DNA of 64,000 nucleotides from Neoroseomonas terrae. Lineage in GTDB: Bacteria; Pseudomonadota; Alphaproteobacteria; Acetobacterales; Acetobacteraceae. Made by a program: the position numbers and the translations under genes. Location: NCBI RefSeq assembly GCF_018129025.1, contig NZ_JAAEDI010000012.1, positions 1 to 64,000 of the forward strand, read 5' to 3'. Shown in pieces: positions 1-64,000 of this stretch. The stretch's first letter is position 1. Every line of letters begins with the position of its first letter. Under the pieces are notes generated by a model. The model was not told the origin of the DNA and searched no databases. It was given only the letters and a program-made list of their open reading frames with translations.

Positions 1-2
1 GG

Positions 3-311
3 CCGAACGTGGGCGGCGGCGGCAGGGCCGGTGGCGACGGTGCCGCCCGGCCCGGCGGCGGTGCACGGCCTCCTGGCGGGAACCGTCCTTCGGCCGGTGC
101 GGCGGGTCAGCGGCCCGCCGTGACGCAGAGGCCAAGCGGTCGCCCGCAGGCCACGCCGGCGCGGACGCACCAGCCGCAGGGCTTCCAGGGCATGGGCAGC
201 GGCGGGCGGGACCGTGCCGCCGCGCATCGTGGCGCCGCCAGCCGGCAGGGCATGGCGGCGCGAGGCGGCGGTGGGGGCGGACGGGCCCATGGTGGCGGGC
301 GGCGGCGGTGA
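3..311 (+). CDS. C-terminal tail of a Gly/Arg/Ala-rich protein (possibly DUF3300), 5' end outside window
   Basis: An open frame enters from the left edge and stops at 309-311. The visible ~100 residues are low-complexity Gly, Arg, Ala, Gln and Pro, ending in a Gly-rich run and three arginines. Tails of this kind close many DUF3300 proteins, and DUF3300 genes often sit just upstream of DUF2950 genes, as here. The stop overlaps a possible GTG start of the next gene, so the two are probably co-transcribed. The conserved domain is not in the window, so the family name rests on context only. Confidence 0.5.
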   Translation, partial: PNVGGGGRAGGDGAARPGGGARPPGGNRPSAGAAGQRPAVTQRPSGRPQATPARTHQPQGFQGMGSGGRDRAAAHRGAASRQGMAARGGGGGGRAHGGGRRR

Positions 312-322
312 GGAGCAACGCG

Positions 323-1291
323 ATGACCAGAATCGGCCTGATCGGCGGCCTCGCCGTCCTGTTCGCCGCCCAGCCCGCGGCAGCCCAGCCCGCCCCGAGC
401 GCCGAGGCCCCGGCCGAGGCGCGCCCCGCCGCGCAGCGCCCCATACCGCCGGCCAGCTTCCGCACGCCGGAACAGGGCTTTGCTGCCCTCGTCGCCGCAC
501 TGCGCGCACCGGGCAATGCGCAGGCGCTGCGCGTGCTCGGCACGGCCGGGACGCGGCTGATCCGTTCCGGTGACCCGGTCGAGGACCGCATGGCGCGGCA
601 ACGCTTCCTCGCCGCCTATGACGAGAAGGCCGAGATCCTGCGGCCCGGCCCCGACCGCGCCGAGTTGCAGGTCGGCGATGACGGCTGGCCGCTACCACTG
701 GTGCTGGTCCGGCTCGGTGACGCCTGGCGCTTCGACACCGCCGCCGCGACACAGGAAATCGTCGACCGACGCATCGGCCGCAACGAACTCGACACCATCG
801 ACACGCTGCGGGAATTGGCGCGCGCGCAGGATGACTACGCCCGCACGGCCGGCCGGTCCGGCGCGCTGCGGGCCTATGCGCGGCGCTTCTTCTCGACGCC
901 CGGGCAGCATGACGGGCTGTACTGGGAAAGCGCGCCCGGCGAGCCGGACAGCCCGCTCGGGCCGCTTTTCGCGGCCGCGAGCGCGGGCGGCTATGCGCGC
1001 AGCCGCGGCGACACGCCGCAGCCCTTCCATGGCTACCTGTTCCGCATGCTGGAATCGCAGGGCGCCGCCGCGGCGGGCGGCGCGACGGATTACGTCGTGA
1101 ACGGGCGGATGATCGGCGGCTTCGCGGCCATCGCCTGGCCGGCGCAGTACGGCGTGTCCGGCATCAAGACCTTCATGGTCAGCTACCACGGCGAGGTGTG
1201 GGAGCGGGATCTGGGTCCGGAGACGGCGAGAGCGGCCGCGCGGATCGCCAGCTTCGACCCTGGCGACGGCTGGACACGGGTGGCGGAGTAG
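323..1291 (+). CDS. DUF2950 family secreted protein
   Basis: About 322 residues of unknown biochemical role. The N-terminus is a signal peptide (hydrophobic stretch ending AQPAAAQP), so the protein is probably periplasmic. The second half matches the DUF2950 pattern: QDDYARTAG, then FFSTPGQHDGLYWE, PFHGYLFRML and the terminal SYHGEVWERDLGP. I chose the ATG at 323 because an AGGAG at 311-315 lies seven bases before it; a GTG at 308 in the same frame has no such site and overlaps the preceding stop. The convergent pilus operon begins downstream beyond a small hairpin. Confidence 0.8.
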   Translation: MTRIGLIGGLAVLFAAQPAAAQPAPSAEAPAEARPAAQRPIPPASFRTPEQGFAALVAALRAPGNAQALRVLGTAGTRLIRSGDPVEDRMARQRFLAAYDEKAEILRPGPDRAELQVGDDGWPLPLVLVRLGDAWRFDTAAATQEIVDRRIGRNELDTIDTLRELARAQDDYARTAGRSGALRAYARRFFSTPGQHDGLYWESAPGEPDSPLGPLFAAASAGGYARSRGDTPQPFHGYLFRMLESQGAAAAGGATDYVVNGRMIGGFAAIAWPAQYGVSGIKTFMVSYHGEVWERDLGPETARAAARIASFDPGDGWTRVAE

Positions 1292-1322
1292 GACGGCAGA
1301 TCTCCTCGTACATGCGCCGGCG

Positions 1323-1347
1323 CGGCACCGATGTTCGACCGGTGCCG
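1323..1347. terminator. Hairpin between convergent genes
   Basis: CGGCACCG at 1323-1330 pairs perfectly with CGGTGCCG at 1340-1347 around a nine-base loop. It lies between the stop of the DUF2950 gene and the stop of the last pilus gene, so it could end transcription from both sides. There is no T-run, so this is a weak candidate. Confidence 0.4.
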
Positions 1348-1349
1348 TG

Positions 1350-1787
1350 TCAGTAGCTCATCGTCACGAGGATCGTGTCGAGATAGGCGCCGGGCCGCAC
1401 CACCTGGCGCGCAGGGACGCGCCCATAGATCGTGAGCGTGCGCACGCAGGCGAGCAGGCAGCTTCCGGGCACCGTCACCGTGCCGCCCGTCCCGTCACCC
1501 CAGATCGTGGTGCGGGCAGCGGTCGTATAGAGCTGGTAGCTCAGCAGGGTGGGCCCGTTCGCCATGCGCCGGGCCGCCACGCTGCCGCCGCCCGGCCCCA
1601 GGGTGACCGTGTAGTTGCCGATGGCGAGCAGGCAGGAAAGCGTGATGCTGCCCGTGGAATCGAGAGATGTGGCGGCAAAGGGCTGATAGGTCGCGAAGGT
1701 GACCGGCACCGCCGTGACCGAGCATTGCGCGCGCGCGGCGACCGGCAGGGCCATCAGGAAAGCGGCGGCGGTCAGCACACGCTTCAT
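1350..1787 (-). CDS. Spore coat U (SCPU) domain pilin, probable distal subunit of a Csu-like pilus
   Basis: A 145-residue secreted pilin with a signal peptide ending ARAQ. It carries one SCPU domain: CSVTAVPVTFATYQPF, an SITLSC strand, and the typical terminal block YGRVPARQVVRPGAYLDTI followed by a final beta-strand ending MSY. It has a Cys pair at the usual positions plus a second pair (GSCLLAC) absent from the other pilin of the operon. Its ATG overlaps the usher stop as ATGA. By position it corresponds to the CsuE tip adhesin, but CsuE has two domains and is about twice this length, so tip function is an inference. Confidence 0.8.
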   Translation of the reverse strand: MKRVLTAAAFLMALPVAARAQCSVTAVPVTFATYQPFAATSLDSTGSITLSCLLAIGNYTVTLGPGGGSVAARRMANGPTLLSYQLYTTAARTTIWGDGTGGTVTVPGSCLLACVRTLTIYGRVPARQVVRPGAYLDTILVTMSY

Positions 1788-4210
1788 GGCGCTTCATCCT
1801 GGCAGGTCAGTGGCCCGATGGTCGGGATGTCCCCGGCCACCGGCCGGTAGGTGAAACGGGCGATGCAGCGGCGGCCGCTCGGCGCATCGACCGTCACGAC
1901 ATGCTCGATCGGGTCCAGGCCCTGCAGGAACGCTTCCCCGTCATAACCCACCGGCACACGCGCACCGCCCTGCACGGAGGCGATGCTGCCGACCGGCAGC
2001 GGATCGCCGGCCCCGTCCACGAGCCGGAGCAGCGCCCCCTGGCTCGCCTGGAGCGGGAACTCCAGCAGGATCCCCGACCGGTCCTGCGGCCGCACCTCAC
2101 GCGAGGTGTAAGGCAGGACGGCGTCGGGCGGCACGTCGGTCGGGTCGATCCCGATGCGGTTCACGTCGTAAGATCGCAGGTCGGGCACGATGATCCGGCC
2201 GCCGGAGCCGGTCCGTCCGACGAGGCGGTTCTCGCTCGTCACCCGCACGCCGCCGACGCCGCCGGTGTCCACCACGGCGAAGCTGTCGTTGATGACGTTG
2301 GAGGCGAAGACGCTGCCATCCACGAAGGACAGCGCACCTTGCGCCTGCGCCCGCACCGCCACCTGGTCATCGCTGCGGTCGACGCCCACGCCCACCTCGC
2401 CCCAGGGCGAGCGGTACTGCACGTCGGCGAAGGCACGGTCGACATAGCCGGCCGAGGCGTAGGCCTGGTAGCCCCACTGGTCGACTTCCACCGGTGTCTG
2501 CGACGCCTGCACCTGCCCGTAGGCGCGGCCGTCATTCGCACCGCCGGCGACGCTCGCCGAGCTGCGCGGGCCGAGGGGAACGGCGATGCCGGCGAGGAAA
2601 CCCGAGCCGCCGCCACGCGCGAAGTCCCGGAAACCGGTCGCGTAGACGGTGAAGTCGCCGACACGGACATTGTAGCTTGCCGAGACGACATGCGCGTTCT
2701 GCGCCGGCTGCACGAGCACCTGGCCGGCCTGGTCCTGCACCTGTCCATTCACCACCACCGTTCCCGGCGGCGCGTAGAAGCGGATCGGCAGCGGTGCCTC
2801 GTCGCGCTCGATGCCCGCATAGGCGATGCCGAGCGATCCGTAGCGACCGAGGGAGAGACCGACGCTCGCATTGATCTGCCGCCGGGGCACCGGATCGCCG
2901 TTCAGCGAGGCGATGTCGCGAAAGTTGCGGTCGGCGAAGATCGCCGAGATGCCGAAGCTCAGCCGCGGCGCGATGCGCTGGATGCCGATGCCGATCTGAG
3001 TGCCCGTCTGGCCCATCGCCGTGCTGGCTGCAGCCGAGATGTTCAGGACGCCGAGATTGCCGACATTGATCACGAAGCCGCCGCCGCCCATCGCGAAGTC
3101 CGACCCGCCCTCGGCATGGCCTTCGAGCGTCAGCATCTCCGACACGCCGCGGCGGTAGGTCGCGGCACCGACGACCTCGCCATAGTCGTCGCTCTCGACG
3201 CTCCAGTTCAGGCGCAGGGCGCCGACCTCGAACGAGTAGGTCGACAGGCCAGGGGCAAGCAGGGCCGAACTGGCATAGAAGGGCAGCGTCGTGACGACCT
3301 GCTGGCCGAGCGCATTGGTGACGGTCATGGCGACCGTACCCGCCCCCGTCACGACCGGCAGTTGCGGGATCTCGAACGGGCCGGGCTGCACCTCCCGCGA
3401 CAGGAGGGCGACGCCGTTCACCAGGACATCGACAGTGGACGGCACGGCAGCGGTACCGCCGACAGCCGGAAGCGGGAAGGTGACGAGATCTGGCCGAAGC
3501 GCGAAGTTCGACGTGATCTGCGCGCCACCCATGCGGATCGGACGCGTCCAGCTCAGCCCACCGGAGATGAAGTCGCCCACGCGGTACTGCCGCATCGCAG
3601 CGGGGTCGGAGTAGGTATAGGTGGAGTCGAGCCGGATCGCGCGGTTCGCGTCGAAGCCGCCATAGCCGTTTCCGGTGGAACCGAGCATCCCGGAGCTGAG
3701 CACGCCCCAGCGCGAGAAGATGCGGCCGTCGAGCAGCCCCGTGACCGTGTTCGACCCATCCACCGACACCGCGGCGACATCGTAGTTGATCGTCGCACCA
3801 ACGGCGCTGGCATAGACGCCATCCGGTCCATCCGTGACGCCGGTCCTCAGAAGCGCGGGCAGCAGGCTTTCGTTGCGCGCCGTCGCGTGCAGCGCCTGGC
3901 CGGGTTGATCGAGCCGCCAGGTGATGCCGGAAAGCTCGGCCAGCGGCACAAGGCCGTCCGCCTGCGGCTGGACGCCGTCAGGCACGCGGAAGCCGAGGCC
4001 GCGCAGTTCTTCCGGCCGGGCCAGCAGAGCGCCGTCGCGATAGGTGAACTCACCGATCTTGCCGATGGAAACGCCGTTGACCATCACCTCGAGCAGAAGG
4101 GTCTGGTCCTGGGCCCTCGCGTCGCGGTGCAGCGCCAGCGAGAGCAACGCCGCGATCAGGAGCGAGACGAGCGCGGTTGCCGCAGAGCCATGTGCCTCAA
4201 CGACCCGCAT
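1784..4210 (-). CDS. Outer-membrane usher protein, Csu/FimD family
   Basis: An 808-residue usher that would form the outer-membrane beta-barrel through which chaperone-bound subunits are polymerised. The signal peptide ends ARAQ near residue 34, followed by an N-terminal domain (VMVNGVSIGKIGEF) and a long barrel rich in alternating hydrophobic and Gly residues. The plug/barrel signatures VDVLVNGVALLSREVQPGPF and LPYTSREVRPQDRSG are typical of the family, as is the small C-terminal domain ending RFTYRPV. Length fits CsuD-type ushers. It starts 14 bases inside the chaperone gene and overlaps the next pilin by four, so translation is coupled. Confidence 0.93.
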   Translation of the reverse strand: MRVVEAHGSAATALVSLLIAALLSLALHRDARAQDQTLLLEVMVNGVSIGKIGEFTYRDGALLARPEELRGLGFRVPDGVQPQADGLVPLAELSGITWRLDQPGQALHATARNESLLPALLRTGVTDGPDGVYASAVGATINYDVAAVSVDGSNTVTGLLDGRIFSRWGVLSSGMLGSTGNGYGGFDANRAIRLDSTYTYSDPAAMRQYRVGDFISGGLSWTRPIRMGGAQITSNFALRPDLVTFPLPAVGGTAAVPSTVDVLVNGVALLSREVQPGPFEIPQLPVVTGAGTVAMTVTNALGQQVVTTLPFYASSALLAPGLSTYSFEVGALRLNWSVESDDYGEVVGAATYRRGVSEMLTLEGHAEGGSDFAMGGGGFVINVGNLGVLNISAAASTAMGQTGTQIGIGIQRIAPRLSFGISAIFADRNFRDIASLNGDPVPRRQINASVGLSLGRYGSLGIAYAGIERDEAPLPIRFYAPPGTVVVNGQVQDQAGQVLVQPAQNAHVVSASYNVRVGDFTVYATGFRDFARGGGSGFLAGIAVPLGPRSSASVAGGANDGRAYGQVQASQTPVEVDQWGYQAYASAGYVDRAFADVQYRSPWGEVGVGVDRSDDQVAVRAQAQGALSFVDGSVFASNVINDSFAVVDTGGVGGVRVTSENRLVGRTGSGGRIIVPDLRSYDVNRIGIDPTDVPPDAVLPYTSREVRPQDRSGILLEFPLQASQGALLRLVDGAGDPLPVGSIASVQGGARVPVGYDGEAFLQGLDPIEHVVTVDAPSGRRCIARFTYRPVAGDIPTIGPLTCQDEAP

Positions 4211-4925
4211 TCACGGCAACGGCCTGGTCGATCGGCCCCGCATCGGATTGGGCGGACAGGCGCACGCTGCCGCCGGACAGCGACCGACCCGGGATCAGCA
4301 ACGGCCAGCGCCGCGTCCCGCCCGCAAGGATGTAGGGCAGCGCATCACCGCCCAGCCGGATGCCGGAGCGGCCGGCGAGTGAAATGTCGCGGACCGATTC
4401 GTGCCGCGTGCCGTCATTGACGGCGACAAGGAAGGCGCGGCCGCCTTCGTTGTCGATGCGCCAGCGAAGCCTTGGAGCGATCGGGCGGTTGGGTGGCGCC
4501 GCAAAGATGGGGATCGACAGGCGCACGGCGATGCGGACCATGCCCGGGGTCGCGGTGCCCGGAATCTGGTCGAGCAGGATGCGGTAGCTCGCCTCCTTAT
4601 CCTGGGCCGGTCGGCGTAGGACGACGCGGACCACTTGGCTTGCCCCCGCCGCGATGGTGCCGAGCGGCGGGCTGACCAGCAGGTCCTGCGTCGGGCTCAG
4701 CTCGTTGTCGCCGGCGGGTTGCGACCAAGTGTAGGCGCGGACCTGGAACGAGCTTTCGTCGGCGCCTTGGTTGATGACGGTCAGAACGGCCGTCATCTGG
4801 CCCGGCGCCATCCGGATGTTCACGGGCAGGACGGTAAGTGACTGCGCCCTGGCCGGCCGCGCGGCGCAGGCAACCAGCGCTGTCCCCAGCGCCGCCGCCA
4901 GCCGCCGCGTGACCGGCGCGCCCAT
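4197..4925 (-). CDS. Periplasmic pilus chaperone, PapD/CsuC family
   Basis: A 242-residue periplasmic chaperone that donates a strand to pilin subunits. After a signal peptide ending ARAQS, the N-terminal Ig-like domain shows the expected LTVLPVNIRMAPGQMTAVLTV and LVSPPLGTIAAGASQVVRVVL, the latter being the G1/F1 region. The YRILLDQIPG motif and the C-terminal domain (LSIPIFAAPP, then GRAFLVAVND) follow. Its start codon abuts the upstream pilin stop directly, and its end overlaps the usher gene. The archaic-type assignment follows from the SCPU pilins alongside. Confidence 0.93.
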   Translation of the reverse strand: MGAPVTRRLAAALGTALVACAARPARAQSLTVLPVNIRMAPGQMTAVLTVINQGADESSFQVRAYTWSQPAGDNELSPTQDLLVSPPLGTIAAGASQVVRVVLRRPAQDKEASYRILLDQIPGTATPGMVRIAVRLSIPIFAAPPNRPIAPRLRWRIDNEGGRAFLVAVNDGTRHESVRDISLAGRSGIRLGGDALPYILAGGTRRWPLLIPGRSLSGGSVRLSAQSDAGPIDQAVAVNAGR

Positions 4926-5435
4926 TCAGAAGGAGACCGTCGCCGTTATGGTATCGACATAGGCGCCCGGGGCGACGAACTGGCCGGCCGGCACGCGGCC
5001 ATAGACGGTAAGGGCCTGGGCGCTGCCGGTGCCGGTGCCGGCGACGGTGTTGGTGCCGACGGTAGTGCCCCAGACCACCGTCCGCGCCGCGTCGCTGAAC
5101 AGGCTGTAGCCGAGCAGGGCCGAGGCTGGCCCGGTCATGCTGCGTGTCGTGACGGTGGCGCCCGGCGCCGTGCCGGCATTGAGCGCAACATTGTAGGCCG
5201 TGGTGTTGGTGCAGGTGACGGAGATCGTCGTGGTCGCGTCCGTCTGCGTACCGGTGTAGGTCCCGAACGCCAATGGATTGGCGGTAATGAGACAGGTCGC
5301 TTGCACAGTAGCCGTGACTTGGAACGTGGTCGTTGCGGTTTGCGCGCGCGCAGGGGCGTACACGGCCGAACAAACGACCGCCGCGAGGGCAATGAAGATG
5401 GGTGCAGCGGACGCCGATTTATTCGGGCATGCCAT
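4926..5435 (-). CDS. SCPU-domain major pilin of a Csu-like pilus
   Basis: A 169-residue secreted pilin and first gene of the operon, hence likely the main shaft subunit (CsuA/B equivalent). The signal peptide ends ARAQ. The donor strand TTTFQVTATVQATC is followed by the SCPU fold with NPLAFGTYTG, an ISVTC strand forming the single disulphide, and the terminal YGRVPAGQFVAPGAYVDTITATV. An AGGTGAG lies about nine bases before the ATG. The upstream 400 bases are less GC-rich and should hold the operon promoter. Confidence 0.9.
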   Translation of the reverse strand: MACPNKSASAAPIFIALAAVVCSAVYAPARAQTATTTFQVTATVQATCLITANPLAFGTYTGTQTDATTTISVTCTNTTAYNVALNAGTAPGATVTTRSMTGPASALLGYSLFSDAARTVVWGTTVGTNTVAGTGTGSAQALTVYGRVPAGQFVAPGAYVDTITATVSF

Positions 5436-5840
5436 GTTGATCTCTCACCTTTTGAGAACCGCACTGAAGTGGACCCCACGATTGGAGTCCGGTGGCTTAC
5501 TGATTTCGTCGATACAACTTTAACGTGTGACTCGCCAGATTCACCACAACCTCGCAAGCCGCTAACGCATCACAAGTTGTTGGGATGCGTACGGCCACGG
5601 TTTCTTTACCGACGGCGGCTTACGGGATTGCTCCGGCGCAGTGCTTGTGGCGACGTCGTACCGGCAACCCGTCAGAAGCACCGCGATGATGACGATTGGC
5701 TCAGTTTCGGCTGGCGCCCGACGCCAATCGGGGATGCCGCCCCGGGGCGCGTGTCGACCACGCCGCCGACGGGCTCCCCGATCGGATTTGCGAACTTCGC
5801 CCTGCATCGGCGAAGGGTCCGGCCGCGGGTAGCGCAGACG
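5436..5840. other. Intergenic region upstream of the pilus operon
   Basis: About 400 bases with no convincing gene. The 5440-5580 part is clearly less GC-rich than its surroundings and presumably carries the pilus promoter, but I cannot identify clear -35/-10 boxes. On the minus strand an open frame ending at 5562 contains a lipobox-like stretch (VIIAVLLTGC) but has no suitable start codon. Confidence 0.5.
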
Positions 5841-6119
5841 TCAGCGTGCCAGGCTGCAGGCCTCGGCGGGCGCCGCGCTTCCCGCCGGCGCGTCGCAGCC
5901 ACGCCGGGTACCTGATGGCTGCCCGACACCTGTTCTCGCCTGCGTCGCAGGCGGCGTTCGTGCGGCGCCGCGCCGCGCCGACGTTGTCGGCCCGATAGCG
6001 TGGGGCACATAGGCGCCCACGCCGAAACCACCCTGTGCGACCCCCTGGGCGCGGCTGCCGCCGGGGGTCAGCATCAGCGGCAGTCCGATCGCCAACCAGG
6101 CCAGCCTCGACCGGAGCAC
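5841..6119 (-). CDS. Small secreted protein of unknown function
   Basis: A 92-residue frame starting with GTG at 6119 and preceded by an AAGGGA some nine bases upstream. The first 25 residues form a clean signal peptide (LAWLAIGLPLML, cleavage after SRA). The remainder is Gly/Ala/Arg/Thr-rich with two cysteines and no recognised domain. It lies on the same strand as the pilus operon but about 400 bases upstream, so linkage is uncertain. The signal peptide is the main reason to believe it; the low-complexity mature part could be a chance open frame in GC-rich DNA. Confidence 0.4.
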   Translation of the reverse strand: MLRSRLAWLAIGLPLMLTPGGSRAQGVAQGGFGVGAYVPHAIGPTTSARRGAARTPPATQARTGVGQPSGTRRGCDAPAGSAAPAEACSLAR

Positions 6120-6235
6120 GATGGTGTCCCTTTTGCGTGAGCACCCATAGTGGCACGGAAAGGTTACCGGCGCATGAAGTCGCGTATCGAAACGATTCTC
6201 CGCGGCGGTACTCGCCGGATTCCGGCCCTTGGGCC

Positions 6236-7219
6236 CTACCCTTCAAGCCGCACGTTGGCCGCCTGCGCGACCTCCCGCCACTTCGCGATCTCCGATCGGA
6301 TGAACGCCGCGCATTCCTCCGGCGTCTGCGGGTCGGCCACGGCCCCCATCTGGGTGATGCGCGCATTGATCCCCGGGTCGCGCAGCACGGCGACGACGTC
6401 GGCGTTGATCTTCCGTACGACCTCGGCCGGCGTGCCGGTGGGGGCGACAAGCGCGCTCCAGCCCGCCGCGGCATAGCCTGGCACCAGGGTCTCGGCGATC
6501 GTCGGCACCTCGGGAAGCTGTGGCACGCGCTGCGCGGAACACAGCGCGATCGGCTTCACGCGGCCCTCGCGGATATGCGGCAGGGAGGAGGCGACGGAAT
6601 CCGTCATCAGCTTCACGTTGCCGGCGATGACGTCGGCAATGCCGGGGCCCGAGCCGCGGTAATGCACGATGTTGAAGCGGATGTTGGCGCGCAGCATCAG
6701 CAGTTCGGCCGCCATGTGCTGGCTGGTGGCCGGGCCGGCGGAGGCCATGTTGATCGTGCCCGGTGCCGCCCGCGCGGCCGCGGCCAGTTCCTGCATCGTG
6801 TTGTAGGGTAGCGACGGATGGGCCACGAGCAGCAGCGGCACCATCGCGACGTTCGAGATGCCGACGAAATCCTTCTCCGCGTCGTAGGGCAGGCGCGGCA
6901 GGACGGAGGGGTTCACGCCGAGCGGCCCGGACGACCCCGCAATCAGCGTGTACCCGTCGGCGGGCGAGCGCGCCCCGGCTTCCATGGCAGGCACGGAAGC
7001 CCCGCCGCCCCGGTTCTCCACCACCACACGCTGCGGCCAGCGCCTGGACAGTTCATCCGCGACCAGGCGCGTCAGAATGTCGGCGGCCTGTCCCGGTGGG
7101 AACGGCACGATGATCTTGACCGGACGGCTGGGCCAATCGGCCTGCGCCTGCGCCACGACGGGCAGCAGCGGCAGGCTGGCGGCGCCGAGCAGCGCCCGGC
7201 GGCGAATGGTGTTGTTCAT
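6236..7219 (-). CDS. Bug family tripartite tricarboxylate transporter substrate-binding protein
   Basis: A 327-residue periplasmic binding protein of the Bug/TctC family, which captures carboxylates or related small molecules for a TctAB permease or for sensing. A twin-arginine-like leader (RRRALLGA) ends AQAQ. Then come the family signatures WPSRPVKIIVPFPPGQAADILTRL (split here as WPSRPVKIIVPFPPG and ADILTRL), VENRGGG, PADGYTLI and the APTGTPAEVVRKIN loop. No TctA or TctB genes are nearby, which is usual for this expanded family in Acetobacteraceae and Burkholderiales. The ligand cannot be predicted. Confidence 0.92.
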   Translation of the reverse strand: MNNTIRRRALLGAASLPLLPVVAQAQADWPSRPVKIIVPFPPGQAADILTRLVADELSRRWPQRVVVENRGGGASVPAMEAGARSPADGYTLIAGSSGPLGVNPSVLPRLPYDAEKDFVGISNVAMVPLLLVAHPSLPYNTMQELAAAARAAPGTINMASAGPATSQHMAAELLMLRANIRFNIVHYRGSGPGIADVIAGNVKLMTDSVASSLPHIREGRVKPIALCSAQRVPQLPEVPTIAETLVPGYAAAGWSALVAPTGTPAEVVRKINADVVAVLRDPGINARITQMGAVADPQTPEECAAFIRSEIAKWREVAQAANVRLEG

Positions 7220-7246
7220 GCGGATTCCTCCCGAAACGAAGGCATC

Positions 7247-7636
7247 CTATCCGCGGGGCAGCGCATCATCCAACCGGGCCTGCTCGCGCCGCAGCGTGTC
7301 ACGGCGGCGCTGCGCTGCGCGGCGGTCGCGCAGGATGCCGACCACCTTCTCCGCGGCGCGGCTGCGGGCCAGGGCGTCGCGCTCGGCCTCCTCGGCCGCC
7401 TCGGCGCTGGCCAGCGCAGCGCGCTGCGCCTGGCGCGCCGCCAGCCCATGGGCGAGGAAGGCGCCATAGGTGATGGGCAGGCCGCCGGGTTGCTCGGCGC
7501 GCAGCGCGGCGTCGGCGGCCTCCGCGGCGCGCTGCTGTGCGACTGTCGCGCTGCGGGCCTCGGCGAGGCGGCGCTGCGCGGCGCCGACCTCGATGCAACG
7601 GAGCCGGGCCAGGATGTCGAGAGGATGGCGGGACAT
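7247..7636 (-). CDS. Coiled-coil protein resembling FliJ
   Basis: A 129-residue, almost entirely helical protein with heptad-like Ala/Glu/Arg repeats (RRLAEARSATVAQQRAAEAA; AEEAERDALARSRAAEK) and a basic C-terminal helix. Length, N-terminal layout (LDILARLRCIEVGAAQRRLA) and charge pattern resemble the flagellar export chaperone FliJ, but no other flagellar gene is present in the window. It ends 27 bases before the Bug protein gene on the same strand and may be co-transcribed with it. The FliJ name is tentative; coiled coils of this kind arise independently. Confidence 0.6.
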   Translation of the reverse strand: MSRHPLDILARLRCIEVGAAQRRLAEARSATVAQQRAAEAADAALRAEQPGGLPITYGAFLAHGLAARQAQRAALASAEAAEEAERDALARSRAAEKVVGILRDRRAAQRRRDTLRREQARLDDALPRG

Positions 7637-7733
7637 GGCGCCGCCGATCCTGCCATCCGATGCTTACCACCGGGTTGAAGGTGCGCCGGGCGACGTGGAA
7701 CAGTCCGGGCAACCAAATCCCCGAGGAAGTGCC

Positions 7734-8825
7734 ATGCCCCTGCCCTCCAATACGCACCGCATCGCGGTCCTGCCCGGCGACGGCATCGGCACGGAGGTGA
7801 CGGCGGCGACGCTCGCCGTGCTCGAGCCGCTGTCGAAGCGCCACGGCATTGGCCTCGCCTTCGAGGAACTGCGCGCCGGTGCCTTCTGCTATCGCGACAC
7901 CGGCACGGCGATGAGCGAGGAGACCTTCGAGCGCGCATCGAAGGCCGATGCCATCCTGCTCGGCGCGATGGGCTGGCCGGAAATCCGTGCGAAGGACGGC
8001 ACCGAGATCGCGCCGCAGCTCGACCTGCGCTTCCGGCTGAACCTGTATGCTGGCGTCAGGCCGTTCCGCGCGCTGCCGGGCGTGCCGGTCGCGCTCGCCG
8101 ATCCGCGGGCGCGCGACATCGACCTCGTGATCGTGCGGGAGAGCACGGAAGGGCTGTTCTTCTCCCGCGACCGCGGCATCGTCACGCACGACATGGCGGA
8201 GGAGACGCTGCGCATCACGCGCGGCGTGACGGAGAAGCTGGCGCGCTTCTCCTTCGGCCTGGCGCAGCAGCGCGCCGGGCGCCGCGGGCGGCAGGGCACG
8301 GTCACGCTGGTCGACAAGGCGAACGTCTTCCGCGCCTTCGCCTTCATGCGCGGCATCTTCGCCGAGATTGCCGCGGACCACCCCGACGTCGCGCATGGCG
8401 CGCACTACGTCGATGCGATGGCGCTGGACCTCGTCCGCAAGCCCTGGACCTTCGACGTGCTGCCGACCGAGAACATGTTCGGCGACATCCTCTCCGACCT
8501 CGGCGCGGGGCTGGTCGGCGGGATGGGCTTCGCGCCGAGTGCGGATATCGGCGACGAGCACGCCGTGTTCCAGCCCGCGCACGGCACGGCGCCGGACATT
8601 GCGGGTAAGGGCCTCGCGAACCCCACGGCGACGATCCTCAGCGCCGCGATGATGCTGGACTGGCTGGCTGGCAAGGGCGCGGGCCAGGCCTATTCGGATG
8701 CGGCGGCCGAGCTGGATGCGGCAGTCGACGCAGCCTTCGCGCGCGGCCTGCGCACGGCCGATATCGGCGGCCGGGACGGCACGGCCGCCGCGGCCATGGC
8801 GATCGCGGCGCAACTACGGCGGTGA
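7734..8825 (+). CDS. Isocitrate/isopropylmalate dehydrogenase family protein (tartrate or D-malate dehydrogenase type)
   Basis: A 363-residue NAD(P)-dependent beta-hydroxyacid oxidative decarboxylase. It has the N-terminal HRIAVLPGDGIGTEV, the substrate-binding LRFRLNLYAGVRPFR (arginines that grip the carboxylates), VRESTEGLFFSRDRG, the VDKANVFR lysine segment, the metal site VDAMALDLV with ENMFGDILSDLGAGL, and the cofactor loop FQPAHGTAPDIAG. The GAGAG-free, tartrate-dehydrogenase-like TEGLFFSRDRG suggests a substrate other than isopropylmalate. GAGGAAG at 7723-7729 sets the ATG at 7734; the longer upstream frame lacks homology. It stands alone, transcribed away from the Bug gene. Confidence 0.88.
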   Translation: MPLPSNTHRIAVLPGDGIGTEVTAATLAVLEPLSKRHGIGLAFEELRAGAFCYRDTGTAMSEETFERASKADAILLGAMGWPEIRAKDGTEIAPQLDLRFRLNLYAGVRPFRALPGVPVALADPRARDIDLVIVRESTEGLFFSRDRGIVTHDMAEETLRITRGVTEKLARFSFGLAQQRAGRRGRQGTVTLVDKANVFRAFAFMRGIFAEIAADHPDVAHGAHYVDAMALDLVRKPWTFDVLPTENMFGDILSDLGAGLVGGMGFAPSADIGDEHAVFQPAHGTAPDIAGKGLANPTATILSAAMMLDWLAGKGAGQAYSDAAAELDAAVDAAFARGLRTADIGGRDGTAAAAMAIAAQLRR

Positions 8826-8845
8826 CCGGCCCGGTCCCGGCGTCG

Positions 8846-9277
8846 CTACTCGCTGCGGGCGATATGCGGCAGGTAGGTCTGGATCACATAGACGAACACG
8901 GCCGTCGACCAGCCGATCATCATGATTCCGCTGGTTGCCGTCAGCGGCGCCAGCAGGCGGGTCCCGGCATCCTGCGCGATGTCCCCCAGACCAAGCGTCG
9001 TGTTCATGATGAAGGATGAATAGAAGGCATCGGCGAAGTTATCGACGGCCCCGAGGTAGACGTACAGGCTCGCCCAGATCGACACACCCGTCAGATGCGT
9101 GATGAACAGGACCGTATTGATCAGGACCAATACCAGGAAAATAAAAATGTAAGGCGACTTGATCAGTACGTGGTGCACCTTCCTGACGGAGCTGACGATG
9201 AAGATCGTCGCCACGAAATGAATTGCCATGGATAGGATCATGGCCATGAAGCCCACGCCCAGATGAAACACCATCAT
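8846..9277 (-). CDS. Small potassium-channel-like membrane protein
   Basis: A 143-residue integral membrane protein with hydrophobic segments at about residues 3-28, 42-62 and 106-132. Before the last segment is a pore-helix-like stretch and TTLGLGD at residues 93-99, which fits the K+ selectivity-filter pattern TxxGxGD (KcsA has TTVGYGD). It therefore belongs with the Ion_trans_2 family. No RCK/TrkA_N regulatory domain is attached. The Leu in place of the usual Tyr/Phe may alter selectivity. The gene is convergent with the preceding dehydrogenase and has a lower GC content than its neighbours. Confidence 0.75.
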   Translation of the reverse strand: MMVFHLGVGFMAMILSMAIHFVATIFIVSSVRKVHHVLIKSPYIFIFLVLVLINTVLFITHLTGVSIWASLYVYLGAVDNFADAFYSSFIMNTTLGLGDIAQDAGTRLLAPLTATSGIMMIGWSTAVFVYVIQTYLPHIARSE

Positions 9278-9456
9278 CGTCTCCTTGTACCTGGTGCGCG
9301 GGATCGCTGAGCCGCGACCGATCGTGGCCAGCGCCCGTCGTCCGGCCCCCGCCAGCCGGGTCGATAGCCGGGCGGCGGGCCTGCGGGAATGGTACCGGGG
9401 TCCTGGTTGCCCCTGCCCGCCCTGTCGCTATCCTTCGGCGCCATGGGGGAACGGCC

Positions 9457-10704
9457 ATGCGCGTACTGATCGCCGGGGGAGGCATTGGCGGGCTGGCGGC
9501 AGCGCTGTCTCTGCACGCTGCCGGCATCGAGGCCGAGGTGTTCGAACAGGCCCCCGAGATCCGCCCGCTCGGCGTCGGCATCAACGTGTTGCCGCATGCG
9601 ATGCGCGAACTCACGGAACTCGGGCTGCACCAGCGCGTCGCGGCCGCGGGCATCGTCACCCAGGAACTCGCCTATGCGAACCGGTTCGGCCAGATGATCT
9701 GGTCCGAACCGCGCGGCCGCTTCGCCGGGTACTCCTGGCCGCAGGTCTCCATCCATCGCGGCCGACTGCATCTGGAACTGCTGGCGGCGGCACGGGAGCG
9801 GCTCGGGGATGAGCGCATTCACCTCGACGCATCGATGCTGGGGTTCGAGCAGGATGATGCCGGCGTGACGCTCCGCCTGGCCGATGGGCGCAGTGCGCGG
9901 GGCGACGTGCTTGTCGCCGCCGATGGCATCCACTCCGTCGCCCGCAGCACCTTCTACCCGGATGAAGGGCCGCCGATCTGGAAGGGGCCGATCCTCTGGC
10001 GTGCCACCAGCATCGCCGCGCCGTTCCTGACCGGTGCCACCATGGTCGGCATCGGCAATCGCGACGTGAAGTTCGTCGTCTACCCGATCGCCGACGCGCC
10101 GGATGGCCGCAAGCTGACCAACTGGATCGCCGAGATCCGCGTCCCCGCCGACCAGACCTGGAAGCGGGAGGACTGGAATCGCCCCGGGAGGATCGAGGAT
10201 TTCCTCTACGCCTTCGAGGAATGGCGCTTTCCGTGGCTCGACGTGCCGGCGCTGATCCGCTCCGCGCAGGCGGTTTATGAATTCCCGATGGTCGATCGCG
10301 ACCCGCTGCCGCGCTGGACGCATGGGCGCGTCACGCTGCTCGGCGATGCGGCGCATCCGCTCTATCCGATCGGGTCGAATGGTGCGTCGCAGGCGATCCT
10401 CGATGCGCGCACCCTGGCGCTGACACTCGCGACCGGCGCTGACGCCGTCGCGGGACTCAACGACTATGAGGCGATCCGCCGACCGGCCACGGCCGCGCTG
10501 GTGGCCGCGACGCGCGGCGACGGGCCGGATGTCGTGCTCGACATCGCCGAGGCGCGCGCGCCGCGTGGCTTCGACGACATCGACACCGTCTTTCCCCATG
10601 CCGAGCGCGCCGAGATCGCCGCGCATTACAAGCGCCTCGCCGGCTTCGAGCCCGCGACGCTCAACGCCCGCCCCAGCCTGAACCCGCCGAGGAGAGCCGC
10701 ATGA
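9457..10704 (+). CDS. FAD-dependent monooxygenase (flavin-dependent aromatic hydroxylase family)
   Basis: A 415-residue class A flavoprotein monooxygenase. The N-terminal Rossmann motif is VLIAGGGIGGLAAALSLHAAG (GGGIGG at 7-12). The DG motif is VLVAADGIHSVAR, and the second FAD motif is LLGDAAHPLYPIGSNGASQAI. These enzymes hydroxylate aromatic or heteroaromatic acids using NAD(P)H and O2. The stop overlaps the start of the amidohydrolase gene by four bases (ATGA), which suggests a shared catabolic route: ring hydroxylation, then hydrolysis. The substrate is not evident from the sequence. Confidence 0.88.
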   Translation: MRVLIAGGGIGGLAAALSLHAAGIEAEVFEQAPEIRPLGVGINVLPHAMRELTELGLHQRVAAAGIVTQELAYANRFGQMIWSEPRGRFAGYSWPQVSIHRGRLHLELLAAARERLGDERIHLDASMLGFEQDDAGVTLRLADGRSARGDVLVAADGIHSVARSTFYPDEGPPIWKGPILWRATSIAAPFLTGATMVGIGNRDVKFVVYPIADAPDGRKLTNWIAEIRVPADQTWKREDWNRPGRIEDFLYAFEEWRFPWLDVPALIRSAQAVYEFPMVDRDPLPRWTHGRVTLLGDAAHPLYPIGSNGASQAILDARTLALTLATGADAVAGLNDYEAIRRPATAALVAATRGDGPDVVLDIAEARAPRGFDDIDTVFPHAERAEIAAHYKRLAGFEPATLNARPSLNPPRRAA

Positions 10705-11720
10705 GCCAGCACTACCTTCCCGTCCGCGAGGAATGGCTCGCCGCGCGGCAGGAGGAGATCCTCGATCCCGGCCAGCGCATCGTCGATCCGCACCATCACC
10801 TGTGGGAACGGCCGGGCTGGCGTTACCGGCTCGACGACATCCTCGCCGATATCCGCACGGGGCATGACGTGCGGGCGACCGTGCTGGTGCAGGCGCGCGC
10901 CTTCCACCGCGCCGACGGGCCGGAGGAGCTGCGCCCGGTCGGCGAGACGCAATACGCCGCCGGCGTCGCCGCCATGTGCGAAAGCGGCGGCTATGGCGAT
11001 GTCCGCGTCTGCGCCGGCATCGTCGGCTTCGCCGACCTCACGCGCGGCACGGCGGCGGGAGCGGTGCTGGATGCGCATCTCGCCGCCGGCAACGGCCGCT
11101 TCCGCGGCATCCGCCACATCGCCACCTGGGACCCCGATCCCGAGATGCTGAACCCGGCCTACACCCCGTCAGAGCACATGCTGGACAGCGACGGTTTCCG
11201 CGCCGGCATCGCCGAACTGGCGCGCCGCGGCCTGTCTTTCGATTCCTGGATGTATTTCCACCAGATCCCGAAGCTGACCGCCCTCGCCCGCGCCTTCCCC
11301 GAGGTGCCGATGGTGCTGAACCACTGCGGCGGAATCCTCGGCATCGGGCGCTACGCCAAGATGCGCGACGAGGTCTTCGCGACCTGGTCGGCGAACATGC
11401 GCGACCTCGCCACCTGCCCCAACGTCATGGTGAAGGTGGGCGGGCTCGGCATGCGCCTGCCGGGCTTCGGGCTGGAAGGCGAGCCGATCGCGCCTTCCTC
11501 CGAGACCCTCGCCGCCGCCTGGAAGCCTTGGATGGAGCCGATCATCGAGGTGTTCGGCGTGTCCCGCTGCATGTTCGAGAGCAACTTCCCGGTGGACAAG
11601 GGCGGCTATGGCTACGCCGCCGGCTGGAACGCCTTCAAGCGGCTGGCCGCCGGCGCCGGCGCGGAGGAGAAGGCCGACCTGTTCTGGCGTTCCGCGACGC
11701 GCTTCTACCGCCTGCCCTGA
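10701..11720 (+). CDS. Amidohydrolase family protein (TIM-barrel, lactonase-like)
   Basis: A 339-residue metal-dependent hydrolase of the amidohydrolase_2 group that includes 2-pyrone-4,6-dicarboxylate lactonase and related decarboxylases. The metal-binding start of the barrel is seen as IVDPHHHLWE (His 31-33). Downstream are GIRHIATWDPDPEML, LSFDSWMYFHQI, MVLNHCGGILGIGRY and the late MFESNFPVDKGGYGY, all characteristic of the family. It is translationally coupled to the flavin monooxygenase, so both probably act in one small-molecule degradation pathway. Membership is clear, the reaction is not. Confidence 0.88.
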   Translation: MSQHYLPVREEWLAARQEEILDPGQRIVDPHHHLWERPGWRYRLDDILADIRTGHDVRATVLVQARAFHRADGPEELRPVGETQYAAGVAAMCESGGYGDVRVCAGIVGFADLTRGTAAGAVLDAHLAAGNGRFRGIRHIATWDPDPEMLNPAYTPSEHMLDSDGFRAGIAELARRGLSFDSWMYFHQIPKLTALARAFPEVPMVLNHCGGILGIGRYAKMRDEVFATWSANMRDLATCPNVMVKVGGLGMRLPGFGLEGEPIAPSSETLAAAWKPWMEPIIEVFGVSRCMFESNFPVDKGGYGYAAGWNAFKRLAAGAGAEEKADLFWRSATRFYRLP

Positions 11721-11846
11721 CCCGGCGTCGCCTCGACTTCATCGTTCTGTCATCCGCCGAACCCGGTGCCCGTGCGATGGCGCCGCGTCCAACGCGAGGG
11801 AGCCGATGCCGATGCAGCCCGTGACCCGCCTGACCGGCCGAACGCC

Positions 11847-13268
11847 GTGACCCGCGTTATCATGGTCGCGCTCGACGGGCTGCGGCCGGACATGGTGGAC
11901 GCCACCGCGACCCCGAACCTCTTCGCCCTTGCGGCGGAGGGCACGCGCTTCGCCAATGCGCGCAGCGTCTTCCCCTCCGAGACGCGCGTCGCCACCCCTT
12001 CCCTGATCACCGGCTGCAGGCCCGGCGGCCACGGCATGGTGGCGAACACGCTGTTCGACGCGTCCGTGGCGCCCGACCGGCTGCTCCGCACCAAGCTCGT
12101 CGAGGACGTGCTGGCCATGGCCGCCGGCGGCGAGACGCCGCTCCAGCGCAGCAGCCTGGCGGAGCGAATGTCGCCCTTCGGCCTGCGCTTCGCCCTGGTC
12201 AGCGCCGGCACTGCCGGTGCCGCGAGGCTGCTGCACCCCGCCGCCGACCGGCTGGGGGCGTTCCGCTGGAACGTCGAGGACATCGACGGCGATGCCGCTG
12301 CAGAGGTCCGCGAGGCGCTCGGCGCCACGCCCGATGCTGCCGTGCCCAACATCCCGCGCGTCGATTTCGCCGGCCGCGTGCTCATCGAGCACGTCCTGCC
12401 CCACCACCGACCCGACGTCGCCCTGCTGTGGCTGTCCGAGCCCGACGTGTCCTTCCACTGGGGCGGGCTGCGCGCACCACACACACAGCAGGCACTGCGC
12501 GCCGCCGACGCGGTGCTCGGCCGTGTGCGCGCCTGGCGGGACGCGCAGCCGGACGCCACCGACATCGCCATCATCGTCCTGTCCGACCATGGCCATGTCA
12601 CCGGGCGGGGCAAGCGCTGCCTGCGCACCGAGCTCCAGCAGGCCGGCTTTCGCGCCGGCACCGGCATGGGGGCCGATATCGACGTCGTCGTCGCGCCGGC
12701 CGCGGCGCCGGGGATCTGGCTGCGCGACCGGGGGCTGGCGCCGCAGATTGCTGACTTCCTCGCGACGCAGCCCTGGGCGGGTCCCCTGCTCGCCCGTGAC
12801 CCCGCGATCCTGGCGGCCGGCCGCGCCCTTCCCCTGTCGCTGCTCGGCAGCGGCCACGCACGCAGCGCCGATCTGGTCGCGACTTTCGCGGGCTCGGAAG
12901 CGAATGACGAATGGGGGCTGCCCGGCACCGCGCCTTTCGATGCGCCCGACGTGCCCGAGGGCGGCGGGATGCACGGGGGACTGCACCGGTCGGAGCTGGC
13001 CACCGTGCTGGTGATGCAGGGCGGGCCGTTCCGCCGTGGCATCGTGGCGCAGGAACCCGCGGACCTGACGGACATCGTACCAACCGTGCTGCACGTGCTG
13101 GGCCTGCCCGCCGACGGCATGGAGGGGCGCGCGCTCCTGGCCGGTTTGCACGCGGCAGGGGATGCGGTGCCGGACCAGGAGACGGTCGAGTTGCCGGGCG
13201 GGTTCGCACTGGACGCCATGCGGGGGGCAAACGGCCGCTTCTATCCGACAGGGATGCGGCGCCTGTAG
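11847..13268 (+). CDS. Alkaline phosphatase-fold enzyme (type I phosphodiesterase/nucleotide pyrophosphatase family)
   Basis: About 473 residues. The metal- and nucleophile-bearing motifs are MVALDGLRPDMVD near the start, FPSETRVATPSLITG (catalytic Thr/Ser region), WLSEPDVSFHWGG, IIVLSDHGHVTGRG and GMHGGLHRSE near the C-terminus. Known relatives hydrolyse phosphomonoesters, phosphodiesters or nucleotide pyrophosphates with two zinc ions. I place the start at GTG 11847, directly before TRVIMVALDG, because homology begins there; an in-frame ATG at 11766 would add 27 unrelated residues. It lies about 125 bases downstream of the amidohydrolase and could share its transcript. No signal peptide is seen. 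Confidence 0.8.
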   Translation: MTRVIMVALDGLRPDMVDATATPNLFALAAEGTRFANARSVFPSETRVATPSLITGCRPGGHGMVANTLFDASVAPDRLLRTKLVEDVLAMAAGGETPLQRSSLAERMSPFGLRFALVSAGTAGAARLLHPAADRLGAFRWNVEDIDGDAAAEVREALGATPDAAVPNIPRVDFAGRVLIEHVLPHHRPDVALLWLSEPDVSFHWGGLRAPHTQQALRAADAVLGRVRAWRDAQPDATDIAIIVLSDHGHVTGRGKRCLRTELQQAGFRAGTGMGADIDVVVAPAAAPGIWLRDRGLAPQIADFLATQPWAGPLLARDPAILAAGRALPLSLLGSGHARSADLVATFAGSEANDEWGLPGTAPFDAPDVPEGGGMHGGLHRSELATVLVMQGGPFRRGIVAQEPADLTDIVPTVLHVLGLPADGMEGRALLAGLHAAGDAVPDQETVELPGGFALDAMRGANGRFYPTGMRRL

Positions 13269-13520
13269 TTCCAACGGCTTGTTCCGGCGCCGGGGAGGCC
13301 CTGCCCCATCGGCGTGCACGAAGAAGGGCGCCGCCGCTTTCCGGACCTCGCTTCGCAAGGGGCGGTCGGCACCTGGCGTTGGCAAAGGAGTTATTCGGTC
13401 TCTCAAAGCATGCGTTCGGCGCTAGTCGGTGTTTCGACGCCATTCATGGTCTTGCTGCACGGCGCCAAGTGGCGGATTGCAACGGCCTTCGTGATTGCCT
13501 CCCTGCTTCCGTCGTCGAAG
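13269..13520. other. Intergenic stretch before the repeat element
   Basis: About 250 bases with no supported gene. A short plus-strand frame from 13410 reads straight into the adjoining hairpin repeat and shows no family resemblance, so I do not call it. Confidence 0.5.
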
Positions 13521-13735
13521 ATCGGAGGGGCCCTGCCCCACCGAATCACCCCGCCAGGGGGTTAGACCCCCTGGACCGCAATCTGTTGGTATCGAGCGCG
13601 GCGGTTTCCGGCGCGCTTCGTGCGCAAGGGCGGGTTCCGACAGCAATTCCACCAGCGCCGCACCGCACCAGATTGAGGTTTGCAAAGGCCCTTCGGCCTT
13701 TGCTGGGGTGGCTTGGAGGGGCAAAGCCCCTCCAA
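13521..13735 (+). repeat. Composite four-hairpin repeat, copy A
   Basis: Four palindromes occur in order: an imperfect GGAGGGGC-type stem at 13524-13542; CCAGGGGG/CCCCCTGG at 13554-13561 and 13567-13574; CAAAGGCC-CTTC-GGCCTTTG at 13683-13702; and GGAGGGGC-AAA-GCCCCTCC at 13715-13733. The same order and spacing recur in inverted orientation at 17365-17588 (copy B), including the linking words GGACCGCAAT and CCAGAT..AGGTTT. A partial copy of the right half lies at 30904-30970. It is not an insertion sequence (no ORF). Confidence 0.85.
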
Positions 13736-13807
13736 CTCTACGACGGCAGGATCGGTGCAAGCAGGCGAGGCATCACCGGGTGTCGAGCCCTGGCTGCAAC
13801 AGGCACG

Positions 13808-14674
13808 TCACCCGCGGGGCAACACCCGGCACGCCTCATCTGCCGCCCGTGCCAGCAGGATCATCCGCCGCGCCGCGACCGCGCCGGCAGCCGTCTCGCC
13901 GGCGATCTGCTCGGCGAAGCGGCTGCTGAGCGCACCGCGCAGCACCGCTTCCACCGCGACATCAGTGGCGGCGACCGTCGCCGCGTCCAGCGCCACGCGG
14001 CGCAGCAGGGTGATGGTGCCGGCGATGCCCGGCCGGAACCCATGCAGCGCGGCCACCTGCCGCACCAACCGGATGCCTCGCCAGGAAAAGGCGAGCACGT
14101 CCAGTGCGGGGGATGGGCTGATGGCGGTCATCGCGAAGGCCTGGATCGCGGCGTTGCGGCCCAACGCCTCCGCCTCCCGCGCGATGGGGGCAAGGGTGGT
14201 CGCCTCGACCAGGGCGCGCGCGGCGTCGATCGGCATCTCGGCCAGGCCTTCGGCGCGGGCACGGCCTTCGGGCAGCCGCGCCTGCCAGTCCACCAGCGCT
14301 GCCTTCACTGCGGCGGCGTCGCCCCGCGCATGGGCCGCGCGCGCGCGGTCCACTGTGGCGAGGGCAAGATAGCTCCTGACCTCCCGCCCGATCGCGGCGA
14401 ACACCAGACCGAAGCCGGCGACGGCGACAGCGAGCGTGACCCAGCCGAGCCAGGCGGCCTGTGCGAATTGTGCGGCGACGAAGTTCCCGGCTTCCAGCAC
14501 CGAGAAGCCCAGCAGCAGCACGGCGAGGCCGATCCCGAGCAGGGACAGAGTCGACCACCCTCGATCGGCCGGCAACGGGGCGGCGACTGCGGCCTCCCAG
14601 CCGAAATCCAGCCGCTGCGCGGGCTTGCCTGGTTCCTCGATGATCACCCGCGGCGGGGGCGTGGCGGCATTCAC
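13808..14674 (-). CDS. ycjF: YcjF/UPF0283 family inner-membrane protein (TIGR01620)
   Basis: A 288-residue membrane protein with two hydrophobic segments at about residues 44-66 and 74-95 (LSLLGIGLAVLLLGFSVLEA; WVTLAVAVAGFGLVFAAI) and a long soluble C-terminal region ending in the conserved AIAxRRMILLARAADEACR-like block. The pattern matches UPF0283/YcjF. The start overlaps the end of the YcjX gene by four bases, and ycjX-ycjF pairing is the usual arrangement, linked in enterobacteria to the phage-shock/envelope-stress regulon. No pspA or pspF gene is present. Precise function is unknown. Confidence 0.85.
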   Translation of the reverse strand: MNAATPPPRVIIEEPGKPAQRLDFGWEAAVAAPLPADRGWSTLSLLGIGLAVLLLGFSVLEAGNFVAAQFAQAAWLGWVTLAVAVAGFGLVFAAIGREVRSYLALATVDRARAAHARGDAAAVKAALVDWQARLPEGRARAEGLAEMPIDAARALVEATTLAPIAREAEALGRNAAIQAFAMTAISPSPALDVLAFSWRGIRLVRQVAALHGFRPGIAGTITLLRRVALDAATVAATDVAVEAVLRGALSSRFAEQIAGETAAGAVAARRMILLARAADEACRVLPRG

Positions 14675-16059
14675 AGCGCATCCCCCAGCAGCCGGGCGAG
14701 CAGCGCGTCCATGCCGAGATGCGGCACGCCGACGCTGCCGGCGGGGTCGAGCCGGGGCGGACGGAATTCGGGCATCCGGAAGAAGCCGGTCTGCCAGAAG
14801 GCGGGTTCGGGCGGTTTCATTGGCACCTCACCCGGATAGATGGTGGCGCCCCGGCCCTCATTCAAAAGGACGCCGCGCACGGCGGCGAAGGCTTGGCCTT
14901 CCAGCATCGCGACCGCGTCCTCGGTGCAGCGAATGGCGGCCAGGGCGTGGAATGAGGTGGCTGCGCCCGATGCCTCCGCCCGGCCGCGCGCGCCGAGCGC
15001 CAGATGCTCCAGCAACGCGGCCAGCGCATCCCGCGCGCGGGTCGGCACGTGGTCCGCCTTGGTCGCGGCGAAGGCCACGCGCGTCGGCGCGGCGCCGAGC
15101 ATGCGTTCGAGCCAGTTGCCACCGGAGACCACCGCCGCGACGGCGGCGAGCGCCTCGGCCGTATCCTCGAAGGCCTCCTGCCCGGCATGCAGCGCGCCGA
15201 GAACGTCCACCAGCACCACCTGGCGGTGGAAGCGCGTGAAGAAGGGATCGAGGAAGGCCGTCCGCTGATCCTCGAGATAGGCCGCGTAGCGGCGGGCGCA
15301 CAGCGCCGCGAGGCCGCCCTGCGCGGTCGGCGGCAACGGGAAGAACCACAGCAGCGGCGCCTCGCCACGTGGGCCGGGGTTCAGGAAGCGACCGGGCTGG
15401 AGAAAGCGCAGGCCGTGATTGTCACGGCAGTCGCGCAGCGCGTCTCGATACAGGGTGAAGCCGCGCTTCGCGAGCGCGTCCTCGGCAGCGGCATCGCCTG
15501 GCAGGGCGTCGATGAAGGCGAGGAAGTCGCGTGCCGCCTCGGCCCGGATGCCCTGGCGCAATCGGGTGAGCGTCGCCGCCGACCAGGCCGCGTAGTCCTG
15601 GCGCAACATCGGCAGGTCGAGCAGCCACTCGCCGGGGTAGTCTAGCAGGTCGAGCGTGACGCGCCGCTCCGGCAGCAGCCCGCCCAGCGACGTGCGCCGC
15701 TCGACATCGATGGCGATAGAGAGCGTGGAAAAGTCCTCGGTGCGTTCGGGCCAATGGGGCGGGTCCGCGGCGAGTGCGCCGAGATGCGCCTCGGGGTCGA
15801 AGCGCGGGATGGTCTCGGTGCCGGCCGGAATGATGCGGACGCGCCGGATGCGGCCGCCCACGGCTTCATCCAGCGCGGGCAAGGTGCGCGCGCCGCGCCC
15901 GGCGGCCAGCAGGTTGGCGATCAGGGAGGTGAGGAAGACTGTCTTCCCGGCGCGCGACAGGCCGGTGACCGCGAGGCGCAGGCGCTCGCGGCCGACCAAA
16001 GCGCGGGCGGCGTCTTCGGTGGTGCCGACGACGCCGCGGATCAGGGCGAAGGGGTCCAA
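14671..16059 (-). CDS. ycjX: YcjX family GTP-binding protein (DUF463)
   Basis: A 462-residue P-loop protein. Walker A is GLSRAGKT at residues 33-40, followed by VFLTSLIANLL. Other family landmarks are VTLDLLDYPGEWLLDLPML (switch/Walker B with DYPGEW), VVLVDVLGALHAGQEAF, and VAFAATKADHVP, which holds the TKAD guanine-specificity motif. YcjX proteins bind GTP and are thought to act at the membrane with YcjF under envelope stress. The gene follows gloA after only three bases and overlaps ycjF, so lpxI-gloA-ycjX-ycjF read as one operon. Confidence 0.9.
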   Translation of the reverse strand: MDPFALIRGVVGTTEDAARALVGRERLRLAVTGLSRAGKTVFLTSLIANLLAAGRGARTLPALDEAVGGRIRRVRIIPAGTETIPRFDPEAHLGALAADPPHWPERTEDFSTLSIAIDVERRTSLGGLLPERRVTLDLLDYPGEWLLDLPMLRQDYAAWSAATLTRLRQGIRAEAARDFLAFIDALPGDAAAEDALAKRGFTLYRDALRDCRDNHGLRFLQPGRFLNPGPRGEAPLLWFFPLPPTAQGGLAALCARRYAAYLEDQRTAFLDPFFTRFHRQVVLVDVLGALHAGQEAFEDTAEALAAVAAVVSGGNWLERMLGAAPTRVAFAATKADHVPTRARDALAALLEHLALGARGRAEASGAATSFHALAAIRCTEDAVAMLEGQAFAAVRGVLLNEGRGATIYPGEVPMKPPEPAFWQTGFFRMPEFRPPRLDPAGSVGVPHLGMDALLARLLGDAL

Positions 16060-16062
16060 GCC

Positions 16063-16458
16063 CTACCGCTGGATCAGCTCGATCTTGTAGCCGTCCGGGT
16101 CCTCGACGAAGGCGATGATGGTGGTGCCGAACTTCACCGGCCCGGCCTCGCGCGTCACCTTGCCGCCGCCCGTGCGCACCTTCTCGCAGGCTCCGGCCAC
16201 ATCCGGCACGCCCACCGCGAGATGGCCGAAGGCAGTGCCCTGCTCATACTTCTCGACGCCGTAGTTGTAGGTCAGCTCGATCTCACCCTGGCCCTCGGCG
16301 TTGCCCTCGCCGTAGCCGAGGAAGGCGAGCGTGTACTTGCCGTCGGGCACGTCGCGGCGGCGCAGTTCCTTCATGCCGAGCAGGTCCGTGTAGAACTTCA
16401 CGCTTCGGTCCAGGTCGCCGACGCGGATCATGGTGTGCAGGAAGCGGCCGGTGCTCAT
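16063..16458 (-). CDS. gloA: Lactoylglutathione lyase (glyoxalase I)
   Basis: A 131-residue enzyme converting the hemithioacetal of methylglyoxal and glutathione to S-lactoylglutathione. The sequence is nearly canonical: [23 protein letters not shown] (metal-binding His near residue 8), ELTYNYG (metal-binding Glu), [11 protein letters not shown] (His) and [14 protein letters not shown] (Glu). Length matches bacterial Ni-type glyoxalase I. The start ATG at 16458 overlaps the lpxI stop as ATGA; a longer frame upstream lies inside lpxI and is spurious. Its presence within a lipid A/ycjX operon is unusual. Confidence 0.95.
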
Positions 16459-17297
16459 GCTGTCGTTCCTTCGCTGAAAGCGGCCGGATCGAAGGCGAGC
16501 AGGAAGATTCCCGCCGCTTCGGCCCGCGCGATGGTTGTCTCGCGATCCAGAAGGATGGTGCCGTTGGCCTCGAAGGCCAAGCCGCGAAGACCCGCCGAGG
16601 CCGCGTGATCGACGGTGCGCGGCCCGATGGTCGGCAGGTCCGCCAGGCGCGACTGGTCCGGCTTCACGCATTTTACCAGCACGCCGCCCGGCCCATCCCG
16701 ATGCAGCGGGCCGGAGCGGTCCAGCATGGCGTCTGTGCCTTCGATCGCCTCCACCGCGAGGACCAGCCCCTGCTGCACCACGCACCCCTGCCCGACATCG
16801 GCGACGCCGAGGGCACGGCAGACCGCGATGCCGCGCCGGATGTCGGCGCGGGCGAGATCGTCGGGCTCGAGGCCGGCCAGGAGCGCCGCCGGTGGAAGCA
16901 GGTCGGCAAGGACCTGCTGGGCGCCGATCACCTCGAACCCATCCTCGGCCAGCACCTTCATGACGGCGCGCAGGATGGAATCATCCCCGGTGAAGGCTGC
17001 ACGGCCGATCCGAGCCAGCAGCTTCAGGCCCGCTGCATCCGGCCGCAGCGACAGGACCGAGGGGCGCGATACGGTGCCAGCGAGCACCACCTGCCGCACG
17101 CCGTGTTCCTTCAGCCAGGCCAGCATCGTCGCGGCGAGGCCCCATCGGAAGGCGCGGGAAGGAAAGGCGGCGAACGTCGCGGCATCGCCATGGCCGTCCA
17201 GAACAGCCACGGCGACGGGGCGGCCGGAGGCGGCGACGGCCTCGGCGACGCGCAGCGGGAGCGTGCCGCCGCCGGCGATGATGCCGAGGGGCGTCAT
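16455..17297 (-). CDS. lpxI: UDP-2,3-diacylglucosamine diphosphatase LpxI (DUF1009)
   Basis: A 280-residue enzyme that hydrolyses UDP-2,3-diacylglucosamine to lipid X in lipid A synthesis; many alphaproteobacteria use it in place of LpxH. It begins [20 protein letters not shown], as LpxI proteins do. It contains [15 protein letters not shown], the GDDSILRAV block, [25 protein letters not shown], and the C-terminal [19 protein letters not shown] with [15 protein letters not shown]. The ATG at 17297 fits the family; the longer upstream frame runs into the hairpin repeat. The lpxB gene that commonly follows is absent from the window; gloA follows instead. Confidence 0.93.
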
Positions 17298-17364
17298 GGG
17301 GAGATCGGGGAGAGGATCTGCCACTCTCCAGGGCTCGGCCCTTCCTGATGGCACTGTCGCAGTT
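17298..17364. promoter_or_regulatory. Leader of the lpxI-gloA-ycjXF operon
   Basis: Only 67 bases separate the lpxI start from the inverted repeat copy B, so the operon promoter must lie here or within the repeat, unless transcription comes through from lpxA. No clear promoter boxes were identified. Confidence 0.3.
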
Positions 17365-17588
17365 GGAGGGGCTTTGCCCCTCCAAGCCACCCCACCAAAG
17401 GCCGAAGGGCCTTTGGAAACCTTGATCTGGCACCGGGCGATGCGGGAGGGAACAATAACGGGCCCCGCTTCGACGCACAAAACGCGCCCGGAGGGGGGGA
17501 TGTGATCATAATGCCCTGCGCCAACGAATTGCGGTCCAGGATGCCCAGCATCCTGGCGGGGTGGTTCGGAGGGGCAGAGCCCCTCCGA
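17365..17588 (-). repeat. Composite four-hairpin repeat, copy B (inverted relative to copy A)
   Basis: Read on the minus strand, this repeats the four palindromes of copy A in the same order. The second stem is CCAGGATGC/GCATCCTGG (17536-17556 on the plus strand), whereas copy A has CCAGGGGG/CCCCCTGG: bases changed on both arms so that pairing is kept. The AAAGGCC-CTTC-GGCCTTT and GGAGGGGC-AAA-GCCCCTCC stems are conserved. It sits between lpxA and lpxI and would be transcribed if the two share a message. Confidence 0.85.
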
Positions 17589-17609
17589 TGATGCCGGCCC
17601 GGGGCGCTC

Positions 17610-18452
17610 TCACGCCCCGTCCCCGTTCTCCTCGTCCACCCCACCGAGTTCCGGCGCCGCCATCCGCCCAGGTCGCACGAGCTGCCGCCGCCGTGCGGGA
17701 TCGCGCACGAAGCTGATGATCTCCATCACCAGCGGCTCATGGCCGAAGCGCTGCTCGGCGTCCGCGAGGCGACCGGCGAACTCGCCCGGTTCCTTGAACA
17801 ACAGGCTGTGCACCAGCCGCAATGTACGGAGCTGGTCGCGCGACGCGCCGCGGCGCAGCAGCCCGATGCGGTTGAAGCCGACGAGCCGCGCGGGCAGGCC
17901 GAAGACGTAGCCGAAGGGCGGGATGTCGTTGGTCACGCCGGCGAGGCCCGAGACCATCGCCAGCCGGCCGACCCGCACGGTCTGGTGCACGGCGGCGCCG
18001 CCGCCGATGAAGGCGCCGGCATCGACATGCACATGCCCGCCGAGCATCACGTTGTTGGCCAGGATCACGCCGTCGCCGATCTCGCAGTCATGCGCGACAT
18101 GGGCGGCGGCCATCAGCATGCAGTTGGCGCCGACCCTCGTGACGCCGCCGCCGCCGACACTGGCGCGATGGATCGTCGCGCCTTCGCGGATCAGCGTCCC
18201 GGCGCCGACCTCGCAGCGGGTCGGCTGGTCCTTGTACTTCAGGTCCTGCGGCGCCATGCCGATGGTGACGAAGGGAAACACCTTAACACCGGCGCCGAGA
18301 CGGGTGTGCCCCTCGACCATGACATGCGCGATGAGCTCGACGCCGGCCTCGAGCACGACGTCAGGTCCGATCACGCAGCCCGGGCCGATACGGCAGCCCT
18401 CGCCGATGACTGCGCCTGCAGCAACCATCGCGGCGGGATGGATGTCAGTCAT
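17610..18452 (-). CDS. lpxA: Acyl-ACP--UDP-N-acetylglucosamine O-acyltransferase
   Basis: A 280-residue trimeric left-handed beta-helix enzyme that performs the first step of lipid A synthesis. Hexapeptide repeats run from IHPAAMVAAGAVIGEGCRIG to about residue 190. The catalytic His lies in MLMAAAHVAHDCEIGDGV, and GNNVMLGGHVHV-like turns follow (here ANNVMLGGHVHV). The C-terminal helical part has FNRIGLLRRGASRDQLRTL. It starts five bases after the fabZ stop in the minus-strand lpxD-fabZ-lpxA order that is standard for proteobacteria. Confidence 0.96.
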   Translation of the reverse strand: MTDIHPAAMVAAGAVIGEGCRIGPGCVIGPDVVLEAGVELIAHVMVEGHTRLGAGVKVFPFVTIGMAPQDLKYKDQPTRCEVGAGTLIREGATIHRASVGGGGVTRVGANCMLMAAAHVAHDCEIGDGVILANNVMLGGHVHVDAGAFIGGGAAVHQTVRVGRLAMVSGLAGVTNDIPPFGYVFGLPARLVGFNRIGLLRRGASRDQLRTLRLVHSLLFKEPGEFAGRLADAEQRFGHEPLVMEIISFVRDPARRRQLVRPGRMAAPELGGVDEENGDGA

Positions 18453-18456
18453 GTGG

Positions 18457-18939
18457 TCAGCGATCCAGGATCATGGCGGCGTAGGTCGCCTCGGCGACGA
18501 TCTTGCCGTCGACCTTGGCCTCGGCCGCGAACTTCCAGATGTTGCCGCGCTGGCGCTGCTTCACGACCTCGACACGCATCTGGTCGCCGGGGACGACGGG
18601 CTTGCGGAACTTCGCGCTGTCCACGGTCATGAAATAGACGAGCTTGCCCGCCCAGTCCGGCCCGAGCGTCGTGACCACCAGCACGGCCGCCGTCTGCGCC
18701 ATGCATTCGATGATCAGCACGCCGGGCATCACCGGCATGGTCGGGAAATGGCCCTGGAAGAAGTTCTCGTTGATCGTGACGTTCTTGATGCCGGTGCAGG
18801 ATTCACCCAGCCGCATGTCCACCACGCGGTCCACCAGCAGGAAAGGGTAGCGGTGGGGGATCGCGTGCATGATCTGCGCGATGTCGAAGGCCTCGATCAC
18901 GCGCGGCGCTTCTGCCGGCTTGTCGTTGTCGGTGGTCAT
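18457..18939 (-). CDS. fabZ: 3-hydroxyacyl-ACP dehydratase FabZ
   Basis: A 160-residue hot-dog-fold dehydratase of fatty acid elongation, placed in the lipid A cluster as usual. The catalytic His is in PHRYPFLLVDRV, and the catalytic Glu lies in NFFQGHFPTMPVMPGVLIIE. The ATG at 18939 gives the normal length and overlaps the lpxD stop by four bases; the longer frame lies within lpxD. It supplies and balances hydroxyacyl-ACP pools used by LpxA and LpxD. Confidence 0.96.
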   Translation of the reverse strand: MTTDNDKPAEAPRVIEAFDIAQIMHAIPHRYPFLLVDRVVDMRLGESCTGIKNVTINENFFQGHFPTMPVMPGVLIIECMAQTAAVLVVTTLGPDWAGKLVYFMTVDSAKFRKPVVPGDQMRVEVVKQRQRGNIWKFAAEAKVDGKIVAEATYAAMILDR

Positions 18940-19976
18940 GGCGTCCCGCCTGATGTTCCGTCCCGTTTGGTTGCGGCCAGTTGCCGAAGCTTGGCGAAGG
19001 CGCGCAGCGTCTCGCGCGCAGGCCACGCCGGGCTGCCGACGACGTCGGTCGCCGCGGGCACGTCGTTCATCACCCCCGCCTGCGCCCCGACGCGCGCCTT
19101 GTCGCCGATCGTGATGTGGCCGACCAGCCCCGCCTGCGCCGCGATCACGACAAAATCGCCGAGTTCCGCGGAGCCGGCTATCCCGGCCTGCGCGACGATA
19201 ACGCAGCCTCGGCCCGTCTTCACGTTGTGGCCGATCTGGACAAGGTTATCGAGCCGTGTGCCCGGCCCCAGCACGGTGTCGCCGCCGGCGCCGCGATCGA
19301 CGCAGGAGTTGGCGCCGATCTCCACGCCGTCGCCCAGGATGACGCGGCCGACCTGCGGGACCGTGACGTGCTCGCCGGTGCTGGTGGTGATGAAGCCGAA
19401 ACCCTCGTTGCCGACCCGAGCGCCCTGCGCGAGCACAACGCGCGCACCGGCGATGCAGTGTTCCATCGAGGCCTGCGCGCGCAGCACCGAGCCAGGCCCG
19501 AGCACGCAGCCGGCACCGACGATCGCCTGCGGCCCGATGATGCAGCCTGCCCCGATCTCCGCCCCCGCGCCGATCACGGCGTGGGGGCCGATCTCCGTGC
19601 CCTCCCCGATGCGCGCATCGGGCGCGACGACGGCAGTCGGGTGGATGCCGGGGACGGGCGCCGGGCTCGGATGGAACAGCGCGGCAACGCGGGCATAGGC
19701 GAGCTGCGGCGTTTCCGTTACCAGGGCAAGGCAGCCCGCCGGCACGTCCTTCGCCGCAGCCGCGGAGACGAAGACGGCGCCGGCGCGCGTTTCCCGCAGC
19801 GCCGGCAACATCCGGCGACCTTCCAGGAAGGCGATCTCGGTCGGCCCCGCTTCGGCAAGCGATGCGACATCGGTGAACAGGCGCTCACCGTCGTCCACCG
19901 ACAAGCCGGCGGCCATCGCGATGGCCGACAGGGCGATCGGCCCCTGAGCGGGGAAGAAGCGCGGATCCGCGCCCAT
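18936..19976 (-). CDS. lpxD: UDP-3-O-(3-hydroxyacyl)glucosamine N-acyltransferase
   Basis: A 346-residue lipid A enzyme that adds the second hydroxyacyl chain. The N-terminal uridine-binding domain has EIAFLEGRRMLPALRETRAG. Then come hexapeptide beta-helix repeats (ARIGEGTEIGPHAVIGAGAE and onward), with the NSCVDRGAGGDTVLGPGTRL turn and the catalytic His in LDNLVQIGHNVKTGRGC. The C-terminus has the short helix region typical of LpxD. It begins five bases after the ompH stop and overlaps fabZ. Confidence 0.95.
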   Translation of the reverse strand: MGADPRFFPAQGPIALSAIAMAAGLSVDDGERLFTDVASLAEAGPTEIAFLEGRRMLPALRETRAGAVFVSAAAAKDVPAGCLALVTETPQLAYARVAALFHPSPAPVPGIHPTAVVAPDARIGEGTEIGPHAVIGAGAEIGAGCIIGPQAIVGAGCVLGPGSVLRAQASMEHCIAGARVVLAQGARVGNEGFGFITTSTGEHVTVPQVGRVILGDGVEIGANSCVDRGAGGDTVLGPGTRLDNLVQIGHNVKTGRGCVIVAQAGIAGSAELGDFVVIAAQAGLVGHITIGDKARVGAQAGVMNDVPAATDVVGSPAWPARETLRAFAKLRQLAATKRDGTSGGTP

Positions 19977-19981
19977 CCCCG

Positions 19982-20749
19982 TCAGTTCCGCCGCTGGCCC
20001 TGGGCCGGCGCCTGCTGCCCCTGGCGCGGCGGGTTGGCCGGGCGCTGCTGGGCGGGCGCGGGGGTCTCGCCGGCCTCCGCCGGCAGCGTCACGTTGGGGA
20101 TCATGCGGTTGAGCTGCGCCGCAACTTCCTCGGTCAGGTCGAAGGGCGGTTCGTTGAAGATCACGAGCGGGCGCGGCAGCACGAGGTTCACGCCACGGGT
20201 CGATGCGACCTGGCGGATGACGATGCCGAGTGCCTGCTCGATCTCGCGCAGCGCGCCCTGGGCGAGTTGCTCGATGTCGCGGGCACGGTCGCGCAGCACG
20301 CGCTGGCTGTCCGTGATGCGGTCCTGGAGGTCGCGCTCACGGTTGCGGAGCTGCTCGGGCGACAGGTTGGCGCGGTCATTGGCGAGGCGCTGCTGCTCGT
20401 CGCGCCAGCGCTGCTGCTCGCGCTGCAGGTCTTCGTTCAGGCGGCCGCGGCGCTGTTCGATCGCTTCCCGCACCTGGGTGAAGGCGGAGGACACGCGCTG
20501 GATCTCGGGCACATCCACGATGCCGATGACCGGCGCGGGCGGCGGCTGACCGGCTGCGAGCGGCGGCGGGGCCTGGGGCGGACGCTGAGCGGGCGCCTGG
20601 GCGGGGCGCTGGCCGCTCGGCTGCGCGGGGCGCTGCCCCTGCTGACCACCCTGCTGCTGGCCCGGCACGAACCACTGCTGATTCTGCTGCGCCGCGGCGG
20701 GAAAGGCGAGGAACATGGCCGCGAGCGCGGCCGGAAGGGTACGTGCCAT
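19982..20749 (-). CDS. OmpH/Skp family periplasmic chaperone with Gln/Pro-rich extensions
   Basis: A 255-residue secreted protein (signal peptide ending AAAQQ). The core, about residues 95-205, is a Skp-like helical hairpin starting IGIVDVPEIQRVSSAFTQVR and containing long charged helices, then VIRQVASTRGVNLVLPRPLV. Skp holds unfolded outer-membrane proteins for BamA. Unlike ordinary Skp (~160 residues), it has a Gln/Pro/Gly-rich linker of roughly 60 residues before the core and another Pro/Gln/Ala-rich tail after it. The gene lies in its standard place between bamA and lpxD. Confidence 0.88.
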   Translation of the reverse strand: MARTLPAALAAMFLAFPAAAQQNQQWFVPGQQQGGQQGQRPAQPSGQRPAQAPAQRPPQAPPPLAAGQPPPAPVIGIVDVPEIQRVSSAFTQVREAIEQRRGRLNEDLQREQQRWRDEQQRLANDRANLSPEQLRNRERDLQDRITDSQRVLRDRARDIEQLAQGALREIEQALGIVIRQVASTRGVNLVLPRPLVIFNEPPFDLTEEVAAQLNRMIPNVTLPAEAGETPAPAQQRPANPPRQGQQAPAQGQRRN

Positions 20750-20767
20750 GTCAGCTGTGATCCCGGA

Positions 20768-23080
20768 TCAGAAACGGGTGCCGAAGCCGAGGCGGAAGAC
20801 CTGCGTCTCGTCGTAGGACTTCTTCACCACGGCCTGGGCCAGGTCGATGTTGATGAGGCCGATCGGGCTGCGCCAGGACACGCCGAAGCCCACGCCAACG
20901 CGGGGGGAGGCGTCGTCGCGCACGCAGTTGGGCAGCGTGGCCGGGCAGCCGGAGTTATTCACATTCGTCGGCAGTTCGTAGTTTCCGCCGACATCGACGA
21001 AGACGCGGCCGACGAAGCCGAGTTCAGAGGGCAGCGGCAGCGGGAAGCGGAACTCCGCCGAGGAGGTCCAGATGATCTGGCCGCCAAGGGCGTCGTTGGT
21101 CGAGATGTCACGCGGGCCGGCGCCGCCCAGGGCGAAGCCGCGCAGGTTCTCGCCGCCGAGGAAGAACCGGTCGACGATGCGCGTGTCGCCGCCATTGTAG
21201 GGCAGCAGCCAGCCGCCGCCTGCGGCGAGCACCAGGACGTAGTCCGGGTCGCCCAGCATGCGCTCGAACGGGATGTAGTACTGGCCGTCGCCGCGCAGGC
21301 GGACATAGTAGACATCGCCGCCGAGACCCGCGAGATCGCCACCGCCGCGGATGACGTAGCCGTCGCGGGGTTCGATGCGGCTGTCGCGGCGGTCGTAGGT
21401 GATGGTGGTCGAGAGCTGGCTCAGCAGGGTCGAGCCGGCCTGTTCCTGGATGAAGCGCGAGGTGCTCGGGTCGACGTCGTAAAGCTCGCGATCCACCAGC
21501 GAGTAGGACCACGACTGACGCAGACGCTCGTTGATCTCGTAGCCCATGCGCAGCACGAAGCCGGCGCGGCGCTCATTGTAGCCGGAGGTAGACTGCAGGT
21601 CGCGCTGGACCAGGAAGACGTCGGTGCCGGCGGCGAGGTTGCGCTCGAGGAACTGCGGGTCGGTCACCGAGATGTCGACCTGGCTGCGGTACTGCGCGAG
21701 CGTCACGTTGATGCGGGCATCGATGCCGGTGCCGAGCAGGTTGCGCTCGCGGAGGCCCACGTCGGCGAGGAAGCCGGCATCCGTCGAGTAGCCGCCGCCG
21801 AGGGTGAACTCGCCGGTCGCCCGTTCCGCCACCTGGGTGTTCAGGATGACGCGGTCCGACGCCGAGCCCGGCGAGGAGTTGATCTGCACATCCGAGAAGA
21901 AGCCGAGGCTGCGGATGCGGTCGCGCGACCGGCGAACCTGCTGGGTGACCAGCGGATCGCCTTCGGCAAGGCGGAACTCGCGCCGAATGACGCGGTCGAG
22001 CGTACGCGTGTTGCCCGTGATCTCGATGCGCTCGACGAAGGCGCGCGGCCCCTCGGTGATCTCGAAGGTCAGATCGACCGTGCGCTGCTCGCGATGGCGC
22101 ACGACGCGGGGCTCGACATTGGCGAAGGGGAAGCCGCGCGTGGCGAGCAGGTCGGTCAACAGGTTGTCGGCGCGGTCCACCGCGTCGCCATCGTACCACT
22201 CGCCGGGCGAGATCGGGATGTCGCGCTGCACCGAGGCGGGGTCGAGCCCGCGCAGGGTGCTGGTCACGTTCACCTCCCCGATGCGGTACCGCGGGCCTTC
22301 GTTGATCGTGTAGGTCAGGAAGAAGCCGCTGCGGTCAGGGGCGAGTTCCGCCGTCGCGCCCGTGATCTCCACGTCGGCATAGCCCTGGCGCAGGTAGAAG
22401 CGGCGCAGCAGCTCGCGGTCGAAGTTCAGCCGGTCGGGGTCGTAGGTGTCGGAGGTCGACAGGATCCGGTACCAGGCCTGCTCGCGCGTCGCGATGACCT
22501 CCTTCAGCCTGCTGTCTGAGTAGTCGGTGTTCCCGACGAAGTTGATGCGCGCGACCAGCGCCACTTCGCCCTCATTGATCTCGAAGACGACGTCCACGCG
22601 GTTCTGGTCGAGCTCGATGATCTTAGGTTCGACGGTGGCGCCGAAGCGGCCGCGGCGGGCGTAGATCTCGAGGATGCGCTGGCGGTCGGCCTGGGCGGCG
22701 GCGGGCGTGAAGACCGAGCGGGTGCGAAGCTGCACCTCATTGCGCAGGACATCGGTGGTGATGCGGCGGTTGCCCTCGAAGCCCACGCGGTTGACCAGCG
22801 GGTTCTCGACGACGTTGACGATGATGCGGCCGCCTTCGGGGCGGATGGTCACGTCGCGGAACAGGCCGGTCGCGAACAGCGCGCGCAGGCTGCGGTCGAG
22901 CGCATCGGGGTCGGCGGTGCCGCCGGGCTGGACCAGCATGTACGATCGGATGGTGTCCGCCTCGATGCGCTGGTTGCCCTGCACCTCGATCGCGGTCACG
23001 CGCCCGGGCGCCTGCGCCGAGGAGGGAAGCGCCACGAGCAACGCGGCGAGGACGAGGAGGAGGGTGCGCAGCCTGGTCAA
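20768..23080 (-). CDS. bamA: Outer membrane protein assembly factor BamA
   Basis: A 770-residue Omp85 protein, the essential insertase for outer-membrane beta-barrels. A signal peptide ends SSAQA. Five POTRA repeats follow, the first starting RVTAIEVQGNQRIEADTI and the later ones showing VGFEGNRRITTDVLRNEV, INFVGNTDYSDSRLKEV, the GEVNVTSTLRGLD segment, and IEITGNTRTLDRVIRREF. The barrel contains FFLGGENLRGFALGGAGPRD, the conserved VRGF-type loop, and ends in LGFGTRF with terminal Phe. Gene order rseP-bamA-ompH-lpxD is as expected. Confidence 0.96.
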   Translation of the reverse strand: MTRLRTLLLVLAALLVALPSSAQAPGRVTAIEVQGNQRIEADTIRSYMLVQPGGTADPDALDRSLRALFATGLFRDVTIRPEGGRIIVNVVENPLVNRVGFEGNRRITTDVLRNEVQLRTRSVFTPAAAQADRQRILEIYARRGRFGATVEPKIIELDQNRVDVVFEINEGEVALVARINFVGNTDYSDSRLKEVIATREQAWYRILSTSDTYDPDRLNFDRELLRRFYLRQGYADVEITGATAELAPDRSGFFLTYTINEGPRYRIGEVNVTSTLRGLDPASVQRDIPISPGEWYDGDAVDRADNLLTDLLATRGFPFANVEPRVVRHREQRTVDLTFEITEGPRAFVERIEITGNTRTLDRVIRREFRLAEGDPLVTQQVRRSRDRIRSLGFFSDVQINSSPGSASDRVILNTQVAERATGEFTLGGGYSTDAGFLADVGLRERNLLGTGIDARINVTLAQYRSQVDISVTDPQFLERNLAAGTDVFLVQRDLQSTSGYNERRAGFVLRMGYEINERLRQSWSYSLVDRELYDVDPSTSRFIQEQAGSTLLSQLSTTITYDRRDSRIEPRDGYVIRGGGDLAGLGGDVYYVRLRGDGQYYIPFERMLGDPDYVLVLAAGGGWLLPYNGGDTRIVDRFFLGGENLRGFALGGAGPRDISTNDALGGQIIWTSSAEFRFPLPLPSELGFVGRVFVDVGGNYELPTNVNNSGCPATLPNCVRDDASPRVGVGFGVSWRSPIGLINIDLAQAVVKKSYDETQVFRLGFGTRF

Positions 23081-23372
23081 CGAATCGGCACCTGATCTTG
23101 TGGGCGGGCGAAGGCGGCGGACACTACCCGACGTCCCCGCCTTCCGTCACCCCTTGGCGCCGGATCGCGGCGGGAACAAGGCGGAACTGGCGGAAATGCC
23201 ACGCCGTCCGTGGGCTGACGGCGGCATCGCCGGCCTCTCCGCCGACCCCTCGCCCGGCCCGCCCCACCACGGACCGCGGCGAAACCGCGATCCGGGCACC
23301 GCGCGCCCCGACCACCAGCCTCCCCCGGCGCGCCAGTACGCGGCGCGACGGCAAGGGGCCGCCGTCCGAGGG
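23081..23372. other. Intergenic region between rseP and bamA
   Basis: About 290 very GC-rich bases. Open frames exist on both strands but look like composition artefacts (Arg/Pro/Ala-rich, no family resemblance). A bamA promoter may lie here; no boxes were identified. Confidence 0.45.
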
Positions 23373-24476
23373 TCACCCAATAAGCGAGGTCACCCAGCGC
23401 ACGACCCCAAGCTGGGTCAGGTCGTTCCACGTCGCCAGGATCATCAGCGTCGCCAGCAGGGCAAAGCCGCCGCGGAACGCATATTCCTGGGCGCGCGCGG
23501 TCAGCGGCCGGCCGCGGATCGCCTCGGCCGCGTAGAAGACGAGGTGCCCGCCGTCGAGAATCGGGATCGGGAACAGGTTGATCAGCGCCAGGTTGATCGA
23601 CAGCAGCGCGATGAAGGTGACGAGGGACAGCACGCCCATATGGGCCACCTCCCCCGACATCTGGGCGATGCGCAGCGGGCCGCCGATCTCGTCGGCGCCG
23701 CGGCTGCCGGTGATCATCTGCCACACCCCGACAAGCGTCTGCCCGGACAGCGAGACCATGTGCGTCGTGCCCGACACCAGGGCGCTGAACGGGTCGAGCC
23801 GCTCGCGATCGATCGCGCCACCGGTCACGCCGAGCATCCCGCGGCCGTCCTCCGCCCGCGCGGCGGGGGTGGCGATGACCTTCACCTCGGCCTCGCCGCG
23901 ACGGACCAGCACCTCCACGGGCTGGTTGGCGCGCGGCTGGATGTGGCGCTGCAGCTCGTCGAACCGCGCCACGCGCTCCCCGTCCAGTGCCAGGATGCGG
24001 TCACCCGGCTGCAGCCCGGCGCGGTCGGCGGCCGAGCCGGCGACCACGGTCTGGATCGCCGTGGACCCCACCGGCTGGCCGGCGGTCATGAAGATGCCGG
24101 CGAACAGCAGCGCGGCGAGGAGGAAATTGAAGATCGGGCCGGCAGCGACGACGATGGCGCGGTCGCCGACGCTCTTTTCATGGAACGCCTCGCCGGGGCG
24201 ATAGCCGGCCTCGGGCGCACCCTCCGCTTCCCCTGCGTGTTCCATCCCGTGCATTTTCACGTAGCCGCCGAGCGGGATCCAGCCGACCCGCCACTCGCAG
24301 CCGCGCTTGTCGGTGCGCGTCCAGACCGCACGCCCGAAGCCGATCGAAAAGCGTTCCACATGCACGCCGCGCCAGCGGGCCGCGAGGTAGTGCCCCAGTT
24401 CGTGCACGAAGATCAGCACGCCGAGGACCACGGCGAAGGCGATCACGGTGCGAAAGGGCTCAGGCAGGAATTCCAT
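23373..24476 (-). CDS. rseP: Site-2 zinc metalloprotease RseP
   Basis: A 367-residue polytopic inner-membrane protease. The catalytic HELGH is at residues 25-29 within LIFVHELGHYLAARWRGV. Next come IGFGRAVWTRTD and a long soluble segment with one PDZ domain (VVAGSAADRAGLQPGDRILALDGE). The second zinc ligand motif is NLFPIPILDGGHLVFY, with LDG, near the C-terminus. RseP cleaves anti-sigma factors and leftover signal peptides within the membrane. It lies between dxr and bamA as in most proteobacteria. A single PDZ domain rather than the two in E. coli is common outside gammaproteobacteria. Confidence 0.95.
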   Translation of the reverse strand: MEFLPEPFRTVIAFAVVLGVLIFVHELGHYLAARWRGVHVERFSIGFGRAVWTRTDKRGCEWRVGWIPLGGYVKMHGMEHAGEAEGAPEAGYRPGEAFHEKSVGDRAIVVAAGPIFNFLLAALLFAGIFMTAGQPVGSTAIQTVVAGSAADRAGLQPGDRILALDGERVARFDELQRHIQPRANQPVEVLVRRGEAEVKVIATPAARAEDGRGMLGVTGGAIDRERLDPFSALVSGTTHMVSLSGQTLVGVWQMITGSRGADEIGGPLRIAQMSGEVAHMGVLSLVTFIALLSINLALINLFPIPILDGGHLVFYAAEAIRGRPLTARAQEYAFRGGFALLATLMILATWNDLTQLGVVRWVTSLIG

Positions 24477-24506
24477 GGGGTCCGTGTTCCGATGGCGCGG
24501 CGCCCG

Positions 24507-25688
24507 TCAGGCCGCCGCCCGTTCCGCGGCGATCCGCGCCGCCTCGATGCGCGCTGCCCCATCCAGCGCCAGGATGGCGGAGAGATCCGCCACCGCCGGC
24601 GCGCCGAGACGGGTCAGCGTCTCCTCAACCACCGCGGCGATGTCCAGGAAGCCAAGCCGACGGTCGAGGAAAAGCCCGACTGCCGCCTCGTTTGCAGCGT
24701 TCAATATGGTGGTCGCGCCGCCCCCCGCCCGCAAGGCCTCCCGGGCCAGCCGCAGGGCCGGAAAACGCACGGCATCGGGGGCGAAGAAGTCGAGCCGCGC
24801 CAGGGCAACGAGGTCGAGCCGCGGCACCGAGGCCGCCATGCGCGCCGGCCAGGCCAGCGCGTGCGCGATCGGGGTGCGCATGTCCGGCGTGCCGAGTTGG
24901 GCGACGACGGAACCGTCCGCGTACTGCACCAGCCCATGCACGGTCGATTGCGGGTGGACCAGGACCTCGACGCGCTGTTCGGGCACGGGGAACAGGCGGA
25001 CGGCCTCGATCAGCTCCAGCCCCTTGTTCATCATGGTGGCTGAGTCGATCGAGATCTTCGCCCCCATCGACCAAACCGGGTGACGGACGGCGGCTTCCGG
25101 CGTGACTGCGGCCATCTCTGCCATCGACATGGTCCGGCAGGGGCCGCCGGAGGCGGTCAGCACGATCTTCTCGACCGCCGCATACGGGTCGGCGCCCCCG
25201 CCCCGCGCTTCGAGCGCCTGGAAGATGGCGTTGTGCTCGGAATCGACCGGCAGCAACGTGGCGCCGGCGGCCCGCGCGGTGGCAAGCACGATGTCCCCCG
25301 CGCAGACGAGGCTTTCCTTGTTGGCGAGCGCCAGGACGCCACCGCGGGACAGGGCAGCAAGCGTCGCCGGCAGGCCCGCCGCGCCCACGATCGCCGCCAT
25401 GGTCCAGTCCACCGGCCGGGCTGCGGCAGCGATGACGGCGTCAGGGCCGGCGGCGGCCTCGATGCCCGAGCCGGCCAGGGCGTCGCGCAGCGCGCCGTAG
25501 CAGGCGGGGTCGGCGACGACGGCCAGCCGGGCGTTCAACTGTCGCGCCTGGGCCGCAAGGCGAGCGACGTCGCGATTGGCGACCAGCGCCTCGACCTGGA
25601 ACGCACCGGCGGGGGCGTCGTCCAGGAGAGCGACAGTGCTGCGGCCGACCGAGCCTGTGCTCCCGAGGATGGAGAGGGTGCGGATCAT
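24507..25688 (-). CDS. dxr: 1-deoxy-D-xylulose-5-phosphate reductoisomerase
   Basis: A 393-residue enzyme that makes 2-C-methyl-D-erythritol 4-phosphate, the committed step of the MEP isoprenoid pathway. The NADPH-binding start is RTLSILGSTGSVGRSTVALL. The active site is covered by LANKESLVCAGDIV, LPVDSEHNAIFQAL (metal ligands), TASGGPCRTMSMAEM (flexible loop) and KISIDSATMMNKGLELIEA. The ATG at 25688 sits immediately before the first strand; the longer frame has no homology upstream. Product feeds UppS two genes upstream via IPP. Confidence 0.96.
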   Translation of the reverse strand: MIRTLSILGSTGSVGRSTVALLDDAPAGAFQVEALVANRDVARLAAQARQLNARLAVVADPACYGALRDALAGSGIEAAAGPDAVIAAAARPVDWTMAAIVGAAGLPATLAALSRGGVLALANKESLVCAGDIVLATARAAGATLLPVDSEHNAIFQALEARGGGADPYAAVEKIVLTASGGPCRTMSMAEMAAVTPEAAVRHPVWSMGAKISIDSATMMNKGLELIEAVRLFPVPEQRVEVLVHPQSTVHGLVQYADGSVVAQLGTPDMRTPIAHALAWPARMAASVPRLDLVALARLDFFAPDAVRFPALRLAREALRAGGGATTILNAANEAAVGLFLDRRLGFLDIAAVVEETLTRLGAPAVADLSAILALDGAARIEAARIAAERAAA

Positions 25689-25797
25689 GGCTGGCGACCG
25701 GGCGGCGGCACCAGCCCTTGTACGTGAAGCCCGGCGGCTGGCGGAACTGGAGACTGGCGCCGCCCTTCTTTGAACCTCTCGCCGCCAGGAACCACCG

Positions 25798-26730
25798 TCA
25801 TTGCCACAGCGGCTGCCCCTGCCCCAGCGCCAGCGCCAGCAGGGCCGCGACCGGCGCTGCTGCGAGCACGCCGTCAAGCCGGTCGAGCAACCCGCCATGG
25901 CCCGGGATCAGCGCCGAGGAATCCTTCACGTCGAAGCGCCGCTTGATCCAGGATTCCAGAAGGTCGCCGCCCTGCGAGAACACGCCCAGTATCGCCGCGA
26001 CCGCCGCGGCGCGCGCCAGCCCGTCCGGCGCGAGGACCATCGCCGTCGCAGCGCCGACCAGCATGGCGGCGGCAAGCCCGCCCACCGCGCCCGACCAGGT
26101 CTTGTTGGGCGAGACAGCGGCCGCAAGCTTCGGCCCACCGAACAGCCGCCCGGCCAGATAGGCACCGATGTCCGACGCCCAGACCACGAGGAACAGGAAC
26201 AGGACGTTCACCTCCCCGGCGACATTGTCGTGCCGCAGCTCGATCAGCGCGATGCCGGCAAGGCCAATATAGAGCACGCCCGCCGCCAGCCAGCCCGCGG
26301 ATTGGCCGCGCTTGTCGCGGCCACGATCCGCCGTCCACCATGCGACGACCCAGAGAGCCAACAGCAGCAGCAGCGCGGCATGCGGGTGCTCCACCACCGC
26401 CAGCGTGCCGGCGGCGAAGACCGCGACCGGCACCGCCAGCCCCGGCAGTGCCCGGGTGCGATAGCCGCACAGATGCACCCATTCCCACGACAGCAGCGCG
26501 GCGGCGACCGCGACCAGCATCGTCCAGGGCTCGGAGCCCAGCCAGATGCAGGCGAGCGCCGTCGGGCCGAGCACGAGCGCGGAGAGGAACCGCTTGCGCA
26601 GGTCCCGCCAGCGCTTCGGTTCCGCCGCCAGGGCGGTAGCGGCGGTCAGGGCCTCGCCCCGTAGCGGCGCTCGCGCCGGACATAGGTGCCCACCGCCTCG
26701 GCCAGGTGGCCGGAATCGTAGTCGGGCCAC
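25798..26730 (-). CDS. cdsA: Phosphatidate cytidylyltransferase
   Basis: An integral membrane enzyme making CDP-diacylglycerol from CTP and phosphatidic acid. Several hydrophobic segments run from LVLGPTALACIWLG onward. The family signature is at the C-terminal side: SPNKTWSGAVGG, GDLLESWIKRRFDVKDSS and LIPGHGGLLDRLDGV. Recognisable similarity begins near 26650, directly after the uppS stop, where no ATG or GTG is available. The annotated ATG at 26730 therefore overlaps uppS by 85 bases and adds about 28 dubious residues; a rarer start (TTG/CTG) is also possible. The exact 5' end is uncertain, the identity is not. Confidence 0.9.
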   Translation of the reverse strand: MARLRFRPPGRGGGHLCPARAPLRGEALTAATALAAEPKRWRDLRKRFLSALVLGPTALACIWLGSEPWTMLVAVAAALLSWEWVHLCGYRTRALPGLAVPVAVFAAGTLAVVEHPHAALLLLLALWVVAWWTADRGRDKRGQSAGWLAAGVLYIGLAGIALIELRHDNVAGEVNVLFLFLVVWASDIGAYLAGRLFGGPKLAAAVSPNKTWSGAVGGLAAAMLVGAATAMVLAPDGLARAAAVAAILGVFSQGGDLLESWIKRRFDVKDSSALIPGHGGLLDRLDGVLAAAPVAALLALALGQGQPLWQ

Positions 26731-27389
26731 AGCACATCCTGGAAGACGAACTCGGCATAGGCCGCCTGCCAGAGCAGGAAGTTCGAGAGGCGCTGCTCGC
26801 CCGAGGTGCGGATGATGAGATCCGGGTCCGGGATGCCCGCGGTCTGCAGGAAGCCGCCGAAGGCGGCTTCATCGATAGCCTCGGGCGTCAGGCGACCCTC
26901 CGCCGCGGCGCGGGCCGCGGCGCGAACAGCGGCCAGGATCTCGTCCCGCGCGCCATAGGACAGCGCGACATTCAGGTTGAGGCGCGTGCCGCCGGCGGTC
27001 GCTTCCTCCGCCATGCGGATCGAACGGGTCATCTCTGGCCCGAAGCGGTCATAGTCCCCGATCACCCGCAGCCGCACGCCTTCCTTCACGAGGCTTGCGA
27101 CCTCGGAGCGCAGGTAGAGCCGCAGCAGGCCGGTCAGGGCGGAGACTTCCTCGAGCGGGCGGCGCCAGTTCTCGGAGGAGAAGGCGAACAGGGTCAGCCA
27201 GGTGACGCCCTGGTCGGCCGCCGCCTCGATGGTACGGCGGACGGCCTCGGCCCCGGCCTTGTGGCCGAGGGCGACAGGCAGCCCCCGGGCCTGCGCCCAG
27301 CGGCGGTTGCCGTCCATGATGATGGCGACATGGGTCGGCGGCTCGGCCGGGCCGGCAGCCTCGCGCGCCGGGCCGGAGGCGGCGCTCAT
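26646..27389 (-). CDS. uppS: Isoprenyl transferase (undecaprenyl diphosphate synthase)
   Basis: A 247-residue cis-prenyltransferase making the C55 lipid carrier for cell wall and LPS. The catalytic Asp is in HVAIIMDGNRRWAQ. Other motifs are GHKAGAEAVRRTIEAA, LTLFAFSSENWRRP, LNVALSYGARDEI and the terminal DLIIRTSGEQRLSNFLLWQ plus WPDYDSGHLAEAV. The ATG at 27389 gives a typical length with a short Ala/Pro-rich leader. The order frr-uppS-cdsA-dxr is the standard bacterial arrangement. Confidence 0.96.
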   Translation of the reverse strand: MSAASGPAREAAGPAEPPTHVAIIMDGNRRWAQARGLPVALGHKAGAEAVRRTIEAAADQGVTWLTLFAFSSENWRRPLEEVSALTGLLRLYLRSEVASLVKEGVRLRVIGDYDRFGPEMTRSIRMAEEATAGGTRLNLNVALSYGARDEILAAVRAAARAAAEGRLTPEAIDEAAFGGFLQTAGIPDPDLIIRTSGEQRLSNFLLWQAAYAEFVFQDVLWPDYDSGHLAEAVGTYVRRERRYGARP

Positions 27390-27471
27390 GCCCCCCCTGC
27401 CCCCAGGCAACGGGTCTCGACCAGGCTCACCTGCAACACGCCCTCCGACCCCCCTGCGACTCCGACGGCAA

Positions 27472-28038
27472 TCAGACCGTGCGGATATCCTTCTCCTTAT
27501 CGACCAGCGACGCATCGACCTGCTTCACATACTGGTCGGTCAGCTTCTGGATCTCGGTCTCGGCCTGCTTGACCTCGTCCTCGCTAGCCTCGTGCTTCTT
27601 GATCCAGCCCTTGGCCTGCTCCATGCCGTCCCGACGGACGCCGCGGATGGCGACGCGGGTGCTCTCGGCATACCGGGCGGCGGCCTTCACCAGCTCGTTG
27701 CGGCGCTCGGCGGTCAGCGGCGGCAGCGGCACGCGGATGACCTGGCCCTCGGCCTGCGGGTTGAGGCCGAGATTGGCTTCGCGGATCGCGGATTCGACGG
27801 CCTTGGTCAGCCCCTTGTCCCAGACCTGCACGGACAACAGGCCCGGCCCGGCGATGGAAACGTTGGCGACCTGGTTAAGCGGCGTCACGGAACCGTAGGC
27901 CTCGACGCGCACGGGTTCGAGCAGAGCCGGGCTGGCGCGGCCGGTGCGCAGGCCTTGGAACTCCTTCTTCAGTGTCTCGATCGCGCCGTCCATGCGGCGC
28001 GTCAGGTCCTGCTTCAGGGCAGCGAAGTCGGCGGGCAT
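27472..28038 (-). CDS. frr: Ribosome recycling factor
   Basis: A 188-residue protein that, with EF-G, splits the post-termination ribosome. It shows MDGAIETLKKEFQGLRTGRA, the ASPALLEPVRVEAYG segment, TPLNQVANVSI, and the helical part LNPQAEGQVIRVPLPPLTAERR followed by the C-terminal TDQYVKQVDASLVDKEKDI. Length and both domains are intact. It lies 13 bases downstream of pyrH on the minus strand. Confidence 0.97.
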   Translation of the reverse strand: MPADFAALKQDLTRRMDGAIETLKKEFQGLRTGRASPALLEPVRVEAYGSVTPLNQVANVSIAGPGLLSVQVWDKGLTKAVESAIREANLGLNPQAEGQVIRVPLPPLTAERRNELVKAAARYAESTRVAIRGVRRDGMEQAKGWIKKHEASEDEVKQAETEIQKLTDQYVKQVDASLVDKEKDIRTV

Positions 28039-28051
28039 GGTGCCTTCTCCC

Positions 28052-28780
28052 TCAAATCTGGTTCTCGTGGACGGTGGTGAAGCGGCCTTCGCCCTTCATC
28101 ACCGCGGTGAAGGCACCGGGTTCGTGGATGTTGAAGACGATGATGGGCAGCTTGTTCTCTCGCGCGAGCGAGATGGCCGCAGCGTCCATCACGGCAAGGT
28201 CGCGCGCCAGCATGTCGAGATAGGTCAGGCTGGTGTAGCGCTCGGCCTTCGGGTTCTTGCGCGGGTCGGCGGAATAGACGCCGTCGACCTGCGTGCCCTT
28301 CAGCAGCGCGTCGCAGCCCATCTCGGCGGCGCGCAGGGCCGCGGCGGTATCGGTGGTGAAGAACGGGTTGCCCGTGCCGGCGGCGAAGATCACCACGCGG
28401 CCCTTCTCCATGTGCCGCGTGGCGCGGCGGCGGATGAAGGGCTCGCAGACCGACTGCATGGAGATGGCGGATTGCACGCGCGTCGGCACCCCGGCCTTCT
28501 CGAGCGCCGCCTGCATGGCGAGGGCATTCATCACTGTGGCCAGCATGCCGATGGAATCGGCCTGCGCGCGATCCATGCCGGAGGCCGCACCCGCAACGCC
28601 GCGGAAGATGTTGCCACCGCCGATGACGAGGCAGACTTCAACCCCGAGGGAGACGACGCCCTGCACGTCCTCGGCGATACGCCGGCAGACGGCGGTGTCG
28701 AGGCCGTAGTCCCGGCTGCCCATCAGGGCTTCCCCAGACACCTTGAGCAGGACGCGCTTGTACACCGGCTTGTCGCTCAT
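28052..28780 (-). CDS. pyrH: UMP kinase
   Basis: A 242-residue amino-acid-kinase-fold enzyme phosphorylating UMP to UDP. Motifs are [15 protein letters not shown] at the start, [50 protein letters not shown], and [12 protein letters not shown]. The start ATG at 28780 gives the usual N-terminus; an upstream in-frame codon would add unrelated residues. It stands between tsf and frr, the conserved rpsB-tsf-pyrH-frr order. Confidence 0.97.
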
Positions 28781-28857
28781 TCTGGGGGATTCACGTTCCG
28801 TGGAGGTGGGCTGGCGCGGCAGCATACTCGCCGCGCCCGCAGGGCAACAATATGGCG

Positions 28858-28886
28858 CCAGGGCGGGACCGCGGCCCGCGCCCTGG
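28858..28886 (-). terminator. Possible terminator after tsf
   Basis: CCAGGGC (28858-28864) and GCCCTGG (28880-28886) form a seven-base stem, extended by three further G-C pairs across a small bulge. It lies just past the tsf stop, before pyrH. There is no long U-run, so it may act as a partial attenuator rather than a full stop. Confidence 0.4.
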
Positions 28887-28896
28887 GTTTCGGGCG

Positions 28897-29835
28897 TCAG
28901 CCCTGGCCGGCGGCGGCCGCGACCTCGGCCGCGAAGTCGGAGGTCTGCTTGTCGATGCCCTCGCCGAGCTGGAAGCGGGCGAAGCCGGCCAGCTTGGAGC
29001 CGGCCTTCTCGACCACGGCCTTCACGCGGCTCTCGCCGTCATGCACCCAGACCTGCTCCAGCAGCACCACTTCCTCGTAGTACTTGCGGATGCGCCCCTC
29101 GACCATCTTCTGGATGACCGCGTCCGGCTTGCCGGAGGACTTGGCCTGCTCCGTCAGAACGGCCTTCTCGCGCTCCAGCGCGGCCGGCTCGACGAAGGAG
29201 ATGTCCAGCGCCTCGGGGCGGGCGGCGGCGACGTGCATGCCGATCTGGCGGCCGAGCGTCTCCAGCACCGCTTCCTCGGAAGCGCCTTCCAGCGCGACGA
29301 GCACGCCGATCTTGCCCATGCCGGGCTTCACCGCCGAGTGGACATAGGTGGCGACGGTGCCCTCGGAGACGTGGAGGCGCTTCGCGCGGCGGATCGACAT
29401 GTTCTCGCCGATCGTCGCGATCAGGTGCGTGAGCTGGTCGGCGACCGTGCGGTGACCCGTGCCGCCCTCGATGAGGTCGACGGAGCCCGGATAGCGGGCG
29501 GCCTTCAGAGCCTCGATGTCGTCGCCGACGGTGAGCGCCAGCTCGGCGACGGCGGCGCAGAACGCCTGGAAATGCTCGTTGCGGGCGACGAAGTCGGTCT
29601 CGGCGTTGATCTCGACCATCGCCGCGGTGCGGGGGGCGGAGGCGACGGCGACGAGGCCCTCGGCGGCGACGCGGCCGGACTTCTTCGCGGCGGCGGACAG
29701 GCCCTTCTTGCGGAGCCAGTCGATCGCGGCCTCCATGTCGCCGTTCGCTTCAACCAGCGCCTTCTTGCAGTCCATCATGCCCGCGCCGGACTTCTCGCGC
29801 AGCTCGCGGACCATCGCCGCAGTGATCTCGGCCAT
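28897..29835 (-). CDS. tsf: Elongation factor Ts
   Basis: A 312-residue nucleotide-exchange factor for EF-Tu. It starts [27 protein letters not shown]-type sequence (seen here as [19 protein letters not shown]), with the UBA-like N-terminal domain, then [18 protein letters not shown] (core domain), the second core repeat [18 protein letters not shown], and a C-terminal module ending [18 protein letters not shown]. The length is in the normal range. It follows rpsB, separated by a perfect hairpin. Confidence 0.97.
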
Positions 29836-29871
29836 CGGACGTCTCCGTGGTTGCCAGGTGGAAACAGGGAA

Positions 29872-29897
29872 GCCGGGACCCCTCACGGGGTCCCGGC
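29872..29897 (-). terminator. Perfect 11-bp hairpin between rpsB and tsf
   Basis: GCCGGGACCCC (29872-29882) and GGGGTCCCGGC (29887-29897) pair fully around a four-base TCAC loop. It begins about ten bases after the rpsB stop. No U-run follows, so it may be an attenuator or an mRNA-processing/stability element that sets the ratio of S2 to EF-Ts. Confidence 0.6.
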
Positions 29898-29906
29898 CGG
29901 TCAGGA

Positions 29907-30722
29907 TCAGGCCTGGGGCTGCGCGTCGGGCGCGGCCTCGACCGAGGCTTCCGGCAGGGCCTCGGGAAGGGCTTCGGGAAGCTCCTCCGGGGCGAGGTCC
30001 TCGGCGCCGCCGATATCGACGCCGGAGGCCTGCATCTCGGCCGAGATGCCGTCCAGCACCGCCGAGGCGACCATGTCGCAGTACAGCGTGATGGCGCGGA
30101 TCGCGTCGTCATTGCCCGGGATCGGGAAGGTCACGCCGGCGGGATCGGCGTTGGAGTCGACCACGGCGATGACCGGGATGCCGAGCTTGTTGGCCTCCTC
30201 GATCGCCAGCTTCTCCTTCACCGTGTCGATCACGAAGATGATGTCGGGTAGGCCGCCCATCTCCTTGATGCCGCCCAGAGCCCGCTCAAGCTTCTCCTTG
30301 TCGCGGGTGAGCATCAGGACTTCCTTCTTGGTCAGACCGCTCGTGTCGGTGCCAAGACGCTCGTCCATCTGCTTCAGGCGCTTGATCGAGCCCGTGATCG
30401 TCTTCCAGTTGGTCAGCATGCCGCCGAGCCAGCGGTGGTTGACGTAGTACTGGCCGCAGCGGGTCGCGGCCTCAGCCACGTAGTCGGCCGCCGCCTTCTT
30501 GGTGCCGACGAACAGCACGCGGCCGCCGGCGGCGACGGTGTCGCGCACGGCGCGCAGCGCGCGATCCATCATGGGCACGGTCTGCTGCAGGTCGAGGATG
30601 TGGACCTGGTTGCGGACGCCGAAGATGTAGGGCGCCATCCGCGGGTTCCAGCGCCGCGTGTGGTGACCGAAATGAACGCCTGCCTCGAGCAGGGCACGCA
30701 GAGTGACTTCGCGCATCGCCAT
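29907..30722 (-). CDS. rpsB: 30S ribosomal protein S2
   Basis: A 271-residue small-subunit protein. The N-terminus [20 protein letters not shown] is canonical, followed by [66 protein letters not shown] and [13 protein letters not shown]. Beyond the core there is an acidic, repetitive C-terminal tail ([20 protein letters not shown]), as in several alphaproteobacteria. A GGAGG precedes the ATG at 30722; a second ATG two codons later is also possible. First gene of the rpsB-tsf-pyrH-frr cluster. Confidence 0.97.
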
Positions 30723-31031
30723 GGGGCGAGCCTCCTTCCTCAATAGTCCGGTTGAGCCTCCGCGGCGCATCCCCCGTTGCCGGGGACCGGACCCTGCCTG
30801 TTGTCGGGAAGGGCGCGCCGCGTGCGGATTTGCCGGGCGGGGCGAACCCCGTCCGGCGGGGCGGGATATGGCGGAAAGCGCGGCGCGGGGCAAGGGGTAG
30901 GCGGGAGGGGCGCCGCCCCTCCCGGACCCTCCCCGCCAAAGGCCGAAGGGCCTTTGGAAACCTCGAGCCGCCCCGGAAGGCAGGCAGTGCCGGATGAAGG
31001 GCACACTTGGTTTGGCCTCCATGGGCCGGGT
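30723..31031. promoter_or_regulatory. rpsB upstream region
   Basis: This ~310-base gap should carry the rpsB promoter (minus strand). The half repeat at 30904-30970 occupies its far side. The near 180 bases are extremely GC-rich, with no clear promoter boxes that I can point to. Confidence 0.4.
30904..30970 (-). repeat. Partial copy C of the hairpin repeat (right half only)
   Basis: Read on the minus strand it gives CGAGGTTTCCAAAGGCC-CTTC-GGCCTTTGG, then GGAGGGGC-GGC-GCCCCTCC, matching the third and fourth hairpins of copies A and B. The loop of the last stem differs while both arms are unchanged. The left half of the element is absent. Confidence 0.8.
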
Positions 31032-32006
31032 CTACTCCGGTCGGATGCCGGCGCGGTCGGCGGTGGCGCGGATCGAGGCCCGTTCCCGGTCAAGCCAGGC
31101 CGCGAAGCCTTCCGGGGACTGTTCCTGCGGGGCGACGATCTCCGCACCGAGCTGCGCCTGCCGGTCGCGGTAGGCCTGGTTCGCCAGGCCCGTCCGCGCC
31201 GCGGCCGCCAGCGCGGTAAGAGCCCCGGGCGGGGTGCCCGCCGCGACAACCAGCCCGGCCCAGGACCCGCCGGTCAGGTCGATGCCGCTCTCGATCAGGG
31301 TCGGCACCTCCGGGGCGATCGGCATCCGCCCGGCCGAGCTCATGGCAAGGATGCGCGTCTGGCCGCCCTGGGCGGTGGGCAGCACGGTCGAGATCTCCGC
31401 CATCACCAGCGGGATGTTGCCAGCAATGACGTCGGGCACCGAGACGGAGGAGCCGCGATAGGGGACGTGGGTGAAGCGCACCCCGGTCACGGCCATCACC
31501 TGCTCGATCAGGAAGTGCGTCGCGCTCCCCTGCCCCGAGGAGCCGATGGCGATCCGACCCGGTTCCACGCGGGCGGCAGCCAGCATGTCGGCGACGGTCC
31601 GCCAGGGGCTGTCGGCGCGGACGGTCAGCGTCAGCGGGGAACGGCTGATCATCGCCACGGCGGCGAGGTCCTTCGCCGGGTCATAGGACAGCCGCGCCTG
31701 CAGGACCGGGGCGTTGGTCAGCGGGCCGTTCGACCCGAGCAGCAGGGTGTGGCCGTCGGGCGCCGACTTGGCGACCGCGTCGGCGCCGACGGTGCCGCCG
31801 CCGCCGGCACGGTTCTCGACGACCACGGGCTGGCCCAGCGTCGCGGCCATCCTCTCCCCGATCATCCTTGCCTGGAGGTCGGAGGAGGTTCCCGCGGCGA
31901 AGGGAACGATGATACGCACCGGCCGGTCGGGGAAGGCGGCGCGCGCGGCGCGCGGCGCCAGCGCGAGCCCGGGCAGCGCCAGGGCGGCGCGGCGGGACAG
32001 GGTCAT
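31032..32006 (-). CDS. Bug family tripartite tricarboxylate transporter substrate-binding protein
   Basis: A 324-residue periplasmic binding protein, the second of its family in the window but clearly divergent from the first. Leader: SRRAALALPGLALAPRAARA. Family motifs: FPDRPVRIIVPFAAGTSSDL, VVVENRAGGGGTVGADAV, PDGHTLLLGSNGPLTNAPVL, THVPYRGSSVSVPDVIAGNI and AGLVVAAGTPPGALTAL. It stands alone, without permease genes, upstream of and divergent from phoD. Confidence 0.92.
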   Translation of the reverse strand: MTLSRRAALALPGLALAPRAARAAFPDRPVRIIVPFAAGTSSDLQARMIGERMAATLGQPVVVENRAGGGGTVGADAVAKSAPDGHTLLLGSNGPLTNAPVLQARLSYDPAKDLAAVAMISRSPLTLTVRADSPWRTVADMLAAARVEPGRIAIGSSGQGSATHFLIEQVMAVTGVRFTHVPYRGSSVSVPDVIAGNIPLVMAEISTVLPTAQGGQTRILAMSSAGRMPIAPEVPTLIESGIDLTGGSWAGLVVAAGTPPGALTALAAAARTGLANQAYRDRQAQLGAEIVAPQEQSPEGFAAWLDRERASIRATADRAGIRPE

Positions 32007-32152
32007 TCTAGGAGCCTCCCAGGTCTAGTCTGGCCATCTGGCCACAGGCCGGCGGTCCGGGAAAGCCGAGGCCGGATGCCGGATGACACAGGCTTCACGC
32101 CTGCCCCGCTGCCGGATGCGCCATGGTCCGGCCGACCGGCCGGGAGTCGCCC

Positions 32153-33757
32153 ATGGACAGCAAGACGCGCCACATCCTCGACCTGTCCCGCCGCGGGCTG
32201 CTGCGGGGCGCCGTCGGGATGGCGGCGCTCGCCGTCCTCGCCCCGGCACCGCGGGGGGCGCGGGCGCAATCAGGCCACCAGGGCTATCCCTTCGCCTTGG
32301 GGGTGGCGAGCGGCGAGCCCGCGCCGGACGGCTTCGTGATCTGGACGCGGCTCGCACCCGATCCGCTGGCGGCGGATGGCGGCATGGCGCCACTGCCGGT
32401 GCCGGTGGCGTGGGAGGTCGCCGAGGACCCCGGCTTCACCCGCGTCGCCGCGCAGGGCACGGCCGCGGCGCGGCCGGAACTCGGCCACAGCGTGCATGTC
32501 GAGGTGGCGGGCCTCGCCCCGGCCCGGCCATACTTCTACCGGTTCCGCCTTGGGGCGGAGGCAAGCCGGGTCGGGCGCGCGCGCACGTCCCCCGCACCGG
32601 GTACGAGACCGGCGAGGCTGCGCTTCGCCTTCGCGGGTTGCCAGCACTATGAGCAGGGCCTCTTCACCGCCTGGGACCGCATTGCCGACGAGCCGGATCT
32701 CGACTTCGTCTTTCACTATGGCGACTACATCTATGAACAGCGTGGGCGCATGCCGGGCCAGCCGGGCTGGGGCACCCGGGTGCGCCCGCATATCGGCGGC
32801 GAGACGGTGAGCCTTGCCGACTACCGGCAACGCTACGCGCAGTACCGCATCGACCCCGCCCTCCAGGCCGCGCATGCGGCGCACCCCTTCCTGCCGAGCT
32901 ACGACGACCACGAGGTGGAGAACAACTGGGCCGGCGCACATAGCGAGAAGGACGGCGGCGCGCGCCACCCCGTCGCCGTGCCGCCCGAGGTCTTCGCCCT
33001 GCGCAAGGCCGCCGCCTTCCAGGCGTGGTACGAGCATATGCCGGTGCGCCGTACCGCCCTGCCGCGGGGGGCAGACATCATCGCGTACCGGCGGCTGGAC
33101 TTCGGCACCCTGGCGCGGGTGAACGTGCTCGACACGCGCCAGTTCCGCGACGACCAGCCCTGCGGGGACCGCAGCGGCGCGGCCTGCGCGGAGGTGTCGC
33201 GGCCGGATGCGCAGATGCTCGGGCCGACACAGGAAGCCTGGCTATTGGGCGGCATGGCGAACAGCCCGGCGCGGTGGAACCTGTTGGCGCAGCAAGTACC
33301 GATGATGCGGCGCCTGCTGCGCGGCGACGGCATCGCCGTGGACAAATGGGATGGCTACCCGGCCGCCCGGCAGCGGCTGCTGGACGGCATCGCCGAGCGC
33401 CGGACGCCCAACCCCGTCGTGCTGTCGGGTGACGTGCATGTTGCGCTGGCCGCGACCCTCGGGCGAGAGCCGGACGCGATGGACAGCCGGGCCGTCGCGG
33501 TGGAGTTCACCGCGACCTCCGTCAGCAGTGGCGGCGACGGTGCAGTGATGACGCCGGCCGGCGAGGATGCACTGTGGCGGAATCCGCACATGGCGCTGTA
33601 TCACGCGCAGCGCGGCTACTGCGTCAGCGAGGCGACGCCGGATCGGATGGTGACGGAGTACGTCGCCCTGCCCTTCGTGACGCGCGAAGGCGCGCCGCGC
33701 GAAACGGCGGCGAAGCTGGTCGTCGAGAATGGGCGGGCGGCTATCGGACTCGGGTGA
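32153..33757 (+). CDS. phoD: PhoD-like alkaline phosphatase/phosphodiesterase, Tat-exported
   Basis: About 534 residues. The leader LSRRGLLRGAVGMAALAV is a twin-arginine signal ending ARAQ. An N-terminal Ig-like PhoD_N domain (FALGVASGEPAPDGFVIWTR) precedes the metallophosphatase: FAFAGCQHYEQGLFTAWD, FVFHYGDYIYEQ, the YDDHEVENNW ligand loop, VNVLDTRQFRDD and VVLSGDVHVA. Such enzymes release phosphate from extracellular esters using Ca and Fe. ATG 32153 places the twin arginine correctly; the ATG at 32123 in the same frame would add ten residues. No Pho box was recognised. Confidence 0.92.
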   Translation: MDSKTRHILDLSRRGLLRGAVGMAALAVLAPAPRGARAQSGHQGYPFALGVASGEPAPDGFVIWTRLAPDPLAADGGMAPLPVPVAWEVAEDPGFTRVAAQGTAAARPELGHSVHVEVAGLAPARPYFYRFRLGAEASRVGRARTSPAPGTRPARLRFAFAGCQHYEQGLFTAWDRIADEPDLDFVFHYGDYIYEQRGRMPGQPGWGTRVRPHIGGETVSLADYRQRYAQYRIDPALQAAHAAHPFLPSYDDHEVENNWAGAHSEKDGGARHPVAVPPEVFALRKAAAFQAWYEHMPVRRTALPRGADIIAYRRLDFGTLARVNVLDTRQFRDDQPCGDRSGAACAEVSRPDAQMLGPTQEAWLLGGMANSPARWNLLAQQVPMMRRLLRGDGIAVDKWDGYPAARQRLLDGIAERRTPNPVVLSGDVHVALAATLGREPDAMDSRAVAVEFTATSVSSGGDGAVMTPAGEDALWRNPHMALYHAQRGYCVSEATPDRMVTEYVALPFVTREGAPRETAAKLVVENGRAAIGLG

Positions 33758-33764
33758 TCGAGGA

Positions 33765-33790
33765 GGGCGTTCCCGAGAGGTGCAACGCCC
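33765..33790. terminator. Hairpin between convergent phoD and aspartate dehydrogenase genes
   Basis: GGGCGTT (33765-33771) pairs with AACGCCC (33784-33790), and a competing GAGAGG/CCTCTC stem overlaps it. Its position between two convergent stops suggests a terminator, though there is no T-run. Confidence 0.35.
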
Positions 33791-33814
33791 CTCTCCGAGA
33801 ACTGCCCACCCCGG

Positions 33815-34627
33815 TCAGGAACCGACCTTCAAGGTGCTCGTCAGCCCGCGCAGGCAGGCGACGATCGACAGTGGCGTGATCTTGCCGGTGCGGGGGTTCT
33901 CCTCGCTCGGGACGTTCTCGATCGTCATGGTCAGCCGGGCGGCGGCGGCCTCGACGCGGATCGTGTGCGTGTTGCGCGTCACGCCGGGGTCGGCCCAGAT
34001 CTCGACCATCGTGCGTTCGGGGCCGATGCCGGCGAGCGCGAGCGCGGCGGCGACATTGACGTTGGCCGGGAAGCCCTGCGCGGCGTCGAAGGCGTTGCCC
34101 TTGAAGACGCGCGTGGCCGTGGTGATGGCGAGTACGTCGATCGCATGCTGCTTCAGGTATGGCGCGCCTTCCAGGCCGCGCGGCGGCTTGCGCGTCTCGA
34201 TCGTGACCGATTCCACATCGCCTTCGGCGGCGGCGCGGACGGCATCAAGGCCGAGCAGCGCGCCGGTCGGCACGACGATGCGCGCACCGGTCTGCTTCGC
34301 GCGCCCGACCAGGTGCATGCGGGGCAGCAGCGCGCCGACGGAGGACGGGACGAAGACCTTGCCGGCCTCGATCGCGGCGGTGGCGATCTCCTCGAAGGCC
34401 GCGGCGGGAGCTGCTTCGACGATGATGTCGCAGGCGGCGAGCTCGGCGTTGGAGACGACCATGGGCGGCGTCTTGAAGCCGCCCGTATTGGCCCGCGCCT
34501 TCTTCAGGTCCCGCGCTGAGACGGCGGCGAGGCGCAGCCCGTCCACGCCCGCATCCAGCGTGCGCGCGAGATGCAGCCCGATCGCCCCGAGACCCGCGAT
34601 TCCAACGGTAAGTGCCTGCGCCATCAT
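33815..34627 (-). CDS. L-aspartate dehydrogenase (NadX family)
   Basis: A 270-residue NAD(P)-dependent enzyme converting L-aspartate to iminoaspartate or oxaloacetate. The Rossmann motif is TVGIAGLGAIGLHLARTL. Then come DIIVEAAPAAAFEEIA, VPTGALLGLDAV, the catalytic-region block TRKPPRGLEGAPYLK, FPANVNVAAALALAGIG and MVEIWADPGVTRNTH. These match the aspartate dehydrogenase domain (DUF108). No nadA or nadC is next to it, so a role in NAD synthesis or in amino-acid metabolism is open. Confidence 0.88.
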   Translation of the reverse strand: MMAQALTVGIAGLGAIGLHLARTLDAGVDGLRLAAVSARDLKKARANTGGFKTPPMVVSNAELAACDIIVEAAPAAAFEEIATAAIEAGKVFVPSSVGALLPRMHLVGRAKQTGARIVVPTGALLGLDAVRAAAEGDVESVTIETRKPPRGLEGAPYLKQHAIDVLAITTATRVFKGNAFDAAQGFPANVNVAAALALAGIGPERTMVEIWADPGVTRNTHTIRVEAAAARLTMTIENVPSEENPRTGKITPLSIVACLRGLTSTLKVGS

Positions 34628-34782
34628 CCCCTCCGGTCAATGTGACGCTCCCCTAGCACGCGGCGCGGGGCCTCCGAAGGGGCGGCCGGGGTCGATCCGC
34701 CGGACGATCCGGCCTAGAATCGCTTTGGGCGCGCCACAGCCCGCAGCCGGAGACCCCCGTCCATGAAACCGGAGGCCACCCC

Positions 34783-35448
34783 ATGCCGATCGCGCCGCTG
34801 GACATTCTCGTCCACGCTTCGAACATCCTGCTTCTCGTCGCCTATTCGGTGCGAGACATCCTCTGGCTGCGCTGGTTCGCCGTCGCTGCCGCGCTGACGA
34901 ACATCCCGTTCTTCCTGTTGCAGGAGACGGTTCTCTGGCCGCCGGTGATGTGGGCCTGCGTCTTCACCGCCATCAACCTCGCGCAGATCTGGCGGATCTA
35001 TCTGCAGCGCCGGCCCGTGCGGCTCACTGGCGACGAGCAGCGGCTCTACGCGCTCGGCTTCGATTCGATCAGGCCGCGCGATTTCCTCTCGCTCACCATG
35101 CTCGGCGCGTGGGAGGACGCACCCGAGGGCAAGCGCCTGCTCGAGGCCGGCAAGCCCGCCGAGGAGGTCTGCATCGCGATCGACGGCACCGTGGCGATGT
35201 CGCGCGGCGGGGAGAACCTTGGCGTGCTCATGCCTGGCCAGCTCGTCGGGGTGACCATGGTGCTGATCGGCGAGCCCTCGCCGGTCGATGCGCGGTTCGC
35301 GACGCGGGGGCGCTACATCCGCTGGCCAGTGGGGCGGCTGCGCGTCTTCCTGGACGCGCGGCCGGAACTGCGCGCCGCGGTGCTCGCCCACGTGAAGCAG
35401 GACATCGCGCGCAAGCTGTACGGGACCAAGGCCGGCGTGGCCGCCTGA
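34783..35448 (+). CDS. Popeye-like membrane protein with cyclic-nucleotide-binding-like domain
   Basis: A 221-residue protein. Three closely spaced hydrophobic segments cover residues 5-70 (NILLLVAYSVRDILWLRWFA; PFFLLQETVLWPPVMWACVF; AINLAQIWRIYL). A soluble C-terminal domain follows with a cNMP-binding-like beta-roll: EEVCIAIDGTVAMSRGGENL, GVLMPGQLVGVTMVLIGEPS and a closing helix. This membrane-plus-cNMP layout, including NLAQIWRIYLQRRPVRLTGDEQRLY at the junction, resembles Popeye (POPDC) proteins, which bind cAMP. The family placement is by pattern, not by search. It starts well separated from its neighbours and is convergent with the next gene. Confidence 0.7.
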   Translation: MPIAPLDILVHASNILLLVAYSVRDILWLRWFAVAAALTNIPFFLLQETVLWPPVMWACVFTAINLAQIWRIYLQRRPVRLTGDEQRLYALGFDSIRPRDFLSLTMLGAWEDAPEGKRLLEAGKPAEEVCIAIDGTVAMSRGGENLGVLMPGQLVGVTMVLIGEPSPVDARFATRGRYIRWPVGRLRVFLDARPELRAAVLAHVKQDIARKLYGTKAGVAA

Positions 35449-35458
35449 GAGTCCGTCC

Positions 35459-35484
35459 GGAAGCGCGCCTGAAGGCGCGTTTCC
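35459..35484. terminator. Hairpin terminator between convergent genes
   Basis: GGAAGCGCGCC (35459-35469) pairs with GGCGCGTTTCC (35474-35484), with one G-T wobble and a TGAA loop. It lies eleven bases after the Popeye-like gene stop and 21 before the end of the convergent small membrane protein, so it can serve both. Confidence 0.6.
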
Positions 35485-35505
35485 ATGTCCGGCGCCGGAC
35501 TGCCT

Positions 35506-35823
35506 TCAGGCCAGGGCGGCGTCGAGGCGGCGGCGCGACAGGCCAGCCGAGATGCCCGCGGCGATCCAGGCGACGCCGACAACGATCTTGCCGATGCGGC
35601 GCGCGTCATCCTGGTCGGGCAGCGCCGCGAGGCCCAAATTGCCGAGGCCGAGCACCAGCCCGACCCAGAGGAACATGGTGAGCTGGCGGCGGTACTGGGT
35701 GCGGAACGCCTCCGGCGTGCCCTTGTGCTTCGGGCGCACCCAGCCACCGGCGACCTTGCGGGTCTCGATCGGCAGCCAGACGATCAGGATCAGCGCCCCA
35801 ATGAGCGCGATGAGTTCCAGCAT
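35506..35823 (-). CDS. Small inner-membrane protein of unknown function
   Basis: A 105-residue protein with three hydrophobic segments: residues 3-20 (ELIALIGALILIVWLPI), 50-68 (MFLWVGLVLGLGNLGLAAL) and 78-95 (KIVVGVAWIAAGISAGL), separated by a basic loop (RPKHKGTPEAFRTQYRRQ). No domain was recognised. It starts about 85 bases downstream of the SDR gene on the same strand and may share its message. Confidence 0.7.
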   Translation of the reverse strand: MLELIALIGALILIVWLPIETRKVAGGWVRPKHKGTPEAFRTQYRRQLTMFLWVGLVLGLGNLGLAALPDQDDARRIGKIVVGVAWIAAGISAGLSRRRLDAALA

Positions 35824-35908
35824 CTTCTTTCCCTCCCGGCCGCGGCGCAGCGCGCACGCGTCGCGCAGCTTCTACAGCCGGCCCGGGCGGGGCCGGCTGC
35901 GCGGCGGA

Positions 35909-36694
35909 TCACACCACGGGGCTCGATCCGCCATCCACGTTGATCGCCGTGCCGGTGACATAGCCGCCCATGTCGGAGGCCAGCAGCAGCGCCATGGCGG
36001 CGAATTCCTCGGACTTTCCGATGCGTCCGAGCGGGACGGGCTTGCCTTGCTCGGCCTTCCATTCATCCCAGGTGATGTTGCGTTTGTCGGCGGCGTGGCG
36101 CCGCACCCACTGGTCGCTTTCGATGATGCCGACGAGCATCGCGTTCACCAGTACGTTGTGTGGCGCGAATTCGTTGGCGAGCGCCTTGGTCAGCGCCATG
36201 CCGGCGGCGCGGGAGACGGAGGTCGGCGTGCTCGTGGCCTTGGGTGCCTTCGCGCCGATGTTCAGCACGTTGATGACGCGCCCCCACTTCCGGTCCCGCA
36301 TGCCGGGCAGCGCGAGGCGGCACAGCCGCACCGCGGCGAAGAGCTTGAGGTCGAGGTCGTCCTGCCAGAGCGCGTCGGAGACCTCGAGGAAGGGGCCACG
36401 CTGCGAGGTGCCGGCGTTGTTCACCAGGATATCGACTTGGCCGAGGGCGCGGACGGCGCCGTTGTAGGCCTGCTCGCAACCTTCCGGGGTGCGGATGTCG
36501 GCGGCGATGGCGGCGACCTTGGCGGTCGGCGCGGCCTCCCGCAGTTCGGCTTCGGCCTGGGCCAGCGATTCGGCGCCGCGCGCCACCAGGGCGACGTTGC
36601 CGCCGGCCTGGACGAAGGCCTTGCCCATGGCGAGGCCGAGGCCCTTCGAGCCGCCGGTGATGATCGCCCCGCGGCCGTTCAACGAGATCTGCAT
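35909..36694 (-). CDS. Short-chain dehydrogenase/reductase with altered YxxxK site
   Basis: A 261-residue SDR. The cofactor motif is GGSKGLGLAMGKA (residues 14-26) and the NNAG motif is ILVNNAGTSQRG. The fold continues through to the C-terminal GGYVTGTAINVDGGSSP. At the catalytic place, where most SDRs have YxxxK, this protein reads T158-S-V-S-R162 within STPTSVSRAAGMALTKAL, so both the Tyr and the Lys are replaced. It may be a non-standard subfamily or a catalytically changed protein. ATG 36694 precedes the first beta-strand; the upstream in-frame extension has no homology. A decayed copy lies at 38616-38889. Confidence 0.88.
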   Translation of the reverse strand: MQISLNGRGAIITGGSKGLGLAMGKAFVQAGGNVALVARGAESLAQAEAELREAAPTAKVAAIAADIRTPEGCEQAYNGAVRALGQVDILVNNAGTSQRGPFLEVSDALWQDDLDLKLFAAVRLCRLALPGMRDRKWGRVINVLNIGAKAPKATSTPTSVSRAAGMALTKALANEFAPHNVLVNAMLVGIIESDQWVRRHAADKRNITWDEWKAEQGKPVPLGRIGKSEEFAAMALLLASDMGGYVTGTAINVDGGSSPVV

Positions 36695-36862
36695 GAATGT
36701 TCCCTCAATCGGTTCCCGCCATCCTGCCGCAGCGGTGGGATCGCGCAAGGAAGGGCCGCGCGCCGGTGACCGGAGGCGCTTTGGCAGGCGTGGCGATGCG
36801 GCGGGACGGCTCCTCCGGAACCGCGACGCCTCAGGCGAGCCCCTGTCGGCTGCGGCGTGAAT

Positions 36863-38512
36863 TCACGACGCAGGGCCCGCGGCCGGTCGCAGCCTTCGCG
36901 GGGCGCTCAGTGCGATGAGGCGCTCGACATCCGCCTTGGCGGCGTCGTTGCCGCGGATCTGGTATAGCTCGACCCGCTCGCCATCGCGGTCCTCGGCATG
37001 AAGCCGGATCCAGCGCTCCGGCGCGAGCGCCCTCGCCTCCTCCACCAGATTCACATGCCGCCAGGGGCTCGGCGCGGCGCTACGGTGCAGGAGCACGAGC
37101 GGAATCGAGTAGTCGTCGATCGCCGCCTGGACTTCCGCGGCCGTCTCGAAGCGCGGCAGGTAGTCGTGCGTGTTGTATCCGCCCCCACCGAGCAGCCTTG
37201 TCCCACGCACGGCGAAGAGGCTCGGCCGCGCCGGGTCGTTCATGGCGAGTTCCGCGACGACCGCCTCTTCTGCGCCGTCATGCGCGGCGATCAGCACGGC
37301 GGGGTTGTCCGGCAGGCGATGCGCCCAGACCTGCGCCGCCGCGGTGACCACGTGGTAGCGGCGCTTCTGCGGTGCATCGAACGCCGCCGGCAGGACCAGG
37401 AGGATGAGCAGGGCCGTCACCGCGCCATCGAGACGGCGGGCGGACCCGGCCAGCCGATCGGCGGCCGCGCGCAGCGTCAGGGCCGCAAAGAAGATCAACG
37501 GGGGAAAGGCAGGGATGAGGTAGCGGTCCTGGATCGCGGCAGGCGCCACCACCTGGAAGATCAGGACGCTGAGGCCAAGCGCGGCGAGTGAAGACGGCAC
37601 GGCATCGTGCGGGGAACGGCCGGACCGGATGCAGGCCAGCACCAGCCCCACCACCCCGAGCAGCAGCACGGCAGGGCCGAGCGCGTCGACCAGTATCCGC
37701 AGATAAGCGGGGACGGCGACGGAGGTGTAGTCCCATCCCCACGCATACCGGAACCCGGCTGCGACATCACCGTAGGTGAGAGCTGTCCAGGGACCGGCGA
37801 GCACGGCAACAACCGGCACGGGAAGCCAGAACGTCCACCGCCGCAGCAGCGACCAGCGCCGGCCGATCAGCACCGCGAGCCCGGGCAGCAGGGCGAGGCA
37901 CCCGGCATTGCCCTTGACGAGCAGGGCGGCCGAGGCAACGAGCCCAAACCCCAGGGCCGGCCCGGCGCGGGCATTCGACATGAATCGCGCCCAAGCCAGC
38001 GCCGCGATCAGGCACAGCAGCCCGACGATCCCGTCGAGCATCAGGCTCGCCGTATCGAGTTGCACGACGGGCGAAAGAAGGAACAGCGCGCCCGCAGCCA
38101 CGGCCAGGGGCCAACCGACATGAGGCAAGGCGATCCGAGATATCAGCCAAGCAGTGCTCGTGTTGATGAGGAGCGGCAACAGCACGACCGCGATCCGCTC
38201 GCTGCCGAACAGGATGAACCACACCCCTCCGATGCCATAGAAGAACGGGCCCCAGTGACCTATGCCGACGAGTGGATAGGAGCTGTGGAAGCGTTCAAGA
38301 AATGCCAGTGGCTCGGTGAGTTGCAGCGACAGGAGCCAGTCGCGCACGAGGAGCCCGGTGACGTAGTGCGAGCTCTCATCGTAGCCGAACTCGCTGACAT
38401 AGGCCCCGGCGCGGTACTGCAGCCAGGCGCCGAGGCACCAATAGCCGACCAGCACCAGAACCGGCATGGCCCAGCCGGCCATGTACCGCGGCTTGGCGTC
38501 GGCATCGGTCAT
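36863..38512 (-). CDS. GT-C fold membrane glycosyltransferase (ArnT/PMT-like)
   Basis: A 549-residue polytopic membrane protein with about ten to twelve hydrophobic segments over residues 15-410 and a soluble C-terminal region of roughly 140 residues. After the first segment comes an acidic pair in EFGYDESSHYVTGLL (D45, E46), the typical catalytic site of lipid-linked-sugar glycosyltransferases of the ArnT/PMT clan. Further in are RYLIPAFPPLIFF and GNAGCLALLPG. Such enzymes move sugars from polyprenyl carriers to lipids or proteins in the periplasm. It is flanked on one side by the SDR gene and on the other by an SDR remnant. Acceptor and donor are unknown. Confidence 0.75.
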   Translation of the reverse strand: MTDADAKPRYMAGWAMPVLVLVGYWCLGAWLQYRAGAYVSEFGYDESSHYVTGLLVRDWLLSLQLTEPLAFLERFHSSYPLVGIGHWGPFFYGIGGVWFILFGSERIAVVLLPLLINTSTAWLISRIALPHVGWPLAVAAGALFLLSPVVQLDTASLMLDGIVGLLCLIAALAWARFMSNARAGPALGFGLVASAALLVKGNAGCLALLPGLAVLIGRRWSLLRRWTFWLPVPVVAVLAGPWTALTYGDVAAGFRYAWGWDYTSVAVPAYLRILVDALGPAVLLLGVVGLVLACIRSGRSPHDAVPSSLAALGLSVLIFQVVAPAAIQDRYLIPAFPPLIFFAALTLRAAADRLAGSARRLDGAVTALLILLVLPAAFDAPQKRRYHVVTAAAQVWAHRLPDNPAVLIAAHDGAEEAVVAELAMNDPARPSLFAVRGTRLLGGGGYNTHDYLPRFETAAEVQAAIDDYSIPLVLLHRSAAPSPWRHVNLVEEARALAPERWIRLHAEDRDGERVELYQIRGNDAAKADVERLIALSAPRRLRPAAGPAS

Positions 38513-38615
38513 GACCGAGCCTCCGGGGCCGGGGCGTCAGGATGACGCCGCCGCCTGCTTGCCTGCCCCATCCGGATGCCTCCTTGCACGGGGAACGGCA
38601 CCATGCGCGGCGACA
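38513..38615. other. Short spacer between the GT-C gene and the SDR remnant
   Basis: About 100 bases upstream of the glycosyltransferase start. No gene is seen; the promoter for that gene is expected here or inside the remnant. Confidence 0.35.
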
Positions 38616-38889
38616 TCGTACCACCGGGCTGCGACCGGTATCCACGTTGATTGCCATGCCGATGAAGTGGAAGCCCATGCCGGACGCAGGCAGCGGCACC
38701 ATGGCGGCAGCCTTGGCGGTCCGCGCAGCATCGACCGGCTCGGCATCGGCCTGGGCCGGGGATTCGGCGCCGCGCGCCGCCCCGGCGACGTTGCCGCCGC
38801 ACTGGGGCAATGCCCTCGCCCATGGCGAGGCCGAGGCCCTTCGAGCCGCCGGTGGTGACTGCCCCGCGGCCTTTCAGCGCGATCCGCAT
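38616..38889 (-). pseudogene. Decayed duplicate of the neighbouring SDR gene
   Basis: The minus strand begins MRIALKGRGAVTTGGSKGLG, close to the intact SDR start (MQISLNGRGAIITGGSKGLG). About 75 bases in, one extra base shifts the frame. Similarity then continues (GGNV, ARGAES, QAEAE-type, TAK-AAA) before jumping from near codon 64 to the last 30 codons (GMAINVDTGRSPVV versus GTAINVDGGSSPVV). The 500-base catalytic middle is missing and the deletion joint falls in a shared GCCAT. The 5' flank (CATGxATGTTCCCTCAATCGGT on the plus strand) is also duplicated, so this is a true copy, not chance. Confidence 0.9.
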
Positions 38890-39313
38890 GGATGTTCCCT
38901 CAATCGGTCGCGGCTATCCTGTCGTAACGGGGAACAAACAAGAAAGGGGTAGGGCCGCGGGCTAGGGCCGAAGCGATCATTCGCGATGAAGCGTTTCGGA
39001 TCGCGCCGACGCGGCCGGGGGCGGACGGCCGGCGCCGTGGGCGGGCACCGATCGTTTGGTGCAACGTGGCTGGCGGCAGGGGCGCGCCGGCGACCGGATG
39101 CCGTGCCACTGGTCGCGGCGGGGCCGCTCGGCACCGGTTCGACTTTGCCGCTATGTCCCATGCCGCGCTCAACCCCAAGTTTCCCCGGCGGTGAGAGGAG
39201 CCTCCGAATTCACGCAGTCCCGTTCCCTCTCATGGAGACTCCTGCGGTTTGTTTGAATTGGCAGTGCTAGTTTCGGAGGACTGGCGCAGTGCCAGGGTGG
39301 TGAGGGACAGGTA
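38890..39313. other. Intergenic region at the edge of the island
   Basis: About 420 bases. The first 60 resemble the 5' flank of the intact SDR gene. From about 39200 the GC content falls, marking entry into the lower-GC island. Open frames here show no family resemblance. Confidence 0.4.
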
Positions 39314-39538
39314 ATGTCAGAAGTCGACGTGCGAGACAGCACGGCTGCGCTGATGCTGGGCCAGCCGCGGGACATAAAGTCAGCAATACTACTTGCGGCT
39401 TGTGACACGTACATGAACGAAATGTCAGCGAACTTCCGCCCGGCCATGGTGCAAGGGAGCTGCGGCAAGTTCATCAGCGACATTCTGGACCGACTACGTG
39501 CGCTTGAGAGTTCCAAGAGATTGGTGGCGGCTGCGTAG
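39314..39538 (+). CDS. Small hypothetical protein
   Basis: A 74-residue frame preceded by GAGGGACAGG just ahead of its ATG. The composition is balanced and unlike the Arg/Pro-rich shadow frames of this genome: DIKSAILLAACDTYMNEMSA, then FISDILDRLRALESSKRL, predicting two or three amphipathic helices. GC content is lower than the window average, consistent with transferred DNA. No family was recognised. It stands alone between the SDR remnant and decayed sequence. Confidence 0.45.
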   Translation: MSEVDVRDSTAALMLGQPRDIKSAILLAACDTYMNEMSANFRPAMVQGSCGKFISDILDRLRALESSKRLVAAA

Positions 39539-39606
39539 CGCCAGCATCAACCAGAACTATACCGCATCAGTGTAGCATACGCCGCGCAGGCTACTGCTTG
39601 CGCGGC

Positions 39607-40100
39607 TTATTTCGGTTGGTTCCCTAGCACGAAATACTGCAACTCCTTCGCCGCTTTTAGCACAGCGGGACCCTCGCCGTTCCCCTGGACGATCATCCCC
39701 AGACCTTCCCTGAGCACCGAGCCGGCGAGCGATATGGCGGCTGCCGGCCCGCTTGGGCATCAGATGGCGATCGACCAGGCCTGCCTTGCCTCGCACTACG
39801 CGGCACCGCCGCCGCCATTGAGCAAGGTGACGCTGCAACCCCCCGTCAACGCCGTCGCGAGTGACTGGGGCGCCGGCCGTGACCCTTGCCGGTGATCGCC
39901 GCACCCTGCCCCGACGACCTCGAGGATGCGTGGGAGGAACGCGGAGGTGGCCCCAATTCCCCCGAGGGCAATGCCGGTCATTCTGACGTCGCCCGATGAC
40001 ATCGAGACGTGGATGACGGCACCCCGGGAAATAGCAAAGGAACTGTAGCGACCGTTGCCCACCGGGTCGCTGGTCATCGTCTCGCGCGGGGCGAAGCGCG
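39607..40100 (-). pseudogene. Decayed open reading frame of unidentified family
   Basis: One minus-strand frame keeps protein-like sequence over nearly 500 bases: RETMTSDPVGNGRYSSFAIS, then RMTGIALGGIGATSAFLPRI, LLNGGGG, and the C-terminal part SVLREGLGMIVQGNGEGPAV with KAAKELQYFVLG before a stop at 39607-39609. It is broken by in-frame stops near 39796 and 39740, and upstream the frame is lost. It therefore looks like a once-functional gene now degraded. I do not recognise the family; the Gly-rich middle may be a nucleotide-binding or beta-turn region. Confidence 0.55.
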
Positions 40101-40252
40101 ATGCGGCGGGTCAGCCGGCGGTCGAAAACGTCCTGTAGCTTTGATGCAGTCCAGACGGTCGCGGGCGCCCGGCTGGCCTTGCCTGGATTGCGTGCACCTG
40201 CTGATCGGACCACACTCTGCGCAAAGCTTGATCTGTGGGGGAAAGCGATATC
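40101..40252. other. Spacer before the aldolase gene
   Basis: About 150 bases without a gene. It carries the GGGGGAAAG ribosome-binding site for the aldolase at 40236-40245; no convincing promoter boxes were seen. Confidence 0.35.
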
Positions 40253-41086
40253 ATGCGCGTCAACCGCTTACGCCAGAAGCTGAACGCCGGGGAACCGACG
40301 ATCGGCACGCACATCCTATCCAGCTGGCCCACGCTCGTGGAACTCATCGGCGACGCCGACAACTATGACTATGTCGAGTTCACCGCCGAGTACGCGCCGT
40401 TCACCATGCACGACTTGGATAATCTCGGCCGCGCCTTCGAGTTGAAGAACCTCGCTGGCATGATCAAGGTTGAGCAGAAGCAATACACGCATCAAGCGAT
40501 GCGCGCGATTGGATCTGGCTTCCAGAGCGTGCTTTTCGCCGATATCCGAACGGTAGCCGATGCCGAATTGTGCGTTGCCGCGGTGCGCGCCGAAACACCC
40601 GGCACGGGTGGGCGGCTCGGCGTTGGGATGCGGCGCGATGTCGGCACCGTGTTGCAGGGCGGCTCGCCGGCTTACGTCGACGCGCTGAATGAGGTTGTGG
40701 TCGCCATCATGGTCGAGAAGCGCGAGTGCGTAGACGACCTTGAAGCGATCCTGTCGGTTCCGGGCATCGACATGGTGCAGTTCGGCTCATCCGACTACTC
40801 GATGAGTCTGGGGCTGACCGGGCAGCGGTCGCACCCTGACGTGGTCAAGGCCGAGCGCAAGACGATTGAGACAGCGCTGAGGTTGGGCAAGCACCCGCGC
40901 GTGGAACTGGCCGACATCTCGGGCGCGAAGCCCTATCTGGAGATGGGGGTAAAGCACTTCTGCATCGGTTGGGATGTGCGAATTCTCTACGATTGGTGGC
41001 GCACCAACGGCGCCGGCATGCGCGCCATGCTTACAGGGGAAGCCGCGAAGGGCGAGATCACCCCCGCGAAGACAGGGACCTACTAG
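40253..41086 (+). CDS. HpcH/HpaI aldolase family protein
   Basis: A 277-residue class II pyruvate-type aldolase. It starts MRVNRLRQKLNAGEPTIGTH, typical of the family (KxxLxxGxxxxGxW/H). YVEFTAEYAPFTMHDLDNL follows, with the metal/carboxylate-binding Glu. MVEKRECVDDLEAILSVPGI and DMVQFGSSDYSMSLGLTGQ correspond to the second metal ligand region. Family members cleave or form 4-hydroxy-2-oxo acids. The GGGGGAAAG upstream selects the ATG at 40253 over a GTG at 40235. GC is lower than in the surrounding chromosome and the gene lies within the decayed island at tRNA-His, so acquisition by transfer is likely. It appears intact. Confidence 0.82.
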   Translation: MRVNRLRQKLNAGEPTIGTHILSSWPTLVELIGDADNYDYVEFTAEYAPFTMHDLDNLGRAFELKNLAGMIKVEQKQYTHQAMRAIGSGFQSVLFADIRTVADAELCVAAVRAETPGTGGRLGVGMRRDVGTVLQGGSPAYVDALNEVVVAIMVEKRECVDDLEAILSVPGIDMVQFGSSDYSMSLGLTGQRSHPDVVKAERKTIETALRLGKHPRVELADISGAKPYLEMGVKHFCIGWDVRILYDWWRTNGAGMRAMLTGEAAKGEITPAKTGTY

Positions 41087-41106
41087 GGCGACGAGCCGGG
41101 CGTAAG

Positions 41107-41172
41107 AGGCCGACCGGCACCTTCTGGGTGCTGCGCTCAGGTGCGCCCTGGCGCGATTTGCCAGACCGCTAA
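41107..41172 (+). mobile_element. IS5-family transposase fragment
   Basis: The plus strand encodes RPTGTFWVLRSGAPWRDLPDR and then a stop. The FWVLRSGAPWRDLP block is a hallmark of the N-terminal region of IS5-family transposases. Only some 22 codons remain, with no DDE residues and no terminal repeats, so this is a scrap left by an old insertion. It directly precedes the integrase remnant. Confidence 0.75.
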
Positions 41173-41193
41173 GAGACGGCCGAGCGTGGCCGC

Positions 41194-41498
41194 ACGAAGG
41201 GCTTCACCTCGGGCGGCTTCTACAACCGCTTCATCGAGTGGCGCGGGAAGCCGGCATTCCGTCAGGCCTCGCACCGCACGGCCTGCGAAAAGCGCGCTGC
41301 AGGCCCTTGGCTGAGGCCGGCGCGACGACTCATCAGATCGCCGCGGTGACCGGCCACAAGAATCTGAAGGAAGTCGAGACCTACACGCGCGCCGCGGAAC
41401 AGGCCCGTATGGCCGCCCAGGGGATGGATCGAATCGGGGGTGGGGCTTCCAACCTTGCCCTCCTGGAGCTTCCAACCCGCCTGAAAATTGGCGGATAA
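41194..41498 (+). pseudogene. Tyrosine integrase remnant (C-terminal part, frameshifted)
   Basis: The frame at 41194 gives KGFTSGGFYNRFIEWR; a one-base shift near 41240 then continues as AREAGIPSGLAPHGLRKARC and HQIAAVTGHKNLKEVETYTRA. These are the last catalytic blocks of phage-type tyrosine recombinases: Arg in HGLRK, His in GHKN and the nucleophile Tyr in ETYTRA. The N-terminal two thirds are missing. The gene ends 21 bases from the 3' end of tRNA-His, the normal place for an integrase beside its attachment site. Confidence 0.85.
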
Positions 41499-41518
41499 CC
41501 GGTATCTCGGGGGAAGGG

Positions 41519-41595
41519 TGGGGCGACCAACGGGACTCGAACCCGTGACATCCAGGACCACAACCTGGCGCTCTACCGACTGAGCTATGGCCGCC
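41519..41595 (-). tRNA. tRNA-His (anticodon GTG)
   Basis: The minus strand folds as a complete cloverleaf. The acceptor arm GCGGCCA pairs with TGGTCGC (one G-T), with an extra 5' G at 41595 opposite C73, the identity mark of tRNA-His. The anticodon stem CCAGG/CCTGG closes loop TTGTGGT (anticodon GTG). The T arm is ACGGG-TTCGAGT-CCCGT, and the CCA end is encoded (41519-41521). The 3' end faces the integrase remnant. Confidence 0.97.
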
Positions 41596-41738
41596 ACCGG
41601 AGGCGCGGGAGATACGTCCGTCAGCCCGGTTCCGTCAACCGCGCTTGCCCGCGGCGGTCGCGCCGCGCCGCGACCCGACTTGCGGCGAACCCGCGCACCG
41701 GGCCATACCGCCAATCCCGCGCCGGAAGGAGCATGCCC

Positions 41739-42236
41739 ATGCGACGAATTGCCCGCTGCCTGATCCTCGCCGCTCCGCTGATTGCCACTGCGGCGTCGGC
41801 GCAGCGGGCGCCATCCCCTGCCCCGGCGCCCGCACCGGCGGCGCCCGCGCCCGCCGCGCGCACGCCGGTGCCGCATGAATGGCTGTTCGGGTCCTGGACG
41901 GGCGGGCTGTTTCCCGCCGGCGAAACCGAAGGGGCGCGCTGCTTCGCCCAGCCCACGGTGATCTTCACCCGTGAGGTGGTGATGCGCACCGGCATCCTCG
42001 ACCCGGCCTATCGCCAGCGGCTGATCGAGACGGTGGCGACCGGAGCGGGCGCGACCTCCTTCCGCTTCGTCCCGGCCGGGCCGAGCGGTAGCCGTGTGCC
42101 GCCCGAGATCGGCTTCGGTTGCCCGGGGGGGCCCGATTCCCTCGAGGTCGAGCAGGTCGGGCCGGACGAGATCGCCTTCCCCAACTGCCGCGAGATGCCC
42201 TCCCCGCTCCGCCGCTGCGGGAGCCCGAACCGGTGA
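41739..42236 (+). CDS. Secreted protein of unknown function
   Basis: A 165-residue protein with a signal peptide (ARCLILAAPLIATAASAQ) followed by a Pro/Ala-rich linker of about 25 residues and a small globular part: HEWLFGSWTGGLFPAG, CFAQPTVIFTREVVMRTGIL, GFGCPGGPDSLEVEQVG and a final cysteine pair region (NCREMPSPLRRCG). Four cysteines in the mature part suggest disulphides. GGAAGGAG at 41724-41731 is correctly spaced for the ATG at 41739 rather than the one at 41733. It overlaps the next gene by GTGA. No known domain recognised. Confidence 0.75.
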   Translation: MRRIARCLILAAPLIATAASAQRAPSPAPAPAPAAPAPAARTPVPHEWLFGSWTGGLFPAGETEGARCFAQPTVIFTREVVMRTGILDPAYRQRLIETVATGAGATSFRFVPAGPSGSRVPPEIGFGCPGGPDSLEVEQVGPDEIAFPNCREMPSPLRRCGSPNR

Positions 42237-42880
42237 GTGCACCGCGGCGCATCGCGCTGATCCATGCGCTGCGGCACTCCCCGCCGCCGATCGAGGCCGC
42301 CTTCGCGCGGCTCTGGCCCGGGCAGGTTCTGATGAACCTGATGGACGACAGCCTCTCGGCAGATCTGGCGCGGGAGGGGGCGCTGACGCCGCGGATGACC
42401 GAACGGTTCCTGACACTCGCGCGCTATGCGGCCGGAACGGGGGCGGATGCGATCCTGTTCACCTGTTCGGCCTTCGGGCCGTGCATCGAGGCCTGCGCAG
42501 CGGAGCTCGCGCCGATGCCGGTGCTGAAGCCGAACGAGGCGATGATCGAGGAAGCGGTGACGGCGGGAAAGCGCATCGGACTGCTGGTGACGTTTCCGGG
42601 CACGATCCCGTCCATGACGCCCGAGTTTCCGGCCGGCATCACCGTCGTGCCGAAGGTTGCGGAGGGAGCGCTCGCGGCGCTGGATGCCGGCGATGTGGCG
42701 ACACATGACCGGTTGGCAGCGGAAGCGGCGAAGGATCTGGCAGATTGCGATGCCGTCGCGCTTGGCCAATTCAGCCTGGCGCGAGCGAAGCCGCTGGTGG
42801 AAGCGGCAATCGGCGGCAAAGCGGTGCTGACGACGCCCGACAGCGCGGTACTGAAGCTGAAGCGCCTGCTCGGCGCCTGA
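42233..42880 (+). CDS. Aspartate/glutamate racemase family protein
   Basis: A 215-residue protein of the Asp/Glu/hydantoin racemase superfamily. It begins RRIALIHALRHSPPPIEAAF. The first catalytic Cys region is ILFTCSAFGPCIEAC, and the C-terminal half contains GKRIGLLVTFPGTIPSM and DAVALGQFSLARA, where a second Cys is usually found but Gln/Phe stands here. Loss of that cysteine means the enzyme might be a decarboxylase- or isomerase-like member rather than a racemase. Its GTG start overlaps the preceding stop. Confidence 0.78.
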   Translation: MSAPRRIALIHALRHSPPPIEAAFARLWPGQVLMNLMDDSLSADLAREGALTPRMTERFLTLARYAAGTGADAILFTCSAFGPCIEACAAELAPMPVLKPNEAMIEEAVTAGKRIGLLVTFPGTIPSMTPEFPAGITVVPKVAEGALAALDAGDVATHDRLAAEAAKDLADCDAVALGQFSLARAKPLVEAAIGGKAVLTTPDSAVLKLKRLLGA

Positions 42881-43044
42881 GGGCCGGCGGCAGTTTCCAT
42901 GCCTCAAGCGCCGGCGCACGCATCATCCGCATGCCTGGCCGCGCGCTGTCGTTCGGGTCGCGGCTGACGGTTTTAGGCGCGGTCGCCCTTTGCGCTGCCG
43001 GCCTGATGCGGGCCATCAGGCCGTTGGCATAGGGCCAAGCCGGG

Positions 43045-44172
43045 TTACCGCTTCGCCCAGGGCGAGCCGGTCGGGCCGCCGCCCTGTGCCGGACCGGTCC
43101 ACCACGTCGCCGGTGATGGCGCGGCGCCGTCGCTGATGCGTACGGTTTCGTCCATTGCTTCCGGCAGTGCCTGCGCGGGAGGCTCCGCAGCCGGCGGTGG
43201 CACGGCGATCGGCCCCGGATCGCGGCCGCCGGCGAATTTCACCAGCGCGGCCACGCGATCCCCGATCGGCGGATGCGTCGCCATCAGCGAGGAGAGCGCG
43301 CTGTCGCTCGCATCCTCGAGGAACAGGGCGCGGACCTGGGGGGAAACCTCGGGCATGTCGGCGTTGCCCTCGACCTTGCGCAGGGCGGTGATCATCGCGT
43401 CAGGGTCTGAGGTCAGCTCCACCGCACCCGAATCGGCGAGGAATTCGCGGTTGCGCGATAGCGCCATGCGCAGGACCGTCGCAAGCCCCCAGGCCAGGGC
43501 GATCATCAGCACGCCGATGATCGCCGCCCAGCCGGCATTGCGGGAGTTGGTGTTGACGCGCCAGCCGCGGCCGGCGCGGGCGACGCGGCGGGTGCGCGTC
43601 ATCATGTCGAAGCCGAGCGAGATGACGCCGACGAAAACCGCGGCGATCAGCCCGAGCCGGGCATCGCCGTTGCGGATATGGGCGAGTTCATGGGCGAGCA
43701 CGGCGGCAAGTTCACGGTCGTCCAGCGCATTCATCAGGCCGCGTGTGACGGTGACGGAGCCGGTCTCGCGCGACAGGCCAGCGGCATAGGCGTTCATCGC
43801 CGGCGTCTCGATGATGGCCAAGCGCGGCATGCGCATGCCACGGGAGATGCAGAGGTTCTCGAGCAGGTTCCACAGCCGGGGTTCCTCGGCGCGCGTGACG
43901 GGATGCGCCCCGGTCGCCCAGTCGAGAATCCTGTTGTGCGCCACCCAGGCAATGGCGAACCAGACGAGCGCGGCACCCCAGCACATCAGGTAGAGGAGCG
44001 GCAGGTTGCGCAGCGCATTGCGGAAGGCGCGGCCGAGGTCGTGCTGTTCCCCGCCGACGATCAGGCCGAGACCGAGCGCGACCACGGCCAGCAGCAGCGG
44101 GAAGCCGGCCAGAAGCAGCATCGACCGCAGCGCGGTGTTCCACGCATGCGTGCGCAGGCCGAAGGCCTGCAT
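43045..44172 (-). CDS. M48 family zinc metalloprotease (HtpX-like)
   Basis: A 375-residue membrane protease. Two N-terminal hydrophobic segments (about 17-40 and 58-78) precede IIETPAMNAYAAGLSRETGSV and the catalytic HELAH at residues 161-165 (AAVLAHELAHIRNGD). Two more hydrophobic segments follow, and the third zinc ligand Glu is in SRNREFLADSGAVELT. THPPIGDRVAALVKFA ends the domain, with a Pro-rich tail after it. HtpX-like proteases degrade misfolded membrane proteins. It lies ten bases downstream of lemA on the same strand, a frequent pairing. Confidence 0.92.
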   Translation of the reverse strand: MQAFGLRTHAWNTALRSMLLLAGFPLLLAVVALGLGLIVGGEQHDLGRAFRNALRNLPLLYLMCWGAALVWFAIAWVAHNRILDWATGAHPVTRAEEPRLWNLLENLCISRGMRMPRLAIIETPAMNAYAAGLSRETGSVTVTRGLMNALDDRELAAVLAHELAHIRNGDARLGLIAAVFVGVISLGFDMMTRTRRVARAGRGWRVNTNSRNAGWAAIIGVLMIALAWGLATVLRMALSRNREFLADSGAVELTSDPDAMITALRKVEGNADMPEVSPQVRALFLEDASDSALSSLMATHPPIGDRVAALVKFAGGRDPGPIAVPPPAAEPPAQALPEAMDETVRISDGAAPSPATWWTGPAQGGGPTGSPWAKR

Positions 44173-44182
44173 GGCGGCCTCC

Positions 44183-44746
44183 TTAGAACTTCACCTGGGG
44201 GGCTGTATGGACGATGGCGCGCTCGGCTTCCGGCAGTTCGAAGAAGCCGCGCTGCTGGAAGCCCATCGAACGGGCGAAGAAGACTGCCGGCACGCTCTCG
44301 GTCATCGCGTTGTATTCTGCGACGGACGAATTGTAGAAGCGACGCGCGGCGGCGATCTTGTTCTCGATGTCGGACAGCTCCGCCTGCAGCGACAGGAAGT
44401 TCTGGTTCGCCTTGAGGTCGGGATAGGCCTCGGACAACGCAAAGAGACGGCCGAGGGCGGCGCCGAGCTGGCCTTCAGCGGGGCCTGCCGCCGCCGGGCC
44501 CTGCGCCTGGGCGGAGACGGCCGCGTTGCGCGCCTGGATCACCGCGTCGAGGGTGGATTTTTCGTGGGCCGCGTAGCCCTTCACCGTCTCGACGAGGTTC
44601 GGGATCAGGTCGTGGCGCTGCTTGAGCTGGACGTCGACGTCCGACCAGGACTGGCCAGTGACCTGCCGCAGCGAGACGAGGCGATTGTAGATGATCACCA
44701 GCCAGATGATGAGCACCACGACGATGCCGAGGATCACCCAAACCAT
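44183..44746 (-). CDS. lemA: LemA family protein
   Basis: A 187-residue protein with an N-terminal membrane anchor (VWVILGIVVVLIIWLVII) and a helical-bundle domain. Canonical LemA blocks are YNRLVSLRQVTGQSWSDVDVQLKQRHDLIPNLVETVKGY (seen as QVTGQSWSDVDVQLKQRHDL), LFALSEAYPDLKANQNFLSL, and ARRFYNSSVAEYNAMTESVP. Its biochemical role is poorly defined; it is repeatedly linked to M48/HtpX proteases, as here. Confidence 0.95.
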   Translation of the reverse strand: MVWVILGIVVVLIIWLVIIYNRLVSLRQVTGQSWSDVDVQLKQRHDLIPNLVETVKGYAAHEKSTLDAVIQARNAAVSAQAQGPAAAGPAEGQLGAALGRLFALSEAYPDLKANQNFLSLQAELSDIENKIAAARRFYNSSVAEYNAMTESVPAVFFARSMGFQQRGFFELPEAERAIVHTAPQVKF

Positions 44747-44869
44747 GCCTCGCGGCTCCTTCTTGCGACGTGTGGCGACGGCGGCCGGCGGGTCCGCTGG
44801 CCGGCCTCAAGTCGGGGCGGAGACTAGAGATCCTGCGTGGCGGCGCCAGTCCGGGCGCGTGATGCGGCG

Positions 44870-44960
44870 CACAACGTATTCAATCACGATTTTGTGAGTT
44901 TCTGTCGACATCATTTGTTGGATTTTTTAGAGAAAATTGTCAATTTATAGGACCGTTTCG
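44870..44960. promoter_or_regulatory. AT-rich leader with a palindrome before the TadE/TadG genes
   Basis: A sharp AT-rich patch in an otherwise GC-rich region. It includes AAATTG-T-CAATTT (44934-44946), a perfect 13-base palindrome, and TCAC-N6-GTGA (about 44884-44897). It lies directly upstream of the first TadE-like gene and just before the divergent lemA. A promoter with an operator is likely; the regulator is unknown. Confidence 0.5.
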
Positions 44961-44974
44961 CTTCCTCCTCCAAA

Positions 44975-45541
44975 ATGGCGCACTCCACCATGTCCGTCAT
45001 CGGACCGCACGACCCGCCTCGCGATGGCAGGCCACAGCGCTGGGCGCTCGGGCGTCGCGGGGCCGCGGCATCGGAGTTCGCGATCATCGCCATTCCGTTC
45101 TTCATCATGATCATCGGCATCATGGAGGCGTCCTGGCAGTTGATGACGGGGGCGGCGCTGGACCATGCGGCATTGCGTGCCAGTCGGTATGGCATCACCG
45201 GCAGCAACACCCCCCCGGCCTGGCAGACGACAGGCCAGCAGAATGTCCCCACCTGCCGGACGCAGAACATCGCGTGGCTGGTGAGCCAATCGACCAACGG
45301 CCTGCTGCAACAGAGCCATCTGGTGGTCACCACGACGATGTGGCCAGGGGTGGCCGGTGCCGGCACCGGCACCGGCAGCACAGGCGCGGGCGCCGGCGGC
45401 CAGATCATCTCCTACACCCTGTCCTACGAGCAGCCCTCCATCACCGGCGGCATCGCGACCCTGTTGTTCGGCAAGGATGCCTTCACCCACCGGGCTTTCC
45501 TCATGGTCAAGAACGAGCCATTCGAGAATGCAACCTGCTGA
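44975..45541 (+). CDS. TadE-like pseudopilin
   Basis: A 188-residue protein with the TadE N-terminal signature: a short basic leader, then RRGAAASEFAIIAIPFFIMI as a type IV-prepilin-like membrane segment, followed by MEASWQLMTGAALDHAALRAS. The rest is a Gly/Thr-rich periplasmic domain. TadE-type minor pseudopilins belong to the tight-adherence (Flp pilus) apparatus. The first ATG at 44975 and another at 44990 are both possible. It overlaps the next gene by 14 bases. None of the tad secretion ATPase or secretin genes is in the window. Confidence 0.82.
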   Translation: MAHSTMSVIGPHDPPRDGRPQRWALGRRGAAASEFAIIAIPFFIMIIGIMEASWQLMTGAALDHAALRASRYGITGSNTPPAWQTTGQQNVPTCRTQNIAWLVSQSTNGLLQQSHLVVTTTMWPGVAGAGTGTGSTGAGAGGQIISYTLSYEQPSITGGIATLLFGKDAFTHRAFLMVKNEPFENATC

Positions 45542-46145
45542 TCGCTACCGGGCGTGCAGCCGGGGCGCCGTGGCCCTGGAATTCGCGCTCGTCGTGCCGC
45601 TCTTCTTCATCGTTGTCCTGGCGACGACGGATCTGATCCGCCTGTTCCGCGCGCAGCTGCGCGCGGAGACGATCGCGGTGCAGATCGGGCAGATCGTATC
45701 GCAGTGTCGCACCATCACCACCCCGGGCGACCGCGACAATTTCTGGGCGCATGCACAGCGCATCGCCGGCGGCATCATCGATGTGAACAGCGCGACGGGC
45801 GGTGCCGTGATCATCAGCGCCGTCAGCCGCACTACCGGCTCCAATCCCACGAACCGGCTGTCGTGGCAGATGCGGACGGGCAATGTGACGCAGACGAGCC
45901 GGCTCGGGACGACAGTCAACGGCACGGCTACGGTCTCGGACGGCTTCGTTGTGCCGGCTAACCAGACATTGCTGGTCACCGAGGTATTCGCGTTCGTCCA
46001 GCCCTTCCCGCTCAGCGCAGGGCTGATCGGCACCGTCACTGATTCAATCATTTACGGCACGACGCTGTTCCTGTCCCGCACGCCCAACGCCGTTTCGGTC
46101 CAGACCACGCCGACGAACAGCGCAACACCGGATTGCACCGCATGA
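45528..46145 (+). CDS. TadE/TadF-like pseudopilin
   Basis: A 205-residue second pseudopilin. The N-terminus CSRGAVALEFALVVPLFFIV carries the TadE signature with the Glu five residues into the hydrophobic segment. Next is LIRLFRAQLRAETIAVQIGQIVSQCRTI (amphipathic helix) and a beta-rich domain of Thr/Ser/Val repeats. ATG 45528 lies inside the end of the previous gene; the longer frame upstream is in that gene and not real. It ends in an ATGA overlap with the vWA protein. Confidence 0.82.
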   Translation: MQPADRYRACSRGAVALEFALVVPLFFIVVLATTDLIRLFRAQLRAETIAVQIGQIVSQCRTITTPGDRDNFWAHAQRIAGGIIDVNSATGGAVIISAVSRTTGSNPTNRLSWQMRTGNVTQTSRLGTTVNGTATVSDGFVVPANQTLLVTEVFAFVQPFPLSAGLIGTVTDSIIYGTTLFLSRTPNAVSVQTTPTNSATPDCTA

Positions 46146-48115
46146 AGACCAAGCTGAACCGGCGCGGCGCCATCGCGGCTCTGACTGCCGTCGTCATGGT
46201 CCCGGTCATCGGCTTCGCCGGGCTGGCAATCGATCTGTCCAGGGTCTGGCTCCTGAGCGCGAGACTCAAGACATCCGTCGATGCTGCCAGCCTGATCGCG
46301 GCGCGCACCATGCGCGTGACGACGGTCAATGGCGTCAGGACAGTCACCACCGACGAGGCAGCAACGCGCCAGTTGTTCTGGGCGAACTTCCGGCAGAATG
46401 GCTGGTCGAACAGCTATCTCGGATCGACCACGGCGCAGCCGGTCATCGAGCCGATCACCGGGAGCGAGACGCGCATCCGCGTGACCGCGACGGCGAGCCT
46501 GAACACCACGCTGTTCAGCATCATCAGCCGGGAGACGACGCCGCTCCGGGAGACCACCGTCGCGGAGCGTGGCGGCACGGGTCTCGAACTCGCCATCGTC
46601 CTGGACCAGACCTCCTCGATGCGGGATTCGGCAACAGGCTTCTCGAGCAAGCTTGCGGCCGCGCAATCCGCCGTCGGGACGCTGCTGCGCCAGATCTACG
46701 GTGAGACCAACGACACCGCGCGGAACGTCTTCGTCTCGGTGGTGCCCTTCGCCCGAACGATCAATATCGGCACCGGCAATGCCGGCTTCATCAACGACAT
46801 CGGCATGCCGGCCGGATACAATCGCAACAACTGGAGCGGATGCGTCGAAGCGGTGCGGGGCGGCCAGGACGTTACCGACGCAGCTCCGACAGGGTCGGCT
46901 CGATTTGTTCCCTACTACTACCCGGACACCTATCGACGGGTGGGTTGGGCGAGCGCCCAGAGCTCCTCCGGCAACACCAACCCGCCGAGCAATACCGTCG
47001 TCATGCTGGAGCGCAACAGGACACGCTGGCGCGACGCAACCACTGGGACTCATGGAAGCCCCGCCCGCGGCGCGAACGTGAACGGCGCGGTCGATCCCTA
47101 TCAAGGCGCCGGCGCCTGCACAGTCTCGAACAACGACGCCATCGCCTACCCGACGATAACGGTCAGGCTCTACGCCAACAATACAACGAATTCGCTGACC
47201 GATTATACGGTGCGCTTCTGTCACGGGGACAACGACTACGGCAACGCCGACCTGCACACGAGTTCCAACAACGACAACTACAACGAATCCTATGCCAACC
47301 TGATCAGCGCGGGCGCCACCGCGCGCGGCCTGCTTGCCACCTCCGCGTCGGGGCCGAACATGCTCTGCGCCATGAACGCGATCATGCCGCTCACCGCGAG
47401 CCGCAGCGCGGTTGTGAGCATGGTGAACGGTATCCAGGCGCCCCCCCGCAGTGGCGGCACGACCATCGTCACCGGCATGCAGGGCGCCTGGTACACGCTG
47501 AGCCCGAACTGGCGACTGCTGTGGCCCGGCGTTGCTACCAGCCCCGACTACGGGGCCTTGCCGCTGGCCTACGGAACGCGAAACATGGTAAAGGCCGTCG
47601 TCATCCTGACGGATGGCGACAACAACTGGCAGTGCGCCTATTCGGCGGCGCCCAGTGGCACCTCGTCCGCATGCCTGACGTCGCCCGTCCGGGCGGCGAC
47701 GCCGGATGGCGGTCCACGGGACAACGGCGTCGAGATGCTCTACAACGCCTATGGGCGCACGGCAGACTGGAACGACCATTTCGGATCGACCAGTTTGACC
47801 GGCTTCACTGCTTCGCCCACACAGGGTCGCGCCGACACCTTGCTGGATGGGCGCTTCGCAGAGATCTGCCGCCAGATGAAGGGCAGCAACCACGCGAGCA
47901 CGAACCCGCTGGACCACCAGATCCAGATCTACATCGTGGGCTTCGAGATCCGGAACCCGACCGCCGGCACAGCGGCGAACGTCCTCAGCATGCTGCGGAC
48001 CTGCGCAAGCAATCCCGACAGCCCCTACTTCATCGAAGCCACCGATGCCTCAAGGCTGGACGGCGCCTTCAACGAGATCGGCAACGCACTCAGCAGCCTG
48101 CGACTCATCGAGTAG
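46142..48115 (+). CDS. TadG-like protein with von Willebrand factor A domain
   Basis: A 657-residue protein. The N-terminus NRRGAIAALTAVVMVPVIGF with GLAIDLSRVWLLSARLKTSV is the TadG/Flp-type anchor. A vWA domain follows with the metal-site motif LELAIVLDQTSSMRDS (DxTxS), then long Asn/Thr/Gly-rich inserts and the second vWA strand VKAVVILTDGDNNWQC. The end, SPYFIEATDASRLDGAFNEIGNALSSL, is the usual TadG vWA closing helix. The ATGA overlap fixes the start at 46142; a TTG at 46133 is less likely. Probably an envelope-anchored adhesive or assembly protein acting with the two pseudopilins. Confidence 0.85.
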   Translation: MKTKLNRRGAIAALTAVVMVPVIGFAGLAIDLSRVWLLSARLKTSVDAASLIAARTMRVTTVNGVRTVTTDEAATRQLFWANFRQNGWSNSYLGSTTAQPVIEPITGSETRIRVTATASLNTTLFSIISRETTPLRETTVAERGGTGLELAIVLDQTSSMRDSATGFSSKLAAAQSAVGTLLRQIYGETNDTARNVFVSVVPFARTINIGTGNAGFINDIGMPAGYNRNNWSGCVEAVRGGQDVTDAAPTGSARFVPYYYPDTYRRVGWASAQSSSGNTNPPSNTVVMLERNRTRWRDATTGTHGSPARGANVNGAVDPYQGAGACTVSNNDAIAYPTITVRLYANNTTNSLTDYTVRFCHGDNDYGNADLHTSSNNDNYNESYANLISAGATARGLLATSASGPNMLCAMNAIMPLTASRSAVVSMVNGIQAPPRSGGTTIVTGMQGAWYTLSPNWRLLWPGVATSPDYGALPLAYGTRNMVKAVVILTDGDNNWQCAYSAAPSGTSSACLTSPVRAATPDGGPRDNGVEMLYNAYGRTADWNDHFGSTSLTGFTASPTQGRADTLLDGRFAEICRQMKGSNHASTNPLDHQIQIYIVGFEIRNPTAGTAANVLSMLRTCASNPDSPYFIEATDASRLDGAFNEIGNALSSLRLIE

Positions 48116-48176
48116 CCGAAGCGCTTCCCGGGAGATTAGCGAGCGATTGCTCCGGGTATCGGCGCACCGTCCGCCG

Positions 48177-48446
48177 TCAGGCGAGCCCCTTCCCCCGCAC
48201 ATTCCGGCGCACGCGCTGCCGCGCCGGCCTCAGTGCCGCGCTCATCACCGCATCCGGGGAAGCACCCCGCGCCAGGGCAAGCCCCGCCGCCGCCGCGCCC
48301 TGCGAGAAAGCGAGCTGCTTCTCCACCGCCATCTGCATCAGCGCCGTGCCCGCCATGGCGGGTTCCGCCGACAGCAGAGCGAGGCTGCGGCGGAACATCA
48401 CGGCCTGCGCTTCACTCAGGAAGCGCCATGCATCGAATGGGTTCAA
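48177..48446 (-). CDS. Small helical protein of unknown function
   Basis: An 89-residue, Ala-rich helical protein: NPFDAWRFLSEAQAVMFRRS, then MAVEKQLAFSQGAAAAGLAL, ending in a basic segment (PARQRVRRNVRGKG). The amphipathic helices recall phasin-like granule proteins, but no motif settles this. Its ATG overlaps the peroxiredoxin stop by four bases, so the two genes are co-translated, and a role in stress response is possible. Confidence 0.7.
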   Translation of the reverse strand: MNPFDAWRFLSEAQAVMFRRSLALLSAEPAMAGTALMQMAVEKQLAFSQGAAAAGLALARGASPDAVMSAALRPARQRVRRNVRGKGLA

Positions 48447-48925
48447 AGCGCCGCCAGCACGGCCTCGGCCTTGCTGACCTCGAAGGCGCCGGGCGCCTCG
48501 ATCGCGATGTGCGTCACCTTGCCGTCCTTTGCCACCAGGGCGAAGCGCTGCGCGCGCACGCCGAGGCCGCGCGCGGTCAGGTCGAATTCCAGCCCCATCG
48601 CCTTGGTGAAGACGGCCGAGCCATCGGCGATCATCACGACCTGGTCGGTGATGCCCTGGTCCTTCGCCCAGGCGCCCATGACGAAGGCGTCGTTCGTTGC
48701 CATGCAGGCGATGACGTCCACGCCCTTGGCCTTCAGCGCATCTGCGTTCTGCACGAAGCTCGGCAGGTGCTTGGCCGAGCAGGTCGGCGTAAAGGCGCCG
48801 GGCACGCCGAACAGCGCGACGGTGCGGCCCTTGAAGAACTCGCCGGTATCGACCTCCTTGGGTCCCTCGGCCGTGGCCTGCGTCACCTTCACCGCCGGAA
48901 TCGTATCGCCCACGCTAATCGGCAT
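48443..48925 (-). CDS. Peroxiredoxin (Prx5/AhpC-TSA type)
   Basis: A 160-residue thiol peroxidase. The peroxidatic cysteine is C49 in ALFGVPGAFTPTCSAKHLP, the PxxxTxxC pattern of Prx5. DVIACMATNDAFVMGAWAKD and AVFTKAMGLEFDLTARGLGV follow, with the VRAQRFALVAKDGKVTHI closing part. It reduces H2O2 and alkyl hydroperoxides using thiol donors. Normal length, no fused glutaredoxin. It heads a two-gene unit. Confidence 0.95.
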   Translation of the reverse strand: MPISVGDTIPAVKVTQATAEGPKEVDTGEFFKGRTVALFGVPGAFTPTCSAKHLPSFVQNADALKAKGVDVIACMATNDAFVMGAWAKDQGITDQVVMIADGSAVFTKAMGLEFDLTARGLGVRAQRFALVAKDGKVTHIAIEAPGAFEVSKAEAVLAAL

Positions 48926-48990
48926 GTCGTCCTCCTCACTGCCCTTTCGGATGTAGCGCGCGGCGGGCGGGCTGTCATCGGGCGCCCGGG

Positions 48991-50241
48991 TCAGGGCACG
49001 GATCGCGCTGCCTCGACGCCGCTGAGCCAGGCACCGGCGACGGTGGCCGCGAAGCGGGGGTGGCAGGCCTCGCCGGCGAAGCAGAGGCGGCCATCGGCGA
49101 GCGGCCGCGCGAGTTCGCGCCGAGCCCCCTGCCCGCCCGGGCGCGCATGGCTGTAGGCCCCGCGGAACAGCGGATCCTCCGCCCAGCGGGTGACGACCGG
49201 CCGGGCAAGCGCCGCCGCGGCGCGGCTGCCGTACACCATGGCAGCCTCCTGCCGCGCGGCTTCGGCGGCCGCCGCGGCATCGCCGGCGATCTCCCAGGCG
49301 CGGGCGCCGCCGCAGAAGGCTATGAGGGACGGTTGCCCGAACAGGCGGGAGACCCAGGACATCGGCCGGTCTTCCTCAGCGGAGGCCGCCCGCCGCACGA
49401 CGGCGAAGGCAGGAAGGTCCGGCGCCGCGGGATGATCGGCGCGGAACCCGATCTTGGTCAGCAGGCCCAGCGGCAGCGCATGGATGGCCTCCCGCGTCGG
49501 GACCGGCAGTGGCGGGTCGAAGGCGATGGCATCGGCGGCGAGCACGCCGGTGGATACGGTGACAATGGCCGACCTTGCCGTTACGGCGCCGAAGGTGCCT
49601 TCCGCCGTCACGCCGCGTGCCCCCCAGCGCAGGCGGTCCACCCGCGCGCCGAGGCGGACGGGAAGACCCGTGGCCAGGCGCGCAACCAGCCCGCCGATGC
49701 CGCCCGGGGTGACGAGGTTCGGCCCCTCCAGCGCGGTGGCGGCGAAGTCGTGCAGGGACATGAGCGACAGTTCGGCGGCGCAGATCTGCGCCCCTTCCCA
49801 ATGCGCGACGGCCGCGTCCCACACGCCCTTGCGCGGGGCGGCTTCCGCGGCGGGGCGGTCGGGGGCGCCGTCATGCGCGGCGGCGTCGATGGCTGTCCAG
49901 AAGGCGTCCTCGGCATCAGCGAAGCTGCGACGCTCGGCAGCCGTGGCAAAGCGGCCGAACGCGAAGAGGCGTCGGTCGCGGATCGCGTCGTGGTCGGTCA
50001 GCTCCACGCCCAGGGTGCGGGCGATGGGTGTCAACGGGTTGTCGTTGGCCTCGTGCAGCCAGGAGGCGCCATGGTCGAAGGGCAGGCCGAGGCCCGTCGC
50101 GTCGGTGAAGGCGCGCCCCCCGACGCGCGGGCCGCCTTCGAGCACGATGCATCTGCGGCCGCGGGCGGCGAGCTCGCGCGCCGCGGCGATGCCGGCGCAG
50201 CCGGCGCCGATGACGAGCACATCTGGATCGGTTGGGAACAT
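48991..50241 (-). CDS. Flavin-containing amine oxidoreductase
   Basis: A 416-residue FAD enzyme of the monoamine-oxidase superfamily. FAD motif: VLVIGAGCAGIAAARELAAR, then IVLEGGPRVGGRAFTD, the GG-doublet typical of the family, and DHGASWLHEANDNPLTPIA. At the C-terminus GRLCFAGEACHPRFAATVAG binds the flavin. ATG 50241 sits immediately before the Rossmann strand; the much longer frame reaching 50772 lies opposite the next gene. It is divergent from the D-threonine-aldolase-like gene with only 37 bases between starts, hinting at shared control. Substrate unknown. Confidence 0.88.
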   Translation of the reverse strand: MFPTDPDVLVIGAGCAGIAAARELAARGRRCIVLEGGPRVGGRAFTDATGLGLPFDHGASWLHEANDNPLTPIARTLGVELTDHDAIRDRRLFAFGRFATAAERRSFADAEDAFWTAIDAAAHDGAPDRPAAEAAPRKGVWDAAVAHWEGAQICAAELSLMSLHDFAATALEGPNLVTPGGIGGLVARLATGLPVRLGARVDRLRWGARGVTAEGTFGAVTARSAIVTVSTGVLAADAIAFDPPLPVPTREAIHALPLGLLTKIGFRADHPAAPDLPAFAVVRRAASAEEDRPMSWVSRLFGQPSLIAFCGGARAWEIAGDAAAAAEAARQEAAMVYGSRAAAALARPVVTRWAEDPLFRGAYSHARPGGQGARRELARPLADGRLCFAGEACHPRFAATVAGAWLSGVEAARSVP

Positions 50242-50278
50242 CGCCGCATCATGCCGCGACTGATCGAAGGGATGAACC

Positions 50279-51385
50279 ATGCTGCAAGCGCCGCCCGCCG
50301 AACCCGGCATGCGCGAGGACGAGGTCGACACGCCGGCGCTGCTGATCGACCTCGATGCCTTCGAGCACAACCTCGACACCATGGCGGCCCTGCTGGCGCC
50401 GACCGGGGCAAGGCTGCGGGCGCATGCCAAGACACACAAATCCGCGGTGATCGCGAAGCTGCAGATGGCACGCGGCGCGGTGGGGCAGTGCGTGCAGAAG
50501 GTGGCGGAGGCCGAGCAGCTCGCCTGGGGTGGCATCCCGGACGTGCTGGTGACCAACCAGGTGGTGGCGCCGCGCAAGCTGGCGCGTCTGGTCGCGCTGG
50601 CGAGGATCTGCAAGGTCGGGCTGTGCACGGATGATCCTGCGCAGGTTGCCTTGGCCGAGCAGGCGGCCGAGGCTGCCGGCGTCCGGCTGCCCGTGCTGGT
50701 CGAGATCGACGTGGGTATGGGGCGCGCCGGCGTGGAGCACGGGCCCGCCGCGGTCGCTCTGGCCGAGCGCATCGCGGCCAGCAGGCATCTGACCTTCGGC
50801 GGGCTGCAGGCCTATCACGGCAGTGCGCAGCACATCCGCAGCCCGGAGCAGCGTGGTGCCGCGATCGCCGAGGCCGTCGCACGGTCGCGCCGGACAGTAG
50901 AACAGCTGAAGCAGCGCGGGCTTGAGTGCCCGATCGTCGGTGGGGCCGGCACCGGCACCTTCCGGCACGAGGCGGCGAGCGGCGTCTATACGGAGATCCA
51001 GGCCGGATCCTATGCCTTCATGGATGTCGACTACGCGAAGAACGAGGATGCGCCGCCGTTCCGGCAGTCGCTGTTCGTGCTGGCGCAGGTCATGAGCCGT
51101 GCGACGCCGGGCGTTGCCGTGGTGGATTGCGGCCACAAGGGCGTGTCGGTCGATTCCGGCATGCCGGGCGTCTGGGAGCGGCCGGGGCTGCGATACGCCG
51201 GCGCCTCGGACGAGCACGGCAAGATCCTCATCGAGGACGGTGTGCCGCCGGCGCTGGGCGAGAAGCTGCGGCTGGCGCCGGGACATTGCGACCCCACGGT
51301 CGATCGCTACGACTGGTATGTCGGCGTGCGGAAGGGGCGGGTCGAATGCCTATGGCCGGTCGCGGCGCGCGGCGCGATGGCGTAG
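50279..51385 (+). CDS. DSD1/D-threonine aldolase family PLP enzyme
   Basis: A 368-residue fold-type III PLP enzyme. The PLP lysine is K51 in LRAHAKTHKSAVIAKLQM. VLVTNQVVAPRKLARLV, VLVEIDVGMGRAGVEHG, GGLQAYHGSAQHI and CPIVGGAGTGTFRHEA follow. The C-terminal metal site is PGHCDPTVDRYDWY; His with Asp two residues on matches D-threonine aldolase, whereas D-serine dehydratases use His-x-Cys. So cleavage of D-beta-hydroxy amino acids is favoured, as an inference. It pairs with a divergent amine oxidase. Confidence 0.87.
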   Translation: MLQAPPAEPGMREDEVDTPALLIDLDAFEHNLDTMAALLAPTGARLRAHAKTHKSAVIAKLQMARGAVGQCVQKVAEAEQLAWGGIPDVLVTNQVVAPRKLARLVALARICKVGLCTDDPAQVALAEQAAEAAGVRLPVLVEIDVGMGRAGVEHGPAAVALAERIAASRHLTFGGLQAYHGSAQHIRSPEQRGAAIAEAVARSRRTVEQLKQRGLECPIVGGAGTGTFRHEAASGVYTEIQAGSYAFMDVDYAKNEDAPPFRQSLFVLAQVMSRATPGVAVVDCGHKGVSVDSGMPGVWERPGLRYAGASDEHGKILIEDGVPPALGEKLRLAPGHCDPTVDRYDWYVGVRKGRVECLWPVAARGAMA

Positions 51386-51388
51386 GCG

Positions 51389-51865
51389 ATGCCCGACTGG
51401 GTGGCGGCGGTCGACCAGCGACTGCGCTGGCTGGCGCGCCGCCGCCGGGGCCGCGCAGCCATGCTGCGGCGGCTGACGCGGGCGATGGCTGCGCTGCCGC
51501 ATGACGACCCGGCGTTGCTCGAACGGTTCCAGCATGCCTGCCTGCAACGGCTGGAAGCGGCGATGGCGGCGAATCCTGTGCTGATGGCCGCGCGTGAGGA
51601 GCTCGCGCATCGGGTCGCGCTGGCCCGCGCCGCGCTGGCCGGCGATGAGGAGGCGCGGCGCGCGCTGGAACGGCGTGAGGACGAGATGTTTCTTGGCGGG
51701 GACGCCTTCGGGGCGGGGCGGGTGCCGGGCCGCGCGGTATGGCTCGCGATGATGGCGAAGGCGGTGCCTGAGGAGATCATGCCCGCCTCGGTGGCGCTGG
51801 TGAACGACCTCCAGACGCTCGGGCGGGATGCGACCCTGCGCGCGCTGGAAGCGATGGCGCGTTAG
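51389..51865 (+). CDS. Hypothetical helical protein
   Basis: A 158-residue protein starting three bases after the aldolase-like gene. It is Arg- and Ala-rich and mostly helical (RLRWLARRRRGRAAMLRRL; RVALARAALAGDEEARRALE), with a more globular end: WLAMMAKAVPEEIMPASVAL and NDLQTLGRDATLRALEAM. No domain recognised. Tight spacing argues for an operon with the PLP enzyme. It is the last clearly chromosomal gene before the phage module. Confidence 0.65.
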   Translation: MPDWVAAVDQRLRWLARRRRGRAAMLRRLTRAMAALPHDDPALLERFQHACLQRLEAAMAANPVLMAAREELAHRVALARAALAGDEEARRALERREDEMFLGGDAFGAGRVPGRAVWLAMMAKAVPEEIMPASVALVNDLQTLGRDATLRALEAMAR

Positions 51866-51973
51866 GGCCGATCGAACGGCTCCGACCCGCAACCAGCCAG
51901 GGCATCAACCACGATGTCCCTGGCTGCCGATTGGGCTGTGGCGGGTGCTCGTCCGGGGTGCGGGGAAAACGCT

Positions 51974-52627
51974 CTACTGACTTGCCCAGATGATCCGGTG
52001 CATCCAGGCGATCTCCGGCAGTTCGAAGCTGTAGGAAGGGTGGGCGGGATTCAGGCTGGCGAGTTCGATGCGCTTGGCCGATTGCCGGCGAAGTTCCTTC
52101 GCCATCACCTCGCCCCTGGCGGTGCGGACTACGACGCGGTCCCCGCGGCGGACGGGCGCGGCGGGGGAGACGACGACGACGTCTCCATCGCGGAACACGG
52201 GCTCCATCGATTCACCCGAGATCTCGAGCGCGTAGGCGTTCGGGTCACCGATCTCGGGTAGGGAAATCTCGTCCCAGGAGCCACCCACGGGGTAGCCGCC
52301 ATCGTCGAAATACCCCTCCCCTCCCGCCTGGGCGAGGCCGATCAGCGGAACCCGGCGACCCACGCCGCCGCGGCCACCGCCGCCGCGCGGCAAGGCCGGC
52401 AGTCCGGAGACCAGCGAGGCGAAATCCTCGATGCCGCGGCCGGTGGCGGAGAGGACCTTGGCGACGCTTTCTGTCGAAGGCCAGCGTGCGCGCCCGTCCA
52501 CGCCGATGCGCTTGGACGGGTTGAAGGCGGTGGGATCGAGCCCTGCCTTCCGGGCCAGGCCCGAGGCCGACAGCCCGTGTTCGGCCGCGAGGGCGTCGAG
52601 GGCGCGCCAGATGTCGTCATGCCGCAT
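51974..52627 (-). CDS. S24/LexA-type transcriptional repressor with HTH
   Basis: A 217-residue regulator. The N-terminal helix-turn-helix covers residues 5-60 (LSASGLARKAGLDPTAFNPS). A Gly-rich linker leads to a LexA-like autoprotease domain with cleavage site A101-G102 (PLIGLAQAGGEGYFDDGG), Ser140 (ISGESMEPVFRDGD) and Lys177 (GEVMAKEL); the 37-residue spacing equals that of LexA. Self-cleavage on DNA damage is therefore expected. It faces away from the phage genes and probably represses them and itself. Close relatives also occur as ordinary chromosomal regulators in alphaproteobacteria, so it may not belong to the phage. ATG 52627 excludes an AT-rich upstream extension. Confidence 0.88.
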   Translation of the reverse strand: MRHDDIWRALDALAAEHGLSASGLARKAGLDPTAFNPSKRIGVDGRARWPSTESVAKVLSATGRGIEDFASLVSGLPALPRGGGGRGGVGRRVPLIGLAQAGGEGYFDDGGYPVGGSWDEISLPEIGDPNAYALEISGESMEPVFRDGDVVVVSPAAPVRRGDRVVVRTARGEVMAKELRRQSAKRIELASLNPAHPSYSFELPEIAWMHRIIWASQ

Positions 52628-52767
52628 GGGGGGTGCGCTTTCCGTGACGCGGCCATCCGACTCCAGATGATGTGCCGCTTCTGGGCAGGCTATCCTAGGT
52701 TTTGTTTCGGAAATCAATAGGAAAATGATCCTTTTGCGGCTTGCCCGCCACAACCAGCACGGTTAAT

Positions 52768-52782
52768 GTTCTTGTATTGTTC
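52768..52782 (+). promoter_or_regulatory. SOS (LexA) box, alphaproteobacterial type GTTC-N7-GTTC
   Basis: The plus strand reads GTTC TTGTATT GTTC, an exact fit to the direct-repeat LexA box of alphaproteobacteria. It lies 22 bases before the start of the first rightward gene (52804) and 141 bases from the divergent repressor start. The surrounding patch (52690-52790) is distinctly AT-rich. DNA-damage control of the rightward genes is the natural reading. Confidence 0.75.
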
Positions 52783-52803
52783 TCTTGATAGGCGAGACCC
52801 CCA

Positions 52804-53178
52804 ATGCGACCTGCCCCCCGCAGCGCTCATACCCCCCGCTTCGCCAGCATCGCCGCAGCCGAGCCGTTCCGCTCGGCCGAGGAGGCCTGGTTCTGGACCA
52901 TGGCCGCGCTGACCGCGCGCCGCGACGGCGCCCGCATCTCCGCCGGCAAGGGAGAGAAGGTCCGGCCCTGCGAACCGGACGACGTGATCAAGTGCCTGGA
53001 CCGACTGTACCGCCACCGGCGGATCGACCTGATCCACGCCCGCGTCATGCGGATCTGGGGCGAGCGCGGCACCGCCCCCGACCCTCGGCACCTGTCCGAA
53101 CGCGCGGATGCGGCGCAGTGGCGGGAGGCGATGAACCGGCTGGAATGGCCGCTGCGAGTGAAGGGGATCGTGGCGTGA
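52804..53178 (+). CDS. Hypothetical protein at the start of the phage module
   Basis: A 124-residue protein. The conserved-looking core is FRSAEEAWFWTMAALTARRD, then RPCEPDDVIKCLDRLYRHRR, HARVMRIWGERGTAPDP and REAMNRLEWPLRVKGIV. Trp, Arg and charged residues in helices suggest a small nucleic-acid- or protein-binding factor. No named domain recognised. It is directly downstream of the SOS box and overlaps the next gene as GTGA, so it is likely among the first genes made on induction. An early regulator (for example an activator of late genes) is possible but unproven. Confidence 0.8.
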   Translation: MRPAPRSAHTPRFASIAAAEPFRSAEEAWFWTMAALTARRDGARISAGKGEKVRPCEPDDVIKCLDRLYRHRRIDLIHARVMRIWGERGTAPDPRHLSERADAAQWREAMNRLEWPLRVKGIVA

Positions 53179-53663
53179 CGACGCCCGGGCATCGGGATGT
53201 GACGACGCCGCAGAATCACGGCGCGACCCCGCGGCTCCGCGCGGCCCGGGAGGCGGCGCAGGAGGTCTGGATCGCCTTTGGCGGCGAGGCAGACCAGGTC
53301 TGGCTGCGCCCGCTGCGCCGCGGCTTCCGCCACTGTTTCGCCGCGCTGCGAGACGAAGCGGGCTGGACTGTGCTGGAACCGCTCTCCGGCCGGCTCGTCA
53401 TCGCGCGGCTGGCGGTGGCTTCCGGCTATGACCTGCCTGGCTTCTATCGACGCGCGGGGTTGGCAGTCGTCGGACCCTTCGCGCCGGGGCCCGCGCGGGT
53501 GGCCTGGCTGCCGGCGCTGCTGCCCTTTACCTGCGTCGGATTATGCCGCGCGGTCCTCGGAGCCGGCGCGCCGCGCGCGGTGACGCCCTGGGGGCTGTTC
53601 CGCCGCCTCGCGAAGATTCTTCGCGATGATAAGAAAAAATTCTTGACCGCTCGCCAATATTAG
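53175..53663 (+). CDS. Hypothetical protein with possible permuted papain-like site
   Basis: A 162-residue protein. The conserved-looking parts are LRRGFRHCFAALRDEAGWTV (His53), LEPLSGRLVIARL, then LLPFTCVGLCRAVLG (Cys120) and VTPWGLFRRLAKIL. A His before a Cys in FTCV-type context recalls circularly permuted NlpC/P60 or papain-like proteins (YiiX type). That would make it a candidate cysteine hydrolase acting on peptidoglycan or peptide bonds; this is my inference from spacing and context only. It ends in a Lys-rich tail. The GTG start overlaps the preceding gene; a strong terminator follows. Confidence 0.75.
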   Translation: MTTPGHRDVTTPQNHGATPRLRAAREAAQEVWIAFGGEADQVWLRPLRRGFRHCFAALRDEAGWTVLEPLSGRLVIARLAVASGYDLPGFYRRAGLAVVGPFAPGPARVAWLPALLPFTCVGLCRAVLGAGAPRAVTPWGLFRRLAKILRDDKKKFLTARQY

Positions 53664-53731
53664 GTCATTAGTCCTCTCGCCAAGGGGCGTACTGCGCCCG
53701 ATGGCCTTCCTCCGATCCCCCATGACCTTGC

Positions 53732-53773
53732 GCGAGCCCGTCCTCCTCATCGGAGGGCGGGCTCGCTGCTTTT
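53732..53773 (+). terminator. Strong rho-independent-type terminator
   Basis: GCGAGCCCG-T-CCTCC (53732-53746) pairs with GGAGG-G-CGGGCTCGC (53752-53766) through 14 Watson-Crick pairs and one T-G, with a five-base loop, and is followed by TGCTTTT. It separates the two small SOS-box genes from the structural genes, so structural expression needs read-through, antitermination or a separate promoter. Confidence 0.85.
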
Positions 53774-53822
53774 CGGGGATGTCGGCGGGAGTTCCTCGCA
53801 TCCGAGAAGGAGCTGCGCGCGC

Positions 53823-54059
53823 ATGGGTGGCCTGTTCCGCGCCCCGAAGCCTGTCGTCGTCGCCCCCGCGCCGGCGCCGGCGACGACTGTCACCACCGAT
53901 CCCACCCAGGCGGCCGAGCAGGCCGCCGCTACCGCCCGGGCCGAGACACGCGCCCGCAGCCGGAACGGCCTGGCGGGCACGGTCGCCACCTCCGCCCGCG
54001 GCCTGCTCGGCGCGCGGGCGGATTTCGGCGCCACGCGCAAATCGCTGCTGGGGGAATGA
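53823..54059 (+). CDS. Small phage protein before the portal gene
   Basis: A 78-residue protein starting MGGLFRAPKPVVVAPAPAPA and continuing with Thr/Ala/Arg-rich sequence to LGARADFGATRKSLLGE. AAGGAG at 53807-53812 supports the ATG at 53823. Small proteins with this M-G-G-L-F start and a C-terminal GxRKxLLG-type end are common at this position in phage structural operons; role unknown. Its stop is four bases from the portal start. Confidence 0.7.
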   Translation: MGGLFRAPKPVVVAPAPAPATTVTTDPTQAAEQAAATARAETRARSRNGLAGTVATSARGLLGARADFGATRKSLLGE

Positions 54060-54063
54060 TGCC

Positions 54064-55473
54064 ATGACGCCCGAGGACATCCTTGCGCGGCACGCCCGCG
54101 CAATCGACCAGCGGCGCGCCTATGACGCGCTCTGGCAGGATTGCTACGACCACGTCCTGCCGGCGATGCCCGCCGAACGGGTCGCGATCTATGACGCGAC
54201 GGCGGCGGATGCGGCGGAACAATTGGCCGCCTCGTTGCTCGCCGAGCTGACGCCCCCCTGGTCTCGCTGGTTCGGACTGGCACCGGGGCGGCCGTTGGAG
54301 GGCGATGCCGAAGCCAGCATTGCGCTGGAGGAAGCGGCGGAGACGCTGCAAGGGCATCTCGATCGCTCGAACTTCACTCTCGAGATGCATCAGGCCTTCC
54401 TGGACCTGGTGATCGCCGGCACCGGCGTGCTGCTGGTCGAGGAAGCGCCGCCGGGCGAGCCTTCCGCCCTGCGCTTCACCGCCGTGCCGCTGGGCGAGGC
54501 GGTGCTGGAGGAAGGACCGTCCGGGCGGCTCGACACCGTCTATCGCGCGGCGCGGCTGACCGAGGCGGAACTGCGCCGGCGCTATCCGGCGGCGCCGTTG
54601 CCGCCCGCGTCCCGGGACGAGGCCGAGGAGAGGCAGCATCGGGTGGTCGAGGCGGTATGGCCCGACTGCGACGGCACGCGCTTCATGGCGATCGCCGCGA
54701 CCGACGCCGGCCCGGTGGTGCTGGCGGAAGGGCGCTTTTCGCAGAGCCCATTCATCGCCTTCCGCTGGCTGAAGGCGCCGGGCGAGATCTATGGCCGCGG
54801 GCCGGTCGCGAAGGCCCTGCCCGACATCCGCACCGCCAACAAGGTGGTTGAGCTGGTACTGAAGAATGCCTCCATCGCCGCGACCGGCATCTGGCAGGCC
54901 GATGATGACGGCGTGCTGAACCCGGCCACGGTGCGGCTCGAACCGGGTGCCATCATCCCGAAGGCGCCGGGGTCGTCGGGGCTCACGCCACTCGCGGCAC
55001 CGGGCAACTTCGATGTGTCGCAGCTCGTGCTGACCGATCTGCGGGCGCGCATCCGCGGGGCGTTGCTGGCGGACCGGCTGGGGCCGCAGCGCAAGGACAA
55101 CATGACGGCGACCGAGGTGCTGGAACGCGCCGCCGAGACGGCGCGGCTGCTCGGCGCGACGTATGGGCGGCTGCAATCGGAGCTGCTGACGCCGCTCGTC
55201 GCGCGCTGCCTCGGCATCCTGCGGCGGCGCGGGGAGATCCCGCCGCTGCTGCTCGATGGGCGGGAGGCGGTGCTGCGGTATCGCAGCCCGCTGGCCCAGG
55301 TGCAGGGCCGCACCGATGCGGCGAACACGCTGCTGTTCCTGCAGGCGGTGCGCAGCATGGGCGATGCCGCGCTGGCGCAGGTCGACCTGCCGGCCGCCGC
55401 CCGCTGGCTGGGCCGGACGCTGTCCGCACCCGCCGAGATCCTTCTTCCCCCCGTTCAGGCCGACAAGGAGTAA
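54064..55473 (+). CDS. Phage portal (head-tail connector) protein, T7 gp8-like
   Basis: A 469-residue podoviral portal, the dodecameric ring through which DNA is packaged. It starts HARAIDQRRAYDALWQDCYD and has the TPPWSRWFGLAPG motif seen in T7-type connectors. WLKAPGEIYGRGPVAKALPD, IRTANKVVELVLKNASIAAT, KDNMTATEVLERAAETARLL and GATYGRLQSELLTPLVARCL follow. The length is slightly below T7 gp8 (about 535). The ATG at 54064 gives the family N-terminus; the longer frame crosses the terminator. First of the uninterrupted structural series. Confidence 0.9.
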   Translation: MTPEDILARHARAIDQRRAYDALWQDCYDHVLPAMPAERVAIYDATAADAAEQLAASLLAELTPPWSRWFGLAPGRPLEGDAEASIALEEAAETLQGHLDRSNFTLEMHQAFLDLVIAGTGVLLVEEAPPGEPSALRFTAVPLGEAVLEEGPSGRLDTVYRAARLTEAELRRRYPAAPLPPASRDEAEERQHRVVEAVWPDCDGTRFMAIAATDAGPVVLAEGRFSQSPFIAFRWLKAPGEIYGRGPVAKALPDIRTANKVVELVLKNASIAATGIWQADDDGVLNPATVRLEPGAIIPKAPGSSGLTPLAAPGNFDVSQLVLTDLRARIRGALLADRLGPQRKDNMTATEVLERAAETARLLGATYGRLQSELLTPLVARCLGILRRRGEIPPLLLDGREAVLRYRSPLAQVQGRTDAANTLLFLQAVRSMGDAALAQVDLPAAARWLGRTLSAPAEILLPPVQADKE

Positions 55474-55476
55474 GCC

Positions 55477-56214
55477 ATGCCCGAGGATCTGCTGGAGACC
55501 GCGCTCGCCGACGATGCCGCGTCGCAGAAGGGCGGCCGTCCGGACGATGTGCCCGAGAAGTTCTGGGATGCCGAGGCGAACGCGATCCGCGTCGAGGCGC
55601 TGCTGAAATCCTATCGCGAGCTGGAGAAGCGGCTGTCCCAGCGCGTCGCCCCGCCGGGCGAGGATGCGCCGGTAGAGGAGCGGTTGCGCTTCCGTCGTGC
55701 CGTCGGCGTGCCGGATGCGCCGGAGGAGTATGCGATCGAGGCGAAGCACGATCTCTGCTGCGCGGATGATGCGATCAATGCGCGGCTGCACGAGGCGGGA
55801 TTCAGCCAGCAACAGGCGCAGCTCGTCTATGACCTGGCGGCCGAACGCCTGCTGCCGCTGATCGCGGAGGCCGCGAGCCAGTTCGAAGCGGAGCGGCAGA
55901 TCGAGACGCTGCGCGCGCATTTCGGCGGCGAGGAACGCTTCCGTCGGATCGCCGGGCAGATCACCGCCTGGGGTCGGGCGAACCTGCCGGCGCCGGTGAT
56001 GGAAGCGCTGTCCAGCACCGCCGAGGGCGTGATCGCGCTGCATCGGATGATGGAGGCGAAGGAGCCAGGCCTGGCGCCGCGCGCCGATGCGAACGCCACG
56101 ACGGATGAGACCGAGCTCCGCGCGATGATGCGCGACCCGCGCTACTGGCGGACGCGGGAGCCGGAATTCGTGCGCCGTGTGACCGATGGATTCCGTCGGC
56201 TCGTGAAAGGCTGA
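55477..56214 (+). CDS. Capsid assembly scaffolding protein, T7 gp9-like
   Basis: A 245-residue acidic, helical protein. The N-terminal part contains RPDDVPEKFWDAEANAIRVE and LLKSYRELEKRLSQ, which is typical of phage scaffold/assembly proteins (VPEKFWD..LLKSYxxLE). Long charged helices follow, ending in MRDPRYWRTREPEFVRRVTD. Scaffolds direct capsid shell assembly and then leave. It lies between portal and capsid genes, exactly as in T7. Confidence 0.85.
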   Translation: MPEDLLETALADDAASQKGGRPDDVPEKFWDAEANAIRVEALLKSYRELEKRLSQRVAPPGEDAPVEERLRFRRAVGVPDAPEEYAIEAKHDLCCADDAINARLHEAGFSQQQAQLVYDLAAERLLPLIAEAASQFEAERQIETLRAHFGGEERFRRIAGQITAWGRANLPAPVMEALSSTAEGVIALHRMMEAKEPGLAPRADANATTDETELRAMMRDPRYWRTREPEFVRRVTDGFRRLVKG

Positions 56215-56289
56215 GGCGAGGGCTGCGGCCCCTCCCTACCAAACGGTGCGGCTTGAGCGCGTGCCCCCCCGTGACGCTCGCCGCGCCCG

Positions 56290-56318
56290 GGGGCGGGCGG
56301 CTTCGTGCTGCCCGCCCC
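56290..56318 (+). terminator. Hairpin between scaffold and capsid genes
   Basis: GGGGCGGGC (56290-56298) and GCCCGCCCC (56310-56318) form a nine-base GC stem, followed by GTCCGTTTCC. The U-content is weak. It may dampen read-through or process the message before the highly expressed capsid gene. The rest of the 56215-56439 gap holds no gene. Confidence 0.5.
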
Positions 56319-56439
56319 GTCCGTTTCCGCCCGCGCATAACCGGCTTCCCGGCGCGCGGGCCGCGTCGCTACCCGGCCCTTCGCGGTCAACCGGGTGGCG
56401 TCGTCTTCCCATCCACGACAGATCGAAAGGGACACCCGA

Positions 56440-57273
56440 ATGTCGGGCACCATCGAACAGGCTTTCGTGAAGCAGTTTGAGGCCGAGGTCGCCGAGGCCT
56501 ATCAGCGCCAGGGCAGCAAGCTGCGCCCGACCGTGCGCTCCAAGAGCGGCGTGAAGGGTGCGAGCACCATCTTCCCGCGCGTCGGCAAGGGGACGGCGGC
56601 GGCCAAGGCGCGCAACGGCGTCGTGCCGGTGATGAACCTGGAATACGCCAACGCCGAATGCTTCCTGCAGGACTACTATGCCGGCGAGTGGATCGACCGG
56701 CTCGACGAGATCAAGTCGAGCATCGACGAGCGCACGGTGATCGCCAATGCCGGCGCCTATGCGCTCGGCCGCAAGACCGATGAGCTGATCGTCGCCGCCC
56801 TCGACACCGCGACGGCCGAGGCGGTGGGCGTCGGCTCGGGCCTGACCGACACTGACGGCCTCACCAAGCAGAAGGTGCTGATGGCCTTCGAGATGCTGGG
56901 TGCAGCCGATGTTCCGGATGACGGCAACCGCTTCGCGGTGGTCGGCTGGAAGCAGTGGTCGGAGCTGCTGCAGATCGACGAGTTCGCCCGTGCCGACTAT
57001 GTCGGCGACGATGCGCTGCCGTGGAAGGGCACGCAGGCGAAGCGCTGGCTCGGCGCGCTGTGGATGCCGCATTCCGGCCTGACCAAGGCGGGGACGCTAC
57101 GCTACTGCTACTTCTACCACCGCACCGCGGTGGGTCATGCGGTCGCTTCCGAGGTCGTCACGGACATCACCTGGCATGGCGATCGCGCCGCGCATTTCGT
57201 GAACAACATGATGTCGCAGGGGGCGGTGATGATCGACCCGACCGGCGTCGTGCGGATGCGCGCCAAGGAGTGA
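56440..57273 (+). CDS. Phage major capsid protein
   Basis: A 277-residue capsid protein of the podoviral type. Key stretches: QAFVKQFEAEVAEAYQRQGS near the N-terminus, STIFPRVGKGTAAAKARNG, QDYYAGEWIDRLDEIKSSID, VIANAGAYALGRKTDELIVA, FAVVGWKQWSELLQIDEFAR and ITWHGDRAAHFVNNMMSQGA. The gene order between scaffold and tail tubular A also fixes the assignment. It is shorter than T7 gp10A (345). ATG 56440 is preceded by a GAAAGGGA site. A long inverted repeat follows. Confidence 0.88.
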   Translation: MSGTIEQAFVKQFEAEVAEAYQRQGSKLRPTVRSKSGVKGASTIFPRVGKGTAAAKARNGVVPVMNLEYANAECFLQDYYAGEWIDRLDEIKSSIDERTVIANAGAYALGRKTDELIVAALDTATAEAVGVGSGLTDTDGLTKQKVLMAFEMLGAADVPDDGNRFAVVGWKQWSELLQIDEFARADYVGDDALPWKGTQAKRWLGALWMPHSGLTKAGTLRYCYFYHRTAVGHAVASEVVTDITWHGDRAAHFVNNMMSQGAVMIDPTGVVRMRAKE

Positions 57274-57277
57274 GCTG

Positions 57278-57412
57278 AAGGTTGGGGGGAGATGAACTCC
57301 GCCCAAACCCCCCTCCTTTTTCTGTCCATTGGCACCGGCCCCGGCGGTCAGTCTCCAAACAGATAGAAAAAGGAGGGGGATCGGGGGAGTTCATCTCCCC
57401 CGACCTTTCTTT
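57278..57412 (+). terminator. Long imperfect inverted repeat after the capsid gene
   Basis: Two arms of nearly 50 bases (57278-57325 and about 57360-57407) are inverted copies: AAGGTTGGGGGGAGATGAAC..., CCTCCTTTTTCTGT versus the reverse of AAAAAGGAGGGGG...CCCCCGACCTT. Each arm also contains its own small hairpin, for example GGGGGAG-TTCAT-CTCCCCC at 57383-57401. In T7 the main late terminator (T-phi) lies at the same place, between capsid and gene 11. The structure could reduce downstream expression. Confidence 0.75.
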
Positions 57413-57434
57413 TCCATTTAGGAGGAATCCCCCG

Positions 57435-58004
57435 ATGGCGCTCTCCGCCCTCGCGCTGTGCTCGCGCGCGCTGTTGAAGATCGGCGCGCAGCCTGTCGCC
57501 TCGCTCGATGAAGGCACGGCCGAGGCCGAGGTGGCGGCCAATCTCTATCCGGGCATTCGCGATGCGCTGTTGTCGGCGCATCCGTGGTCCTTCGCGACGG
57601 CGCAGGCGGCGCTGGCTCGGCTGGCGGCGGTGCCGCGCGCGGATTTCGCGCATGCCTTCCAACTGCCGGCCGGCTTCCTGCGGGCGCTGTCGGCGGGATC
57701 TGCGGGGCGGGCGCGGGGCATCGTGTACCGGCTGCAGGAGGACCGGCTGTTCACGGATGCGGAAAAGGTCGCGCTGACCTATGTCTTCCGGCCAGACGAA
57801 GGCACCTTTCCGCCGTTCTTCGCCGGTGCGCTGGTGGCGCGTCTGGCGGCGGAGTTCTGCATTCCGCTGACGGAGAACAGCTCTCGGGCCGAGATGCTGT
57901 ATCGCCTCGCCGACGCCGAGCTGCGGGTTGCGCGCCAGGCCGACAGCCAGCAGGCGAGCGCGCGGACGATCGAGAACTTCCCCCTCATCAGCGTGCGGGG
58001 CTGA
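57435..58004 (+). CDS. Tail tubular protein A, T7 gp11-like
   Basis: A 189-residue protein forming the upper ring of the podoviral tail. It begins ALSALALCSRALLKIGAQPV and continues with AANLYPGIRDALLSAHPWSF, FAHAFQLPAGFLRALS, VALTYVFRPDEGTFPPFFAG and LAAEFCIPLTENSSRAE, the standard gp11-like sequence of many T7-like and N4-like phages. Length equals T7 gp11 (196). GGAGG at 57421-57425 sets the ATG at 57435. It ends three bases before tail tubular B. Confidence 0.9.
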   Translation: MALSALALCSRALLKIGAQPVASLDEGTAEAEVAANLYPGIRDALLSAHPWSFATAQAALARLAAVPRADFAHAFQLPAGFLRALSAGSAGRARGIVYRLQEDRLFTDAEKVALTYVFRPDEGTFPPFFAGALVARLAAEFCIPLTENSSRAEMLYRLADAELRVARQADSQQASARTIENFPLISVRG

Positions 58005-58007
58005 GCC

Positions 58008-59885
58008 ATGCCGGCGGTGAAGCGAGCGAAGACGAGCTTCGCGGCAGGGGAGCTGGCGCCGGAGCTGCTCGGGCGCGGTGATCTTGGGGCCTTCGACAAC
58101 GGGGCGCGGCGCCTGCGCAACGTGTTCATCCAGCCGACGGGGGGCGTGACGCGGCGGCCCGGGCTGCGCCATGTCACGAGCCTGCCCGGGCCGGCGCGGC
58201 TGATCCCGTTCGAGTTCAATACCGAGCAGACCTACCTGATCGTGCTGACGGCGGGCCTGCTGCGCGTGTTCCAGGGCGATGCGGAGATCGCAGCGCTCGG
58301 CGGGCCGTGGTCGGGCGCGATGCTGCCGCAGATCGGCTTCACGCAGAATGCCGACACACTGCTGCTGACGCATCCGGAGATGCGGCCGCAGCGCGTGACG
58401 CGAACGGCCTCGGGCTGGACGATCGGCGCGTGGTCGTTCGCGGCGGAGCCGTTCGCGCGGTTCGCCGGCGGCGATGTCGCTGTCGTGCCAAGTGCGACGA
58501 GCGGCAGCATCGTGGTCGATGCAACGGCGGCGGTCTTCTCGGCCGGACATCTCGGTGCGCGGCTGCGGGTCGAGGGGAAGAAGGTGCTGGTGACGGCGGT
58601 GCATTCGTCGACGCGCATCATCGCGACGGTGGAGGAGACGCTGTCGGCGGCCGGCGCCACCGCGGACTGGGATGAATCCGCCTTCAGCGATGCGCGGGGC
58701 TGGCCGGTGACATGCTGCTTCCATCAGGATCGGCTGGTCGTCGGCGGATCGCGGGATCTGCCGAACCGGTTGTGGCTGTCGCGCACCGGGGAACTGTTCA
58801 ACTTCGACATGGGCACGGGCCTCGACGACCAGGCGATCGAGTTCGGACTTCTGTCCGACCAGGTGAATGCGATCCGTGGGCTGTTCTCGGGCCGGCATTT
58901 GCAGGTGTTCACCTCGGGCGCCGAGTGGATGGTCACAGGCGATCCGCTGACGCCTGGCAACATCCAGCTCAACCGGCAGACGCGCGTGGGCTCGCCGGTG
59001 GATCGGCTGGTGCCGCCGGTCGACGTGGACGGATCGACCGTCTTCATCGCGCGTGGTGGGCAAGGCGTGCATGAGTTCGCCTATACGGATCTCAACCAGG
59101 TCTATCAGGCGAACGACCTCGCCATCCTCGCGCGGCATCTCGTCCGCACGCCGGTCTCCATGGCCTACGACCAGGGGATGCGGCTGCTGCACATGGTCAT
59201 TGCCGATGGCAGCCTGGCGACGCTGACGATCTATCGCGCCGAGCAGGTGACGGCCTGGACACGGCAGGAGACGGATGGCGCCTTCCGCACCGTCGCCGAG
59301 GCCGAAGGTACGGTCTGGGCCGTCGTCGAACGCGCCGGCGCCTTCATGCTGGAACGCTTCGAGGCCGGCCTCTCGCTGGATGCCGCGCTGACCGGCGCGG
59401 CATCGGTGCCGCAGGACGAATGGAGCGGGCTCGGCCATCTCGAAGGACGCCAGGTCGGCGTGCTGGCGGAAGGGGCACCGCGTGCGGCGACGGCCGTGTC
59501 GGGCGGTGCCGTGGTGCTCGACCCGCCGGCCACCGCGGTGCAGGTCGGCCTGACCTTCCGGCACGAGATCGAGCCGCTGCCGCCCGAGCTGATTGCCGCC
59601 AGCAGCGCGGCGACCGGGCCGCTGCGGCTGGTCGCCGTGACGTTCCGGCTGCTGGATACGGCCGCGCTCGCCGTCGATCTCGGCCGTGGCGCGGAACCCG
59701 TGCCGTTCCGACGGCTGGACGCCGCGCTGCTGGACGCCGCGCCGCCCAGCTTCACCGGTGACGTCACGCTGCGCGGCCTCGGTTGGCGGCGCGACCGGCT
59801 GCGCCCGCTGTGGCGCATCGACAGCGACGTGCCGCTGCCGATGACGCTGCTTTCCGTCACCACCGAGATCAGGATCACCGACTGA
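58008..59885 (+). CDS. Tail tubular protein B, T7 gp12-like
   Basis: A 625-residue beta-rich tail nozzle protein. The N-terminus KTSFAAGELAPELLGRGDLG then GARRLRNVFIQPTGGVTRRP is highly typical. TLLLTHPEMRPQRVTRTASG, WPVTCCFHQDRLVVGGSRDL, LPNRLWLSRTGELFNFDMG and VFTSGAEWMVTGDPLTPGNI follow, all seen in podoviral nozzle proteins. T7 gp12 is longer (794). It overlaps the next gene at TGATG. Confidence 0.9.
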   Translation: MPAVKRAKTSFAAGELAPELLGRGDLGAFDNGARRLRNVFIQPTGGVTRRPGLRHVTSLPGPARLIPFEFNTEQTYLIVLTAGLLRVFQGDAEIAALGGPWSGAMLPQIGFTQNADTLLLTHPEMRPQRVTRTASGWTIGAWSFAAEPFARFAGGDVAVVPSATSGSIVVDATAAVFSAGHLGARLRVEGKKVLVTAVHSSTRIIATVEETLSAAGATADWDESAFSDARGWPVTCCFHQDRLVVGGSRDLPNRLWLSRTGELFNFDMGTGLDDQAIEFGLLSDQVNAIRGLFSGRHLQVFTSGAEWMVTGDPLTPGNIQLNRQTRVGSPVDRLVPPVDVDGSTVFIARGGQGVHEFAYTDLNQVYQANDLAILARHLVRTPVSMAYDQGMRLLHMVIADGSLATLTIYRAEQVTAWTRQETDGAFRTVAEAEGTVWAVVERAGAFMLERFEAGLSLDAALTGAASVPQDEWSGLGHLEGRQVGVLAEGAPRAATAVSGGAVVLDPPATAVQVGLTFRHEIEPLPPELIAASSAATGPLRLVAVTFRLLDTAALAVDLGRGAEPVPFRRLDAALLDAAPPSFTGDVTLRGLGWRRDRLRPLWRIDSDVPLPMTLLSVTTEIRITD

Positions 59886-60325
59886 TGGCCCAGCTCGCCA
59901 CCATCGCCTCGCTCGCCGGCACCGGTCTCGCCGTCTACGGCCAGGTCCGACAGGGACAGCAGCAGAAGGCGACGAACCGGGCGCAGGAGGAGAACCTGCG
60001 CGCCCAGCAGACCGCGCAGCAGGAACAGGCCGCGGTGCAGGCGGCGGCGAATGAGCGTGCGCGGCAGGAGAAGCTCGCCAGCACCATCGCCTCCGCCCGT
60101 GCGCGGGCAGCGGCCGGCGGCATCGCGCCCGACGAGGGATCGGCCGCCGCGCTGACGGGCGGGCTGCGTTCGGATGCGGCGAAGGAGGCCGCGGAGGATG
60201 CCTCCTTGATGAGCGCGCGGCTTGCGAGCGGGCGGCGCTCGCTGCTCGCCTCCGACGGCAGCTTCAACAGCTTTCTGCGCGCGGGGCAGACGCTCGGCGG
60301 CGCGGTACGCAACCTGCTCGTATGA
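59885..60325 (+). CDS. Small coiled-coil virion protein (possible T7 gp14-like internal protein)
   Basis: A 146-residue protein: a hydrophobic N-terminal segment (TIASLAGTGLAVYGQVRQGQ), a Gln/Ala/Glu-rich helix of some 45 residues (QQTAQQEQAAVQAAANERAR), then AAAGGIAPDEGSAAALTGGL and a Ser/Arg-rich end. This plan (membrane-active start, coiled coil, PxxGS motif) fits gp14-like internal core proteins that insert into the outer membrane during DNA ejection. T7 gp14 has 196 residues. Position after tail tubular B agrees. The expected large partners gp15/gp16 do not follow. Confidence 0.7.
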   Translation: MAQLATIASLAGTGLAVYGQVRQGQQQKATNRAQEENLRAQQTAQQEQAAVQAAANERARQEKLASTIASARARAAAGGIAPDEGSAAALTGGLRSDAAKEAAEDASLMSARLASGRRSLLASDGSFNSFLRAGQTLGGAVRNLLV

Positions 60326-60371
60326 TGACGGCGGCCGCGTTTCTCGGCCGCCGTCATCAGCCTTCTTCTGC
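60323..60371 (+). terminator. Perfect 15-bp hairpin terminator
   Basis: TGATGACGGCGGCCG (60323-60337) and CGGCCGCCGTCATCA (60345-60359) pair completely around a seven-base loop, followed by GCCTTCTTCTG. The stop codon of the preceding gene lies inside the stem. It should halt transcription before the tail fibre gene, which then needs its own promoter in the 60372-60578 gap; I see no gene there. Confidence 0.8.
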
Positions 60372-60578
60372 CTCGGAGGCCGCCGCCGCCATCAGGCGGC
60401 CTAGCTGTCGCGCCAGGCGCTGTTGCACCGGACACCGCTGACGGTCCGGGTGCCGTCGCACAGCACGTTCCCGGCCCGGTGCAGGACATCGCGCCGGACC
60501 GCTTTGCAGCGCCGAGGCATGCGCCGGCTGGCGCCAGCCCGCACGGCTCTGAGCCACCCCAGGACATCGAGGATCACC

Positions 60579-62858
60579 ATGAGCGAACACATCACGATCG
60601 GCGATGTCGCGCCGCGCGTGCAGTATGTCGCGGACGGCGTGCTGGCCGAATTCACCTACCCGTTCCCGATCTTCGAGGAGGCGGATCTCGAGATCCGCCT
60701 CGACGGCGCGGTGCTGGCCGGCGGTGCGACCATCGCGGGCGCCGGCATCGCCGAGGGCGGCAGCGTCGTCTTTCCGGAGGCACCGGCAGCCGGCACGCGC
60801 ATCACGCTGCGCCGCCGGCTCAAGATCGCCCGCGCGACGGATTTCCAGGCGAACGGCATCCTGCGCGCGCGCAGCCTGAACGATGAGCTCGACTACCAGG
60901 TGGCGGCGATCCAGCAGGTGGCAGACGATGTGGCGGGCGCGCTGCGGATCGATCCGTCGGAGGCCGGCAATCTCATCCTACCGCTGCGCGGGGCGCGGGC
61001 GAACCGTGTGCTCGGCTTCGATGGCTCGGGCGACCTGGCCGTGTTCGACCGCGGCACGGGGTTGCTCGGCGTCCCCTTTCCCGGCGGCGTGCCTCGCAGC
61101 GTGGAGGACAAGCTCGCCGAGCGGCTGACCGCCAGGGATTTCGGCGCGACCGGCGACGGCGTGACGGATGACGGGCCGGCGCTCGCCGCCGCCATGGCCG
61201 CGGCCGCGGCCTCGGGACGCGTGCTGGTGATCGGCGAGGGCACGCACCGCACCACACAGCCGCTGGTTCTCGGCGGCGGGGCGGCCGGGCTGATCATGCA
61301 CGGATCGATCCTCTATGCCGGGCCGGACGGGCACGCGGCGCTGACGCTCGGCGACGGTGCCGCCGTGCGCAACGCATCCAAGCGATATGAGGGGCTGCGG
61401 GTGATCCGCGCCGTGATCTCGGACTGGATGAACGAGGCCGATATCGGTCTGGTCATGCGCAATCTCGACGCATCCTTCGTCGAGATCCGCCAGGTCGAGG
61501 GCTTCACGATCGGCATCCGCACCCAGGGCGTCGAGCGCGGCTTCGAGGACACGACGCTGATGCTCGGCCGCATCGTGAACAACCGGATCGGCCTCGACGT
61601 GCGCACGGAGACGGCGGCGGCGTGGAACACCTCCGTCCGCTACTACGGTGGGCACTTCGCCATCGGAAGCGCCGTCCACACCGACAAGGACCGGTTCGGG
61701 ATTCGCCTCTCCGCAGCGCCCGGAGCCTATGTGGCGCACAACCGGCACCTGTTCGACGGACCCGGCTTCGAATTGCAGGCGACGGGCAGGCCGATCAGCG
61801 GCATCCCGGTGCTCTGCGAGGTGAACAGCCGCTCGGTCTGGGTGCGCGGCATGCGGATGGAAAGCTGCAGCGCCTTCGCGGCGCGTCACACGGCCGGCGC
61901 GCAGGATCATGTCTATGAGGTGGCCTGGGCCAGCCAAGCCTATCTCGTCAGCGTCGACTACACGGCGACGGCAACGCGCACCGGCGCAGTGGTGCGCGCC
62001 TACCACCAGTCGGCCGCCTTCCGTGAATCGAGCCGTGAGGTTGGCAGCGTGCCGAACCTGCGCGCGGCGCGCATCCGCTGGTCGAACAGCGAATCGGGCT
62101 TCGACAGGTTGGCCTGCCTATCATCGAACGTGTCGGGCAGCCCGGCGACGCTCGCCGATTTCGCCTTCGCCGCGCTCGATTCCTACGGTTTCACCGACCA
62201 GGGCGTCGTGCTGACCGGCGGGCGGGGCCTCGGCTTCGTCGTCGATGCCCGCAATTGCCGGGACTTCGCACTGGCGGTGGATGCCGACGCGCCGCGCGTG
62301 GCGGTGATGTGCTTCGACGCCAACCGCAACCTGCTAAGCGACGGCGGCACGCCGTTGGTCCGCGCTTCGGGCCAGTCGCTGGTATGGAATGCGGCGGCAC
62401 GCTGGTACCAGGGCTCGGCCGACATGGCGGATGCGACGCTGACGCGCCCGCAGGTCGTGCATCTCGAACCGCAGGTCGCCTACGCGATCATCGGCCTGGC
62501 GCGCATCGGCACGGATTATGAGGTGCGCGCGATGCGCCTCGGCTGCGATCCGCTGTTCGCACCGCCGCTGCTGTACGGCCTGCCCGGGCTGCCGCATGGG
62601 GCGCGCGAGCTGGTGGCAGAGACGGTCTGGGACGCGCCGTCGATCGCCGCGGGGGGCTCGGCGACGGTGAGCGTGCCGCTGGTCGGCGCACGGCCGGGGG
62701 ATTTCGCTTCGGCAGCGTTCTCGCTGGCGACCTCCGGCGTGGTGTTCCTCGCCCAGGTGGGGGCGACGGATGTCGTGACCGTCACCGCCTGGAACCGGAC
62801 CGCCGCCGCGGTCGATCTGAACGCCGGGACGGTGCGGGCACGCGTGGTGAAGGCATGA
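60579..62858 (+). CDS. Phage tail fibre/tailspike with T7-like anchor and beta-helix
   Basis: A 759-residue receptor-binding protein. Residues 1-130 are a T7 gp17-like particle-anchoring domain (YVADGVLAEFTYPFPIFEEA; TRITLRRRLKIARATDFQ; LNDELDYQVAAIQQVADDVA). A helical neck (GVPRSVEDKLAERL) precedes a right-handed beta-helix starting TARDFGATGDGVTDDGPALA, the pectate-lyase-like opening of polysaccharide-degrading tailspikes. The C-terminal 130 residues form a separate beta-domain. The target is likely a surface glycan. ATG 60579 follows a GGA-rich site; the upstream frame crosses non-coding DNA. Confidence 0.88.
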   Translation: MSEHITIGDVAPRVQYVADGVLAEFTYPFPIFEEADLEIRLDGAVLAGGATIAGAGIAEGGSVVFPEAPAAGTRITLRRRLKIARATDFQANGILRARSLNDELDYQVAAIQQVADDVAGALRIDPSEAGNLILPLRGARANRVLGFDGSGDLAVFDRGTGLLGVPFPGGVPRSVEDKLAERLTARDFGATGDGVTDDGPALAAAMAAAAASGRVLVIGEGTHRTTQPLVLGGGAAGLIMHGSILYAGPDGHAALTLGDGAAVRNASKRYEGLRVIRAVISDWMNEADIGLVMRNLDASFVEIRQVEGFTIGIRTQGVERGFEDTTLMLGRIVNNRIGLDVRTETAAAWNTSVRYYGGHFAIGSAVHTDKDRFGIRLSAAPGAYVAHNRHLFDGPGFELQATGRPISGIPVLCEVNSRSVWVRGMRMESCSAFAARHTAGAQDHVYEVAWASQAYLVSVDYTATATRTGAVVRAYHQSAAFRESSREVGSVPNLRAARIRWSNSESGFDRLACLSSNVSGSPATLADFAFAALDSYGFTDQGVVLTGGRGLGFVVDARNCRDFALAVDADAPRVAVMCFDANRNLLSDGGTPLVRASGQSLVWNAAARWYQGSADMADATLTRPQVVHLEPQVAYAIIGLARIGTDYEVRAMRLGCDPLFAPPLLYGLPGLPHGARELVAETVWDAPSIAAGGSATVSVPLVGARPGDFASAAFSLATSGVVFLAQVGATDVVTVTAWNRTAAAVDLNAGTVRARVVKA

Positions 62859-63172
62859 GCGGCGGGCCGGAGGCCGGGCCGCGCAGGCCCGATCTGCGCG
62901 CGGCGATGGGTGTGGTGGCGGAGGAGTACTTCCGCTTCCTTCAAGGCGGGCCGGAACCGGGCACCGGCGACGACACCAAGGCCTTCGCCGCGCATCACGC
63001 GGCGTGCCGGGCGGCGCTCGCGCATCTCGAACATCTGCTGAAGCTGGCCCGCGCAATGGGCGAGCCCGACAGCGGCGTCGAGGAAGTGACGACCTTCCTG
63101 ATCGAGGCCCGCCAGGCGCTGTCCGCATTCGAGCAGGAGGAGGATCCGCATGGCGAGGAAGAGCAGTCCTGA
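62855..63172 (+). CDS. Small phage protein, possible small terminase subunit
   Basis: A 105-residue acidic helical protein: RPDLRAAMGVVAEEYFRFLQ, AFAAHHAACRAALAHLEHLL, VEEVTTFLIEARQALSAFEQ and a Glu-rich end. Its start overlaps the tail fibre stop (ATGA) and its end overlaps the large terminase by 23 bases. In T7 the small terminase gp18 (89 residues) sits just before gp19, so a TerS role is suggested by place and size only; no DNA-binding motif is evident. Confidence 0.65.
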   Translation: MSGGPEAGPRRPDLRAAMGVVAEEYFRFLQGGPEPGTGDDTKAFAAHHAACRAALAHLEHLLKLARAMGEPDSGVEEVTTFLIEARQALSAFEQEEDPHGEEEQS

Positions 63173-64000
63173 CGCCGGCTTCCTCGAATTCGTCTGGGTC
63201 TGGAACCGGCGGCTGAACAACGACACGCCGTCGGTGCACCGGCGCATCGCGCGCTGGCTGGAGGCGCGCGACGCGGCCGACGAACGCCGCCTGCTGCTGA
63301 TGGCCTTCCGGGGCTGCGGCAAGTCGACGCTGGTCGGGCTATGGTGCGCATGGCTGCTGGCTCAGCGGCCGCAGACGCGCATCCTGGTGCTGGCTGCCGA
63401 TGCGTCGCTGGCCGTGAAGATGGTGGCGTCCGTGCGGCGCATCGTCGAGCGGCATCCACTGTGCAGGCACCTGCTTCCGGATGGGTCGGAGGCCTGGGCG
63501 TCGGACCGCTTCACCGTCGCGCGGGATGGCGCGCTGCGCGATCCGTCGATGCTGGCGCAGGGCATCGGCGGCAATGTTACCGGGAACCGCGCCGAGGTGA
63601 TCGTCTGTGACGATGTCGAAGTCGCGGGCAATTGCGACACCCCGGGCAAGCGCGCGGAGCTGCGCGAGCGACTGGCGGAAGCCGAGTTCATCCTCGTACC
63701 CGGCGGCACGATCCTGTTCGTCGGCACGCCACACTGCGAGGACAGCCTGTATCGCCCCCCGGCGGAGGAAGGCGCGTTCCTGCGCGGCTATCGCCGGCTC
63801 GCGGTGCCGGTAATGAATGCGGCGGGCGTCGCGGCCTGGCCGGAGCGCTTCTCGCGCGACGCCATTGCCGCGCTGCGCGACCGTGTCGGTCCGTTGCAGT
63901 TCCAGCGGCAGATGATGCTGCAGGCGGTGGCCTCGTCGGCGGTGCGGCTCGATCCGGCGGCGATGGTCCGGTACGGCGACGAACCGGACTATCGCGAGGC
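63150..64000 (+). CDS. Phage terminase large subunit (partial, runs off window)
   Basis: The first 283 codons of a DNA-packaging ATPase/nuclease, T7 gp19-like. The opening FLEFVWVWNRRLNNDTPSVH is typical. Walker A is FRGCGKST (residues 53-60). ILVLAADASLAVKMVASVRR and GNVTGNRAEVIVCDDVEVAG, with the Walker B acidic pair at 154-155, follow. Next is the coupling motif region VPGGTILFVGTPHCEDSLYR. The nuclease domain lies past the right edge. GGAGGAGG just upstream supports the ATG at 63150. TerL last in the order matches T7. Confidence 0.92.
   Translation, partial: MARKSSPDAGFLEFVWVWNRRLNNDTPSVHRRIARWLEARDAADERRLLLMAFRGCGKSTLVGLWCAWLLAQRPQTRILVLAADASLAVKMVASVRRIVERHPLCRHLLPDGSEAWASDRFTVARDGALRDPSMLAQGIGGNVTGNRAEVIVCDDVEVAGNCDTPGKRAELRERLAEAEFILVPGGTILFVGTPHCEDSLYRPPAEEGAFLRGYRRLAVPVMNAAGVAAWPERFSRDAIAALRDRVGPLQFQRQMMLQAVASSAVRLDPAAMVRYGDEPDYRE

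Follow-up and report, generated by a model that had tools for sequence, protein, structure and literature searches.

What kind of element places the structural genes of a podovirus behind an SOS box and a repressor of the self-cleaving type? We addressed this question for a locus of Neoroseomonas terrae contained in a stretch of 64,000 nucleotides, hereafter the window, which corresponds to bases 1-64000 of contig C12 in a genome of 5.77 Mb. The first-pass annotation described a podoviral module behind an SOS box, which is correct but too narrow, since the module is an element of ca. 13 kb that occurs across the Alphaproteobacteria and is largely inherited with its hosts. We consider, with a probability of around 70%, that it is an ancient and domesticated element of podovirus type, akin to gene transfer agents (GTAs), mostly inherited vertically and wired to DNA damage.

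The module comprises the repressor, two small ORFs, designated A and B, and genes for the connector, scaffold, capsid, tail tubes, spike, terminase and lysis. The repressor, a LexA/CI-type protein of 217 aa with an S24 peptidase domain (Pfam Peptidase_S24, 5.4e-21), is encoded in the minus strand (51974..52627). ORF A (52804..53178; 124 aa) and the overlapping ORF B (53175..53663; 162 aa, GTG start) had been proposed to lead into phage structural genes, as they indeed do, and all are in the plus strand. These are a small protein (53823..54059; phrog_831, 4.3e-4), a T7-type head-tail connector or portal (54061..55473; PF12236, 5.4e-129), a capsid assembly (scaffold) protein (55477..56214; PF05396), the major capsid protein (56440..57273; PF19821; the listed frame opens at 56395 and the family match starts at 56440), tail tubular proteins A (57432..58004; phrog_394) and B, or nozzle (58008..59885; phrog_376), an internal virion protein (59885..60325; phrog_418), a tail fibre or spike with a T7-fibre-like N-terminus, below the Pfam cut-off, and a pectate-lyase-like domain (60579..62858), a small protein in the position of the small terminase (62855..63172; phrog_31793, of function not known), and a T7-type large terminase (63150..64000; phrog_38) that ends beyond the window, at contig base 64592. 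The terminase is followed by a coiled-coil-like protein and then by the initial portion of a cell-wall hydrolase.

From the repressor to the hydrolase, we recognised neither an integrase nor a polymerase or any other gene for replication. The module proteins scanned gave no Pfam or PHROG match to phage RNA polymerase, DNA polymerase or primase/helicase, for which reason we rejected that the element is an autonomous T7-like phage. A tyrosine integrase next to the module is part of another insertion, an integrative element at around 65530-77320 of C12 (ca. 3530-15320 of locus L001) that apparently lies inside the terminal hydrolase gene, and two separate parts matching the uninterrupted hydrolase gene of locus L035 flank it, as judged by eye from the translations. 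With its lysis hydrolase gene apparently interrupted, release of particles from the copy in this strain may be impaired. Many class-level loci, such as L288 and L302, encode 3' of the capsid gene a small protein with a YANGFTLWHY-like peptide (phrog_18004), which was not found in the window. Far from the module, at 21145-21230, ARAGORN called a tRNA-Cys with anticodon ACA, which is unusual for cysteine and possibly a false call.

The regulatory region at the start of the module had been credited with a repressor retaining its cleavage site, Ser140 and Lys177, and with an exact LexA box, and both stood up to scrutiny. The A101-G102 cleavage site and the two catalytic residues are present in all 26 repressors of the family set, including that of the window (residues were counted in 26 repressors; the alignment has 24 rows). 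Direct reading of the sequence likewise identified in the plus strand the exact alphaproteobacterial box GTTCTTGTATTGTTC (52768..52782), separated by 21 bases from ORF A and with the S24 repressor diverging from its other side. The promoter motif of the alphaproteobacterial LexA regulon has been reported as GTTC-N7-GTTC (PMC3323433), which is the arrangement found before ORF A. This motif occurs twice in the 64-kb window against 0.85 matches expected, so that the window taken alone is at about chance level; in the whole genome there are 142 matches against 39 for a reversed control pattern, and the lexA gene of this genome has its own box, GTTCTATTTAGGTTC, which precedes the matched part of the gene by 68 bases. 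A 15-mer identical to GTTCTTGTATTGTTC also appears at positions 137232-137246 of contig C13 of the same genome, between a gene resembling surA by eye and a small ORF, and no second module was found there.

Conservation in related genomes was much more informative. Of the 26 repressor-A intergenic regions of the family, window included, 20 have the box at the corresponding place, always in the plus strand and with a spacing of 7 (spacings of 3-6 and 8-13 were found in 0 loci), and 200 dinucleotide shuffles of these regions contained a mean of 0.105 and a maximum of two boxes. These 26 regions derive from 30 family loci after leaving out L045, which has an insertion between the repressor and A, and L047, L051 and L053, with the repressor or A outside the stretch; a box with one mismatch is at the corresponding place in L045 and L046. 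Of 27 loci from other families of the class, 9 have an exact box close to a module gene according to an automatic rule, and 18 have none; the box precedes the capsid gene in the split clusters L285 and L316, and a small gene plus the connector in L291 and L301. The search for GTTCN7GTTC before homologous modules was thus positive within and outside the family, including other promoters of the module. The box before ORF A is therefore not a chance occurrence, being conserved in place and strand, and its conservation supports the SOS reading of the module, from which binding by LexA and induction are predicted.

The box is missing from six of the 26 family loci, four of them in genomes with lexA (G016, G011, G102 and G005). 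Among the 37 genomes in which we sought lexA, it was not found in the module genomes G044, G050, G502 and G383, whose modules have no box; the genome of G050 is 82% complete. Three small genomes of 0.9 Mb (L304, L305 and L306) keep podoviral capsid genes in a rearranged form; lexA was not found in two of them and gave only one weak partial match in the other, and no exact box was found in their stretches. Of the 12 class-level modules in which the repressor was matched well, nine keep its residues and three do not. In L292, L302 and L310, the repressor is devoid of the cleavage site and of both Ser and Lys, and neither A nor B is preceded by an exact box.

A second conserved element of the repressor-A region, ATCCTAGG-N15-CAATAGGAA (52692..52723; no strand assigned), is bipartite and may be the promoter and/or operator of the repressor. 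Its best match has a spacing of 15 in 23 of the 26 family loci, a count that includes some matches with several mismatches and has no shuffle baseline, and a search of the genome gave no other match with fewer than three mismatches.

The structural genes could be linked to the SOS box through one of the small ORFs. Both had been put forward as candidate late activators; late control is likely and A is a candidate for it, but B fits another role better. ORF A has 62% mean column identity, corresponds to no known family in the libraries tried, and its AlphaFold model is all-helical (mean pLDDT of 81). ORF B contains conserved His53 and Cys120 residues and has a relative (30%) elsewhere in this genome, at the same place before the connector but within a prophage-like region of ordinary type, which together fit better with a virion or processing protein and make B less likely than A as late regulator. 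This prophage-like region (L064; G000:C18:1-20000) is a second one of podoviral type, whose connector and capsid show 30-38% identity.

Between ORF B and the structural genes there are three conserved features, all of them read in the plus strand. Inside the 3' end of ORF B is the late-promoter-like motif TAAGAA-N7-TTGAC (53630..53647), whose general form, TA[AG]GAA-N7-TTGA[CT], is found once in the window and in 19 of 27 family loci, four with a spacing of 8, and never in 300 mononucleotide shuffles; it is absent from all 19 class-level loci searched. A -35/-10 pair with at least 9 matches of 12 surrounds the motif in 13 of 28 loci (mononucleotide shuffles: 0.95); the pair of the window scores 8, below this threshold, and we found no standard sigma-70 promoter within its positions 52600-54100. 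Then come a small hairpin, GGGCG-N4-GCGCCC (53685..53699), which precedes the terminator in 19 of 27 loci, and a strong hairpin resembling an intrinsic terminator, with a stem of 15 pairs followed by a T-rich stretch (53732..53766). Terminator hairpins with a stem of at least 9 pairs occur in 21 of 27 family loci (shuffles: mean 1.4, maximum 4). Antitermination systems, such as that of lambda Q, have this arrangement of a promoter running into a terminator ahead of late genes. In Caulobacter, a GTA cluster has been reported to be under both activation and anti-termination (PMC11150451). The conserved motif and terminator make a late activator or antiterminator likely, and A could be this regulator.

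It is also conceivable that LexA binds the box and that A-B fulfils a separate SOS function, with the structural operon being controlled otherwise. Five family genomes (L311-L315), chosen because A was found but no connector, have lost the structural genes; the repressor, ORF A and the GFTLWHY capsid-side gene remain in all five, with an exact box before A in four, suggesting that A may act without a particle. Against this, the late-promoter-like motif and the terminator are conserved and immediately separate A-B from the structural genes, and elsewhere the box itself precedes the capsid gene or a small gene and the connector, so we regard a separate function as unlikely.

Is the module, then, an ordinary prophage, its remnant, or a resident of the chromosome? 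A connector of the same lineage, with 64-86% identity to that of the window, is present in 30 of 150 family genomes, window included, in a single place per genome, which in one case is truncated by the end of the contig. Two further genomes have fragments, and distant connectors (27-38% identity) are separate from this lineage. The connector, scaffold, capsid, both tail tubes, spike and terminase are in the same order in the 26 uncut loci of these 30, and only two of the frames checked fall below 80% of their length in the window, namely those of the large terminase in L039 and of ORF A in L047, the latter at the edge of its stretch. At the level of the order, 103 of 250 genomes proved to have ORF A, and the capsid profile matches 84 of 385 class genomes. 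The capsid lineage proper (E<1e-100) is in 58 of these, window included, belonging to 35 family codes and in some cases having genomes of 0.9 Mb; the remaining 26 have E>1e-35, except for one fragment, leaving a gap between lineages. The module is normally in single copy per genome. We fetched 27 class-level stretches, 19 of which include the connector, and several others are split or cut; pyrD is downstream of the module in six of them and in 10 of 29 family stretches, and upstream in two class-level stretches (L298 and L316).

Decay of a prophage, with boxes and genes as relics, would agree with the reduced loci L311-L315, with stop codons inside the capsid match in two of the 58 genomes (G331 and G515), and with the apparently interrupted hydrolase. 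This explanation is nevertheless highly implausible, given the collinearity and length of the core genes and the low dN/dS of all of the 14 module genes that were compared. For these genes, the window and L035, from two species of the genus, give dN/dS values of 0.06-0.35, with 0.06 for the repressor and 0.09 for A, and a dS of 0.34-0.96, around the 0.54 of a chromosomal neighbour.

Distances from five concatenated module proteins and from rpoB were strongly correlated in 49 genomes (Pearson 0.908), a value as high as this appearing in 0 of 2000 permutations. The corresponding trees have 18 of 46 splits in common, against a mean of 0.32 and a maximum of three with random labels, and of the 29 well supported splits of the module tree, 11 contradict supported splits of the rpoB tree, indicating that some transfer or tree error exists. 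At the level of sequence comparison, therefore, the module has been under purifying selection and has co-diversified with its hosts, and host-restricted prophages could account for part of the correlation. Taken further, the module might be an ordinary temperate podovirus with replication and integration genes elsewhere, or a mobile satellite, whose likeness across hosts reflects host-restricted infection. The phage-type structural genes, the 11 tree conflicts and the insertions in some loci agree with this, but the normally single copy, the position beside pyrD in several families and the permanence in genomes of 0.9 Mb do not. Comparisons with viruses also argue against it: among the best 80 of 551 confirmed relatives in viral contigs, none exceeds 16,214 bases (many are fragments or trimmed proviruses); the best capsid match in GenBank phages is 55%, in a 5-kb faecal fragment, followed by 45% in Pelagibacter phage Hodr; and ORF A has no match in 50,697 GenBank phage records at E 0.01. 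All in all, we find such a phage or satellite very improbable.

The domesticated, GTA-like element that we favour shares with GTAs three features, readable from sequence, of the definition set out in PMC9662315. Its particle proteins are of Caudoviricete origin; it appears fully endogenized, being chromosomal, of conserved order, often beside pyrD and with no recognised integrase or replication gene; and its inheritance is mostly vertical, with co-diversification with the host (Pearson 0.91, with the common and conflicting splits given above). The element would pass to descendants as part of the chromosome, its place often being flanked by a RogA-like repressor gene and pyrD. In undamaged cells, LexA would sit at the promoter of A and, probably together with the S24 repressor, hold the A-B operon off. 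Upon DNA damage, RecA filaments would lead to the inactivation of LexA and, as suggested by its catalytic residues, also of the repressor; A, possibly with B, would then turn on the structural genes as an activator or antiterminator acting at the conserved promoter-like motif that runs into the terminator. The structural genes would build a short-tailed particle, which most likely packages host DNA, because the element of ca. 13 kb has no recognised replication or integration genes, and which would exit by lysis and might transfer this DNA.

A similar particle might kill or lyse rather than deliver, as a domesticated, SOS-induced element that packages host DNA in the manner of PBSX. The SOS box and the pectate-lyase-like tail spike would suit a killer particle equally well; the low dN/dS of the connector, scaffold, capsid and terminase argues instead for real DNA packaging, and we deem this alternative improbable. 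PBSX of Bacillus subtilis is SOS-induced, and differs from the podoviral module in its contractile tail and Gram-positive host. It is considered a GTA-like element that packages host DNA fragments of 13.4 kb (PMC12946183). The same source describes FpGTA of Faecalibacterium, a GTA-like operon with podovirus-like morphology that its authors call the first podovirus-like GTA-like element; the module would resemble it in these respects. Compared by description, FpGTA differs in its 10.5-kb operon and in its host, a Gram-positive gut bacterium, and no SOS box is mentioned for it in the portion of the source considered (PMC12946183).

Among phages, the T7-like Pelagibacter phage EXVC031P Hodr has homologous capsid (45%) and connector (35%), but it is a phage genome of 34 kb, and ORF A of the module has no match in the phage collection. 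The lineage of Sulfitobacter phage PhiGT1 also includes alphaproteobacterial podoviral modules with partly vertical descent, although its group consists of dual tubeA temperate and lytic phages (PMC10386132); the terms gene transfer agent, Acetobacter and Rhodospirillales do not occur in the main text of that article. In the literature searched, no title or abstract describes an alphaproteobacterial podoviral GTA-like element of this kind. The module looks like an undescribed kind of GTA. The link to LexA is not new by itself, since a LexA site has been predicted before the RcGTA-type cluster of Dinoroseobacter shibae (PMC6473078). If active, the module would be a GTA with a type of particle that the literature searched does not describe for Alphaproteobacteria, present in dozens of families, including streamlined genomes of about 0.9 Mb, and coupling its production to DNA damage. 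It makes testable whether podoviral particles act as GTAs in Alphaproteobacteria, whether RcGTA and the module exclude each other, and where the RogA repressor of RcGTA-type systems comes from.

Like the module, RcGTA and the CcGTA of Caulobacter are alphaproteobacterial, vertically inherited phage structural clusters with no replication genes. GTA_TIM (PF13547), which we take to be a domain of the RcGTA-type tail protein and a marker of RcGTA, was absent from all 43 module genomes tested, with the Caulobacter control matching. We thus rejected membership of the module in the RcGTA family (Rhodogtaviriformidae), and its ancestor would be a different one, a T7-type podovirus. The domain is present in 36 of the 385 class genomes and in 0 of the 58 module genomes, where 5.4 were expected (Fisher 0.003, with genomes counted without correction for kinship). 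The control of both elements has points in common, because CcGTA has an HTH-S24 protein, RogA, that represses two small activator genes, gafY and gafZ (PMC9632790). RogA has an HTH and an S24 domain, 213 aa and GGAA-N4-TTCC operators, and reportedly lacks key residues (PMC9632790), unlike the module repressor, which keeps its catalytic residues; the LexA box conserved across genera is another difference of the module. Operators of this type, within one mismatch, occur in 9 of 26 family loci (shuffles: mean 2.4, maximum 8). The repressor of the window, likened to RogA by description and not by its sequence, is likely a relative of it and possibly a member of its family.

Homologues of the repressor also appear in genomes with the RcGTA marker. 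In the 36 GTA_TIM genomes, 20 full homologues and a partial one could be aligned, and the cleavage site and both catalytic residues are kept in 19 of the 20. Fifteen of the 20 (thus in 15 of the 36 genomes) are adjacent to pyrD, no gene of the module being recognised between the two, and the box was found in 0 of the 20 stretches. In the reduced locus L312, pyrD comes directly after the remaining repressor, A and capsid-side gene, indicating that the module can be lost from this place. We tentatively propose, as a reading somewhat short of even odds, that there was a second and older lineage of alphaproteobacterial GTAs, podoviral and SOS-wired, and that, where this module was lost and replaced by RcGTA, its orphan repressor beside pyrD, RogA, came to govern the activators of RcGTA. 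If so, the best-studied type of GTA would owe its control to the immunity repressor of a GTA that has vanished. Two of the GTA_TIM genomes show further variants of this arrangement: L421 has beside pyrD a repressor homologue that lost the residues, and in L408 a sequence weakly resembling ORF A (3e-4) is on the side of the repressor homologue away from pyrD.
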